DNA from: Chondrilla cf. caribensis
Lineage: Eukaryota; Porifera; Demospongiae; Chondrillida; Chondrillidae
Assembly (NCBI GenBank): GCA_964020155.1
Contig: OZ026552.1
Span: 4,656,548 to 4,720,547, forward strand
DNA length: 64,000 nt
Direction: 5' to 3'
The notes under the pieces are model-generated. The model was not told where the DNA came from and made no database searches. It was given only the letters and a program-made list of their open reading frames with translations. The position numbers were made by a program, and so were the translations under genes. Position 1 is the first letter of the stretch; every line of letters begins with the position of its first letter. This document shows, in pieces, positions 1 to 64,000 of this stretch.

Positions 1-733
1 CATCATCTTGTAAGGAGATACTACAATCACTAACTGCTAACTGCTACCAACCTCCAACAGATGGGATGTACTGGATCACAATACAAGACCAATGTATCAA
101 CAAGACACAGACTATAAAAGTAACATGCTACAATACATCACAGAATGTATATTATTATAGCTGACATCCTCTCTCTCTTGTACACTACAACAGGTTTGGT
201 GTGACATGTCCACATGTGGAGGAGGATGGACACTAGTGTGGAAACACTCCTACATGGAGGTTACTCCACTCACATCAGACATGTACTACTTCTCTGATCA
301 CTACAGACCCTGTACTGATATCAACAGTGGATGGTGCAATGTACCCCATAAATCTCACCTCAAGCCCACTGAAATGATGATAGTTGCCTACCACAACAAA
401 AGAGTTGTGTATGCCTATCGAGGGAAATTTAACCGTAACATTGACTCGGACTGGACAGGAGGGATTCTACTGGATCACCACAAGTGTGCGGACCTTTGTG
501 CCAGACATAATGGAGTTCGTCCAGCACCTAGTGTTCATACTAAAAGAGATAGCAGATTTCTTGGGATTGCCTTTGATAAAGAGTCTCCTGACAACTACTA
601 TGCCAATTGTGATACATTTTGGAGTTACTTTAACAATCCTGCGGATTGTCGCTGGCATGACTGTGACCTGCCAACTTCCATTTCTGCTATAAACAGAAAT
701 ACTCAAATGACAGTAGCCATTTATGTACGCTGA
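1..733 (+). CDS. Array copy 1 (type A), 5'-partial: end of exon 3 and all of exon 4
   Basis: The window opens inside exon 3 (1-119, from SSCKEI onward). Exon 4 is 194-733 and ends in TGA. The last exon-3 base is A instead of the usual G (ATAAAA then GTAAC), which slightly weakens the donor but keeps Lys. Intron 3 is 120-193 and ends CAACAG. Variable residues in exon 4: LCARHN after the HKC motif, SVHTKRDSRF, E after FDK, A after YY, WSY after DTF, A/H/D around the CRW motif and INRN before TQMTVAIYVR. KCADLC replaces the usual KCVDHC. Exons 1 and 2 lie outside the window, so function of the whole gene is inferred from the downstream copies. Confidence 0.85.
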
Positions 734-1955
734 TTGGTTGATGCAGGAATGGGCTGGCAAAGTAACACAATATCTGATACAACTATGTCCACATACATCA
801 ATTAATGCATGTACTTACTTGGAAATTTAACTGAGGCAGTGGAATAATTACATAATACAGAAAATCAATTTTTGGATTCACTGAATGCATGGTCATGACG
901 GTTGGGAGGATAGTCCGTACATTATTGGGTGTATATGTGTGTGGCTGGTACATGGGAATATATGCATATAACACATACAATATACACATGTACACATTGT
1001 GAATATGCACTTTGAACCTCCACAACCTGGCAAGGAGTTACTGCTCAAAATATGCCAAATTAGCAAGATTCCACTGTACTTGGTTATAGCCTTGTCTCAA
1101 CCTCTCATTGGATTATGTAAATGTGCATAACACCTTCTCTGTACATAACACCTACTCTGTACATAACACCTATTCTGTACATAACACCTACTCTATACAT
1201 AACATCTACTCTGTACATAGCACCTACTCTGTACACCACACTTACTCTGTACATAGCACCTACTCTGTACATAACGTCCACTCTGTACATAACACCTGCT
1301 CTGTACATAACACCTACTCTGTACATATATAACACGTACTCATTGTTCTATAGATATTGCTAGCATCAAATAATATCTTCCCAGAGGTACGTACATTCAC
1401 ATGCACACATAGACTATGTACATATGTACTATTAGTGAACCTCCTCAACAGTAAAGCATACATCAAACATATCAAGTGAAGATGTGGCTACTTTGAACTA
1501 GCCTCATTAGTGACCTTGCTCAGCAACATCCTTTGAAATGAACCAATTACAGTACTTTGGAGACCTCAGGTTCACGAACCTTGTAAACATGTCTACAACA
1601 TTTCATGGATTTCGGAGCTGATTGAAATACAATAGTGTTTTCTGGATTCTTTACAAATGCACAACATACTCAATGACCTGATCCTATCATTGTGCATACA
1701 TTTGACTAATGCCAACATAATACAGGCTTACAGTACAGCATATATTAAGAAGGAGTTAATAGTACACTGCTTAATTCACCAGCATACATATGGATCTACT
1801 TACAATTTGACAGAAACACTACAACAACACACTGTCAGTACGTACCATGGGTACATATGTACATCAAAGAACAGCAGATGCTCTGAATGAGATTCATTGG
1901 CAATGAATAATTTTAAAAATAGCTACAACTGCTACATAACCGGAAGTTGAACGGC
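734..1955. other. Intergenic spacer copy 1 to copy 2, with 18-bp minisatellite
   Basis: Holds a 3' flank that recurs almost unchanged after nearly every copy (to about 1130), then an 18-bp tandem minisatellite (1138-1330, unit like TACATAACACCTACTCTG), then the conserved upstream block that precedes each promoter. The minisatellite is open in several frames and gives repetitive peptides on both strands, which I do not regard as genes. No AATAAA is evident close after the stop. Confidence 0.75.
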
Positions 1956-1963
1956 TATAAATA
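1940..1963 (+). promoter_or_regulatory. Core promoter of copy 2: ETS-like site and TATA box
   Basis: CCGGAAGT (1940-1947, an ETS-type core) is followed by TATAAATA (1956-1963), 61 bp before the ATG. The same arrangement precedes most type A copies, which supports it as the real promoter. The ETS reading is by motif only. Confidence 0.7.
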
Positions 1964-2016
1964 CAGGACATATCTCCAGCTGAACACCGGCTGGTGTGTA
2001 GATTCAAGAGGTCAAC

Positions 2017-3141
2017 ATGTGGAGCTTTCTGGTAGTGATCTTGATCATTGTTAAGATTGGTTCAGTGGAGAGCACTGTCTTGTTGGAGAAGACAACAACT
2101 GACATATCTCACACTATTAACAAGGTGAGTGGGGGAGGTGGAGGAACACTGGTTGTGGGGTGATGGTGATGGTGACCACATTCATCTACTCTACAGAGAT
2201 CAGCACCAACTACACCATGTGACAAATCTAGGGAAAGGAACGCCATCTACAGTCAGCAACAAACTGATACAGTGTGGATTTGTAAGAGTGGAAAGTGGAC
2301 ACCTTTCAAGTAAGACACTATATATAGGAATATATGACACACACAACACAATGTACTGTACTCCATTCCACAGGCTAACACTATCACTGGGAGCTACTCA
2401 AGATGTTCCTGCATCATCCTGTAAGGAGATACGACAATCACTAACTGCTAACTGCTACCAACCTCCAACAGATGGGATGTACTGGATCACAATACAAGAC
2501 CAATGTACCAACCGGACACAGACTATAAAGGTAACATGCTACAATACATCACAGAATGTACATTACAACTTACATCCTCTCTCTCTCGTACACTACAACA
2601 GGTTTGGTGTGACATGTCCACATGTGGAGGAGGATGGACACTAGTGTGGAAACACTCCTACATGGAGGTTACTCCACTCACATCAGACATGTACTACTTC
2701 TCCAATCACTACAGACCCTGTACCGATATCAACAGTGGATGGTGCAATGTACCCAAGAAATCTCGCCTCAAGCCCACTGAAATGATGATAGTTGCCTACC
2801 ACAACAAAAGAGTCGTGTATGCCTATCGAGGGATATTTAACCGTAACATTGACTCGGACTGGACAGGAGGGATTCTACTGGATCACCACAAGTGTGTGGA
2901 CCATTGTGCTAGAAATAATGGAGTTCGTCCAGCACCTAGTAATCATGTTAATAGAGATAACAGATTACTTGGGATTGCCTTTGATAAACTCTCTCCTGAC
3001 AACTACTATCACAATTGTGATACGTTCTACAACAGTTTTGACAATCCTTTGGAGTGTCGCTGGTATGATTGTCGCCTGCCAACTTCCATTTCTGCTACAA
3101 GCGCAAGCACTCAAATGACAGTAGCCATTTATGTACGGTGA
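2017..3141 (+). CDS. Array copy 2 (type A): secreted fibrinogen-like protein, reference member
   Basis: Exons 2017-2124, 2197-2309, 2374-2530 and 2602-3141; all introns GT-AG (72, 64, 71 bp; phases 0, 2, 0). The spliced product is 305 aa. Residues 1-19 (MWSFLVVILIIVKIGSVES) are a signal peptide. Exon 2 has PCDKS and VWICKSGKW. Exon 3 has SSCKEI, NCYQP and DGMYWITI. Exon 4 opens VWCDMSTCGGGWTLVW, the order CKEI / DGxYWI / CDMxTxGGGWTLV seen in the N-terminal part of fibrinogen-related and intelectin domains. The second half lacks the usual FReD signature and is Cys-rich instead (KCVDHC, NCDTF, ECRW, DC). Variable residues: ARNN, SNHVNRDNRL, L, H, YNS, L/Y/R, TSAS. Likely an extracellular recognition protein; ligand unknown. 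The ATG is chosen because it is conserved in context and position in all type A copies. Confidence 0.85.
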
Positions 3142-3507
3142 TTGGTTGATGCAGGAATGGGCTGGCAAAGTAACACAATATCTGATACAACTATGTTTAC
3201 GTACATCAATTAATGCATGTACTTACTTGGAAATTTAAGTGAGACAGTGGAATAATTGAAATAATGGAAAAATTACATAATACAGAAAATCAATTTTTGG
3301 ATTCACTGAATGCATGGTCATGACGGTTGGGAAGATGGTCCGTACATTATTGGGTGTACATGTGCATGGCTAGTACATGGGAATACATGTATATAACACA
3401 ATGTCATATATTATACCCATGTATACATTGTGGATATGCACTTTGAACCTTCACAACCACCATACTGCTGGATGTATTGCATGTACATATTACATATTAT
3501 ACACATA

Positions 3508-3510
<3 letters not shown>
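3142..3510. other. 3' flank of copy 2, start of duplicated block
   Basis: Common 3' flank, then the variant that continues ACCACCATACTGCTG (shared with the flanks of copies 6, 7 and 11) rather than the CCTGGCAAGG variant. It leads into the AT-rich point where the retrotransposon is inserted. No gene seen. Confidence 0.7.
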
Positions 3511-3541
<31 letters not shown>

Positions 3542-6500
3542 GTGCTGCTGTAGGGAGACTCCCAAAATAGCACATACATATAACAGTCAATAGAAAAACA
3601 ATTTATAACAGTTCAACTCTTCTATTCCACATTCTCATAACTATTCTAGAAATCGTCTTCTCATGCAATCTTTTCATCACATCATTTAAATTGTCGTCCT
3701 CTTTCTCCATTAGCTGTTCCAGATCACATCGTTCATCTTGTAGGGCCTCACAGGATGTGAGGAAATGCCTCTCATCTCCCATCTCTTTCTTGCATAGCAG
3801 ACAGATCCTATCTTCTCTTGCTACTCCTCTCCATCTCCCCGTTTCCACTTCCAGCTTTGCACATCCACATCTCAATTCCCCTATCAGCTTCCTCTGATCT
3901 TTGCTTTGCACTCTAACTGCTCCTCCCATCTTCCACTCTGCAAAAGCTATATCTCCTACTAAAACTTCCCAATATCCTAACTTCTGTGATCTGCTGCAGC
4001 CCTCTCTCCACTCTTCCTGGAGCTTCCTCCATACACATGCCTCCAACATCTCGTTCACCTGATCAAGTGACAAATCTGCAAACATTTCTCCTGGCGAACC
4101 ATGCCCATTCCACCCTATACACTCCAAGAACCCCTCATCCCCTTCCATCCATCCTACCCCCTCATTTGCCCATGCCATCACTCTATTCAGTAACCTCATC
4201 TTCTCATTTCTACTAGCTTTTATGTAGTACTTAATCGCCCTAATTTTCGCTTCCCATCTCACAGGCATCCACCCCGCTTCCAATTCCAAGCCCAAAAGGG
4301 GGAATTTGGAGTGAACCCCCAAACGACTTCTAATTGCTGCCCGTTGAACTTTCTCCAATTTATATTCATTTCTACATAGCAACCCCCATATTTCAGCAGC
4401 ATACAACATGGAACTTCTCACATACGACATATATAGTTTCGTAAACGTTTCCCACCCTACATTCCCCAAGCCTCTGATTAATCTATTCACCCCATATAAA
4501 GCTTTCCTACTATTTTCCATTACTGACTCCATCATCCTATCTCCCTTCAATGATTCATCAATTATAACCCCCAGATATTTGTACTCAGCAACCATCTGAA
4601 TAACTTCCCCTCCTATCCTAAAAACTTCCTTACATTTCTTTATTCGTCTCTTGTCACGAAAGTGAATCACACCACTCTTACCCACATTGATCTTCATCTT
4701 CCACTTACAACACCACTTATTCACTACTTCTAATGCTCTATTCAGCTGAACCTCACTTTCCGCAAAAACCACTATGTCATCTGCAAACATCAAACCAGGA
4801 ATTCGTATATCTTCAACTTCAATTCCTACATGTTCTCTTCTCAACTCTTCCATTAAATCATTCACATAAGCACTAAATAGAATTGGCGATAGAACACATC
4901 CCTGCCTGAGACCCACATCAACCGGGAAAGAATCACTACACTTGTCACCAACTTTCACCTTACATTTCAAATCTGAGTAAATCGCTTTGATTGAATCAAA
5001 TATCTTACCTCCAATACCCAAACTTTTAAGCCTATTCCATAAAGCAAACCTATCCACTGAATCATAAGCTTTTTTCAAATCAATAAAGCCACCAAACATA
5101 CTCCCCTTCCTCTTAATAATCTTCCTCCCTATCATCGTTAACATCATAATATTATCTATACAACTCCTCCTCTTACGAAAACCATTTTGCTCCTCACACA
5201 GAAGCTGGTTACCCTCCAAGTATGACTCCAGCCTCATTCTCAGTACTGTACAAAAGACCTTATATACCGCTGAAAGGAGGCTAATCCCGCGATACCCATT
5301 TGGATCAGGTATAGCTTTCTCTGCCTTTTTTGGTATAGGGACTATTATACCCTCTCGCCATACAGCTGGGATCTCTCCCCTTTCAAAACAAGCATGGCAC
5401 AACTCAAAAATAAACTCACCAACTGCTCGATTTTTTAACCATTTCCCCATAACTCCATCCTCGCCTGGGGTAGCCTCTTCTCTTACCCTCCTAAGGGCTT
5501 CCCACACTTCTTCTACTGCCACTGGTCTATTCAAGATCTCATCATCCGTCTCACCCACACCCATTTCTTGCCCCTCCGACTTTAATTCTTCTTCAATAGT
5601 ACTGTAAGGCCTACTCAGCAGATCTTCAAATACATTCTTCCATACTTCTCTCACCTCCTCTTCCCCACATACTATTTCACCATCTTTACCCATAACCTTA
5701 CCCCAATCCGTAACTTCTATCCTCTGCCCTTTCATAAGCTTCTTAACATGCCTCCACCAGCAGTGTTGGTTAGTTTTTAAGCACCTATCTAGACTCTCGC
5801 ACATCTTCTTTTCAAAATTCCATTGAGCTCTCCTTGCTTCATCCCTATACCTATTTCGCACCTTTATATAACCCCGCCTCTCCATCTTACCCTTTAGCCA
5901 TGCCTTCTCTGCTTTGTGGAATTCCTTCCTCATCCTCCATAGTTCACGACCAAACCAAGCCTTCCTTCCGCAAACTCTCCTACTACCTCGCTTACGTGAT
6001 TTCCTGGACCTCTTCTCCAAACCCTTAAAAACAACCCCACAAAAATCCTTATAGATGGTATCCATGCTACAGCCCCTATCATGTAATCTATCAATTAACT
6101 GCCTACATTCCCCTTCCATGAAATCAATGAACAATTCCTCATCACCCTGTGGAAAACTCCACCATACCCTCTCTGAATCAACCAGCTCGGATTCCCCGCC
6201 TTCCTTGCCCTCACCACCCAGCACATCTGGTAATGCAACCGACCACATCAACAGAGAATGGTCGGACTCTCTTGACAGTATATCCGCCCCAATAGCAAGA
6301 CTAAAAGTGCTCATGGAAACAACCTCAAAATCCCTTACAATGTCTCTATCATCGACAGAGGAAATGCAGAAATCTACGACTGACTTTCCCTTCTTAGAAA
6401 TACAAGTGAAATCATTCCTCCCCTCAATACCTCTCCCGTTATGCATACATAAATCATGATCTCTCATCAAGTTCCACAAAAACTCCCCACTTTGATTTTT

Positions 6501-7179
6501 AAAAGTATCAATAATCTCCCTTTTTCTCAAAATTGCTGATCCATACTCCTCTACTGCAAATTCCTGCATCTTGCCACATCTTGCATTAAAATCCCCACAT
6601 AAGATCACCCTTCCCCAATCTCTAAACTCCATAATCTGACTACCAATCTTTTCAAAAATCTCCTCAACATTTTCTCGCCTCCCTGACAATTCAGGTGGAA
6701 CATAACAGATTCCTAGAAGGAGACCTTCCCATTCATTCCACATTCTACTCTTGATTTCCACCCACATGACATCCTCGACCGTGTCATCTAAAATCACAAC
6801 ATCTAGAAACTTCAACAGATCCTCCTTAACAAATATACCAACTCCGCCAGATCCTCTAATTGCCCTTTTATTCACATTTTTCCTATTTCTTCCCCACCAT
6901 CTATAACCTTTCAAAACTGCCACTTCATCCTCTTTCAACCATGATTCTGTAACTATCATAACATCCGGTTGGTAGAAATCAGCTACCCTCTGTCTACGAT
7001 CCTCCTCTGAAATCACTCTGCTCTTATAATCAGCCTCACACCTAAGATTAGACCACCCCCCAACATTCCAACAAATGAAATTAAGCTTATCTTTACCCCT
7101 AATGAAGTTCCTACCCTTATCAACCCCTACCCCTTTCCCCGCTAATTGTTTCCCCTTCAACTCCCCGCATTTCCCCGCA
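3511..7179 (-). mobile_element. Non-LTR (LINE-type) retrotransposon insertion
   Basis: The element lies on the - strand. Its 3' end carries an (AAT)n tail, seen as (ATT)n at 3511-3540. The flanks (ATTATACACATATAT to the left, ATATATGCAGTTTC to the right) join into one continuous sequence at the paralogous empty sites near 24375 and 37320, so the borders are fixed to within a few bases. A short AT-rich target duplication is likely but cannot be separated from the AT repeat. No separate ORF1 is present, and only about 20 bp precede the ORF, so the 5' end may be truncated. Confidence 0.85.
3603..7160 (-). CDS. Retrotransposon polyprotein: APE-type endonuclease plus reverse transcriptase
   Basis: One uninterrupted 1185-codon frame. 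The N-terminal apurinic-type endonuclease has WNVGGW (about residue 31), TESWL, GVGIFV, GDFNAR (about 188) and SDHSLL (about 298). The reverse transcriptase follows with IIVPIPKK, GYRGISLLS, NGFRKRRSC, IDLKKAYDSVDR, LRQGCVLSPILF and the catalytic FADD (about 791-794). Near the C terminus CLLCKKEMGDERHFLTSC (about 1116) is a CCHC-like zinc motif typical of several LINE clades. It would nick target DNA and copy its own RNA at the nick. No stop or frameshift is present, so the copy may be young and possibly active. The clade cannot be assigned without a tree. Confidence 0.92.
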   Translation of the reverse strand: MKGKQLAGKGVGVDKGRNFIRGKDKLNFICWNVGGWSNLRCEADYKSRVISEEDRRQRVADFYQPDVMIVTESWLKEDEVAVLKGYRWWGRNRKNVNKRAIRGSGGVGIFVKEDLLKFLDVVILDDTVEDVMWVEIKSRMWNEWEGLLLGICYVPPELSGRRENVEEIFEKIGSQIMEFRDWGRVILCGDFNARCGKMQEFAVEEYGSAILRKREIIDTFKNQSGEFLWNLMRDHDLCMHNGRGIEGRNDFTCISKKGKSVVDFCISSVDDRDIVRDFEVVSMSTFSLAIGADILSRESDHSLLMWSVALPDVLGGEGKEGGESELVDSERVWWSFPQGDEELFIDFMEGECRQLIDRLHDRGCSMDTIYKDFCGVVFKGLEKRSRKSRKRGSRRVCGRKAWFGRELWRMRKEFHKAEKAWLKGKMERRGYIKVRNRYRDEARRAQWNFEKKMCESLDRCLKTNQHCWWRHVKKLMKGQRIEVTDWGKVMGKDGEIVCGEEEVREVWKNVFEDLLSRPYSTIEEELKSEGQEMGVGETDDEILNRPVAVEEVWEALRRVREEATPGEDGVMGKWLKNRAVGEFIFELCHACFERGEIPAVWREGIIVPIPKKAEKAIPDPNGYRGISLLSAVYKVFCTVLRMRLESYLEGNQLLCEEQNGFRKRRSCIDNIMMLTMIGRKIIKRKGSMFGGFIDLKKAYDSVDRFALWNRLKSLGIGGKIFDSIKAIYSDLKCKVKVGDKCSDSFPVDVGLRQGCVLSPILFSAYVNDLMEELRREHVGIEVEDIRIPGLMFADDIVVFAESEVQLNRALEVVNKWCCKWKMKINVGKSGVIHFRDKRRIKKCKEVFRIGGEVIQMVAEYKYLGVIIDESLKGDRMMESVMENSRKALYGVNRLIRGLGNVGWETFTKLYMSYVRSSMLYAAEIWGLLCRNEYKLEKVQRAAIRSRLGVHSKFPLLGLELEAGWMPVRWEAKIRAIKYYIKASRNEKMRLLNRVMAWANEGVGWMEGDEGFLECIGWNGHGSPGEMFADLSLDQVNEMLEACVWRKLQEEWREGCSRSQKLGYWEVLVGDIAFAEWKMGGAVRVQSKDQRKLIGELRCGCAKLEVETGRWRGVAREDRICLLCKKEMGDERHFLTSCEALQDERCDLEQLMEKEDDNLNDVMKRLHEKTISRIVMRMWNRRVELL

Positions 7180-8075
7180 TATATATGCAGTTTCTACTGT
7201 ATTATCATCAATGCTGAGCATGGTGTCCCCAGTGCGGATCATAACTTAGATTTTCAACTGCAGTCAATCTGTCACAATTTGTTGTTGAAAGAGGTGGTAT
7301 ATAGATTAAGGAGTTTGGCAAATTAACTTGACACTCATTACTGTTCGTGTAATATTATATTTGCATTGAGAAATTGTTGGGGATAAAGATTATGGTGGTG
7401 AATTTAAAACAATTCACTAGCTGTAGTACATACACATTCAGGACAATATTATGCAGTTTAGAGAGTGCTCGTGGAATATTCACAGTATGGTATATATGAC
7501 CAAGTGAATGGTATATATATGATGGACTTGCTGTTCCTGTGACAGGAAGTTACAGCAAACTGGGAATTAACTTCCTGTTCATCATGTGACAGGAAGTTAT
7601 ATCAAATGAACAATGAATTTCCTTCTTCAGAATATTGGAAATCAACTATATATATAATGCATACTTTGTATTACGGAACCCTGTTCTCTTATTACATATT
7701 GTAATGCAACTAACCATTAGAAGAGGAAATAACATTCAATCCATGCAAGATGGAAGAGGTGTGTGCTGCATGGGTGCTGCATAATTGAACAAATTGAAAA
7801 AGGAAATGAATCCACCTGGTCATGAGGGTTTGAGGATTTCACCTGCTGTGTCTGGGTTTCTCCTGGCCACCAGATCTCCTGAGAGGATTCGTTCGTGGAT
7901 GTCTGTTTCTGGGAGATGGTTGACAAATGACAATCACAAGTGATAACACAGCACGTACAGGTAATTGGACATCTTCATACCATATGTGTACACATATGTC
8001 CATGCAGTACAGTACATATGTATGGATATGGAGTCTAACTTGCCTAGCAAGTACCGTGAAGGACACAACAAATCT
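7180..8075. other. Duplicated spacer block, left part
   Basis: Recurs at about 19880-20626, 24375-25299 and 37320-38343. Around 7550-7590 it contains inverted ACAGGAAG / CTTCCTGT repeats that can fold. On the - strand this stretch would be the 3' UTR and downstream DNA of the gene whose last exon ends at 8076. No other coding region is convincing. Confidence 0.55.
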
Positions 8076-8830
8076 CTACTTCTTATCAGAGGTATTAGCT
8101 ATCAACACTGGTGGACAGCAGTGCATGTGATATATGCTGGGGCTGACTGGAGCTTTGTTAGCCATGAATATGTATGTACTGTATGTACTAACAAGGGTAC
8201 CTGAATATTATGTATGTACTGTATGTACTAACAAGGGTACCTGAAGATATATGTACTGTATGTACTAACAAGGGGACCTGAATACGTATGAACTGTACGT
8301 ATGTACTAACAAGGGTACCTGAATACGTATGTACTGTATGTACTAACAAGGGTACCTGAATATGTATGTACTGTATGTACCAACAAGGGTACCTGAGTAT
8401 GTATGTCTGTATGTACTAACAAGGGTACCTGAATATGTATGTACTGTATGTACCAACAAGGGTACCTGAATATGTACGTATGTACTGTATGTACCAACAA
8501 GGGTATCTGAATACGTATGTACTGTATGTACTAACAAGGGTACCTGAATATGTATGTACTGTATGTACCAACAAGGGTACCTGAGTATGTATGTCTGTAT
8601 GTACTAACAAGGGTACCTGGATATGTATGTACTGTATGTACCAACAAGGGTATCTGATACAGCTAGGCAAGTGGCAATGTATATACCATTAGAAAGAACA
8701 TACATGAAAGTGAAGCAATACACCAGATATACTGTATGTACATACCTTCTGATGTTGTACTTGTTCCCAATACTTGCCAATCCACTGAGTATCTGTGATG
8801 TTGTGTTGAGTTGAGTGATCACAGTAGGTA

Positions 8831-8870
<40 letters not shown>

Positions 8871-9696
8871 ACGTGCATGTGTGTATGTCTCAGTTTGAAT
8901 GTCTGTATTTGATAGGCATGGATACAATCATACATGTGATCCCTTCCCACTTCAGAACACTACCCTCCTCTCCATAAAGACTGCGAGAACACCTGTACCA
9001 CATTGTCATGTCTGTACAACACTACACTTACTCATCAAAGTTCAATCCTTTCGTCCATGACAGCAATTCATCCACATCCTCCTCCTCCACCATCTCCACC
9101 CCTCCTCGCTCTACAACGTCCATCATTTGCTCTGTTGCTGTCTGGAATTCCTTCCTGTCCAGACCTTCCAACTCGTGCGCATCCATCATTCCTTGCTTGT
9201 ATCTGGAAGCATTTCATGCATGAGTATGCAGGTACGTAGACAATTACACACACGTACGTATGTACATATTATAGATACGTAAGTATTTACGTACATATGT
9301 ACATACAGACAGTATACATACCACCACAGAATAACAGATAAATATAGATAGGGTACGTAGATGAAATCACAGCCTGCCATTTGTACTTACTCATGTATAT
9401 ACCGTGATATGAAGTAGTGCTGGTTGTTGGAGTATTGTTAGACATGTCTATCTTGAACAATAACAACAATAACAATAGTCAACAATAGTCCAACAACCAA
9501 CACTACTAACGTAAAATTTTAAGACACTTACAGTTTCTTCAGCCACTGTATTTTCCTCTCCTTCTTTCTCCTCTCTACGTCTTCCTTTCTCTTCAACTGA
9601 AGGAAGGAAACATGAAAGAAGTGCATTTACTGCAGAGCAGGGAGCAGATAGGAGTGGAGTGCTGGCTGTACACACACACACACACGCGCGCGCGCG

Positions 9697-9739
<43 letters not shown>

Positions 9740-9828
9740 ACACACGTACATACCTTGGAATGATGAAATTCCTTCTTTTGTAGTGAAGTGTCATTTTGAA
9801 TTGAGTCATGGTCAATTTTAGCAAATAG
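8076..9828 (-). CDS. 3' part of an unrelated - strand gene, copy 1 (five exons)
   Basis: Exons in order of transcription: 9828-9754, 9596-9532, 9202-9032, 8792-8746 and 8107-8076 (stop TAG). Splice sites are GT-AG and all phases agree (0, 2, 2, 1). The joined C-terminal 129 residues run from LFAKIDHDSIQ through a Lys/Arg/Glu-rich, coiled-coil-like stretch (LKRKEDVERRKKERKIQW), LEGLDRKEFQTATEQMM and an acidic VEEEDVDELLSW, to the end VLIANTSDKK. I do not recognise the family; the mix of a basic coiled coil with an acidic tail suggests an intracellular protein. Upstream exons were not found, so this may be a partial copy. Introns contain (CA)n and the 37-bp minisatellite. The exon set is repeated at 38344-40013, which supports the model. 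Confidence 0.65.
8165..8660. repeat. Minisatellite, ~37-bp unit
   Basis: About a dozen units of the form GTACTAACAAGGGTACCTGA followed by TATGTATGTACTGTAT. Lies in the last intron of the - strand gene. Shorter arrays of the same unit occupy the equivalent place at 20717, 25397 and 38437. Confidence 0.9.
8834..8868. repeat. (TG)n microsatellite
   Basis: Uninterrupted GT dinucleotides in an intron of the - strand gene. The paralogous site at 38879-38960 is about twice as long. Confidence 0.95.
9669..9746. repeat. (CA)n microsatellite with a CG-rich core
   Basis: CA dinucleotides interrupted by CGCGCGCGCG, in the first recognised intron of the - strand gene. The paralogous tract at 39810-39920 is a longer, purer CA run. 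Confidence 0.95.
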
Positions 9829-10380
9829 CTGAACATTGGAATACATCATATATGTATCATTATAATACGTACATATGTAGATACGTACATCATATATGAT
9901 ATATACGTACATACATACATATGTGTATTGTTGTGAGATGATGTACTGTAAAACAGTAGCACACCATTTTATGACATTGTATACACATATTTATATACAT
10001 ATTGTATGCATATACACACATACATATGTACGTATGTGTGTCCATAATAATGCTGGTACTAATAACAATAAGCAGTATATTGTACACACATACGTATGTA
10101 TATGTACACACATGCATGCACACATGTGCACGATAAGATGCATATGTATGTACGTACATGTGTACCAATGTGGTTCCAAAACAACATTCATCATCACACT
10201 ATATATGTACATCCATTGGTAGGAGAGGAGTGAGACAGTTAGCTCACAGTCCAGGGAATTCAAGGCTATTCATTGGAGAGGGTCCATGCCCTTTTCCACC
10301 CAAACAAACAGACCTCATGAGAACGTTGCACATAAGGGAAGGAATTCACTACTTGTGTGGCAGTAGCAGGAGGACCACAA
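9829..10380. other. Spacer rich in TACGTA/TATGTA motifs
   Basis: Upstream of the recognised exons of the - strand gene. Dense short palindromes of TAC, GTA and CAT. Contains a block (about 10030-10100, GTGTCCATAATAATGCTG) repeated near 20940, 26265 and 40240, and a block at 10200-10380 repeated at 40395-40580. More 5' exons of the - strand gene could lie here, but I could not define any. Confidence 0.4.
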
Positions 10381-10703
10381 TACTAATAGTATTCATAGAT
10401 ACAGTACCTACGCAAATCACTCCATAACATTGAGGAAGGGGGAGATTTGGTGTGGGAGATTAGGAAGAAGATAAATCTGGTACTTACTTCATTCAGACAT
10501 TATCTATGATCATATCTCATCTTACATAAGTGTACATATGTACTCGGTGCAAAGAGTGAAGCTCAGAGTGGTGTATAAAGGTGAACTGTAAGGTGGTTGA
10601 GAGAAGAGAGCTTTGGGATAGTTTGTAAGAGGAAAAATTGGGAGAAAATAATCTTAGGATGATTTCTGCTACAAACTAGTGACAGTAGCCATTCATGAAC
10701 GGT
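10381..10703 (+). pseudogene. Ghost of a type B array gene (promoter flank, intron 3, last bases of exon 4)
   Basis: 10381-10430 matches the DNA just upstream of the type B promoter at 40640-40680. 10460-10660 matches intron 3 of the type B gene at 61015-61215 (for example GAGAAGAGAGCTTTGGGATAG). 10662-10703 is the remnant of exon 4 from ATTTCTGCTACAAAC to the TGA, with the variable codons and TQ deleted. Exons 1-3 and most of exon 4 are gone, so no protein is possible. Confidence 0.75.
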
Positions 10704-10854
10704 GATTGGTTGCTGCTCTTCTGTTGCAGTTGTCTGTTTGCATGGGTACTGGCATATGTACATTGAAGAACAGCAGATGCTCTGAATGAGATTCATTGGC
10801 AATGAATAATTTTAAAAATAGTTACAACTGCTACATAACCGGAAGGTGAACGGC

Positions 10855-10862
10855 TATAAATA
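10855..10862 (+). promoter_or_regulatory. TATA box of copy 3
   Basis: TATAAATA 61 bp before the ATG, preceded by a CCGGAAG ETS-like core. Confidence 0.7.
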
Positions 10863-10915
10863 CAGGACATATCTTCAGCTGAACACCAACTGGTGTGTAG
10901 ATTCAAGAGGTCAAC

Positions 10916-12045
10916 ATGTCGAGCTTTCTGGTAGTGATCTTGATCATTGTTGAGATTGGGTCAGTGGAGAGCACTGTCTTGTCAGAAGAGACAACAACGG
11001 ACATATCTCACACTATCAACAAGGTGAGTGGGGGAGGTGGAGGAACACTGGTTGTGGGGTGATGGTGATGGTGATCACATTCATCTACTCTACAGAGATC
11101 AGCACCAACTACACCATGTGACAAATCTAGGGAAAGAAACGCCATCTACAGTCAGCAACAAACTGATACAGTGTGGATTTGTAAGAGTGGAAAGTGGACA
11201 CCTTTCAAGTAAGACGCCATATATATGTAAGAATATACATATGACACACACAACACAATGTACGGTACTCCATTCTACAGGCTAACACTATCACTGGGAG
11301 CTACTCAAGATGTTCCCGCATCATCCTGTAAGGAGATACGACAATCACTAACTGCTAACTGTCACCAACCTCCAACAGATGGGATGTACTGGATCACAAT
11401 ACAAGACCAATGTACCAACCAGACACAGACTATAAAGGTAACATGCTACAATACATCACAGAATGTACATTACAACTTACATCCTCTCTCTCTTGTACAC
11501 TACAAAAGGTTTGGTGTGACATGTCCACATGTGGAGGAGGATGGACACTAGTGTGGAAACACTCCTACATGGAGGTTACTCCACTCACATCAGACATGTA
11601 TTACTTCTCCGATCACTACAGACCCTGTACCGATATCAACAGTGGATGGTGCAATGTACCCCATAAATCTCACCTCAAGCCCACTGAAATGATGATAGTT
11701 GCCTACCACAACAAAAGAGTCGTGTATGCCTATCGAGGGAAATTCAACCGTAACATTGACTCGGACTGGACAGGAGGGATTCTACTGGATCACCACAAGT
11801 GTGTGGATCATTGCACCAGTAAATATAATGGCGTTCGTCCAGCACCTAGTGGTCACGAGGATAACAGATTACTTGGTATTGCCTTTGATAAATACTCTCC
11901 TGACAACTACTACTGGAATTGTGATACATTCCGCAACAGTTTTGACAATCCTGCAGAGTGTCGCTGGGATAACTGTCGCCTGCCAACTTCCATTTCTGCT
12001 ACAGCCTGGCGTACTCAAATGACAGTAGCCATTTATGTACGGTGA
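10916..12045 (+). CDS. Array copy 3 (type A)
   Basis: Exons 10916-11023, 11096-11208, 11281-11437 and 11509-12045; 304 aa. Starts MSSFLVV instead of MWSFLVV. Intron 2 is somewhat longer than usual. Variable residues: TSKYN, SGHEDNRL (two residues shorter than the common SxxxNRDNRL form), Y after FDK, W after YY, RNS, A/D/R with DNC in place of DDC-type spacing, and TAWR before TQ. No lesion seen. This is the first gene downstream of the type B ghost. Confidence 0.85.
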
Positions 12046-13132
12046 TTGGTTGCTGCAGGAATGGGCTGGCAAAGGAACACAATATTTGATACAACTTTGT
12101 CCACGTACATCAATTAATGCATGTACTTACTTGGAAATTTAAGTGAGGCAGTGGAATAATTACATAATACAGAAAATTAATTTTGGATTCACTGAATGCA
12201 TGGTCATGACGGTTGGGAGGATAGTCTGTACATTATTGGGTGTACATGTGCATGGCTAGTACATGGGAATACATGCATATAACACATATAATATACCCAT
12301 GTACACATTGTGGATGTGCACTTTGAACCTTCACAACCTGGCAAGGAGTTACTGCTCAAAATATGTCAAATTAGCAAGACTCCACTGTACTTGGTTATAG
12401 CATTGTCTCAACCTCTTATTGGATTAGGTAAATGTACATAATACCTACTCTGTACATAACACCTACTCTGTACATAACACCTATTCTGTACATAACACCT
12501 ACTCTGTACATAATGTCTACTCTCTATAACACTTGCTGATCTATCTAAATTCTATCCTACAAGAGGTACATTCACATGTACATACAGACTATGTACATAT
12601 GTACTATTAGTGAACCTCCTCAACAGTAAAGCATACATCAAACATATCAAGTGAAGATGTGGCTACTTTGAACTAGCCTCATTAGTGACCTTGCTCAGCA
12701 ACATCCTTTGAAATGAACCAATAATTACAGTGCTTTGGAGACCTCAGGTTTATGAACCTTGTAAACATGTCTACAACATTTCATGGATTTCAGAGCTGAT
12801 TGGAACACAATAGTGTCTTCTGGATTCTTTACAAATGCACAACATACTCAATGACCTGATCCTATCATTGTGCATACATTTGACTAATACCAACATAATA
12901 CAGGCTTACAGTACAGCATACATTAGGAAGGAGTTAATAGTACACAGCTTAATTCACCAGCATACATATGGATCTACTTACAATATGACAGAAACACTAC
13001 ATCAACACACTGTCAGTACGTACCATGGGTACATATGTACATTGAAAAACAGCAGATGCTCTAAATGAGATTCATTGGCAATGAATAATTTAAAAATAGC
13101 TACAACTGCTACATAACCGGAAGTTGAACGAC
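12046..13132. other. Spacer copy 3 to copy 4
   Basis: Common 3' flank, a short 18-bp minisatellite (12428-12530), then the conserved pre-promoter block (about 12600-13130). No gene seen. Confidence 0.7.
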
Positions 13133-13140
13133 TATAAATA
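13133..13140 (+). promoter_or_regulatory. TATA box of copy 4
   Basis: TATAAATA 61 bp before the ATG, with CCGGAAGT about 10 bp upstream of it. Confidence 0.7.
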
Positions 13141-13193
13141 CAGGACACCGCTCCAGCTGAACACCAGCTGGTGTGTAGATTCAAGAGGTCAAC

Positions 13194-14326
13194 ATGTGGA
13201 GCTTTCTTGTAGTGATCTTGATCATTATTGAGATTGGTTCAGTGGAGAGCACTGTCTTGTTGGAGGAGACAACAACTGACATATCTCACACTATCAACAA
13301 GGTGAGTGGGGGAGGTGGAGGAACACTGGTTGTGGGGTGATGGTGATGGTGATCACATTCATCTACTCTACAGAGATCAGCACCAACTACACCATGTGAC
13401 AAATCTAGGGAAAGAAATGCCATCTACAGTCAGCAACAAACTGATACAGTGTGGATTTGTAAGAGTGGAAAGTGGACACCTTTCAAGTAAGACATTACAT
13501 ATAGGAATATATGACACACACAACACAATGTACTGTACTCCATTCTACAGGCTAACACTCTCACTGGGAGCTACTCAAGATGTTCCTGCATCATCCTGTA
13601 AGGAGATACAACAATCACTATCTGCTAACTGCTACCAACCTCCAACAGATGGGATGTACTGGATCACAATACAAGACCAATGTACCAACCAGACACAGAC
13701 TATAAAGGTAACATGCTACAATACATCACAGAATGTACATTACAACTTACATCCTCTCTCTCTCTCGCACACTACAACAGGTTTGGTGTGACATGTCCAC
13801 ATGTGGAGGAGGATGGACACTAGTGTGGAAACACTCCTACATGGAGGTTACTCCACTCACATCAGACATGTACTACTTCTCCAATCACTACAGACCCTGT
13901 ACCGATATCAACAGCGGATGGTGCAATGTACCCCATAAATCTCACCTCAAGCCCACTGAAATGATGATAGTTGCCTACCACAACAAAAGAGTCGTGTATG
14001 CCTATCGAGGGAAATTTAACCGTAACATTGACTCGGACTGGACAGGAGGGATTCTACTGGATCACCACAAGTGTGTGGACCATTGTGCCAGAAGTGGAAA
14101 TAATGGAGTTCGCCCAGCACCTAGTGATAATGGTAATAGAGATAACAGACTTCTTGGGATTGCCTTTGATAAACGCTCTCCTGATAACTACTATGACAAT
14201 TGTGATACATTCTGGAACAATTTTGACAATCCCAGAGAGTGTCGCTGGGGTGACTGTAGCCTGCCAACTTCTATTTCTGCTAAAAGCACAGGTACTCAAA
14301 TGACAGTAGCCATTTATGTACGGTGA
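13194..14326 (+). CDS. Array copy 4 (type A)
   Basis: Exons 13194-13301, 13374-13486, 13551-13707 and 13781-14326; 307 aa. Two residues longer than the reference in the loop after HC (ARSGNN). Variable residues: SDNGNRDNRL, R after FDK, D after YY, WNN, R/G/S and KSTG. Intron 3 is 73 bp because the CT run is one unit longer than in copy 2. No lesion seen. Confidence 0.87.
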
Positions 14327-15458
14327 TTGGTTGCTGCAGGAATGGGCTGGCAAAGTAACACAATATCTGATACAACTATGTTTACGTACATCAATTAATG
14401 CATGTACTTACTTGGAAATTTAAGTGAGGCAGTGGAATAATTACATAATACACAAAATCAATTTTTGGATTCACTGAATGCATGGTCATGACGGTTGGGA
14501 GGATAGTCTGTACATTATTGGGTGTACATGTGCATGGCTAGTACATGGGAATACATGCATATAACACATATAATATACCCATGTACACATTGTGGATATG
14601 CACTTTGAACCTTCACAACCTGGCAAGGAGTTACTGCTCAAAATATGTCAAATTAGCAAGACTCCACTGTACTTGGTTATAGCCTTGTCTCAACCTCTCA
14701 TTGGATTATGTAAATGTACATAACACCTACTCTGTACATAACACTCTGTACATAACACCTATTCTGTACATAACACCTACTCTGTACATAACACTCTGTA
14801 CATAACACCTATTCTGTACATAACACCTACTCTTTACATAAAACCTAAGACTGGTTGTTCTTTAGATATTGCTAGTATCAAATTCCATTCTGCCAGAGGT
14901 ACATTCACATGCACTCACAGACTGTGTACATACTATTAGTGAACCTCCTCAACAGTAAAGCATACATCAAACATATCAAATGAAGATGTGGCTACTTTGA
15001 ACTAGCCTCATTAGTGACCTTGTTCAGCAACATCCTTTGAAATGAACCATTTGAAGGGCTTTGGAGACCTCACGTTCATGAACCTTGTAAACATGTCTAC
15101 AACATTTCATGGATTTCAGAGATGATTGAAATACAATAGTGTCTTCTGGATTCTTTACAAATGCACAACATACTCAATGACCTGATCCTATCATTGTGCA
15201 TACATTTGACTAATGCCAACATAATACAGGCTTACAGTACAGCATACATTAGGAGGAGTTAATAGTACACAGCTTAATTCACCAGCATATATATGGAGCT
15301 ACTTTCAATTTGACAGAAACACTACAACAACACACTGTCAGTACGTACCATGGGTACATATGTACATTGAAGAACAGCAGATGCTCTGAATGAGATTCAT
15401 TGTCAATGAATAATTTTAAAAATAGTTACAACTGCTACACAACCAAAAGTTGAACGGC
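14327..15458. other. Spacer copy 4 to copy 5
   Basis: Common 3' flank, 18-bp minisatellite with some units shortened (14718-14845), and pre-promoter block. No gene seen. Confidence 0.7.
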
Positions 15459-15466
15459 TATAAATA
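15459..15466 (+). promoter_or_regulatory. TATA box of copy 5
   Basis: TATAAATA 61 bp before the ATG. The ETS-like core is altered here (ACCAAAAGT). Confidence 0.65.
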
Positions 15467-15519
15467 CAGAACAATGCTTTAGTTGAACACGAACTGGTGT
15501 GTAGATTCAAGAGGTCAAC

Positions 15520-16649
15520 ATGTGGAGTTTTCTGGTAGTGATCTTGATCATTGTTGAGATTGGGTCAGTGGAGAGCACTGTCTCGTTGGAGGAGACAACA
15601 ACTGACATATCTCACACTATCAACAAGGTGAGTGGGGAGGTGGAGGAACAATGGTTGTGGGGTGATGGTGATGGTGACCACATTCATCTACTCTACAGAG
15701 ATCAGCACCAACTACACCATGTGACAAATCGAGGGAAGGAAACGCCATCTACAGTCAGCAACAAACTGATACAGTGTGGATTTGTAAGAGTGGAAAGTGG
15801 ACACCTTTCAAGCAAGACAATATATATAGGAATATACGACACACACAACACAATGTACTGTACTCCATTCCACAGGCTAACACTCTCACTGGGAGCTACT
15901 CAAGATGTTCCCGCATCATCCTGTAAGGAGATACGACAATCACTAACTGCTAACTGCTACCAACCTCCAACAGATGGGATGTACTGGATCACAATACAAG
16001 ACCAATGTACCAACCAGACACAGACTATAAAGGTAACATGCTACAATACATCACGGAATGTACATTACAACTTACATCCTCTCTCTCTCGTACACTACAA
16101 CAGGTTTGGTGTGACATGTCCACATGTGGAGGAGGATGGACACTAGTGTGGAAACACTCCTACATGGAGGTTACTCCACTCACATCAGACATGTACTACT
16201 TCTCCAATCACTACAGACCCTGTACCGATATCAGCAGTGGATGGTGCAATGTACCCCAGAAATCTCGCCTCAAGCCCACTGAAATGATGATAGTTGCCTA
16301 CCACAACAAAAAAGTCGTGTATGCCTATCGAGGGAAATTTAACCGTAACATTGACTCGGACTGGACAGGAGGGATTCTACTGGATCACCACAAGTGTGTG
16401 GATCATTGTACAAGAAGTGAAAGTAATGGAATACGTCCAGCACCCAGTGTTACTGATAATAGAGATAACAGACTTCTTGGGATTGCCTTTGATAAAGTCT
16501 CTCCTGACCAATACTATGGTAATTGTGATACATTCCGCAATAGTTTTGACACACCTGTGGAGTGTCGTTGGGCTGACTGTATCCTGCCAACTTACATTTC
16601 TGCTACAAACAGAAATACTCAAATGACAGTAGCCATTTATGTACGGTGA
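15520..16649 (+). CDS. Array copy 5 (type A), with a GC splice donor
   Basis: Exons 15520-15627, 15699-15811, 15876-16032 and 16104-16649; 307 aa. The donor of intron 2 is GC (15812-15813, CAA then GCAAGA) instead of GT; GC-AG introns are a known minor functional class. Intron 1 is 71 bp and has no in-frame stop, so exon 1 reads on through it into the wrong frame of exon 2 if unspliced. Variable residues: TRSESN with NGIRP, SVTDNRDNRL, V, DQYYG, RNS, V/A/I with FDTP, and TNRN preceded by PTYISA. Confidence 0.82.
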
Positions 16650-17762
16650 TTGGTTGATGCAGGAATGGGATGGCAAAGTAACACAATATCTGATACAACT
16701 ATGTTTATGTACATCAATTAATGCATGTACTTACTTGGAAATTTAAGTGAGGCAGTGGAATAATTACATAATACAGAAAATCAATTTTTGGATTCACTGA
16801 ATGCATGGTCATGACGGTTGGGAGGATAGTCCGTACATTATTGGGTGTACATGTGCATGGCTAGTACATGGGAATACATGCATATAACACATATAATATA
16901 CCCATGTACACATTGTGGATATACACTTTGAACCTTCACAACCTGGTAAGGAGTTACTGCTCAAAATATGTCAAATTAGCAAGACTCCACTGTACTTGGT
17001 TATAGCCTTGTCTCAACCTCTCATTGAATTATGTAAATGTACATAACACCTACTCTGTACATAACACCTACTCTGTACATAACATCTACGTACTATGTGC
17101 ATAACATCTAATCTGTACATAACACCTACTCTGTACATAAAACGTACGTATTGGTTGTTCTTAAGATATTGCTAGTATCAAATTTCATCCTTCCAGGGGA
17201 CATTCACATGCACTCACAGATGATGTACATATGTACTATTAGTGAACCTCCTCAACAGTAAAGCATACATCAAACATATCAAGTGAAGATGTGGCTACTT
17301 TGAACCAGCCTCATTAGTGACCTTGCTCAGCAACATCCTTTGAAATGAACCATTTGGAGAGCTTTAGGGATATCAGGTTCATAATCCTTGGAAACATGTT
17401 TACAACATTTCATGGACTTCAGAGATGATTGAAATACAATAGTGTCTTCTGGATTCTTTACAAATGCACAACATACTCAATGACCTGATCCTATCATTGT
17501 GCATACATTTGACTAATGCCAACATAATACAGGCTTACAGTACAGCATACATTAGGAAGGAGTTAACAGTACACAGCTCAATTCACCAGCATACATATGG
17601 AACTACTTACAGTTTGACAGAAACACTACAACAACACACTGTCAGTACGTACCGTGGGTACATATGTATATTGAAGAACAGCAGATACTCTAAATGAGAT
17701 TTATTGGCAATGAATAATTTTAAAAATAGTTACAACTGCTACATAACCAGAAGTTGAATGGC
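16650..17762. other. Spacer copy 5 to copy 6
   Basis: Common 3' flank, degenerate 18-bp minisatellite (17036-17140), pre-promoter block. No gene seen. Confidence 0.7.
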
Positions 17763-17770
17763 TATAAATA
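17763..17770 (+). promoter_or_regulatory. TATA box of copy 6
   Basis: TATAAATA 61 bp before the ATG; the upstream core reads ACCAGAAGT. Confidence 0.65.
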
Positions 17771-17823
17771 CAGGACATATCTCCAGCTGAACACCAGTTG
17801 GTGTGTAGATTCAAGAGGTCAAC

Positions 17824-19540
17824 ATGTGGAGCTTTCTGGTAGTGATCTTGATCATTGGTGAGATTGGGTCAGTGGAAAATGCTGTCTTGTTGGAGGAGAC
17901 AACAACTGACATATCTCACACTATCAACAAGGTGAGTGGGGGAGGTGGAGGAACACTGGTTGTGGGGTGATGGTGATGGTGACCACATTCATCTACTCTA
18001 CAGAGATCAGCACCAACTACACCATGTGACAAATCTAGGGAAGGAAACGCCATCTACAGTCAGCAACAAACTGATACAGTGTGGATTTGTAAGAGTGGAA
18101 AGTGGACACCTTTCAAGTAAGACACCATATATAGGAATTTGTAACCCAGTGTGAGGTGAGATCAAAGACGCCGCTTTGTGTCTATATCCTGTAGACACAC
18201 AGCTGAGGTCTATCAGGCCCCTGTTCACAGGCTTTATTTGATACTTCCTAAACAGAGGCATTGATTTATTAGTACTTAATTAATTTTACGGCAACACAAT
18301 TAAGCGTTAAAAACTATAACTCCAAGAAGTACAGTTGCCAGAAAATGAATCCCAGTTTTCTTTCATAAAAATTGTCAAAAAGTCATCTTTGTCGTTTTTA
18401 ATCACCCATTTGTTATTTTTTGCGTTCTTGGGGACAGACGGCTATTTCAAAGCAGTAAAGTTCTCTTCAAAGGGGCATGTTAGAAAATCAGCCCTTTTTC
18501 TACATCGATTCTTCTATATACAAACTGAAGAACAAGCACCTTTTCCTGTTACTATGATTTCACTTAATTGCCGTTTGGCAGTAAGTAGCTGCGGAGGCCC
18601 ATGGTCATTTTCTTCTGAAATTTTGTCGGGTCAATCAGATTCGTTTAAGTTACACAAGTGAGCCATTGGTCTACTCCGATCATGTCGCATAATACCAACA
18701 TGTGAACAAATCTTGCACCTATTCTTACAGTTGCTGGGGCACAACTATTATATGACACACACAACACAATGTACTGTACTCCATTCTACAGCTTAACACC
18801 CAAACTGGGAAATACCAGAGATTTCCCTGCATCATCCTGTAAGGAGATAATACGTGCTAGCTGCTACCAACCTGATGGGATGTACTGGATCACAATACAA
18901 GACCAATGTACCAACCAGACACAGACTATAAAGGTAACATGCTACAATATATCACAGAATGTACATTACAACTTACATCCTCTCTCTCTCTCGTACACTA
19001 CAAAAGGTTTGGTGTGACATGTCCACATGTGGAGGAGGATGGACACTAGTGTGGAAACACTCCTACTTGGAGGTTACTCCACTCACATCAGACATGTACT
19101 ACTTCTCCAATCACTATAGACCCTGTACCAATATCAACAGTGGATGGTGCAATGTACCCCAGAAATCTCGCCTCAAGCCCACTGAAATGATGATGGTTGC
19201 CTACCACAACAAAAGAGTCGTGTATGCCTATCGTGGGAAATATAATCGTAACATTGACTCGGACTGGACAGGAGGGATTCTACTGGATCACCACAAGTGT
19301 GTGGACCATTGTACCAGACAAAATGGAGTTCGTCCAGCACCTACTGCTGCACTGGATAACAGATTTCTTGGGATTGCCTTTGATAAAGTGTCTCCTGACA
19401 ACTATTATGACAATTGTGATACATTCTGGAACAATTTTGATAATCCTGGAGAGTGTCGCTGGCGTGACTGTCGCCTGCCAACTTCCATTTCTGCTAAAAG
19501 CTCAGATACTCAAATGACAGTAGCCATTTATGTACGGTGA
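17824..19540 (+). CDS. Array copy 6 (type A), with an insertion in intron 2
   Basis: Exons 17824-17931, 18004-18116, 18792-18933 and 19007-19540; 298 aa. Intron 2 is 675 bp instead of about 64 because of an insertion at about 18139-18744. Exon 3 is 15 bp shorter, and unlike the other type A copies: LTPKLGNTRDF, and CKEIIRASCYQPDGMYW without the usual SLTAN and PPT. The acceptor is CTACAG followed by CTTAAC, giving Asn where others have Lys. Variable residues: TRQN, TAALDNRF, V, D, WNN, G/R/R, KSSD. The TAALDNRFLGIAFDKVSPDNYY segment also occurs in the type B gene at 41910-42443. Confidence 0.8.
18139..18744. mobile_element. Insertion in intron 2 of copy 6, probable small TIR element
   Basis: About 606 bp absent from all other type A introns. 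Ends are imperfect inverted repeats, TTGTAACCCAG on the left and CTGGGGCACAA on the right. A clear target duplication is not seen; some extra bases (CTATTA) follow the right end. Holds a 108-codon open frame (18335-18661) with no recognisable motif. Class not assigned. Confidence 0.55.
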
Positions 19541-20626
19541 TTGGTTGCTGAAGGAATGGGCTGGCAAAGTAACACAATATCTGATACAACTATGTTTACG
19601 TACATCAATTAATGCATGTACTTACTTGGAAATTTAAGTGAGGCAGTGGAATAATTACATAATACAGAAAATCAATTTTTGGATTCACTGAATGCATGGT
19701 CATGACAGTTGGGAGGATAGTCCGTACATTATTGGGTGTACATGTGCATGGCTGGTATATGGGAATACATGCATATAACACATATAATATACCCATGTAC
19801 ACATTGTGGATATGCACTTTGAACCTTCACAACCACCATACTACTGAATGTATTGAATGTACATATTACATATTATACATATATATGTATATGCAGTTCC
19901 TACTATATTGTTATAAAAGGTTCAGTGGGTAAAAGATTATGGTGGTGGATTCACAACAATTCACTAGCTGTAGTACATACACATTCAGGACAATATTATG
20001 CAGTTGAGAGTGTGCTTGTGGAATATGCACGGTATGGTATGTATGACCAAGTGAATGGTATATATGATGGACTTGCTGTTCCTGCCACAGGAAGTTACAG
20101 CAAACTGGGAATTAACTTCCTGTTCTTCATGTGACAGGAAGTGATATCAAATGAACAATGAATTTCCTTCTTCAGAATATTGGAAATCAACTATATATAC
20201 AATGCATACTTTGTATTACGGAACCCTGTTCTCTTATTACATATTGTAATGCAACTAACCATTAGAAGAGGAAATAACATTCAATCCATGCAAGATGGAA
20301 GAGGTGTGTGTTGCATGGGTACTGATTAACATAATTGAACAAATTGAAAAAAGGAAATGAATCCACCTGGTCATGAGGGTTTGAGGATTTCACCTGATGT
20401 GTCTGGGTTTCTCCTGGCCACCAGATCTCCTGAGAGGATTCGTTCGTGGATGTCTGTTTCTGGGAGATGGTTGACAAATGACAATCACAAGTGATAACAC
20501 AGCACATACAGGTAATTGGACGTCTTCATTCCATATGTGTACACATATGTCCATGCAGTACAGTACATATGTATGGATATGGAGTCTAACCTGCCTAGCA
20601 AGTACTGTGAAGGACACAACAAATCT
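19541..20626. other. 3' flank of copy 6 and duplicated spacer block
   Basis: Same block as 7180-8075 but with a deletion near the start. Ends at the relic last exon of the - strand gene. Confidence 0.6.
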
Positions 20627-20658
20627 CTACTTCTTATCAGAGGTATTAGCTATCAACA
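20627..20658 (-). pseudogene. Orphan last exon of the - strand gene
   Basis: Matches 8076-8107 exactly in position, acceptor (CCACCAG) and stop: codes VLIANTSDKK then TAG. The four upstream exons found at 8.7-9.8 kb are absent here, so the copy cannot make the protein. Confidence 0.65.
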
Positions 20659-21319
20659 CTGGTGGACAGCAGTGCATGTGATATATGCAGGGGCTGACTG
20701 GAGCTTTGTTAGCCATGAATATGTATGTACTGTATGTACTAACAAGGGTACCTGAATATGTATGTACTGTATGTACTAACAAGGGTACCTGAATATGTAT
20801 GTACTGTATGTACTAATAAGGGTACGTACCTGAATACGTATGTACTGTATGTACTAACAAGGGTACCTGAATATGTATAATATTTATATACATATGTATG
20901 TATATTCACGCATACATAATATATTATGTACATAATGTATGTGTGTCCATAATAATGCTGATACTAATAACAATAAACAGTATATTGTACACACATACGT
21001 CTATGTACATGCATGTATACACACATGTGCATGATAATAATTTCATAAGAGCATATCATTTCATTCATCAAGTATTACACACTCAGTCGGGCAAATGGAA
21101 ACAAACTAATAATAATATGTCTGAGCTGGTTGTCTCCAAAATCCAATTCATATCACAATAGTATTCATTGACAAGGTAAACTCAATTCTCAGTAAACAGA
21201 GACATAATAAAACAGGGGTGTGGGGTGTGGGGAGTCAGTAAGAAATACATATCTGAATTGGAGGATGTGGGAGAGTGCTTCTGTTCTAAATCAGTTTAAA
21301 ACAGTTTCTAACCACCTCA
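20659..21319. other. Minisatellite and spacer upstream of the TIR element
   Basis: Short array of the ~37-bp unit (20717-20880), an AT-rich joint, and the GTGTCCATAATAATGCTG block (about 20943). From there the sequence matches 26205-26650 closely. No gene seen. Confidence 0.65.
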
Positions 21320-21847
21320 CAGGGCCGTAGCCATCGAATGTGAAGTGGTCCGGTTTACGGTAATATGTAGACATGGTGAGGCACAATGTAGAGGGGTCTG
21401 GGGGCATGCCCCCATGAAAATTTAGGATTTTAGGCCTTTAGAGGTAGTCCTTGATGGCAATTTATTTGATAATAATTTATTATAATAGAAATAGGAATCC
21501 TATTATATATATTTATCACATATATAAAATATATAGATTCCTATGCATAACCGCAACAGTGAATTTATATTTTAATTTATACAACGCGAAAAAGATGGCC
21601 GATTTCAAAACGCCGGGATTAGGAATTGGGGTAGAATTCGAGTGCAACGATATCTATGAAGGTAATAACTTCAGCGAAGGTCCTAATGATCCTAAAAGAG
21701 ACGCCAAAGTGATTCGAGTGCAATTCGATATTGTTTTCTCCCTTAGTAACAAGGGAAAAGTTTCTTTTAGAAATGTTTATTTTTGGTACTGCCCTGAAAA
21801 GTGGTCCGGTTGAAACCTTACCAACCGGACCGATGGCTACGGCCCTG
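21320..21847. mobile_element. 528-bp non-autonomous DNA transposon (CAGGG ends)
   Basis: Perfect 17-bp terminal inverted repeats, CAGGGCCGTAGCCATCG on the left. Flanked by a 5-bp target duplication, CCTCA (21315-21319 and 21848-21852). The paralogous site near 26641 has a single CCTCA and no insert, proving insertion after the duplication. The CAGGG end with a 5-bp duplication recalls the hAT5 group, but this is tentative. Carries a short open frame starting MADFKTPGLG at 21595, related to sequence at 60120-60240. Confidence 0.88.
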
Positions 21848-21852
21848 CCTCA

Positions 21853-22700
21853 ATAGGCAGTTTACCTCAACTGATTATCTAATTGCTCAGCCTGTTAGCA
21901 CACTGCTCTCTCCCTTACATTGGATACATTAAGCACATCAGGTTGTAGTGAGGTTTACAGGTCATGTACGAAGATGGGGAGGGTTTCAGAATTTAGTTGC
22001 CAGCTGAAGCTAGGTCTGGACTAAATATCATCTTGACACACCCACTCTGGCGTGAGCTACATCAAAAGGTGCTTAATATTTTACTCCCTATTCTCTCCCA
22101 TAATGTGGTTTTGACCAAGCAATTCAGAAAGTTTAATGCTTTAGTGTAAGTAGGGTTCATGTAAACACCCAACTCAGGGGTTTATGGAAAGGTCTAAAGT
22201 TCAAGAAAGAGGAACTTCCCTTACACCCAGTAAGAGAGAGGGGTTAGTTCTAGTTGAAACTTGTAATGATATTCATTGGAGGGGTCACTTACACTCATTA
22301 GGCAGCTTACATGAATTGATTATCTAACTGCTCAGCCTGTTAGCACACTGCTCTCTCCCTTACATAGGATACATTAAGCACATCAGGTTGTAGTGAGGTT
22401 TACAGGTCATGTACGAAGATGGGGGGGGTTTCAGAATTTAGTTGCCAGCTGAAGCTAGGTCTGGACTAAATATCATCTTGACACACCCACTCTGGCGTGA
22501 GCTACATCAAAAGGTGCTTAATATTTTCTCCCCATAATGTGGTTTTGACAGAGCAATTGTAAACAGCCAACTCAGGGGTTTATGGAAAGGTCTAAAGTTC
22601 AAGAAAGAGGAACTTCCCTTACACCCAGTAAGAGAGAGGGGTTAGTTCCAGTTGAAACTTGTAATGATATTCATTGGAGGGGTCACCTACAGACCAATCA
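21853..22700. repeat. Two tandem ~400-440-bp repeat units
   Basis: Units at about 21855-22290 and 22297-22690, each with GCCTGTTAGCACACTGCTCT and AAAGGTGCTTAATATTTT. A similar pair occurs at 26640-27485. Read in reverse complement, part of the unit matches the ~186-bp satellite at 32.1, 35.0 and 45.7 kb. Confidence 0.85.
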
Positions 22701-22859
22701 ACTGTAGACAACAAATACAATTTTATGGAAATTGAATGAAGTAGCATAGCAAGCTTGAGGTGCAGTTGTCATGGTAACATCACACTCATACTATAGTATA
22801 ATATTATAATGTTTTGCATTCAGTAGATCCAGTTACAACAACACCAGAAGTTAAACAGC
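22701..22859. other. Upstream region of copy 7
   Basis: Differs from the pre-promoter block of MWSF-type copies but is shared with copy 8 (27490-27649). This marks copies 7 and 8 as a duplicated pair. Confidence 0.65.
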
Positions 22860-22867
22860 TATAAATA
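22860..22867 (+). promoter_or_regulatory. TATA box of copy 7
   Basis: TATAAATA 57 bp before the ATG, in a promoter variant (TTAAACAGC before it) shared only with copy 8. Confidence 0.7.
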
Positions 22868-22916
22868 CAGGAAAACACTCTAGCTGAACACCAATGTTCA
22901 GATTCAAGAGTTCAGC

Positions 22917-24041
22917 ATGCTAAGACTTCTAGTAGTATTCTTGATCATTGTTAAGATTGGTTCAGTGGAAAACGCTGTCTTGTTGAAGAAGACAACAACT
23001 GACATATCTCACACTATCAACAAGGTGAGTGGGGGAGGTGGAGGAACATTGGTTGTGGGGTGATGGTGATGGTGACCACATTCATCTACTCTACAGAGAT
23101 CAGCACCAACTACACCATGTGACAAATCTAGGGAAGGAAACACCATCTACAGTCAGCAACAAACTGATACAGTGTGGATTTGTAAGAGTGGAAAGTGGAC
23201 ACCTTTCAAGTAAGACACTATATATAGGAATATATGACACACACAACACAATGTACTGTACTCCATTCTACAGGCTAACACTCTCACTGGGAGCTACTCA
23301 AGATGTTCCTGCATCATCCTGTAAGGAGATACGACAATCACTAACTGCTAACTGCTACCAACTTCCAACAGATGGGATGTACTGGATCACATTCCATGAC
23401 AAAAGTACCAACCAGACACAGGACATAAAGGTAACATGCTACAATACATCACAGAATGTAAATTACAGCTTACATCCTCTCTCTCATGTACACTACAACA
23501 GGTTTGGTGTGACATGTCCACATGTGGAGGAGGATGGACACTAGTGTGGAAACACTCCTACATGGAGGTCACTCCACTCACATCAGACATGTACTACTTC
23601 TCCAATCACTACAGACCCTGTACCGATATCAACAGTGGATGGTGCAATGTACCCCATAAATCTCGCCTCAAGCCCACTGAAATGATGATAGTTGCCTACC
23701 ACAACAAAAGAGTAGTGTACGCCTATCGAGGGAAATTTAACCCTAACATTGACTCGGACTGGACAGGAGGGATTCTACTGGATCACCACAAGTGTGTGGA
23801 CCATTGTACCAGAAGTAATGGAGTTCATCCAGCACCTAGTATTAGCTACAACAGGGACAAACGACTTCTTGGGATTTCCTTTGACAAGTCATCTCCTGGC
23901 AGATACTATGACAATTGTGATACATTTTGGAGTAACTTTAACAATCCTGAAGAGTGTCGCTGGCATGACTGTAGCCTACCAACTTACATTTCTGCTACAA
24001 ACAGAAATACTCAAATGACAGTAGCCATTTATGTACGGTGA
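22917..24041 (+). CDS. Array copy 7 (type A, MLR variant)
   Basis: Exons 22917-23024, 23097-23209, 23274-23430 and 23502-24041; 305 aa. Exon 1 begins MLRLLVVFLIIVKIGSVENA, a distinct signal peptide. Exon 3 has lost a cysteine: TFHDKSTNQTQDIK replaces TIQDQCTNQTQTIK. Exon 4: FNPNID for FNRNID; variable residues TRSN with NGVHP, SISYNRDKRL, GISFDKS, SPGRYYD, WSN, E/H/S, PTYISATNRN. No stop or splice lesion. Confidence 0.84.
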
Positions 24042-25299
24042 TTGGTTGATGCAGGAATGGGATGGCAAAGTAACACAATATCTGATACAACTATGTTTAC
24101 GTACATCAATTAATGCATGTACTTACTTGGAAATTTAAGTGAGGTAGTGGAATAATTATATAATACAGAAAATCAATTTTTGGATTCACTGAATGCATGG
24201 TCATGACGGTTGGGAGGATAGTCCGTACATTATTGGGTGTACATGTGCATGGCTAGTACATGGGAATACATGCATATAACACATATAATATACCCATGTA
24301 CACATTGTGGATATGCACTTTGAACCTTCACAAACACCATACTGCTGAATGTATTGCATGTACATATTACATATTATACGTATATATATGCAGTTCCTAC
24401 TGTATTATTATCAATGCTGAGCATGGTGTCCCTAGTGGGGATTATAACTTAGATATTCAACTGCAGTCAATCTCTCACAATTTGTTCTTGAAAGAGGTGG
24501 TATATAGATTAACAAGTTTGGCAAAGTAACTTAACATTCATTACTGTTCATGTATTACTATATTTGCATTGAGAAATTGATGTGGATGAAAGGTTCAGTG
24601 GGTAAAAGATTATGGTGGATTTACAACAATTCACTAGCTGTGGTACATACACATTCAGGACAATATTATGCAGTTTAGAGAGTGTGCTCGTGGGATATTC
24701 ACGGTATGGTATATATGACCAAGTGAATGGTATATAGGATGGACTTGCTGTTCCTGCCACAGGAAGTTACAGCAAACTGGGAATTAACTTCCTGTTCTTC
24801 TTGTGACAGGAAGTGGTATCAAATAAACAATGAATTACCTTCTTCAGAATATTGGAAATGAACTATTATATATAAGCCATACTTTGTATTACGGAACCCT
24901 GTTCTCTAATTACATATTACAATGCAACTAACCATTAGAAGAGGAAATAACATCCAATCCATGCAAGTTGGAAGAGGTGTGTGCTGCATGGGTACTGATT
25001 AACATAATTAAACAAATTGAAAAAAGGAAATGAATCCACCTGGTCATGAGGGTTTGAGGATTTCACCTGATGTGTCTGGGTTTCTCCTGGTCACCAGATC
25101 TCCTGAGAGAATTCGTTTGTCGATGTCTGTTTCTGGGAGATGGTTGACAGGTGACAATCACAAGTGATAACACAGCACGTACAGGTAATTCAACATCTTC
25201 ATATCATATGTGTACGCATATGCCCATGCAGTACAGTACATATGTATGGATATGGAGTCTAACCTGCCTAGCAAGTACTGTGAAGGACACAACAAATCT
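24042..25299. other. 3' flank of copy 7 and duplicated spacer block
   Basis: Equivalent to 7180-8075 and uninterrupted across the LINE insertion point, so it serves as the empty site (around 24375). No gene seen. Confidence 0.65.
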
Positions 25300-25331
25300 C
25301 TACTTCTTATCAGAGGTATTAGCTATCAACA
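25300..25331 (-). pseudogene. Orphan last exon of the - strand gene, second relic
   Basis: Same 32-bp exon with CCACCAG acceptor and TAG stop as at 20627-20658. The exons that should precede it are missing. Confidence 0.65.
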
Positions 25332-25396
25332 CTGGTGGACAGCAGTGCATGTGATAGACGCAGGGGCTGACTGGAGCTTTGTTAGCCATGAATATG

Positions 25397-25590
25397 TATG
25401 TACTGTATGTACTAATAAGGGTACCTGAATATGTATGTACTGTATGTACTAACAAGGGTACCTGAATATGTATGTACTGTATGTACTAACAAGGGTACCT
25501 GAATATTATGTATGTACTGTATGTACTAATAAGGGTACGTACCTGAATACGTATGTACTGTATGTACTAACAAGGGTACCTGAATATGTA
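25397..25590. repeat. Minisatellite, ~37-bp unit
   Basis: Five units of the GTACTAACAAGGGTACCTGA type, ending where the 607-bp element is inserted. Confidence 0.9.
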
Positions 25591-25592
25591 TA

Positions 25593-26199
25593 CCGTATTT
25601 GTTCTAATTTTTCGTCGACCTAATTATTCGTCATTGGCTCCAGATAGGTGCTATAATGTTCTAATTGATGACGAAATGTGACGCATTCTAAATGTTCGTC
25701 ATCAGTTCTAATTTTTCGTCAGATGTCTTTGTTAGCTACCTTTATAATATTTTATAGGATTTTCTGTCATTGCTCACTACTTCAAAGTTGACTCCTGCTC
25801 TATAAGCAACGACTGCAAAGCGATCGTGAGGATTGTCTGATAGGAAATAGAAAACAGCAAAATATTATGTGTACGCGTGTACGCGTACGGCTGATTTTAG
25901 ACGGTTTCAATGTAATATTATTATAATCGTATACCGTACATATCGTTTTAACCTCTGGAAGCAACGCGATTCGAAATGCTAGGCTTCCAATACTCTCTAT
26001 TTATGTGGTATCCACGAACGGAGCGAGGACTTTCAGGCTAAACGCCGCCATTTTCTTTTGTTCCAATTAGTCGTCGGCAATTCTAAATATTCGTCACGGC
26101 TTTCTATATATTCGTCAGGTCAGGATTCACAGCCAATCTTGTTCTAAATGACGGTTTTTCCTTGAACCTTGCTCTGACGAAAAATTAGAACATTTACGG
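25593..26199. mobile_element. 607-bp TA-flanked TIR element
   Basis: Terminal inverted repeats of 24 bp with two mismatches; the left begins CCGTATTTGTTCTAATTTTT and the right, reversed, CCGTAAATGTTCTAATTTTT. TA duplicated on both sides (25591-25592, 26200-26201). The empty site is at about 20877-20880. Internally TTCTAATTNNTCGTC-like motifs recur several times in both orientations. TA duplication fits the Tc1/mariner group, as a MITE without transposase. Confidence 0.88.
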
Positions 26200-26201
26200 T
26201 A

Positions 26202-26639
26202 ATATTTATATACATATGTATGTATATTCATGCATACATAATAATTATATTATGTACATAATGTATGTGTGTCCATAATAATGCTGATACTAATAACAAT
26301 AAACAGTATATTGTACACACATACATCTATGTACATGCATGTATACACACATGTGCATGATAATAATTTCATAAGAGCATATCATTTCATTCATCAAGTA
26401 TTACACACTCAGTTGGGCAAATGGAAACAAACTAATAATAATATGTCTGAGCTGGTTGTCTCCAAAATCCAATTCATATCACAATAGTATTCATTGACAA
26501 GGTAAACTCAATTCTCAGTAAACAGAGACATAATAAAACAGGGGTGTGGGGTGTGAGGAGTCAGTAAGAAATACATATCTGAATTGGAGGATGTGAGAGA
26601 GTGCTTCTGTTCTAAATCAGTTTAAAACAGTTTCTAACC
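26202..26639. other. Spacer matching 20880-21319
   Basis: Near-identical to the segment before the 528-bp element, part of the ~3.6-kb duplication that links copies 6-7 and 7-8. No gene seen. Confidence 0.7.
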
Positions 26640-27489
26640 ACCTCAATAGGCAGTTTACCTCAACTGATTATCTAATTGCTCAGCCTGTTAGCACACTGCT
26701 CTCTCCCTTACATTGGATACATTAAGCACCTCAGATTGTAGTGAGGTTTACAGGTCATGTATGAAGATGGGGAGGGTTTCAGAATTTAGTTGCCAGCTAA
26801 AGCTAGGTCTGGACTAAATATCATCTTGACACACCCACTCCGGCGTGAGCTACATCAAAAGGTGCTTAATATTTTCTCCCCATAATGTGGTTTTGACAGA
26901 ACAATTTGGAATGTTTAATGCTTTAGTGTAAGCAGGGTTTATGTAAACACCCAACTCAGGGGTTTATGCATGGAAAGGTCTAAAGTTCAAGAAAGAGGAA
27001 CTTCCCTTACACCCAGTAAGAGAGAGGGGTTAGTTCCAGTTGAAACTTGTAATGATATTCATTGGAGGGGTCACCTACACTTATTAGGCAGTTTACATGA
27101 ATTGATTATCTAACTGCTCAGCCTGTTTGCACACTACCCTCTCCCTTACATTGGATACATTAAGCACCTCAGATTGTAGTGAGGTTTACAGGACATGTAT
27201 GAAGATGGGGAGGGTTTCAGACTTTAGTTGCCAGCTAAAGCTAGGTCTGGACTAAATATCATCTTGACACACCCACTCTGGCGTGAGCTACTAACATTAA
27301 AGGTTCTTAATATTTTCTCCCCATAATGTGGTTTTGACAGAGCAATTGTAAACACCCAACTCAGGGGTTTTATGGAAAGGTCTAAAGTTCAAGAAAGAGG
27401 AACTTCCCTTACACCCAGTAAGGGAGAGGGGTTAGTTCCAGTTGAAACTTGTAATGATATTCATTGGAGGGGTCACCTACAGACCAATC
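26640..27489. repeat. Two tandem ~400-440-bp repeat units, second pair
   Basis: Units at about 26640-27075 and 27083-27480, same family as 21853-22700. Confidence 0.85.
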
Positions 27490-27649
27490 AACTGTAGACA
27501 ACAAATACAATTTTATGAGAATTGAATGAAGTAGCATAGCAAGCTTGAGGTGCAGTTGTCATGGTAACATCACACTCATACTATAGTATAATATTATAAT
27601 GTTTTGCATTCAATAGATCCAGTTACAACAACACCAGAAGTTAAACAGC

Positions 27650-27657
27650 TATAAATA
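27650..27657 (+). promoter_or_regulatory. TATA box of copy 8
   Basis: TATAAATA 57 bp before the ATG, same variant as copy 7. Confidence 0.7.
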
Positions 27658-27706
27658 CAGGAAAACACTCTTGCTGAACATCAATGTTCAGATTCAAGAG
27701 TTCAGC

Positions 27707-28054
27707 ATGCTAAGATTTCTAGTAGTATTCTTGGTCATTGTTAAGATTGGTTCAGTGGAAAACGCTGTCTTGTTGAAGAAGTCAACAACGGACATATCTC
27801 ACACTATCAACAAGGTGAGTGGGGAGGTGGAGGAACACTGGTTGTGGAGTGATGGTGACCACATTCATCTACTCTACAGAGATCAGCACCAACTACACCA
27901 TGTGACAAATCTAGGGAAGGAAACGCCATCTACAGTCAGCAACAAACTGATACAGTGTGGATTTGTAAGAGTGGAAAGTGGACACCTTTCAAGTTAGACA
28001 CTTCATACACTGTACACAAACACATATTTACAAAAACAAACACACACATGCATG

Positions 28055-28103
<49 letters not shown>

Positions 28104-28909
28104 CACAACACAATGTACTGTACTCCATTCCACAGGCTAACACCCTCACTGGGAGCTACTCAAGATGTTCCCGCATCATCCTGTAAGGAGATACGACAAT
28201 CACACACTGATAACGGCTACCAACCTCCAACAGATGGGATGTACTGGATCACAATACAAGACCAATGTACTAACAAGACACAGACTATGAAGGTAACATA
28301 CTCCAGTACATCACAGAATGTACATTACAACTTACATCCTCGCTCTCTCGTACACTACGAAAGGTTTGGTGTGACATGTCCACATGTGGAGGAGGATGGA
28401 CACTAGTGTGGAAACACTCCTACATGGAGGTTACTCCACTCACATCAGACATGTACTACTTCTCCAATCACTCCAGACCCTGTACCGATATCAACAGTGG
28501 ATGGTGCAATGTACCCCATAAATCTCACCTCAAGCCCACTGAAATGATGATAGTTGCCTACCACAACAAAAGAGTCGTGTACGCCTATCAAGGGAAATTT
28601 AACCGTAACATTGACTCAGACTGGACAGGAGGGATTCTATTGGATCACCACAAGTGTGTGGACCATTGTGCTAGAAGTGAAAGTAATGGAGTTCGTCCAG
28701 CACCTAGTGATCATGCTAATAGAGATAACAGACTTTTTGGGATTGCCTTTGATAAAAACTCTCCTGACAGATACTATTACAATTGCGATACATTCCAGAG
28801 CAACTTCAACAATCCTAGAGAGTGTCGCTGGCATGACTGTAAACTGCCAACTTCCATTTCTGCTAAGAACACAGATACTCAAATGACAGTAGCCATTTAT
28901 GTACGGTGA
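27707..28909 (+). CDS. Array copy 8 (type A, MLR variant), (CA)n in intron 2
   Basis: Exons 27707-27814, 27880-27992, 28136-28292 and 28364-28909; 307 aa. Signal peptide MLRFLVVFLVIVKIGSVENA. Intron 2 is expanded to 143 bp by a (CA)n tract (28058-28102) and its donor is GTTAGA rather than GTAAGA. Intron 1 is shortened to 65 bp. Exon 3 reads RQSHTDNGYQPP, losing the Cys of NCYQP. Variable residues in exon 4: ARSESN, SDHANRDNRLF, N after FDK (AAC codon), DRYYY, QSN, R/H/K, KNTD. Confidence 0.82.
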
Positions 28910-29913
28910 TTGGTTGATGCAGGAATGGGCTGCCAAAGTAACACAATATCTCATACAACTATGTTTACGTACATCAATTAATGCATGTACTTACTTGGAA
29001 ATTTAACTGAGGCAGTGGAATAATTACATAATACAGAAAATCAATTTTTGGATTCACTGAATGCATGGTCATGACGGTTGGGAGGATAGTCCGTGCATTA
29101 TTGGGTGTACATGTGCATGGCTAGTACATGGGAATACATGCATATAACACACATAATATACCCATGTACATATTGTGGATATGCACTTTGAACCTTCACA
29201 ACCTGGCAAGGAGTTACTGCTCAAAATATGTCAAATTAGCAAGACTCCACTGTACTTGGTTATAGCCTTGTCTCAACCTCTCATTGGATTATGTAAATGT
29301 ACATAACACCTACTCTGTACATAACACTTACTGATTGTTTCATAGTAATTGCTAGTATCAAATTCTATCCTGCTAGAGCCACATTCACATGCACTCAAGG
29401 ACTATGTACATATGTACTATTAGTGAACCTTCTCAACAGTAAAGCATACATCAAACATATCAAGTGAAGATGTGGCTACTTTGAACCAGCCTCATTAGTG
29501 AGCTTGCTCAGCAACATCCTTTGAAATGAACCATTTGAAGGGCTTTGGGGATATCAGGTTCATGAACCTTGTAAATGTGTTTATGGTCCTCCAAAGTCGA
29601 TTGAATTACAATTATAAAATTGAAAAAAAAATAAAATTAAAATTGAATTATAGTGTCTTCGGGGATTCTTTACAAATGTACAACATACTCAATGACCTGA
29701 TCCTATCATTGTTTCTCAGCAAAATCATTGGTAAAAAATCATTTGCAGTGCTTCAGAGACCTCAACTTCATGAACCTTGTAAACACCTTTATAGATTTCC
29801 AAAGTTGATTGAAATACAATAGTGTCTTCTGGATTCTTTACAAATGCACAACATACTCAATGACCTGATCCTATCGATCATTGTGCATTGTACATAAACA
29901 GAAGTTGAACGGC
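28910..29913. other. Spacer copy 8 to copy 9
   Basis: Common 3' flank with only a vestige of the 18-bp minisatellite (near 29305). The pre-promoter block is internally duplicated: the CTTTACAAATG...CAATGACCTGATCC motif occurs near 29668 and again near 29835. The later part of the block is deleted. No gene seen. Confidence 0.65.
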
Positions 29914-29921
29914 TATAAATA
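29914..29921 (+). promoter_or_regulatory. TATA box of copy 9
   Basis: TATAAATA 61 bp before the ATG. Most of the usual upstream block is missing, so regulation may be altered. Confidence 0.65.
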
Positions 29922-29974
29922 CAGGACAACGCTCTAGCTGGACACCAACTGGTGTGTAGATTCAAGAGGTCAAC

Positions 29975-31086
29975 ATGTGGAGCTTTCTAGTAGTGATCTT
30001 GATTATTGGTGAGAGCACTGGCTCGTTGGAGGAGACAACAACTGACATATCTCACACTATCAACAAGGTGAGTGGGGGAGGTGGAGGAACAATGGTTATG
30101 AGGTGATGATGATGGTGACCACATTCATCTACTCGACAGAGATCAGCACCAACTACACCATGTGACAAATCGAGGGAAGGAAACGCCATCTACAGTCAGC
30201 AACAAACTGATACAGTGTGGATTTGTAAGAGTGGAAAGTGGACACCTTTCAAGTAAGACACTGTATATATAGGAATATATGACACACACAACACAATGTA
30301 CTGTACTCCATTCCACAGGCTAACACTATCACTGGGAGCTATTCAAGATGTTCCCGCATCATCCTGTAAGGAGATACGACAATCACTAACTGCTAACTGC
30401 TACCAACCTCCAACAGATGGGATGTACTGGATCACAATACAAGACCAATGTACCAACCAGACACAGACTATGAAGTTAACATGCTACAATACATCAAGGA
30501 ATGTACATTACAACTTACATCCTCTCTCTCTTGTACACTACAACAGGTTTGGTGTGACATGTCCACATGTGGAGGAGGATGGACACTAGTGTGGAAACAC
30601 TCCTACATGGAGGTTACTCCACTCACATCAGACATGTACTACTTCTCCAATCACTACAGACCCTGTACTGATATCAACAGTGGATGGTGCAATGTACCCT
30701 ATAAATCTCGCCTCAAGCCCAATGAAATGATGATAGTTGCCTACCACAACAAAAGAGTGGTGTACGCCTATCGGGGGAAATTTAACCATAACATTGACTC
30801 GGACTGGACAGGGGGGATTCTATTGGATCACCACAAGTGTGTGGACCATTGTACCAGAAAAAATGGAGTTCGTCCAGCACCTAGTGATCATGCTAATACA
30901 GATAACAGATTACTTGGGATTGCCTTTAATAAACTCTCTCCTGACAACTACTATTACAATTGTGATACATTCTACAACAACTTTGACAATCCTGTGGAGT
31001 GTCGCTGGAGTGACTGTCACCTGCCAACTTCCATTTCTGCTACAAGCTCAGGTACTCAAATGACTGTAGCCATTTATGTACGGTGA
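29975..31086 (+). CDS. Array copy 9 (type A), splice donor of intron 3 lost
   Basis: Nominal exons 29975-30067, 30140-30252, 30319-30475 and 30547-31086; 300 aa if spliced normally. Exon 1 has a 15-bp in-frame deletion that removes VEIGS from the signal peptide region. The first base of intron 3 (30476) is T instead of G, so AAG is followed by TTAACA. Reading into the unspliced intron gives MKLTCYNTSRN and then a stop at the start of exon 4, removing the fibrinogen-like core. The nearby GT at 30475-30476 would shift the frame. Probably a pseudogene or a truncated isoform. Variable residues: TRKN, SDHANTDNRL, FNKL, Y, YNN, V/S/H, TSSG. Confidence 0.75.
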
Positions 31087-32069
31087 TTGGTTGATGCAGG
31101 AATGGGCTGGCAAAGTAACACAATATCTCATACAACTATGTTTACGTACGTCAATTAATGCATGTACTTACTTGGAAATTTAACTGAGGCAGTGGAATAA
31201 TTACATAATACAGAAAATCAATTTTTGGATTCACTGAATGCATGGTCATGACGGTTGGGAGGATAGTCCGTACATTATTGGGTGTACATGTGCATGGCTA
31301 GTACATGAGAATACATGCATGTAACACATATGATATACCCATGTACACATTGTGGATATGCACTTTGAACCTTCACAACCTGGCAAGGAGTTACTGCTCA
31401 AAATTTGTCAAATTAGCAAGACTTCACTGTACTTGGTTACAGCCTTGTCTCAACCTCTCATTTGGATTATGTAAATGTACATAACACCTACTCTGTGCAG
31501 AACACCTACTCTGTACATAACACTTACTTTGTACATAGCACCTACTCTGAACATAACACCTACTCTGTTCATACACGTATACTAAATAAATATATAAATC
31601 AACAAATACTTTGAACATAACACCTACTGGGTCTGTTCTATAGTAATTGCTAGTATCAAACTCCATCCTGCCAGAGGTACATTCACATGTACACACAGAT
31701 GATGTACTATTAGTGAACCTTCTCAACAGTAAAGCATACATGAAACATATCAAGTGAACATGTGGCTACTTTGAACCAGCCTCATTAGTGACCTTGCTCA
31801 GTAACATCCTTTAAAATGAACCAATTGGAGGGCTTTGGAGACCTCAGGTTCATGAACCTTGTAAACATGTTTACAACACTTCATGAGTTTCCAAACTTGA
31901 TTAGAACACAATGGTGTCTTCTGGATTCTTTACAAATGCACAACACACTCAATGACCTGATCCTATCATTGTGCATACATTTGACTAATGCCAACACAAT
32001 ACAGGCTTACAGTACAGCATATATTAGGAAGGAGTTAATAATACACATATAATATTAACCAGTGGAGTA
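31087..32069. other. Spacer copy 9 to copy 10, left part
   Basis: Common 3' flank, degenerate 18-bp minisatellite (31476-31570) and pre-promoter block, which breaks off near 32050 where the satellite begins. Confidence 0.7.
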
Positions 32070-32795
32070 GCTTTCGATAAGCACCATTTTGAATAGCTCA
32101 TGGGAAAGTGGGTGCGTCAACCTGATATTTCAACTAGACCTAGCTGGGGTCGTGAACTAACTTATGAAGTAATTCCCATCTCAATAGGTGGCCTGTAACC
32201 CCAGCTACATTTGGAGGTGCTTAATATTTTTTCAATGTATAGCATAGTATAGGAGAGAAAATGTTAAGCACCTTTGTGAAGAGCTCATGGGAAAGTAGAT
32301 GTGTCAACCTGATATCTTTACCAGGTCTAGCTGGGGACAAAAACTAACTTATGCAACAATTCCCATCTCAGTAGCTAATCCGTAACCCCAGCAACATTTG
32401 GAGGTGCTTAATATTTTTTCAATGTATGGGCTAGTATAGGAGAGAAAACACTGAGCACCTTTTGAATAGCTCATGGGAAAGTGGGTGTGTCAACTTGATA
32501 TTTCTACCAGATCTAGCTGAGGACGTGAACTAATTTATCAAACAATTCCCATCTGAAAAGGTAGCCTGTAACCCCAGCTATATTCGGAGGTGCTTAATAT
32601 TCTTTTCAATGTATGGAAGAGTACAGGAGAATAAATGCTAAGCACCCTTTTAAATAGCTCCTGGAAAAGTTGGGGTGTCAACCTGATATTTTCACCAGGC
32701 CTAGCTGCGGATGTCAACTAACATATAAAACAATTTTCATCTCCATAGCTAACCTGTAATACCAGCTACATTCGGAGGTGCTTAATATTATCATG
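32070..32795. repeat. Satellite array, ~186-bp unit, about four units
   Basis: The anchor GTGTCAACCTGATA recurs about every 186 bp (near 32115, 32301, 32488, 32675). Each unit also holds AGGTGCTTA and, some 45 bp on, its inverse TAAGCACCT. Confidence 0.88.
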
Positions 32796-32909
32796 GGTAC
32801 ATATACGCGTATGTACATTGAAGAACAGCATATACTCTAAATGAGATTCATTGGCAATGAAAGATTTCAAAAATAGCTACAACTGCTACATAACCGGAAG
32901 TTGAACGGC

Positions 32910-32917
32910 TATAAATA
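32910..32917 (+). promoter_or_regulatory. TATA box of copy 10
   Basis: TATAAATA 60 bp before the ATG, with ACCGGAAGT upstream. Only about 110 bp separate it from the satellite. Confidence 0.7.
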
Positions 32918-32969
32918 CAGGACATATCTCCAGCTGAACACTGCTGGTGTGTAGATTCAAGAGGTCAAC

Positions 32970-34098
32970 ATGTGGAGCTTTCTGGTAGTGATCTTGATCA
33001 TTGTTGAGATTGGTTCAGTGGAGAGCACTGTCTTGTTGGAGGAGACAACAACTGACATATCTCACACTATCAACAAGGTGAGTGGGGGAGGTGGGGGAAC
33101 ACTGGTTGTGGGGTGATGGTGATGGTGACCACATTCATCTACTCTACGTACAGAGATCAACACCAACTACACCATGTGACAAATCTAGGGAAAGAAACGC
33201 CATCTACAGTCAGCAACAAACTGATACAGTGTGGATTTGTAAGAGTGGAAAGTGGACACCTTTCAAGTAAGACACTATAAGTAGGAATATGTGACACACA
33301 CAACACAATGTACTGTACTCCATTCCATAGGCTAACACTATCACTGGGAGCTACTCGAGATGTTCCCGCATCATCCTGTAAGGAGATACGACAATCACTA
33401 ACTGCTAACTGCTACCAACCTCCAACAGATGGGATGTACTGGATCACAATACAAGACCAATGTACCAACCAGACACAGACTATAAAGGTAACATGCTACA
33501 ATACATCACGGAATGTACATTACTACTTACATCCTCTCTCCCTCGTACACTACGAAAGGTTTGGTGTGACATGTCCACATGTGGAGGAGGATGGACACTA
33601 GTGTGGAAACACTCCTACATGGAGGTTACTCCACTCACATCAGACATGTACTACTTCTCCAATCATTACAGACTCTGTACCGATATCAACAGTGGATGGT
33701 GCAATGTACCCCAGAAATCTCGCCTCAAGCCCACTGAAATGATGATAGTTGCCCACCACAACAAAAGAGTCGTGTATGCCTATCGGGGGAAATTTAACCG
33801 TAACATTGACTCGGACTGGACAGGAGGGATTCTACTTGATCACCACAAGTGTGTGGACCTTTGTGCTAGAAATAATGGAGTTCGTCCAGCACCTAGTAAT
33901 AGTGACAACAGTGATAATAGACTTCTTGGGATTGCCTTTGATAAACTCTCTCCTGACAATTACTATCACAATTGTGATACATTCCGCAACAGTTTTGACA
34001 ATCTTTTGGAGTGTCGCTGGTACGACTGTAACCTGCCAACTTCCATTTCTGCTAAAAGCTCAAGCACTCAAATGACGGTAGCCATTTATGTACGGTGA
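32970..34098 (+). CDS. Array copy 10 (type A)
   Basis: Exons 32970-33077, 33154-33266, 33331-33487 and 33559-34098; 305 aa. Intron 1 has a 4-bp insertion just before its acceptor (CTACGTACAG), and intron 2 ends in TAG rather than CAG; both remain valid AG acceptors. Exon 2 begins RSTPTTPCDKSRERN. Exon 4 has YRLCTDI for YRPCTDI and AHHNKR for AYHNKR. Variable residues: LCARNN, SNSDNSDNRL, L, H, RNS, L/Y/N with DNLLEC for DNPxEC, KSSS. Confidence 0.85.
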
Positions 34099-34994
34099 TT
34101 GGTTGGAGGAATGGGCTGGCAAAGTAACACAATATCTGATACAACTATGTTTACGTACATCAATTAATGCATGTACTTACTTGGAAATTTAACTGAGGCA
34201 GTGGAATAATTACATAATACAGAAAATCAATTTTTGGATTCACTGAATGCATGGTCATGACGGTTGGGAGGATAGTCCGTACATTATTGGGTGTACATGT
34301 GCATGGCTAGTACATGGGAATACATGCATATAACACACATAATATACCCATGTACACATTGTGGATATGCACTTTGAACCTTCACAACCTGGGAAGGAGT
34401 TACTGCTCAAAATATGTCAAATTAGCAAGACTCCACTGTACTTGGTTATAGCCTTGTCTCAACCTCTCATTGGATTATGTAAATGTACATAACAACTACT
34501 CTGTACATAACACTTACTGATTGTTCTATAGTAATTGCTAGTATGAAATTCTATCCTGCTAGAGCCACATTCACATGCACTCACAGACTAGATACATACG
34601 TATGTACCATTAGTGAACCTCCTCAACAGTAAAGCACACATCAAACATATCAAGTGAAGATGTGGCTACTTTGAACCAGCCTCATTAGTGACCTTGCTCA
34701 GCAACATCCTTTGAAATGAACCATTTGGAGGGCTTTGGGGATATCTGGTTTGTGAACCTTGTAAACATGTCTACAACATTTCATGGATTTCAGAGATGAT
34801 TGGAACACAATTACGTAGGTCTTCAGGATTCTTTACAAATGCACAACATACTCAATGACCTGATCCTATCATTGTGTATACATTTGACTAATGCCAACAT
34901 AATACAGGCTTACAGTACAGCATACATAAGGAAGGAGTTAACAGTACACAGTTATATTGTCAATGACCAGATTGAGTATACATATGGAGCAGCT
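34099..34994. other. Spacer copy 10 to copy 11, left part
   Basis: 3' flank, a one- or two-unit minisatellite vestige near 34490 and the pre-promoter block, broken by satellite near 34990. No gene seen. Confidence 0.65.
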
Positions 34995-35650
34995 TTTGAT
35001 AAGCACTATTTTGAATAGCTCATGGGAAAGTGGGCGTGTCAACCTGATACCTTTACCAGATCTAGCTGGGGACGTCAAAAAACTTACGTAACATTTTCCA
35101 TCTCAGTAGCTAATCCATAACCACAGCTACATTCAGAGGTGCTTACTGTATTCTCAATGTATGGGATAGTATAGGAGAGAAAATGCTAAGCACCTTCTTA
35201 AATAGCTCATGGGAAAGTAGACGTGTCAACCTGATATCTTTACCAGAACTAGCTGTGGACAAAAACTAACCTATGCAACAATTCCCACCTCAATAGGTCA
35301 CCCGTAACCCCAGCTACATTCGGAGGTGCTTAATATTGTTCAATGTATGGAAGAATATAGGAGAGAATATGCTAAGCACCTTTTTGAATAGCTCATGGAA
35401 AGGTGAATGTGTCAACCTGGTATTTATACCAGATTGTCCTGAGGACGTGAACTAACTTATCAAACAATTCCCTACATTCGGAGGTGCTTAATATTGTATG
35501 GAAGAGTATAGGAGAATAAATGCTAAGCACCCTTTTAAATAGCTCTTGGAAATGTTGGGGTGTCAACCTGAAATTTTCACCAGGCCTAGCTGGGGATGTC
35601 AACAAACTTATGAAACAATTCCCATCTCCGTAGCTAACCCATAACTCCAT
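34995..35650. repeat. Satellite array, ~186-bp unit
   Basis: Same unit as 32070-32795; about three and a half copies, one shortened near 35470. Confidence 0.85.
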
Positions 35651-35785
35651 ATGTATTCTTCAATGTACATATGTACCATGGGTACATATGTACATTGAAG
35701 AACAGCAGATGCTCTGAATGAGATTCATTGGCAATGAATAATTATAAAGATAGCTACAACTGCTCATAACCGGAATTTGAACGGC

Positions 35786-35793
35786 TATAAATA
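35786..35793 (+). promoter_or_regulatory. TATA box of copy 11
   Basis: TATAAATA 61 bp before the ATG; the upstream core is ACCGGAATT. Confidence 0.65.
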
Positions 35794-35846
35794 CAGGACA
35801 TATCTCCAGATGAACACCAGCTGGTGTGTAGATTCAAGAGGTCAAC

Positions 35847-36978
35847 ATGTGGAGCTTTCTGGTAGTGATCTTGATCATTGTTGAGATTGGGTCAGTCAAA
35901 AGCACTGGCTCGTTGGAGGAGACAACAACTGACATATCTCACACTATCAACAAGGTGAGTGGGGGAAGTGGAGGAACACTGGTTGTGGGGTGATGGTGAT
36001 GGTGACCACATTCATCTACTCTACAGAGATCAGCACCAACTACACCATGTGACAAATCCAGGGAAGGAAACGCCATCTACAGTCAGCAACAAAATGATAC
36101 AGTGTGGATTTGTAAGAGTGGAAAGTGGACACCTTTCAAGTAAGACACTATATTATGTAGTATAATATATGACACACACAACACAATGTACTGTATACTC
36201 CATTCCACAGGCTAACACTATCACTGGGAGCTACTCGAGATGTTCCCGCATCATCCTGTAAGGAGATACGACAATCACTAACTGCTAACTGCTACCAACC
36301 TCCAACAGATGGGATGTACTGGATCACACTCCATGACCAATGTACCAACCAGACACAGACTATAAAGGTAACATTCTACAATATATCACAGAATGTACAT
36401 TACAACTTACATCCTCTCTCTCTCGTACACTACAACAGGTTTGGTGTGACATGTCCACATGTGGAGGAGGATGGACACTAGTGTGGAAACACTCCTACAT
36501 GGAGGTTACTCCACTCACATCAGACATGTACTACTTCTCCGATCAATACGGACCCTGTACTGATATCAACAGTGGATGGTGCAATGTACCCCATAAATCT
36601 GGCCTCAAGCCCAATGAAATGATGATAGTTGCCTACCACAACAAAAAAGTCGTGTACGCCTATCGAGGGAAATTTAACCGTAACATTGACTCGGACTGGA
36701 CAGGAGGGATTCTATTGGATCACCACAAGTGTGTGGACCATTGTACCCAGCGTAATGGAGTTCGTCCAGCACCTAGTGATCATGCTAATAGTGATAACAG
36801 ACTTCTTGGGATTGCCTTTGATAAAGCATCTCCTGACAACTACTATGACAATAGTGATACATCCTGCACCAGTTTTGACAATCCTGTGGATTGTCGCTGG
36901 GGTGACTGTCACCTGCCAACTTCCATTTCTGCTACAAAATATAGGACTCAAATGACAGTAGCCATTTATGTACGATGA
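35847..36978 (+). CDS. Array copy 11 (type A), cysteine shifted in exon 4
   Basis: Exons 35847-35954, 36027-36139, 36211-36367 and 36439-36978; 305 aa. In the variable region the usual NCDTFxxxF is replaced by NSDTSCTSF: the cysteine is lost at one position and gained four residues later. Copy 14 has the same change. Exon 3 has WITLHDQC. Exon 4 begins variation earlier than most (DQYGPCTDI, HKSGLKPNE). Other variable residues: TQRN, SDHANSDNRL, A, D, V/G/H, TKYR. No lesion seen. Confidence 0.84.
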
Positions 36979-37804
36979 TTGGTTGCTGCAGGAATGGGCT
37001 GGCAAAGTAACACAATATCTGATACAACTATGTTTATGTACATCAATTAATGCATGTACTTACTTGGAAATTTAACTGAGGCAGTGGAATAATTACATAA
37101 TACAGAAAATCAATTTTTGGATTCACTGAATGCATGGTCATGATGGTTGGGAGGATAGTCCGTACATTATTGGGTATACATGTGCATGGCTAGTACATGG
37201 GAATACATGCATGTAACACATATAATATACCCATGTACACATTGTGGATATGCACTTTGAACCTTCACAACCACCATACTGCTGAATGTATTGCATGTAC
37301 ATATTACATATTATACGTATATATATGCAGTTCCTACTGTATTATTATCAATGATGAGCATGGTGTCCCTAGTGGGGATCATAACTTAGATATTCAACTG
37401 CAGTCAATCTCTCACAATTTGTTGTTGAAAGAGGTGATATATAGGTTAACAAGTTTGACAAATTAACTTAACATTCATTACTGTTAGTGTAGTATTATAC
37501 GTATGTGCATTGAGAAATTGTTTGGGATAAAATGTTCAGGGGGTAAAAGGTTATGGTGGTGGATTTACAATAACATTCACTAACTGTAGTACATACACAT
37601 TCAGGACAATATTATGCAGTTGAGAGTGTGCTCGTGGAATATTCACGGTATGGTATATATGACCAAGTGAATGGTATATATGATGGACTTGCTGTTCCTG
37701 TGACGGGAAGTTACAGCAAACTGGGAATTAACTTCCTGTTCACCATGTGACAGGAAGTGGTATCAAATGAACAATGAATTTCCTTCTTCAGAATATTGGA
37801 AATG

Positions 37805-37847
<43 letters not shown>

Positions 37848-38343
37848 GCATACTTTGTATTATGGAACCTCGTTCTCTAATTACATATCATAATGCAACT
37901 AACCATTAGAAGAGGAAATAACATTCAATCCATGCAAGATGGAAGAGGTGTGTGCTGCATGGGTACTGATTGACATAATTGAACAAATTGAAAAAGGAAA
38001 TGAATCCACCTGGTCATGAGGGTTTGAGGATTTCACCTGATGTGTCTGGGTTTCTCCTGGCCACCAGATCTCCTGAGAGGATTCTTTTGTGGATGTCCGT
38101 TTCTGGGAGATGGTTGACAAATGACAATCACAAGTGATAACACAGCACATACAGGTAATTGGACATCTTCATACCATATGTGTACACATATGGTATGAAG
38201 ATGTGATAACACAGCATGTACAGGTACTGTAATTGGACATCTTCATACCATATGTGTACACATATGTCCATGCAGTACAGTACACATGTATGGATATGGA
38301 GTCTAACTTGCCTAGCAAGTACCGTGAAGGACACAACAAATCT
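36979..38343. other. 3' flank of copy 11 and duplicated spacer block
   Basis: Equivalent to 7180-8075. Contains a (TA)n tract at about 37808-37845 and, at 38163-38204, a perfect palindrome. No + strand gene seen. Confidence 0.65.
38163..38204. repeat. 42-bp perfect palindrome
   Basis: Two 20-bp arms (left arm ACATCTTCATACCATATGTG) around a central TA. The arm sequence recurs at 38237, so a local inverted duplication seems to have made it; the other three block copies lack it. Confidence 0.85.
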
Positions 38344-38436
38344 CTACTTCTTATCAGAGGTATTAGCTATCAACACTGGTGGACAGAAGTGCATGTGATA
38401 TACGCAGGGGCTGTCTGGAGCTTTGCTAGACATAAA

Positions 38437-38685
38437 TGTACTAACAAGGGTGCTTGAATATGTATGTACTGTATGAACTAACAAGGGTACCTGAATACGT
38501 ACGTATGTACTGTATGTACTAACAAGGGTACCTGAATATGTATGTACTGTATGTACTAACAAGGGTACCTGAATATGTATGTACTGTATGTACTAACAAG
38601 GGTACCTGAATATGTATGTACTGTATGTACTAACAAGGGTACCTCAATATGTATGTACTGTATGCACTAACAAGGGTACCTGATA
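38437..38685. repeat. Minisatellite, ~37-bp unit
   Basis: About seven units, same family as 8165-8660, in the last intron of the - strand gene copy. Confidence 0.9.
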
Positions 38686-38875
38686 CAGCTAGGTAAGTGG
38701 CAATGTATATACGTACGTATGTACCATTAGAAAGAACATACATGTAAGTGAAGCAATACACCACATACACGGTATGTACGTACGTACCTTCTGATGTTGT
38801 ACTTGTTCCCAATACTTGCCAATCCACTGAGTAGCTGTGATGTTGTGTTGAGATAAGTGATCACAGTACGTATGT

Positions 38876-38878
<3 letters not shown>

Positions 38879-38960
<82 letters not shown>
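38879..38960. repeat. (TG)n microsatellite
   Basis: About 40 uninterrupted GT repeats. Its open frames in both strands are low-complexity and not genes. Confidence 0.95.
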
Positions 38961-38961
<1 letters not shown>

Positions 38962-39806
38962 ACGTGCATGTGTGTATGTCTCAGTTTGAATGTCTGTATT
39001 TGATAGGCATGGAAACACATGTGATCCCTTCCCACTTTGAAACACTACCCTTCCCTCCATAAAGGCTGCGAGAACACCTGTACCACATCGTCATGTCTGC
39101 ACAACACTACACTTACTCATCAAAGTTCAATCCTTTCGTCCACGACAGCAATTCATCCACATCCTCCTCCTCCACCATCTCCACCCCTCCTCGCTCCACA
39201 ACGTCCATCATTTGCTCTGTTGCTGTCTGGAATTTCTTCCTGTCCAGACCTTCCAACTCGTGCACATCCATAATTCCTTGCTTGTATCTGGAACCAGTGC
39301 ACACGTGAGTATACAAGTACGTAGACAATTACACATACATACATATGTATGTACATATTATAGATACGTAAGGAAGTATTTACATACGTACATATGTACA
39401 TACAGACAGTATACATATCATGACAGAATAACAGATAGATATAGATAGGATACGTAGATGAAATCACAGACTACCATTTGTACATACTCATGTATATACT
39501 GTGATATGAAGTAGTGCTGGTTGTTGGAGTATTGTTGGACATGTTTATCTTGAACAATAACAACAATAACAATAGTCAACAATAGTCCAACAACCAACAC
39601 TACTAACAACAACATGTCTAACAACTTCCACTTGTTCACTGTAATATGAAGGAAAATTTTAAGACACTTACAGTTTCTTCAGCCACTGTATTTTCCTCTC
39701 CTTCTTTCTCCTCTCTACGTTTTCCTTTCTCTTCAACTGAAGGACAGATACATGAAAGAAGTGCATTTACAGCAGAGCAGGAGCAGATAGAAGTGGAGTG
39801 CTGGCT

Positions 39807-39920
<114 letters not shown>

Positions 39921-40013
39921 TCACACACACGTACATACCTTGGAATGATGAAATTCCTTCTTTTGTAGTGAAGTGTCATTTTGAATTGAGTCGTGGTCAA
40001 TTTTAGCAAATAG

Positions 40014-40707
40014 ATGAACATTGGAATACATCATATATGTATCATTATAATATGTACATATGTAGATACGTACGTACATCACATATGATATATACGTACA
40101 TACAAGCATACGTGTATGTATTGTTGTGAGATGATGTACTGTAAAACAGTAGCACACCATTTTATGACATTGTATACCCATATTTACGTATGTACGTATG
40201 TATGTATATATACACATACGTACATATGTACGTATGTGTGTCCATAATGCTGATACTAATAACAATAAACAGTATATTGTACACACATACGTATATGTAC
40301 ATGCACGTATGCACACATGTACATAATAATAATATTATGCATATGTACGTACGTACATGTGCACTAATGTGGTTCCAAAACAACATTCATCATCACACTA
40401 TATATGTACATCCATTGGTAGGAGAGGAGTGAGACAGTTAGCTCACAGTCCAGGAAATTCAAGGCTATTCATTGGAGAGGGTCCATGCCCTTTTCCACTC
40501 AAACAAACAGACCTCATGAGAACGTTGCACATAAGGGAAGAAATTCACTACTTGTGTGGCAGTAGCAGGAGGACCACAATAACAGTGAACACATAAGGGA
40601 AGGAATTCACTATTTGTGTGGCAGTAGCGAGAGCAACACAATGCTAACGTTATTCATAGATACTGTACCTACGCAAATCATTCCTCAAAGGTGGAAAGCA
40701 GGCAGGC
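40014..40707. other. Spacer before the first type B gene
   Basis: Matches 9829-10430 closely. A short local duplication (CACATAAGGGAAG...TTGTGTGGCAGTAGC at about 40530 and 40590) is present. The last 60 bp form the type B promoter region. No gene seen. Confidence 0.6.
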
Positions 40708-40715
40708 TATAAATA
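40708..40715 (+). promoter_or_regulatory. TATA box of copy 12 (native type B promoter)
   Basis: TATAAATA 68 bp before the ATG at 40776, in sequence unlike the type A promoter (GGAAAGCAGGCAGGC before it). Confidence 0.7.
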
Positions 40716-40775
40716 CAGAGCTACCTACATACGTACTAACACTGACCAATGTTTGGATTCAAGTGTGAGACTAGC

Positions 40776-42443
40776 ATGTGGTGTGTTCTAGTGGCAACTC
40801 TCTTGTGCACTCAAATTATTTCAGCAGAAACTTTCGTTTCTTCAGGAAGAGGTGTAGCTGACACTAGTCACCTTGTGACCAAGGTAAGTACCACTGAGTA
40901 CTAAGTGTAGGAATGGGAGGGACATGGTATACAGATTCTGACAGCAAAAGCCACAACAACAATGTAGATGTGTTGATATATATGTTGATCAACGTGCACT
41001 AAGAAGATGAGTACACATACCATTGACATTCTACGTATGTACAATTATTATTAGGAAAAGGTTTGAATTTAGAAAGCCAACTCTTTTTTCGTTGTTGTTA
41101 TTATTTATGGTGATGGTAATGACCGTGCTTTAATCCACATTGCAGAGGTCCATACCCACTACACAATGTGACAAGTCTACAGAGGAAAATTCTCACTACA
41201 ACTCCTCACAAACTGACATGGTGTGGATTTGTCAGGGGGGGAGATGGATACCATACAAGTGAGGCATTGCACAACATACAGTGAATTCTCATTAATCCGC
41301 CACCGCTTCATCCATCAAACCTTTTAATCTGCCACAATTTCCGAGTACCAATATAATGTACAAGTACCAATGATTATCCAGTAAATCCACCATATTCTTC
41401 GAAAACGAATTACAGCGGATTAACGAGTATTCACTGTATATACGTATGCATTGGACAACTGTATCTACATACATACGTATGTATGTACGTATATGTATTG
41501 ATGGATTGATCAACAAATATATACACATTACTGACATTCACACCACTGATTTATCATCCACCCTACAGACTGACACTTTCACTGGGGACAACCCGGGATT
41601 ACCCAGGGTCATCCTGTAAGCACATACTGGAATTCCTCAATGCTACCTGCAACAAGACTCACATAGATGGACCTTACTGGATCTCACTCAGAGATGAATG
41701 CCCTCAGAGGGAACAGACCATACAGGTGAACACAGGCTTTTTTATCATAAACAAATGTTGACAAAGGGAGGAGAAGAGAGATATGGTGATGGAAAAATCC
41801 AATTCTTCCTCATCATATAATCTTACGTATGTACATATGTACTTCAGTACTTTCCACTATACTCAGAATATATAATCAGTATTTCTTCCTTCTCTCTCAT
41901 TTTCAACAGGTTTGGTGTGACATGTCCACATGTGGAGGAGGATGGACACTAGTGTGGAAACACTCCTACATGGAGGTTACTCCACTCACATCAGACATGT
42001 ACTACTTCTCCAATCACTACAGACCCTGTACCAATATCAGTAGTGGATGGTGCAATGTACCCCAGAAATCTCGCCTCAAGCCCACTGAAATGATGATAGT
42101 TGCCTACCACAACAAAAGAGTCGTGTACGCCTATCGAGGGAAATTTAACCGTAACATTGACTCGGACTGGACAGGAGGGATTCTACTTGATCACCACAAG
42201 TGTGTGGACCATTGTACCAGTAGTAACGGAGTTCGTCCAGCACCCACTGCTGCACTGGATAACAGATTTCTTGGGATTGCCTTTGATAAAGTCTCTCCTG
42301 ACAACTACTATAACAATTGTGATACATTCAAAATCAACTTTGACACTCCTGTGGATTGCCGCTGGCATGACTGTAGCCTGCCAACTTCCATTTCTGCTAA
42401 AAATCATGAAACTCAAATGACAGTAGCCATTTATGTACGCTGA
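40776..42443 (+). CDS. Array copy 12 (type B)
   Basis: Exons 40776-40883, 41146-41258, 41569-41725 and 41910-42443; 303 aa. Same phases and nearly the same exon lengths as type A, but exons 1-3 are diverged: MWCVLVATLLCTQIISAETF signal peptide; exon 2 RSIPTTQCDKSTEENSHYN and VWICQGGRW; exon 3 LSLGTTRDYPGSSCKHI, DGPYWISLRDEC. Introns are longer (262, 310, 184 bp). Exon 4 is almost identical to type A. An in-frame ATG lies 27 bp upstream (40749, MFGFKCETS); I prefer 40776 because it aligns with the type A start and keeps the signal peptide N-terminal. Variable residues: TSSN, TAALDNRF, V, N, KIN, V/H/S, KNHE. Confidence 0.85.
41279..41436. mobile_element. 158-bp TA-flanked TIR element in intron 2 of copy 12
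   Basis: Inverted ends CAGTGAATTCTCATTAATCC (left) and, reversed from the right, CAGTGAATACTCGTTAATCC. TA on each side (41277-41278, 41437-41438). The matching intron of copy 14 near 50180 has no insert. The CAGT...CATTAATCC pattern resembles pogo/Tigger-type mariner ends. Confidence 0.85.
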
Positions 42444-43542
42444 TTGGTTGCTGCAGGAATGGGCTGGCAAAGTAACACAATATCTGATACAACTATGTTT
42501 ACATACATCAATTAATGCATGTACGTATGTACTTACTTTAACTGAGGCAGTGGAATAATTACATAATACAGAAAATCAATTTATGGATTCACTGAATGCA
42601 TGGTCATGACGGTTGAGAGGATAGTCCGTACATTATTGGGTGTACATGTGCATGGCTAGTACTTGGGAATACATGCATATAACACATATAATATACCCAT
42701 GTACACATTGTGGATATGCACTTTGAACCTTCACAACCTGGCAAGGAGTTACTGATCAAAATATGTCAAATTAGCAAGACTCCACTGTACTTGGTTATAG
42801 CCTTGTCTCAACCTCTCATTGAATTATGGAAATGTACATAACACCTACTCTGTATATGACGCCTACTCTGTACATAACACCCACTTTGTACATAACACCT
42901 ACTCTGTACATAACACCTATTCTGCACATAACGCCTACTCTGTACATAACACCTACACTGTACACAACACCTACTCTGTACATAACACCTACTCTATACA
43001 TAACACCTACTCTGTACATAATGCCTACTCCGTACATAACACCTACCCTGTACATAACATATCAAGTGAAGATGTGGCTACTTGGAACCAGTCTGGATAG
43101 CGAGCTCAGCAAAATCCTTAAAAATGAACCATTTGGAGGGCTTTGGGGATATCAGGTTCATGAACCTTGTAAACATGTTTACAACGTTTCATGGATTTCC
43201 AAACTTGATTAGAACACAATAGTGTCTTCTGGATTCTTTACAAATGCACAACATACTCAATGACCTGATCCTATCATTGTGCATACATTTGACTAATGCC
43301 AACATAATACAGGCTTACAGTACAGCATACATTAGGAAGGAGTTGATAGTACACAGCTTAATTCACCAGCATACATATGGAGCTACTTACAGTTTGACAG
43401 AAACACTACAACAACACACTGTTAGTACGTACCATAAGTACATATGTACATTGAAGAACAGCAAATACTCTGAACGAGATTCATTGGCAATGAATAATCT
43501 TAAAAATAGCTACAACTGCTACATAACTGGAAGTTGAATGGC
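42444..43542. other. Spacer copy 12 to copy 13, long 18-bp minisatellite
   Basis: Type A style 3' flank follows a type B gene. The 18-bp minisatellite reaches its longest state here (42835-43060, about 12 units). It then joins a shortened pre-promoter block. No gene seen. Confidence 0.75.
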
Positions 43543-43550
43543 TATAAATA
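43543..43550 (+). promoter_or_regulatory. TATA box of copy 13
   Basis: TATAAATA 61 bp before the ATG; the upstream core is ACTGGAAGT. Confidence 0.68.
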
Positions 43551-43603
43551 CAGGACATATCTCTACCTGAACACCAACTGGTGTGTAGATTCGAGAGGTC
43601 AAC

Positions 43604-44741
43604 ATGTGGAGCTTTCTGGTAGTGATCTTGATCATTGTTGAGATTGGTTCAGTGGAGAACACTGTCTTGTTGGAGGAGACAACAACTGACATATCTCACA
43701 CTATCAACAAGGTGAGTGGGGGAGGTGGACGAACACTGGTTGTGGGGTGATGGTGATGGTGACCAACATTCATATACTCTACAGAGATCAGCACCAACTA
43801 CACCATGCGACAAATCTAGGGAAGGAAACACCATCTACAGTCAGCAACAAACTGATACAGTGTGGATTTGTAAGAGTGGAAAGTGGACACCTTTCAAGTA
43901 AGACACTATATATATAGGAATATATGACACACACAACACAATGTACTGTACTCCATTCCACAGGCTAACACTCTCACTGGGAGCTACTCAAGATGTTCCC
44001 GCATCATCCTGTAAGGAGATACTACAATCATTAACTGCTAACTGCTACCAACCTCCAACAGATGGGATGTACTGGATCACAATACAAGACCAATGTACCA
44101 ACCAGACACAGACTATAAAGGTATCATGCTACAATACATCACAGAATGTACATTACAACTTACATCCTCTCTCTCTCTCTCATACGCTACAACAGGTTTG
44201 GTGTGACATGTCCACATGTGGAGGAGGATGGACACTAGTGTGGAAACACTCCTACATGGAGGTTACTCCACTCACATCAGACATGTACTACTTCTCCGAT
44301 CACTACAGACCCTGTACCGATATCGACAGTGGATGGTGCAATGTACCCCATAAATCTCACCTCAAGCCCACTGAAATGATGATAGTTGCCTACCACAACA
44401 AAAGAGTCGTGTATGCCTATCGGGGGAAATTTAACCGTAACATTGACTCAGACTGGACAGGAGGGATTCTACTGGATCACCACAAGTGTGTGGACTATTG
44501 TACCATAAGTGAAAGTAATGGAGTACGTCCAGCACCTAGTGATCCTGATAATAGAGATAACAGATTTCTTGGGATTGCATTTGATAAATACTCTCCTGAC
44601 AACTACTATTCCAATTGTGATACGTTCTACAACAACTTTGACAATCCTGTAGAGTGTCGCTGGCATAACTGTGGCCTGCCAACTTCTATTTCTGCTACAA
44701 ACAGAAATACTCAAATGACAGTAGCCATTTATGTACGGTGA
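43604..44741 (+). CDS. Array copy 13 (type A), intron 3 open in frame
   Basis: Exons 43604-43711, 43785-43897, 43964-44120 and 44196-44741; 307 aa. Intron 3 is 75 bp with no in-frame stop, so its retention would add 25 residues and keep exon 4 in frame. Exon 4 has DIDSGW for DINSGW. Variable residues: YCTISESN, SDPDNRDNRF, Y, S, YNN, V/H/G with HNC for HDC, TNRN. Confidence 0.86.
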
Positions 44742-45649
44742 TTGGTTGCTGCAGGAATGGGCTGGCAAAGTAACACAATATCTGATACAACTATGTTTAC
44801 GTACATCAATTAATGCATGTACTTACTTGGAAATTTAAGTGAGGCAGTGGAATAATTACATAATACAGAAAAAGAAATTTTGGATTCACTGAATGCATGG
44901 TCATGACGGTTGGGAGGATAGTCCGTACATTATTGGGTGTACATGTGCATGGCTAGTACATGGGAATACATGCATATAACCCATATAATATACCCATGTA
45001 CACATTGTGGATATGCACTTTGAACCTTCACAACCTGGCAAGGAGTTACTGCTCAAAATATGTCAAATTACCAAGACTCCACTGTACTTGGTTATAGCCT
45101 TGTCTCAACCTCTCATTGCATCATGTAAATGTACATAACACCTACTCTGTACATAACGCCTACTCTGTACATAACGTCTACTCTGTACATAACACTTACT
45201 GGTTCAGCTCTATGGAAATTGCTAGTATCAAATTCCATATATCCTGCAAGAGGTACATTCACATGTACTCACAGATGATGTACATATGAACTATTAGTGA
45301 ACCTCCTCAACAGTAAAGCATACATCAAACATATCAAGTGAAGATGTGGCTACTTTGAACCAGCCTCATTAGTGACCTTGCTCAGCAACATCCTTTGAAA
45401 TGAACCAATTACAGTACTTTGGAGACCTTGGGTTCATGAACCTTGTAAACATGTCTACAACATTTCATGGATTTCAGAGATGATTGAAATACAATAGTGT
45501 CTTCTGGATTCTTTACAAATGCACAACACACTCAATGACCTGATCCTGTCATTGTGCATACATTTGACTAATGCCAACATAATACAGGCTTACAGTACAG
45601 CATACATTAGAAATGAGATAACAGTAGTAAGTACACAGCTATATTGACC
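44742..45649. other. Spacer after copy 13, left part
   Basis: 3' flank, 18-bp minisatellite of four units (45131-45200) and pre-promoter block, which breaks into satellite near 45650. Confidence 0.7.
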
Positions 45650-47505
45650 AGATTGAGTATACATTTTGAATAGCTCATGGGAAAGTGGGCGTGTCAACCT
45701 GATATTTCAACCAGATCTAGCTAAGGAAATGAACTAACCTATGAAGTAGTTCCCATCACAATAGGTGGCCTGTAACCCCAGCTACATTTGGATGTGCTTA
45801 ATATTATTATTTCAATGTATGGAATTGTATAGGAGAGAAAATGTTAAGCACCTTTGTGGAGAGCTCATGGGAAAGTGGGCGTGTCAACCTGATATTTTAA
45901 CCAGAGATAGCTGGGGACATCAACTAACTTATGAAACAATTCCCATCTCTGTAGCTAACCCATAACCCCAGCTACATTAGGAGGTGTTTAAAATTATTTC
46001 AATGTATGGGATAGTATAAGAGAGGAAACGCTAAGCACCTTTTTGAATAACTCATTGGAATGAGAGCGTGTCAATCTAATATTTTTACCAGAGATAGCTG
46101 GGGATGTGACCTAACTGATGAAACCATTCCCATCTCAATAGGTGGCCTGTAACCCCAGCTACATTTGGAGGTGCTTAATATTCTTTCAATATATAGGATA
46201 GTATACATACGTAGGAGAGAAAATGATAAGTGCATTTTTAAATAGCTTGTGGAAAAGTGGACGTGTCAACCTGATATCTTTACCAGACCTAGCTGGGGAC
46301 GTCAACAAACTTATGAAACATTTTCCATCTCAGTAGCTAATCCGTAACCACAGCTACATTCGGAGGTGCTTACTGTATTTTCAATGTATGGAATAGTATA
46401 GGAGAGAATACGCTAAGCACCATTTTGAATAGCTCATGGCAAAGTAGACGTGTCAACCTGATACCTTTACCAGATCTAGCTGGGGACAAAAACTAACTTA
46501 TGCAACAATTCCCATCTCCATAGCTAATCCTTAACCCCAGCTACATTTGGAGGTGCTTAGTATTTTTTCAATGTATGGGCTAGTATATAAGAGAATACAC
46601 TGGTCACCTTTTTGAATAGCTCATGGAAAAGTGGGCGTGTCAACCTGATATTTTCACCAGACCTAGTTGGGGATGTGAACTAATTTATGAAACAATTCCC
46701 ATCTCCGTAGACAACCTGTAACTCCAGCTACATTCAGAGGTGCTTAATATTTTTTCAATGTATGGGATAGTATGGGAGAGTAAACGCTAAGAACCTTTTT
46801 GAATAGCTCATGGGAAAGTGAGCGTGTCAACCTGATATTTTCACCAGGTCTAGCTAAAAGTGTGAACTAACTTATAAAGCAATTCCCATCTCCATAGCTA
46901 ACCTGTAACCCCAGCTACATTCGGAGGTGCTTAATATTTTTCCAATGTATGGGATAGTATGGGATATTATACGCTAAGCACCTTTTTGAATAGCTTATGG
47001 GAAGGTGGGCGTGTCAACCTGATATTTTCACCAGACCTAGTTGGGGACGTGAACTAACTTATGAAACAATTCCCATCTCCGTAGACAACCTGTAACTCCA
47101 GCTACATTCGGAGGTGCTTAATATATATTCAATGTATGGGATAGTATGGGAGAGAAAACGCTAAGCACCTTTTTGAATAGCTCATGGGAAAGTGGGCGTG
47201 TCAACCTGATATTTCCACCAGGCCTAGCTAAAGGTGTGAACTAACTTATGAAGTAATTCCTATCTCCATAGCTAACCAGTAACCCAAGCTACATTCGGAG
47301 GTGCTTAACATATTTTCAATGTATGGAAGAGTATAGTTACTGTAGAATAAATGCTAAGCACCCTTTTGAATAGCTCTTGGAAAAGTTGGAGTGTCAACCT
47401 GATATCTTTACCAGACCTAGCTGGGGATGTCAACTAACTTATGAAACAATTCCCATCTCCGTAGCTAACCCATAACCCAAGCTACATTCGGAGGTGCTTA
47501 ATATT
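45650..47505. repeat. Satellite array, ~186-bp unit, about ten units
   Basis: The largest of the three arrays. Repeated anchors GTGTCAACCTGATA, CCAGCTACATT, GGAGGTGCTTAATATT and CTAAGCACCTTTTTGAATAG. No coding potential. Confidence 0.9.
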
Positions 47506-47619
47506 ACCATGGGTACATATGTACATTGAAGAACAACAGATACTCTGAATGAGATTCATTGGCAATGAATAATAATTCAAAAATAGCTACAACTGCTACA
47601 TAACCCAAAGTTGAACGGC

Positions 47620-47716
47620 TATAAATACAGGGCATATCTCCAGCTGAACAACGGCTGGTGTGTAGATTCAAGAGATCAACATGTGGAGCTTTCTGGTAGT
47701 GATCTTGATCATTGTA
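47620..47716 (+). pseudogene. Truncated array gene: promoter and 36 bp of exon 1 only
   Basis: A standard promoter (TATAAATA 47620-47627, 61 bp before ATG 47681) leads into MWSFLVVILIIV. At about 47715 the sequence switches to the spacer block seen at 7680 (CATTCTCTAATTACATATT), giving a stop a few codons later. A promoter may thus drive a non-coding or very short transcript. Confidence 0.82.
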
Positions 47717-48104
47717 CTGTACAACCCCATTCTCTAATTACATATTATAATGCAACTATCCATTAGAATAGGAAATAACATTCAATCCATGCAAGATGGA
47801 AGAGGTGTGTGCTGCATGGCTACTGATTAACACCAGTGTACATGGTTAGTACACGGGAATACATGCATATAACACATATAATATACCCATGTACACATTG
47901 TGGATATGCACTTTGAACCTTCACAACCTGGCAAGGAGTTACTGCTCAAAATATGTCAAATTAGCAAGACTCCACTGTACTTGGTTATAGCCTTGTCTCA
48001 ACCTCTCATTGGATTATGGAAATGTACATAACACCTACTCTGTACATAAAATGTACCTATTGGTTGTTCCATAGATATTGCTGGTATCAAATACTATCCT
48101 TCCA
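47717..48104. other. Mosaic spacer
   Basis: About 110 bp of duplicated spacer block, then a jump near 47830 into the common 3' flank (TACATGGTTAGTACACGGGAA), then two minisatellite units. At least two recombination joints in under 200 bp. Confidence 0.6.
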
Positions 48105-48926
48105 GTACATCTACCATCCCGTTGTGTCTGTGGCCAGCATTTTACCATCGAGCATGCACTTAGCTGACCAAGAGGCGGATTTCCTACCATCCGGCACAAT
48201 GAAATCCGTAACATCACAGCAGACCTCCTGAGTGGGGTTTGCCATTGTGTCGGAATAGAGCCAAGCTTGCAGCCCGCCACCGGTGAACAATTTCATCACA
48301 AGACTTCCAACAGAGAAGATGGAGCCAGGCTCGACATTGTTGCACAAAGTTTTTGGGGGAGAGATAGACAGAGTGCATTCGTTGACGTGAGGGTGTTCAA
48401 CCCATACGCACCTTGCTATCGAAACTCCACCCCAGCCCAGTGCTATCGGAAAAATGAATTGGAAAAGAAGAGGGCCTATGAAGAACGTGTGCGGGAAATA
48501 GAACACGGCTCCTTCTCTCCACTAGTTTTTTCAGCAGCTGGAGGAATGGGCACCATCGCGACTACTGTTTATAAGAGAATAGCTTCTCTCATGGCTGAAA
48601 AACAAGGAAGGCCTTACAGCTCGACACTACACTGGTTAAGATGTCGATTGAATTTTTCATTACTACGATCAGCCATCATGTGCATCCGTGGCTCACGGTC
48701 TATCTTCCCCTCAAACTGCTCGATCACAGCCGTAGAGTCCATTGACCTGGCCATTCAAGAAGGTCAGGTGCCAGCATGCTAAATCAACATTACTATACTA
48801 TTATTATTATTATCACTATCTTTATATATTAGCATCTTTATTATTATTATTATTATGCTGGATCTATTATATTATTAATTTTGTGAGTGTGTTATCAAGC
48901 AGATCTTAAAATCTGTAAAAAAAAAC
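48105..48926 (+). pseudogene. 5'-truncated retroelement fragment: C-terminal domain of an RT polyprotein
   Basis: Frame at about 48112-48782: RCVCGQHFTIEHALS, a TGA where Cys is expected, PRGGFPTIRHNEIR, then EDGARLDIVAQSFWG and FVDVRVFNPYAPC, ending QVPAC and TAA at 48782. The CxC...H zinc motif followed by a D...D...FxDVRV pattern recalls the C-terminal zinc plus PD-(D/E)XK-like region found in some RT elements of lower metazoans. About 140 bp of AT-rich 3' UTR and a short A run (48917-48925) follow, as expected for a retrotransposed 3' end. Dead: no RT domain here and one internal stop. Confidence 0.72.
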
Positions 48927-49513
48927 TCTGTACATGACACCTACTCTGTGCATAACACTTGCGTATGTATTGGTTGTTCTATAGATATTGCTAGTATCAA
49001 ATTCTATCCTGCCAGAGGTACATTCACATGTACTCACAGATGATGTACATATGTACTATTAGTGAACCTCCTCAACAGTAAAGCATACATCAAACATATC
49101 AAGTGAAGATGTGGCTACTTTGAACTAGCCTCATTAGTAACCTCAGCAACATCCTTTGAAATGAACCATTTAAATCAAAATTTAAATCAACCAGTCTAGT
49201 ATCTAGTGTCTTCTGGATTCTTTACAAATGCACAACATACTCAATGACCTGATCCTATCATTATACATACATTTGACTAATGCCAACATAAGACAGGCTT
49301 ACAGTACAGCATACATTAGGAAGGAGTTAATAGTACACAGCTTAATTCACCAGCATACATATATATGGAGCAGCTTACAATTTGACAGAAACACTACAAC
49401 AACACACTGTCAGTACGTACATTGAAGAACAGCAGATGCTCTCAATGAGATTCATTGTCAGTGAATAATTTTAAAAATAGTTACAACTGCTGCATAACTG
49501 GAAGTTGAACGGC
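48927..49513. other. Spacer before copy 14
   Basis: Minisatellite vestige, then a second copy of the same ~45-bp flank that precedes the retroelement fragment (ATAGATATTGCTAGTATCAAAT), then a pre-promoter block with a deletion near 49170. No gene seen. Confidence 0.65.
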
Positions 49514-49521
49514 TATAAATA
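49514..49521 (+). promoter_or_regulatory. Type A promoter placed before a type B gene (copy 14)
   Basis: TATAAATA in full type A context (GAAGTTGAACGGC before, TGTGTAGATTCAAGAG after), but the downstream gene is type B. The native type B TATA seen at 40708 is deleted. The distance to the ATG is 123 bp, so a longer 5' UTR is expected. Confidence 0.72.
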
Positions 49522-49636
49522 CAGGACAACGCTCTAGCTGAACACCGGCTGGTGTGTAGATTCAAGAGTTAGAAAGCAGAGCCACCTATGTACGTACTAC
49601 CACTGACCAATGTTTGAATTCAAGTGTGAGACTAGC

Positions 49637-51243
49637 ATGTGGTGTGTTCTAGTGGCAACTCTCTTGTGCGCTCAAATTATTGTGGCAGAAACTTCCATTC
49701 CTTTGGGAAGAGGTGTAGCTGACACTAGCCACCTTGTGAGCAAGGTAAGTACCACTGAGTACTAAGTGTAGGAATGAGAGGGACATTGTATACAGATTCT
49801 GACAGCAAAAAAACACAACAACAATGTAGATGTGTTGATATGTTGATCCAAATGCACTAAAGAGATAAGTACATATACCATTGACATTCTCAACAAAATA
49901 GGAATGTGTGTACATACGTACGTATACGTACGTATGTACGTAGGTATTAGGAATAGAGTTGAATTGAGAAGCTAACTCTTGTTGTTGTTGTTGTTGTTGT
50001 TGTTGTTGCTGTTTATGGTGATGGTAATGATTGTGCTTTATCCCATTGCAGAGGTCCATACCCACTACACAATGTGACAAGTCTACAGAGGGAAATTCTC
50101 ACTACAACTCCTCACAAACTGACATGGTGTGGATTTGTCAGGGGGGGAGATGGATACCATACAAGTGAGGCATTGCACATCATATGTATGTATGTATGTA
50201 TGTACTGTACATCTGTATGCACATACATACTGTACATATACACATATTGATTGATGGACCAATGAATATATATACACATTACTGACATTCACACCACCGA
50301 TTTATCATCCACCCTACAGACTGACACTTTCACTGGGGACAACCCGGGATTACCCAGGGTCATCCTGTAAGCACATACTGGAATTCCTCAATGCTACCTG
50401 CCACAAGACTCAGATAGATGGACCTTACTGGATCTCACTCAGAGATGAATGCCCTCGGAAGGAACAGACCATACAGGTGAACACATGCTTTTTATCGTGA
50501 ACAAATGTTGAGGAAGGAGATATAGTGGTGGGAAAAGGCAATTCTTCCTACATACGTACATATGTACTGCAGTACTCTCAATTACGTATACTGAGAATAC
50601 ATTTAGTATTTCTTCCTTCTCTCTCTCCTGTTCAACTACTTCAGTACTTTCCACTATACTCAGAATACAATCAGTATTTTTCCTTCTCTCTCATTTCGAA
50701 CAGGTTTGGTGTGACATGTCCACATGTGGAGGAGGATGGACACTAGTGTGGAAACACTCCTACATGGAGGTTACTCCACTCACATCAGACATGTACTACT
50801 TCTCCGATCACTACAGACCCTGTACCGATATCAACAGTGGATGGTGCAATGTACCCTATAAATCTCGCCTCAAGCCCACTGAAATGATGATAGTTGCCTA
50901 CCACAACAAAAGAGTTGTGTATGCTTATCGAGGGAAATTTAACCGTAACATTGACTCGGACTGGACAGGAGGGATTCTATTGGATCACCACAAGTGTGTG
51001 GACCATTGTACCAGTAGTAATGGAGTACGTCCAGCACCTAGTGATCATGCTAATAGAGATAACAGACTTCTTGGGATTGCCTTTGATAAAACCTCTCCTG
51101 ACAACTACTATGTCAGTTCTGATACATCCTGCACCAGTTTTGACAATCCTGGAGATTGTCGCAGGCATGACTGTCGCCTACCAACTTCCATTTCTGCTAC
51201 ACACAGAAATACTCAAATGACAGTAGCAATTTATGTACGGTGA
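49637..51243 (+). CDS. Array copy 14 (type B), cysteine shifted in exon 4
   Basis: Exons 49637-49744, 50052-50164, 50320-50476 and 50704-51243; 305 aa. Signal peptide MWCVLVATLLCAQIIVAETS; an in-frame ATG also lies 27 bp upstream (49610). Intron 1 has a (TTG)n run near 49980-50008. Exon 4 shows SSDTSCTSF, the shifted-cysteine form shared with copy 11, and CRRHDC in place of CRWxDC, losing an otherwise invariant Trp. Variable residues: TSSN, SDHANRDNRL, T, V, G/R, THRN. Confidence 0.84.
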
Positions 51244-52180
51244 TTGGTTGATGCAGGAATGGGCTGGCAAAGTAACACAATATCTGATACAACTATGTTT
51301 ATGTACATCAATTAATGCATGTACTTACTTGGAAATTTAAGTGAGGAAGTGGAATAATTACATAATACAGAAAATCAATTTTTGGATTCACTGAATGCAT
51401 GGTTATGACGGTTGGGAGGATAGTCCGTACATTATTGGGTGTGCATGTGCATGGCTAGTACATGGGAATACATGCATATAACACATATAATATACACATG
51501 TACACATTGTGGATATGCACTTTGAACCTTCACAACCTGGCAAGGAGTTACTACTCAAAATATTTCAAATTAGCAAGACTCCACTGTACTTGGTTATAGC
51601 CTTGTCTCAACCTCTCATTGGATTATGTAAATGTACATAACACCTACTCTGTACATAACACCTACTCTGTACATAATGCATACACTGTACATAACCAAAT
51701 GAAGATGTGGCTACTTGGAACCAGCCTGGATAGCGAGCTCAGCAAAATCCTTAAAAATGAACCATTTGGAGGGCTTTGGGAATCTCTGGTTTGTGAACCT
51801 TGTAAACATGTTTACAACATTTCATGGATTTCCAAACTTGATTAGAACACAATAGTGTCTTCTGGATTCTTTACAAATGCACAACATACTCAATGACCTG
51901 ATCCTATCATTGTGCATACATTTGACTAATGCCAACATAATACAGGCTTACAGTACAGCATACATTAGGAAGGAGTTGATAGTACACAGCTTAATTCACC
52001 AGCATACATATGGAGCTACTTACAATTTGACAGAAACACTACAACAACACACTGTCAGTACGTACCATGGTACATATGTACATTGAAGAACAGCAGATGC
52101 TCTGAATGAGATTCATTGCCAATGAATAATCTTAAAATTACCAATAGTTACAACTGCTACATAACCTGAAGTTGAACGGC
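51244..52180. other. Spacer copy 14 to copy 15
   Basis: 3' flank, four-unit minisatellite (51629-51700), then a shortened pre-promoter block beginning CAAATGAAGATGTGGC, the same joint as in the next spacer. No gene seen. Confidence 0.7.
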
Positions 52181-52188
52181 TATAAATA
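52181..52188 (+). promoter_or_regulatory. TATA box of copy 15
   Basis: TATAAATA 61 bp before the ATG; upstream core ACCTGAAGT. Confidence 0.65.
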
Positions 52189-52241
52189 CAGGACATATCT
52201 CTAGCTGAACACCGGCTGGTGTGTAGATTCAAGAGGGCAAC

Positions 52242-53368
52242 ATGTGGAGCTTTCTGGTAGTGATCTTGATCATTGTTGAGATTGGGTCAGTGGAGAACAC
52301 TGTCTTGTTGGAGGAGACAACAACTGACATATCTCACACTATCAACAAGGTGAGTGGGGGAGGTGGAGGAACACTGGTTGTGGGGTGATGGTGATGGTGA
52401 CCACATTCATCTACTCTACAGAGATCAGCACCAACTAAACCATGCGTCAAATCTAGGGAAGGAAACGCCATCTACAGTCAGCAACAAACTGATACAGTGT
52501 GGATTTGTAAGAGTGGAAAGTGGACACCTTTCAAGTAAGACACTATATATATAGGAATATATGGCACACACAACACAATGTACTGCACTCCATTCCACAG
52601 GCTAACACTCTCACTGGGAGCTACTCGAGATGTTCCCGCATCATCCTGTAAGGAGATACGACAATCACTAACTGCTAACTGCTACCAACCTCCAACAGAT
52701 GGGATGTACTGGATCACAATACAAGACCAATGTACCAACCAGACACAGACTATAAAGGTAACATGCTACAATACATCACGGAATGTACATTACAACTTAC
52801 ATCCTCTCTCTCTCGTACACTACAACAGGTTTGGTGTGACATGTCCACATGTGGAGGAGGATGGACACTAGTGTGGAAACACTCCTACATGGAGGTTACT
52901 CCACTCACATCAGACATGTACTACTTCTCCGATCACTACAGACCCTGTACCGATATCAACAGTGGATGGTGCAATGTACCCCATAAATCTCGCCTCAAGC
53001 CCACTGAAATGATGATAGTCGCCTACCACAACAAAAGAGCCGTGTATGCCTATCGAGGGAAATTTAACCGTAACATTGACTCGGACTGGACAGGAGGGAT
53101 TCTACTGGATCACCACAAGTGTGTGGACCATTGTGCCAGAAGTGAACATAATGGAGTTCGTCCAGCACCTACTGCTGCAGATGATAACAGACTTCTTGGG
53201 ATTGCCTTTAACAAACACACTCCTGACAACTACTACGAAAATTGTGATACATTCTGGAGCAACTTTGACAATCCTAGAGAGTGTCGCTGGTCTAACTGTC
53301 ACCTGCCAACTTCCATTTCTACTACAAACAAACATACTCAAATGACAGTAGCCATTTATGTACGGTGA
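52242..53368 (+). CDS. Array copy 15 (type A)
   Basis: Exons 52242-52349, 52422-52534, 52601-52757 and 52829-53368; 305 aa. Exon 2 is altered in its first Cys motif (TKPCVKS for TTPCDKS). Exon 4 has RAVYAYR for RVVYAYR. Variable residues: ARSEHN, TAADDNRL, FNKHTPD for FDKxSPD, E, WSN, R/S/H with SNC, STTNKH. No lesion seen. Confidence 0.85.
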
Positions 53369-54374
53369 TTGGTTGATGCAGGAATGGGCTGGCAAAGTAA
53401 CACAATATCTGATACAACTATGTTTATGTACATCAATTAATGCATGTACTTACTTGGAAATTTAAGTGAGGCAGTGGAATAATTACATAATACAGAAAAT
53501 CAATTTTTGGATTCACTGAATACATGGTCATGACGGTTGGGAGGATAGTCCGTACATTATTGGGTGTACATGTGCATGGCTAGTACATGGGAATACATGC
53601 ATATAACACACATAATATACCCATGTATACATTGTGGATATGCACTTTGAACCTTCACAACCTGGCAAGGAGTTACTGCTCAAAATATGTCAAATTACCA
53701 AGACTCCACTGTACTTGGTTATAGCCTTGTCTCAACCTCTCATTGGATTATGTAAATGTACATAACACCTATTCTATACATAACACCTACTCTGTACATA
53801 ACACCTACTATGTACATAACACCTACTCGGTACATAACACCTACTTGGTACATAACACCTACTCTGTACATAATGCCTACACTGTACATAACCAAATGAA
53901 GATGTGGCTACTTGGATACAGCCTGGATAGCGAGCTAAGCAAAATCCTTAAAAATGAACCATTTGGAGGGCTTTGGGAATCTCTGGTTTGTGAACCTTGT
54001 AAACATGTTTACAACATTTCATGGATTTCCAAACTTGATTAGAACACAATAGTGTCTTCTGGATTCTTTACAAATGCACAACATACTCAATGACCTGATC
54101 CTAGCATTGTATATACATTTGACTAATGCCAACATAAGACTGGCTTACAGTACAGCATACATTAGGAAGGAGTTAATAGTACACAGCTTAATTCACTAGC
54201 ATACATATGGAGCTATACTTACAATTTGACAGAAACACTACAACAACACACTGTTAGTACGTACCATGGTACATATGTACATTGAAGAACAGCAGATGCT
54301 CTGAATGAGATTCATTGCCAATGAATAATCTTAAAAAATAGTTACAACTGCTGCATAACCAGAAATTGAACGGC
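53369..54374. other. Spacer copy 15 to copy 16
   Basis: Near-duplicate of the spacer 51244-52180 with a longer minisatellite (53753-53895, eight units). No gene seen. Confidence 0.7.
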
Positions 54375-54382
54375 TATAAATA
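54375..54382 (+). promoter_or_regulatory. TATA box of copy 16
   Basis: TATAAATA 61 bp before the ATG; upstream core ACCAGAAAT. Confidence 0.6.
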
Positions 54383-54435
54383 CAGGACATATCTCCAGCT
54401 GAACATCAGCTGGTGTGTAGATTCAAGAGGTCAAC

Positions 54436-55566
54436 ATGTGGAGCTTTCTGGTAGTGATCTTGATCATTGGTGAGATTGGTTCAGTGGAGAGCACTGTCTC
54501 CTTGGAGGAGACAACAACTGACATATCTCACACGATCAACAAGGTGAGTGGGGGAGGTGGAGGAACACTGGTTGTGGGGTGATGGTGATGGTGACCACAT
54601 TCATCTACTCTACAGAGATCAGCACCAACTACATCATGTGACAAATCTAGGGAAGGAAACGCCATCTACAGTCAGCAACAAACTGATACAGTGTGGATTT
54701 GTAAGAGTGGAAAGTGGACACCTTTCAAGTAAGACACTATATATATAGGAATATATGACACACACAACACAATGTACTGTACTCCATTCTACAGGCTAAC
54801 ACTCTCACTGGGAGCTACTCGAGATGTTCCCGCATCATCTTGTAAGGAGATACGACAATCACTAACTGCTAACTGCTACCAACCTCCAACAGATGGGATG
54901 TACTGGATCACAATACAAGACCAATGTACCAACCAGACACAGACTATAAAGGTAACATGCTACAATACATCACGGAATGTACATTACAACTTACATCCTC
55001 TCTCTCTCTCTCGTACACTACAAAAGGTTTGGTGTGACATGTCCACATGTGGAGGAGGATGGACACTAGTGTGGAAACACTCCTACATGGAGGTTACTCC
55101 ACTCACATCAGACATGTACTACTTCTCCAATCACTACAGACCCTGTACCGATATCAACAGTGGATGGTGCAATGTACCCCATAAATCTCACCTCAAGCCC
55201 ACTGAAATGATGATAGTTGCCTACCACAACAAAACAGTCGTGTATGCCTATTGAGGGAAATTTAACCGTAACATTGACTCAGACTGGACAGGAGGGATTC
55301 TACTGGATCACCACAAGTGTGTGGACCATTGTACCAGAAGTAATGGAGTTCGTCCAGCACCTAGTAATAATGACAGTAGAGATAACAGACTTCTTGGGAT
55401 TGCATTTGATAAACACACTCCTGATAACTACTATGACAATTGTGATACATTCCAGAGAAGTTTCGACAATCCTGGAGAGTGTCGCTGGCATGACTGTCAC
55501 CTGCCAACTAACATTTCTGCTAAAAACGCTGGTACTCAAATGACAGTAGCCATTTATGTACGGTGA
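54436..55566 (+). pseudogene. Array copy 16 (type A), nonsense codon in exon 4
   Basis: Exons 54436-54543, 54616-54728, 54795-54951 and 55027-55566. The conserved AYRGKF is interrupted: CGA (Arg) is TGA at 55252-55254, one transition at a CpG-type codon. This truncates the protein before the variable half. The frame downstream remains fully open to the normal stop, so the lesion looks recent. Intron 3 is 75 bp and open in frame. Variable residues past the stop: TRSN, SNNDSRDNRL, HTPD, D, QRS, G/H/H, NISAKNAG. Confidence 0.88.
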
Positions 55567-56615
55567 TTGGTTGATGCAGGAATGGGCTGGCAAAGTAACA
55601 CAATATCTCATACAACTATGTTTACGTACGTCAATTAATGCATGTACTTACTTGGAAATTTAACTGAGGCAGTGGAATAATTACATAATACAGAAAATCA
55701 ATTTTTGGATTCACTGAATGCATGGTCATGACGGTTGGGAGGATAGTCCATACATTATTGGGTGTACATGTGCATGGCTAGTACATGGGAATACATGCAT
55801 GTAACACATATAATATACCCATGTACACATTGTGGATATGCACTTTGAACCTTCACAACCTGGCAGGGAGTTACTGCTCAACTACTCTGTACATAACACC
55901 TACACTGTACGTAACACACCTACTCTGTACATAACACCCACTCTGTACATAACGTCCACTCTGTTCCGAACACCTACTCTGTTCGAAATTCATAACACTT
56001 ACTGGTTCTGGTCTATAGTAATTGCTGGTAACAAATTCTGTCCTGCCAGAGGCACATTCACATGCACTCACAGACTATGTATGCATGTGCTATTAGTGAA
56101 CCTCCTCAACAGTAAAGCATACATCAAACATATCAAGTAAAGATGTGGCTACTTTGAACCAGCCTCATTAGTGACCTTGCTCAGCAACATCCTTTGAAAT
56201 GAACCATTTGGAGGGCTTTGGAGACCTCAGGTTAATGAACCTTGTAAACATGTCTACAACATTTCATGGATTTCAGAGATGATTGAAACACAATAGTGTC
56301 TTCTAGATTCTTTACAAATGTACAACACACTCAATGACCTGATCCTATCATTGTGCATACATTTGACTAATGCCAACATAAGACAGGCTTACAGTACAGC
56401 ATACATTAGGAAGGAGTTAATAGTACACAGCTCAATTCACCAGTATACATATGGAGCTACTTACAATTTGACAGAAACACTACAACAACACACTGTCAGT
56501 ACGTACCATGGTACATATGTACATTGAATAACAACAGATGCTCTAAATGAGATTCATTGTCAATGAATAATTTTGAAAATAGTTACAACTTCTACATAAC
56601 TGGAAGCTGAACGGC
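55567..56615. other. Spacer copy 16 to copy 17
   Basis: The 3' flank is cut short inside GTTACTGCTCAA and joins the minisatellite directly (55879-55995); the TTAGCAAGACTCCAC section is lost. Pre-promoter block follows. No gene seen. Confidence 0.7.
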
Positions 56616-56623
56616 TATAAATA
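56616..56623 (+). promoter_or_regulatory. TATA box of copy 17
   Basis: TATAAATA 61 bp before the ATG; upstream core ACTGGAAGC. Confidence 0.65.
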
Positions 56624-56676
56624 CAGGACATATCTCCAGCTGAACATCAGCTGGTGTGTAGATTCAAGAGGTTAAC

Positions 56677-57805
56677 ATGTGGAGCTTTCTGGTAGTGATC
56701 TTGATCATTGTTGAGATTGGTTCAGTGGAGAACACTGTCTCCTTGGAGGAGACAACAACTGACATATCTCACACTATCAACAAGGTGAGTGGGGGAGGTG
56801 GAGGAACACTGGTTGTGGGGTGATGGTGATGGTGACCACATTCATCTACTCTACAGAGATCAGCACCAACTACACCATGTGATAAATCTAGGGAAGGAAA
56901 CGCCATCTACAGTCAGCAACAAACTGATACAGTGTGGATTTGTAAGAGTGGAAAGTGGACACCTTTCAAGTAAGACACTAGATATAGGAATATATGACAC
57001 ACACAACACAATGTACTGTACTCCATTCCACAGGCTAACACTCTCACTGGGAGCTACTCGATATGTTCCCGCATCATCCTGTAAGGAGATACGACAATCA
57101 CTAACTGCTAACTGCTACCAACCTCCAACAGATGGGATGTACTGGATCACAATACAAGACCAGTGTACCAACCAGACACAGACTATAAAGGTAACATGCT
57201 ACAATACATCACAGAATGTACATTACAACTTACATCCTCTCTCTCTCTCTCGTACACTACAACAGGTTTGGTGTGACATGTCCACATGTGGAGGAGGATG
57301 GACACTAGTGTGGAAACACTCCTACATGGAGGTTACTCCACTCACATCAGACATGTACTACTTCTCCAATCACTACAGACCCTGTACCGATATCAACAGT
57401 GGATGGTGCAATGTACCCCAGAAATCTCGCCTCAAGCCCACTGAAATGATGATAGTTGCCTACCACAACAAAAGAGTCGTGTACGCCTATCGGGGGAAAT
57501 TCAACCGTAACATTGACTCGGACTGGACAGGAGGGATTCTACTGGATCACCACAAGTGTGTGGACCATTGTGATAAAAATAATGGAGTTCGTCCAGCACC
57601 TAGTGCTCATGTTAATAGAGATAACAGACTTCTTGGGATTGCCTTTGATAAAGTCTCTCCTGACAACTACTATTACAATTGTGATACATTATGCAACAGT
57701 TTTGACAATCCTGTAGAGTGTCGCTGGCATGACTGTCGCCTACCAACTTCCATTTCTGCTACAAAATATGTGACTCAAATGACAGTAGCCATTTATGTAC
57801 GGTGA
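56677..57805 (+). CDS. Array copy 17 (type A), extra cysteine in exon 4
   Basis: Exons 56677-56784, 56857-56969, 57034-57190 and 57266-57805; 305 aa. Exon 4 reads NCDTLCNSF, keeping the ancestral Cys and also having one at the position used in copies 11 and 14, so it looks like an intermediate between the two cysteine layouts. Intron 3 is 75 bp and open. Exon 3 has ATRYVPASS. Variable residues: HCDKNN, SAHVNRDNRL, V, Y, V/H/R, TKYV. Confidence 0.86.
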
Positions 57806-58115
57806 TTGGTTGCTGCAGGAATGGGATGGCAAAGTAACACAATATCTGATACAACTATGTTTATGTACATCAATTAATGCATGTACTTACTTGGAAATTT
57901 AAGTAAGGCAGTGGAATAATTACATAATACAAAAAAATCAATTTTTGGATTCACTGAATGCATGGTCATGACGGTTGGGAGGATAGTCCGTACATTATTG
58001 GGTGTACATGTGCATGGCCAGTACATGGGAATACATGCATGTAGCACATATAATATATCCATATACACATTGTGGATATGCACTTTGAACCTTCACAACC
58101 TGGCAAGGAGTTACT
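57806..58115. other. 3' flank of copy 17
   Basis: Common flank up to GGAGTTACT, where the 360-bp element is inserted. No gene seen. Confidence 0.7.
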
Positions 58116-58475
58116 TAATGCTGGGACGATTAATTGATTAATTGATTAATCAATCGATTTTCATTTCAGATCTGATTATCGATAATAGCGCAAGGATATC
58201 GATTAATCACAGGAAGTAATTAAGTGAGTATAACAGGAAGCCACCCCCACCTTATTACCCAGAACCTTCACTCCATGGGTTCAATTTCGTACCTGAAATA
58301 CAAGAAGGATTCTATGGACTTCACTTCATGTCTATTGGATGATTACTCCATCTAATAAAGTGGGAGTGGTTTCCAGTCACGCCCATTTAATTGCTTCCGG
58401 TGATTAATCAATTAATCAATCGGTTAATATGTACTGATAATCGATTTGAAAATTACAGCCGATTTCCCAGCCCTA
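58116..58475. mobile_element. 360-bp hAT-like MITE
   Basis: Flanked by a perfect 8-bp target duplication GAGTTACT (58108-58115 and 58476-58483), single in every other 3' flank. Ends TAATGCTGGGA and, reversed from the right, TAGGGCTGGGA. An 8-bp duplication with such ends fits the hAT superfamily. Subterminal parts are rich in ATTAATCAATCGATT palindromes. No transposase. Confidence 0.9.
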
Positions 58476-59280
58476 GAGTTACTGCTAAAGCACTCTGTAT
58501 ATAACACCTACTGATTGTTCTATAGTAATTGCTGTTAACAAATTCTATCCTGCCAGAGCCACATTCACATGCACTCACAGATGATGTACGTATGTACTAT
58601 TAGTGAACCTCCTCAACAGTAAAGCATACACCAAACATATCAAGTGAAGATGTGGCTACTTCAAACCAGCCTCATTAGTGAGCTTCCTCAGCAAATTCTT
58701 TGAAACAAACCAATTACAGTGCATAGGAGACCTCGGGTTCATGAACCTTGTAAATGTTTTTATGGTTCTTCAAAGTCAATTGAATTACAATAGTGTCTTT
58801 TGGATTCTTTACAAATGCACAACATACTCAATGACCTGATCCTATCATTGATTCTCAGTAAAATCCTTTGAAACGAACCCTTTGCAGTGCTCCAGAGACC
58901 TAAGCTTCATGAACCTTACAAACAGATTTCCAAAGTTGATTGAAATACAATAGTGTCTTCTGGATTCTTTACTGCACAACATACTCAATGACCTGATCCT
59001 ATCATTGTGCATACATTTGACTAATGCCAACATAATACAGGCTTACAGTACAGCATACATTAGGAATGAGTTAATAGTACACAGGTAAATTTACCAGCAT
59101 ACATATGGAGCTATTCAATTTGACAGAAACACTACAACAACACACTGTCAGTACGTACCATGGGTACATAATATTATGTACATTGAAGAACAGCAGAAGC
59201 TCTAAATGAGATTCATTGGCAATGAATAATTTTAAAATTACCAATAGTTACAGCTGCTACGTGACCAGAAGTTGAACAGC
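58476..59280. other. Spacer before copy 18
   Basis: One minisatellite vestige and a pre-promoter block with the same internal duplication as before copy 9 (CTTTACAAATGCACAAC and again near 58960). No gene seen. Confidence 0.6.
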
Positions 59281-59359
59281 TATAAATACAAGACAACACA
59301 CATCTGAACACTGGCTGGTGTGTAGATTCAAGAGTTAGAAAGCAGGCAGACTATAAATA
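59281..59359 (+). promoter_or_regulatory. Tandem promoter of copy 18: type A TATA then type B TATA
   Basis: TATAAATA at 59281-59288 in type A context and again at 59352-59359 in type B context, 138 and 67 bp before the ATG. The join is after GATTCAAGAGTTAG, the same as in copy 14. Confidence 0.75.
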
Positions 59360-59418
59360 CACCAGAGCTACGTATGTACTACAACTGACCAATGTTTGAA
59401 TTCAAGTGCAAGACTAAC

Positions 59419-61890
59419 ATGTGGTGTGTTCTAGTTACAACTCTCTTGTGCGCTCAAATTATTGCGGCAGAAACTTCTGTTTCTTTGGGAAGAGGTGTAG
59501 CTGACACTAGCCACCTTGTGACCAAGGTAAGTACCACTGAGTACTAAGTGTAGAAATAGGAGGGACAATGTATGCATGGTTATGGTTATGGAAACTTATT
59601 TAAACTGGGAAGGCCTTTAGCCAGATGCTCTTTCACAAGGCACCCAGTACATTAATGGATAATTAGTACAAAATTAGGATAAAAATAAGCCAAAAAATTC
59701 AGTGATAAATTTAATGCTATAATTGAAGAGACAATGTAAATATGTATAAAAATGACAAAAATCACACAGCAGAACAGAAAGGAATAAGTAAACATGCAAA
59801 ATAGATATTTGACAAGAATATGAGATACTAATGGTTAAAATATTCCAATAAACTACTGTTAATTAAAAACTGTCCATGACATTTCATTCCTTATGGCTGG
59901 TGGAAGAGTACACCGGAGAGAGAGGCCCCAGTGAAAGAAAAAGCATACTTCCCAAATGAAGAGCGCACAGGAGGAAGATTAACAGTGGTTGTATACAGAT
60001 TCTGACAGCAAAAGCCAAAACAATAATGTAGATATGTTGATGTGTTGATCAACGCACACTAACAAGTAATTCGAGTTCAAAAACTCGTGGGGCTGCCGCC
60101 CCCCGCACTCGAATTACTTGCGCGTATTTTTTAGGTTCAGAAGAACCTTCGCTGAAGTTATTACGTTCGGCGAAGCTTCAGGGCACGAATTCTAGCCCAA
60201 ATTCAAATTGTCGGCGTTCGAAATCGGCCATTTTTATTTTGCGCAATAAAAATTATAATATAAATTCATTGTTGCTATTACGCGTAGGAACACGTATTAT
60301 ATATATATCTATATATATATATATCGGTCGAGCGTTACATACCGGAAGTCGAAATGAAAACAATATAGGGGCTGCCACAGGCAGCCCCTAAAAAGATGAG
60401 TACAATACAGTTGACATACTCAACAAAGTAGGAATGTGTGTACATATGTACGGATAAGGAAGAGTTGAATTAAGAAAACTAACAGCTATTGTTGTTGTTG
60501 TTGTTTATGGTGATGGTAATGACCGTGCTTCCATCCACATTGCAGAGGTCCATACCCACTACACAATGTGACAAGTCTACGGAGGGAAATTCTCACTACA
60601 ACTCCTCACAAACTGACATGGTGTGGATTTGTCAGGGGGGGAGATGGATACCATACAAGTGAGGTATTGCACAATATAATATGTATATATGTATACATGT
60701 ACATGTACATACATGTGAGTAGTTGTGATGCACCAATGAATATACATAATATACACATTACTGATATTCACACTACCAATAATATTCCAACCTACAGACT
60801 GACACTTTCACTGGGGACAATCCGGGAGAATCCAGGGTCATCCTGCAAGCACATACTGGAATTCCTCAAATCCAGCTGCCACAATAATCAGAATGATGGA
60901 CTTTACTGGGTCACAATCAGAGATGAATGCCCTCGGAAGGAACGGACCATACAGGTGAACACTTTATATTATTGAGACAAACATGGAAGAAGGGGGGATA
61001 TGGTGATGGACATCAGGTCAAATCTGATACTTTCTGTATACAAACATATCTCTATCATCATATCTCATCATAAGTATATATACACACCCACTCAGTGCAA
61101 AAGAGGGAAACTCAGAGTGGTGTGAAGGAGTGGACTGTAAGGTGGTTGAGAGAAGAGAGCTTTGGGATAGTTCGTAGGAGGAACATTTGGGAGAAAATAA
61201 TCTTAGGATGGCTTAGAGCAGGGAACTGCCAACATTAGGGATAAACACACACAAATTCTTCTACATCATTCAATCTTGTACCTCTACATACATATGTACT
61301 TTCCACTATACTGAGTATATAATCAGTATTTCTTTCTTCTCTCTCATTTCCAACAGGTTTGGTGTGACATGTCCACATGTGGGGGAGGATGGACACTAGT
61401 GTGGAAACACTCCTACATGGAAGTTACTCCACTCACATCAGACATGTACTACTTCTCCGATCACTACAGACCCTGTACCGATATCAATAGTGGATGGTGC
61501 AATGTACCTGATAAATATAGCTTTGGAGCCACTGAAATGATGATAGTTGCCTACCATAACAAAAGAGTCGTTTATGCCTATCGAGGGAAATTTAACCGTA
61601 ACATTGACTCGGATTGGACAGGAGGTATTCTACTGGATCACCACAAGTGTGTGGACAATTGTGCCAGAAATAATGGAGTTCGTCCAGCACCTAGTTCCTA
61701 TAGGGAAAACAGACTTCTTGGGATTGCATTTGATAAAGTCTCTCCTGACAAATACTATGACAATTGTGATACATTTCAGAGAAGCTTTGACAATCCTGTG
61801 GAGTGTCGCTGGGCTGACTGTCGCCTGCCAACAAACATTTCTGCTACAGACTGGGGTACTCAAATGACAGTAGCCATTTATGTACGGTGA
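59419..61890 (+). CDS. Array copy 18 (type B), two insertions in intron 1
   Basis: Exons 59419-59526, 60546-60658, 60798-60954 and 61357-61890; 303 aa. Intron 1 is 1019 bp because of two insertions (59574-59990 and about 60063-60390). Signal peptide MWCVLVTTLLCAQIIAAETS; an in-frame upstream ATG is at 59392. Exon 3: LSLGTIRENPGSSCKHI, DGLYWVTIRDEC. Exon 4 differs even in the usually constant half: VPDKYSFGATEMM replaces VPxKSxLKPTEMM. Variable residues: NCARNN, SSYRENRL, V, DKYYD, QRS, V/A/R, NISATDWG. The longest intron 3 of the array (402 bp) is the source match for the ghost at 10.4 kb. Confidence 0.83.
59574..59990. mobile_element. 417-bp insertion in intron 1 of copy 18
   Basis: Absent from copies 12 and 14. 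GTAT occurs on both sides (59570-59573 and 59991-59994) and once at the matching site in copy 14, a possible 4-bp target duplication. The left end reads GCATGGTTATGGTTATGG. No inverted ends or poly(A) recognised; class unknown. Confidence 0.5.
60063..60390. mobile_element. ~328-bp hairpin-ended insertion in intron 1 of copy 18
   Basis: Absent from copies 12 and 14. The left end has a 13-bp stem (CAAGTAATTCGAG 60063-60075 with CTCGAATTACTTG 60108-60120) enclosing GGGGCTGCCGCCCCC. The right end is a hairpin AGGGGCTGCC / GGCAGCCCCT. The interior, reversed, matches 21550-21700, including GGCCGATTTC, AGAATTCG and TAATAACTTCAGCGAAGG. Confidence 0.65.
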
Positions 61891-62464
61891 TTGGTTGCTG
61901 CAGGAATGGGCTGGCAAAGTAACACAATATCTGATACAACTATGTTTATGTACATCAATTAATGTATGTACTGACTTGGAAATTTAACTGAGGCAGTGGA
62001 ATAATTACATAATACAGAAAATCAATTTTTGGATTCACTGAATGTATGGTCATGACGGTTGGGAGGATAGTCCGTACATTATTGGGTGTACATGTGCATG
62101 GCTAGTACATGGGAATACATGCATGTAACACAATGTCATATAATATACCCATGTACACATTGTGGATATGCACTTTGAACCTTCACAACCTGGCAAGGAG
62201 TTACTGCTCAAAATATGTCAAATTAGCAAGACTCCACTGTACTTGGTTATAGCCTTGTCTCAACCTCTCATTGGATTATGTAAATGTACATAACACCTAC
62301 TATGTACAGAACACCTACTGTGTACATAACACCTACTCTGTACACCACACTTACTCTGTACGTAACACCTACTCTGTACATAACACTCTGTACACCACAC
62401 TTACTCTGTACATAACACCTACTCTGTACATAGCACTCTGTACATAATACCTACTCTGTACATC
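61891..62464. other. 3' flank of copy 18 and 18-bp minisatellite
   Basis: Type A style flank after a type B gene, then a mixed minisatellite (62281-62465) with shortened units. Confidence 0.7.
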
Positions 62465-63101
62465 ATTTCCAAAGAAGGTGTGCTGCTGGGTGATCCTCTT
62501 GCAATGTCCATGTATGTATTAGCAATCATGCCCTAATCAATGAGCTGAATAAGGATTCTCTTTGCCAGGTTTGGTATACTGATGACTTGGCAGCATGTGG
62601 AAGTTTATCGGATGTTCGCGAATGGTGGAATAATTGAATACCATCAGTCCTAGATATGGCTATTACCCAAATTCAAAGAATTCTTGGCTGCTGGTCAAAG
62701 GAGAAAGATGTCAAGAGGCTCAGAAAATGTTTCAGCAAAGTGGGGTCAACATCACCAACAGGGGGCAAAAATACTTGGGAGCTGCACTGGGCAATCCTGA
62801 GTTTGTACATGAATATGCTGAACAGAAAGTTAAGGAATGGACTGGTCCAGGAGTACTCGAGGCACTTTCATCCATCAGAAGAAGAGATCCACATGTACAT
62901 GCCTCCTACTCTGTCTTCACCCATGGGTTAGTGGGTAATGGCAATACATATTGAAGATGGTACCCAGCCTTTCCAAGCAGCAAATCCCTCTAGAAGATGC
63001 CATCAGATTTAAGTTCATTCCAACAAGTACTGGGTGAAGCCAAATATCCAAAAGAGATTTGCTTGCCCTTCCCTGGTTGGGGGGATGGGCTTGGTCAACC
63101 A
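62465..63101 (+). pseudogene. Retroelement fragment: reverse transcriptase palm to thumb
   Basis: In three frames: GVLLGDPLAMSMYVLAI, then LINELNKDSLCQVWYTDDLA (YTDD at 62575-62586), then from 62634 PRYGYYPNSKNSW, GQKYLGAALGNPEFVHEY and VFTHGLVG, then PLEDAIRFKFIP near 62990. The YxDD core and the following order fit the RT family whose C-terminal domain lies at 48105. At least two frameshifts and a TGA; dead. Both ends join array DNA without a clear tail. Confidence 0.72.
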
Positions 63102-63528
63102 AAATCCTTAAAAATGAACCATTTGGAGGGCTTTGGGGATCTCTGGTTCATGAACCTTGTAAACATGTTTACACATTTCATGGATTTCAGAGCTGATTGA
63201 AATACAATAGTGTCTTCTGGATTCTTTACAAATGTACTACATACTCAATGACCTGATCCTATCATTGTGCATACATTTGACTAATACCAACATAATACAG
63301 GCTTACAGTACAGCATACATTAGGAAGGAGTTGATAGTACACAGATACATTCACCAGCATACATATGGAGCAGCCTACAATGACAGAAACACTACAACAA
63401 CACACTGTCAGTATGTACCATGGTTACATATGTACATTGAAGAACAGGACATACTCAAAATGGGATTCATTGGCAATGAATAATTTGAAAAATAGTTACA
63501 ACTGCTACATAATCGAAAGTTGAACAGC
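63102..63528. other. Pre-promoter block of copy 19
   Basis: Starts at AAAATCCTTAAAAATGAACC, the joint also used near 43107, 51747 and 53940. No gene seen. Confidence 0.65.
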
Positions 63529-63536
63529 TATAAATA
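63529..63536 (+). promoter_or_regulatory. TATA box of copy 19
   Basis: TATAAATA 61 bp before the ATG. Confidence 0.68.
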
Positions 63537-63589
63537 CAGGACATATCTCCAGCTGAACACCAGCTGGTGTGTAGATTCAAGTGGTTAAC

Positions 63590-64000
63590 ATGTGGAGCTT
63601 TCTGGTAGTGATCTTGATCATTGGTGAGATTTGGTCAGTGGAGAGCACTGTCTCGTTGGAGGAGACAACAACTGGCATATCTCACACTATCAACAAGGTG
63701 AGTGGGGGAGGTTGAGGAACATTGGTTGTGGGGTGATGGTGATGGTGACCATATTCATCTACTCGACAGAGATCAGCACCAACTACACCATGTGACAAAT
63801 CTGGGGAAGGAAACGCCATCTACAGTCAGCAACAAACTGATACAGTGTGGATTTGTAAGAGTGGAAAGTGGACACCTTTCAAGTAAGACACTATATATAG
63901 GAATATATGACACACACAACACAATGTACTGTACTCCATTCCACAGGCTAACACTATCACTGGGAGCTACTCGAGATGTTCCTGCATCATCCTGTAAGGA
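63590..64000 (+). CDS. Array copy 19 (type A), 3'-partial
   Basis: Exons 63590-63697, 63770-63882 and 63947 to the window end. Exon 1 MWSFLVVILIIGEIWSVEST with TTTGISHTINK (Gly for Asp). Exon 2 SGEGNAIYS for SREGN. The array continues beyond the window. Confidence 0.85.

Follow-up and report, generated by a model that had tools for sequence, protein, structure and literature searches.

Intelectins bind microbial glycans, and in mouse individual binding residues vary from one paralogue or strain to another, although the available portion of that account describes no array like the sponge one reported here (PMC8324875). Placozoan intelectin-like genes are likewise reported as expanded and thought to be defensive (PMC6321704), and fibrinogen-domain genes of the sponge Dysidea avara are reported to respond to microbial patterns (PMC6208332). 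Trichoplax sp. H2 has up to 31 intelectin-like genes, many with signal peptides and lying in genomic clusters; set against the sponge genes by description, the accessible part of that report describes no hypervariable codon pattern. Biomphalaria FREPs are soluble proteins with a fibrinogen-related domain, whose diversity is attributed to gene conversion and point mutation, and somatic diversification has been claimed for them; they carry IgSF domains too (PMC12074976, accessible part), whereas no immunoglobulin family was present among the Pfam hits of four homologues of the sponge genes (P0038, P0076, P0070 and P0129). An earlier note on this DNA had likened its variable exon to VLRs, FREPs and cone-snail toxins. 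The likeness to FREPs holds in so far as these also have a fibrinogen-like domain; VLRs and cone-snail toxins offer no more than an analogy. Pfam gave no LRR match for exon 4 of the window or for the four full-length homologues, and the predicted fold is fibrinogen/intelectin-like, which places the genes outside the VLRs. In the sea urchin 185/333 (SpTransformer) proteins, which are unrelated to the sponge exon-4 proteins, diversity lies mainly in sequence blocks. Their immune gene family is large and highly diverse (PMC1988830). Among open-licence papers, we found no codon-hypervariable lectin family in sponges.

The window, by which we mean the whole 64,000-nucleotide stretch analysed (G000:C7:4656548-4720547), comes from a genome of 137 Mb in 37 contigs and contains the 18 exon-4 copies that the earlier note had counted (Table 1). 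Exon 4 is open in 17 of these, the copy at 55027 being interrupted by an in-frame TGA in the first half of the exon, and exons 1–3 lie inside the window for 17 of the 18, the first gene being cut by the window edge. Judged from its residues, the exon 1 leader is probably a signal peptide, and a stretch similar to exon 2 is present in the D. avara homologue P0038. For comparison between copies, 47 full copies were aligned as the window subfamily (the best 47 of 108 genome matches), comprising the 18 in the window and 29 from the same contig (C7) and C9, with 37 of the 47 located at 4.595–4.760 Mb on C7. Subfamily 2 comprises 20 further copies on C23, C13 and C16 with 55–61% identity to the reference. 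The 41 unused matches include partial or broken copies and copies on C14 and C4 (L027, L028); a boundary-cut copy (L011/L012) and several partial hits were excluded. Outside homologues were taken from the best 120 of 341 and the best 120 of 671 matches, giving 171 listed, in which D. avara (P0038, 58% identity) is the one organism identified by name, so that the host of the array is very probably a sponge.

Several further features of the region were observed. The same codon (after VVYAY) is an in-frame TGA in the window copy at 55027-55563 and in L012 9091-9633, whose second halves differ, and either conversion or recurrent change could account for it. A lone exon-1 start fragment (MWSFLVVILIIV) at 47681-47716, after which the next exon match comes only at 49637, is perhaps the relic of a lost copy. 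An imperfect tandem repeat of ~18 bases (TACATAACACCTACTCTG) was recognised by eye downstream of the first copy (1120-1330), and a 1185-aa ORF lies on the reverse strand between gene copies 2 and 3 (3603-7160), which from its reverse-transcriptase FADD motif and endonuclease-like N part we take, by eye, to be a LINE-type element. Beyond the main array and in the opposite orientation, L019 8980-9522 (C7 ~4.759 Mb) contains the full copy closest in sequence to the reference (95%).

Table 1 Features of the exon-4 array and of the reference gene in the window. Column numbers are those of the exon-4 alignment; P is P(beta>alpha) in the segment-tree test.
Feature	Position	Strand	Description
Array, 18 exon-4 copies	194..61890	all +	more copies past both window edges
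Exon-4 starts, copies 1-9	194, 2602, 11509, 13781, 16104, 19007, 23502, 28364, 30547		
Exon-4 starts, copies 10-18	33559, 36439, 41910, 44196, 50704, 52829, 55027, 57266, 61357		
Exon 1, reference gene	2017..2124	+	start codon and hydrophobic leader (MWSFLVVILIIVKIGSVES...)
Exon 2	2197..2310	+	RSAPTTPCDKS...WICKSGKWTPFK, small Cys/Trp module; tblastn over window
Exon 3	2372..2530	+	start of fibrinogen/intelectin-like domain, SCKEI...DGMYWI...; tblastn over window
Exon 4, reference copy	2602..3141	+	VWCDM..GGGWTLVW...YVR, stop; conserved frame and hypervariable codons
Loop after HC	2911..2916	+	columns 104, 107 (P 0.958); other copies change length between them
PAPS+1 to +5	2941..2955	+	columns 116-120; none at 0.9
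After FDK	2989..2991	+	column 132; 10 residues in 18 copies, 13 in 47; P 0.999
After YY, before NC	3010..3012	+	column 140; 10 residues in 18 copies, 11 in 47; P 0.998
After DTF	3028..3033	+	columns 146 (P 0.945), 147 (<0.9)
After NP	3049..3051	+	column 153; <0.9
After CRW	3064..3066	+	column 158; P 0.956
Between DC and LP	3073..3075	+	column 161; 8 residues in 18 copies, 13 in 47; P 1.0
Before TQMT	3100..3108	+	columns 170 (<0.9), 171 (P 0.948), 172 (P 0.984)
Type II gene	40776..42443	+	other-type exons 1-3 joined to same kind of exon 4
Further type II genes	49637-51243 and 59419-61890		other-type exons 1-3, same kind of exon 4

Within one conserved frame, the exon-4 copies differ mainly at about 17 codons of the second half, and the codons beside these are almost constant in the amino acid encoded but not in their DNA. 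The ten residues that had been reported for the codon after FDK and the eight for the codon between DC and LP were recovered exactly in the 18 window copies (V5 L3 Y2 H2 E R S N A T and R6 H4 S3 D I K N G, respectively). The remaining hot codons named by the earlier note are equally real, with 10 residues after YY, 6 after NP and 7 after CRW, 6, 5 and 3 at DTF+1, DTF+2 and DTF+3, 5–7 at each of PAPS+1 to +5, 6–8 at each of the three codons nearest TQMT and 3 at the fourth, and a loop after HC that varies, length changes included. The claim that adjacent codons are nearly invariant even at synonymous sites does not stand, as the 11 codons flanking isolated hot codons (piN 0.056) have a piS of 0.193 against 0.084 for the first half in the 18 copies, and of 0.321 against 0.113 in the 47; 1 of the 11 is invariant as DNA. 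At column 161 itself, piS is 0.041 in the 18 copies. A sliding profile in 60-base windows over 14 of the 18 gene units (copies 194, 41910, 50704 and 61357 were left out because their flanks are missing or different) gave a diversity of 0.14–0.18 at 2922–3101 compared with 0.005–0.083 in the remaining exon-4 windows, 0.025–0.047 from 3162 to 3461, 0.07–0.20 upstream at 1962–2441, and ~0.4 past 3462, where the flanks diverge or align poorly.

Exon 4 of the window matches no Pfam family up to E 10, and exon 4 alone gave no match in a sequence search of the PDB up to E 10. Matches to Fibrinogen_C (PF00147; cutoff 22 bits) fell below the cutoff in P0076 (21.3 bits), P0070 (18.8 bits) and P0129 (18.6 bits), with no Pfam match to it in P0038; a second sub-threshold match of P0076 was to COLFI (21.1 bits against a cutoff of 26.2). 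By fold comparison, the predicted domain of a homologue groups in its overall fold with intelectins and fibrinogen-related domains, with 12–14% identity in structural alignments to intelectins. The intelectin signature SCKEI...CDM...GGGWTLV is present (hhalign probability 96, E 4.4e-9, 45 columns), and the region of P0038 that matches exon 3 aligns with intelectin SCKEIK in the profile alignment. Confident sequence alignment to intelectins (human ITLN1, XEEL, lamprey LSVL) is confined to those 45 columns, the second half having no confident hhalign alignment to ITLN1 or ficolin-2. Confident alignment does not extend to the calcium and sugar residues of intelectins. The carbohydrate residues are given as 243, 244, 260, 262, 263, 274, 288 and 297 (PMC8324875), and they are reached only by a forced, low-confidence alignment, which pairs P0038 with intelectin as W269/W288 and C254/C259 (hand-counted numbering). 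In the homologue model 13 of 16 mapped hot sites lie in predicted coil, which makes up 59 of the 82 second-half residues anyway. A position of the hot codons on a ligand-contact surface, as the earlier note had suggested, would fit this model.

The type II genes (exon 4 at 41910, 50704 and 61357) differ from the main type by 31% in exon 2 and 36% in exon 3. In exon 4 they differ from it by only 4.6% in the first half and 15.4% in the second, compared with 3.0% and 14.9% among main-type genes themselves. This indicates that exon 4 has been passed between gene types and that conversion is active. A clonal history was rejected by our own PHI-type test (p 0.002), while between-copy segment distances still correlate (r 0.18–0.63, p<0.05 in 9 of 10 pairs), so that mixing among copies is partial; among the 47 aligned copies, tandem neighbours are no more alike than all pairs. 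All 47 second halves are distinct as protein. The DHHKC landmark was found in 26 of the best 37 proteins listed, of which 7 have a second half identical to a local genome copy and 19 do not; P0006 (87/88) and P0017 (78/86), near-matches to local copies, may derive from one source, either another haplotype or a relative.

We put at roughly 60% the probability that these genes encode secreted X-type-lectin-like proteins in which selection keeps the ligand loops diverse and conversion homogenises the frame. Gene conversion would keep spreading and homogenising the exon-4 frame while reshuffling loop variants, and diversifying selection on the loop codons would keep the copies distinct. The outcome would be a germline repertoire of putative binding sites, transmitted as a tandem array whose members change from one haplotype or close relative to the next, with microbial or symbiont surface glycans as the most likely candidate ligands. 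By analogy with the intelectin, placozoan and D. avara precedents described above, microbial recognition appears to be the likeliest use. It is also conceivable, though unlikely, that the loops mark self, as part of a graft-rejection or fusion system, and do not bind microbes. Such a role would agree with the distinctness of every second half, with the different repertoires on other contigs, and with sponge self recognition being specific and repeatable and taken as a polymorphic genetic system (PMC5450542), but dozens of paralogues per genome are not one polymorphic locus, 'fibrinogen' and 'lectin' both occur 0 times in the main text of an Amphimedon graft transcriptome study, and the D. avara fibrinogen-domain genes react to microbial patterns (PMC6208332).

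A reading by relaxed constraint would hold that the variable codons are tolerant surface loops in a second half that escapes conversion and is older, with no positive selection. In its favour, synonymous diversity is higher in the second half than in the first (0.20 vs 0.08 in 18 copies, 0.27 vs 0.11 in 47, and 0.54 vs 0.13 in subfamily 2), and Nei-Gojobori counting, which gave piN/piS of 1.22 (18 copies) and 1.06 (47 copies) at hot sites picked post hoc, gave 0.74–0.84, below 1, in the 47 copies at sites picked independently from subfamily 2. The ratio of piN at hot codons to local piS was 1.06 (0.93–1.26). Pathway counting at codons differing by 2–3 bases adds synonymous steps, which may bias piN/piS downwards. 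Since the counting results were equivocal and the ratio perhaps biased, we wrote a FUBAR-like model with alpha and beta free per site and applied it to the 47 copies. Five segment trees were used because they share only 0–2 of ~44 splits, although short segments also give noisy trees.

This segment-tree test returned 11 sites at P>=0.9 (13, 55, 70, 107, 132, 140, 146, 158, 161, 171 and 172), 8 in the second half and 3 in the first, with 4 sites at P>=0.98 and 2dlnL of 34.2. Across 36 null simulations, with beta constrained to be at or below alpha, no run gave more than 11 sites in all, 6 in the second half or 1 at 0.98, and 2dlnL rose no higher than 16.0. The total of 11 thus equals the null maximum and does not exceed it, whereas the second-half count, the number of strong sites and the gain in likelihood all do. 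The expectation of site-wise omega above 1 is borne out at 8 second-half sites; the PAPS and NP codons stay below 0.9 in this test, and counting at independently picked sites gives no ratio above 1. A naive whole-tree dN/dS analysis (18 sites at P>=0.9, 2dlnL 38.1) was set aside because nulls simulated under segment-wise histories gave as many as 20 sites and a 2dlnL of up to 30.3. Under relaxation alone, replacement diversity would be expected to stay within the local synonymous rate, yet beyond the likelihood gain, 7 isolated hot codons (picked as variable) have a piN of 0.52–0.53 against an adjacent piS of 0.19–0.32. Residues at hot codons are also skewed relative to expectation from base composition, with Trp (16 vs 2.6) and His (81 vs 46) enriched, Pro nearly absent (1 vs 17) and no stops among 765 hot codons (16.7 expected). 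The segment-tree test supports positive selection at many of the codons that the earlier note had listed, and we consider relaxed constraint improbable, slightly more so than a role in self recognition.

The single-codon sharpness of the pattern, a further point against relaxation, recurs in other gene groups. Of 14 hot columns, 10 are variable in subfamily 2 as well (Fisher p 1.8e-7), variability in the two subfamilies correlates over 172 columns (Spearman 0.50), and in its own test (2dlnL 6.4, uncalibrated) subfamily 2 has 22 sites at P>=0.8, ten of which are the same sites (104, 117, 119, 132, 140, 146, 153, 158, 171 and 172). Among 35 outside homologues, selected for at least 60% identity to the Dysidea protein and no more than 70% to the window copy, median entropy is 2.77 at 16 hot sites and 0.72 at 66 others, with a Spearman correlation of 0.74 for second-half variability. 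A single recent array does not account for the pattern.

AAY codons are typical of the targets of diversity-generating retroelements (DGRs). Mutation directed at particular codons by something like a DGR or a deaminase is very improbable here, despite the reverse transcriptase at 3603-7160 and columns 140, 158 and 161, in which positions 1–2 vary and position 3 is a pyrimidine in 43, 47 and 43 of 47 copies, since first-position A is nearly constant in columns 104, 147, 148 and 169 (43, 44, 46 and 47 of 47), purines and pyrimidines are mixed at the third position of columns 132, 146, 170 and 171, the third position of column 153 is a purine in 46 of 47, stops are absent from the hot codons, neighbouring codons undergo silent changes too, and the reverse transcriptase looks by eye like an ordinary LINE. 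DGR-like mutation was rejected on these base patterns, namely the invariant A positions and the variation at bases other than A.

A broader statement of the lectin reading, that sponges possess an antibody-like germline repertoire in which lectin binding loops are diversified codon by codon under selection and reshuffled by conversion of a single exon across gene types, is tentative, and we would give it somewhat less than even odds. If true, it would represent an early-animal recognition system that existing domain models miss; as exon 4 has no Pfam family, arrays of this kind are easily missed by annotation. How sponges discriminate between microbes, symbionts and other sponges is a standing question. 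For this array, candidate contact residues can be specified codon by codon, at positions kept across gene groups and within a predicted lectin fold, which makes that question directly open to binding assays on natural variants.
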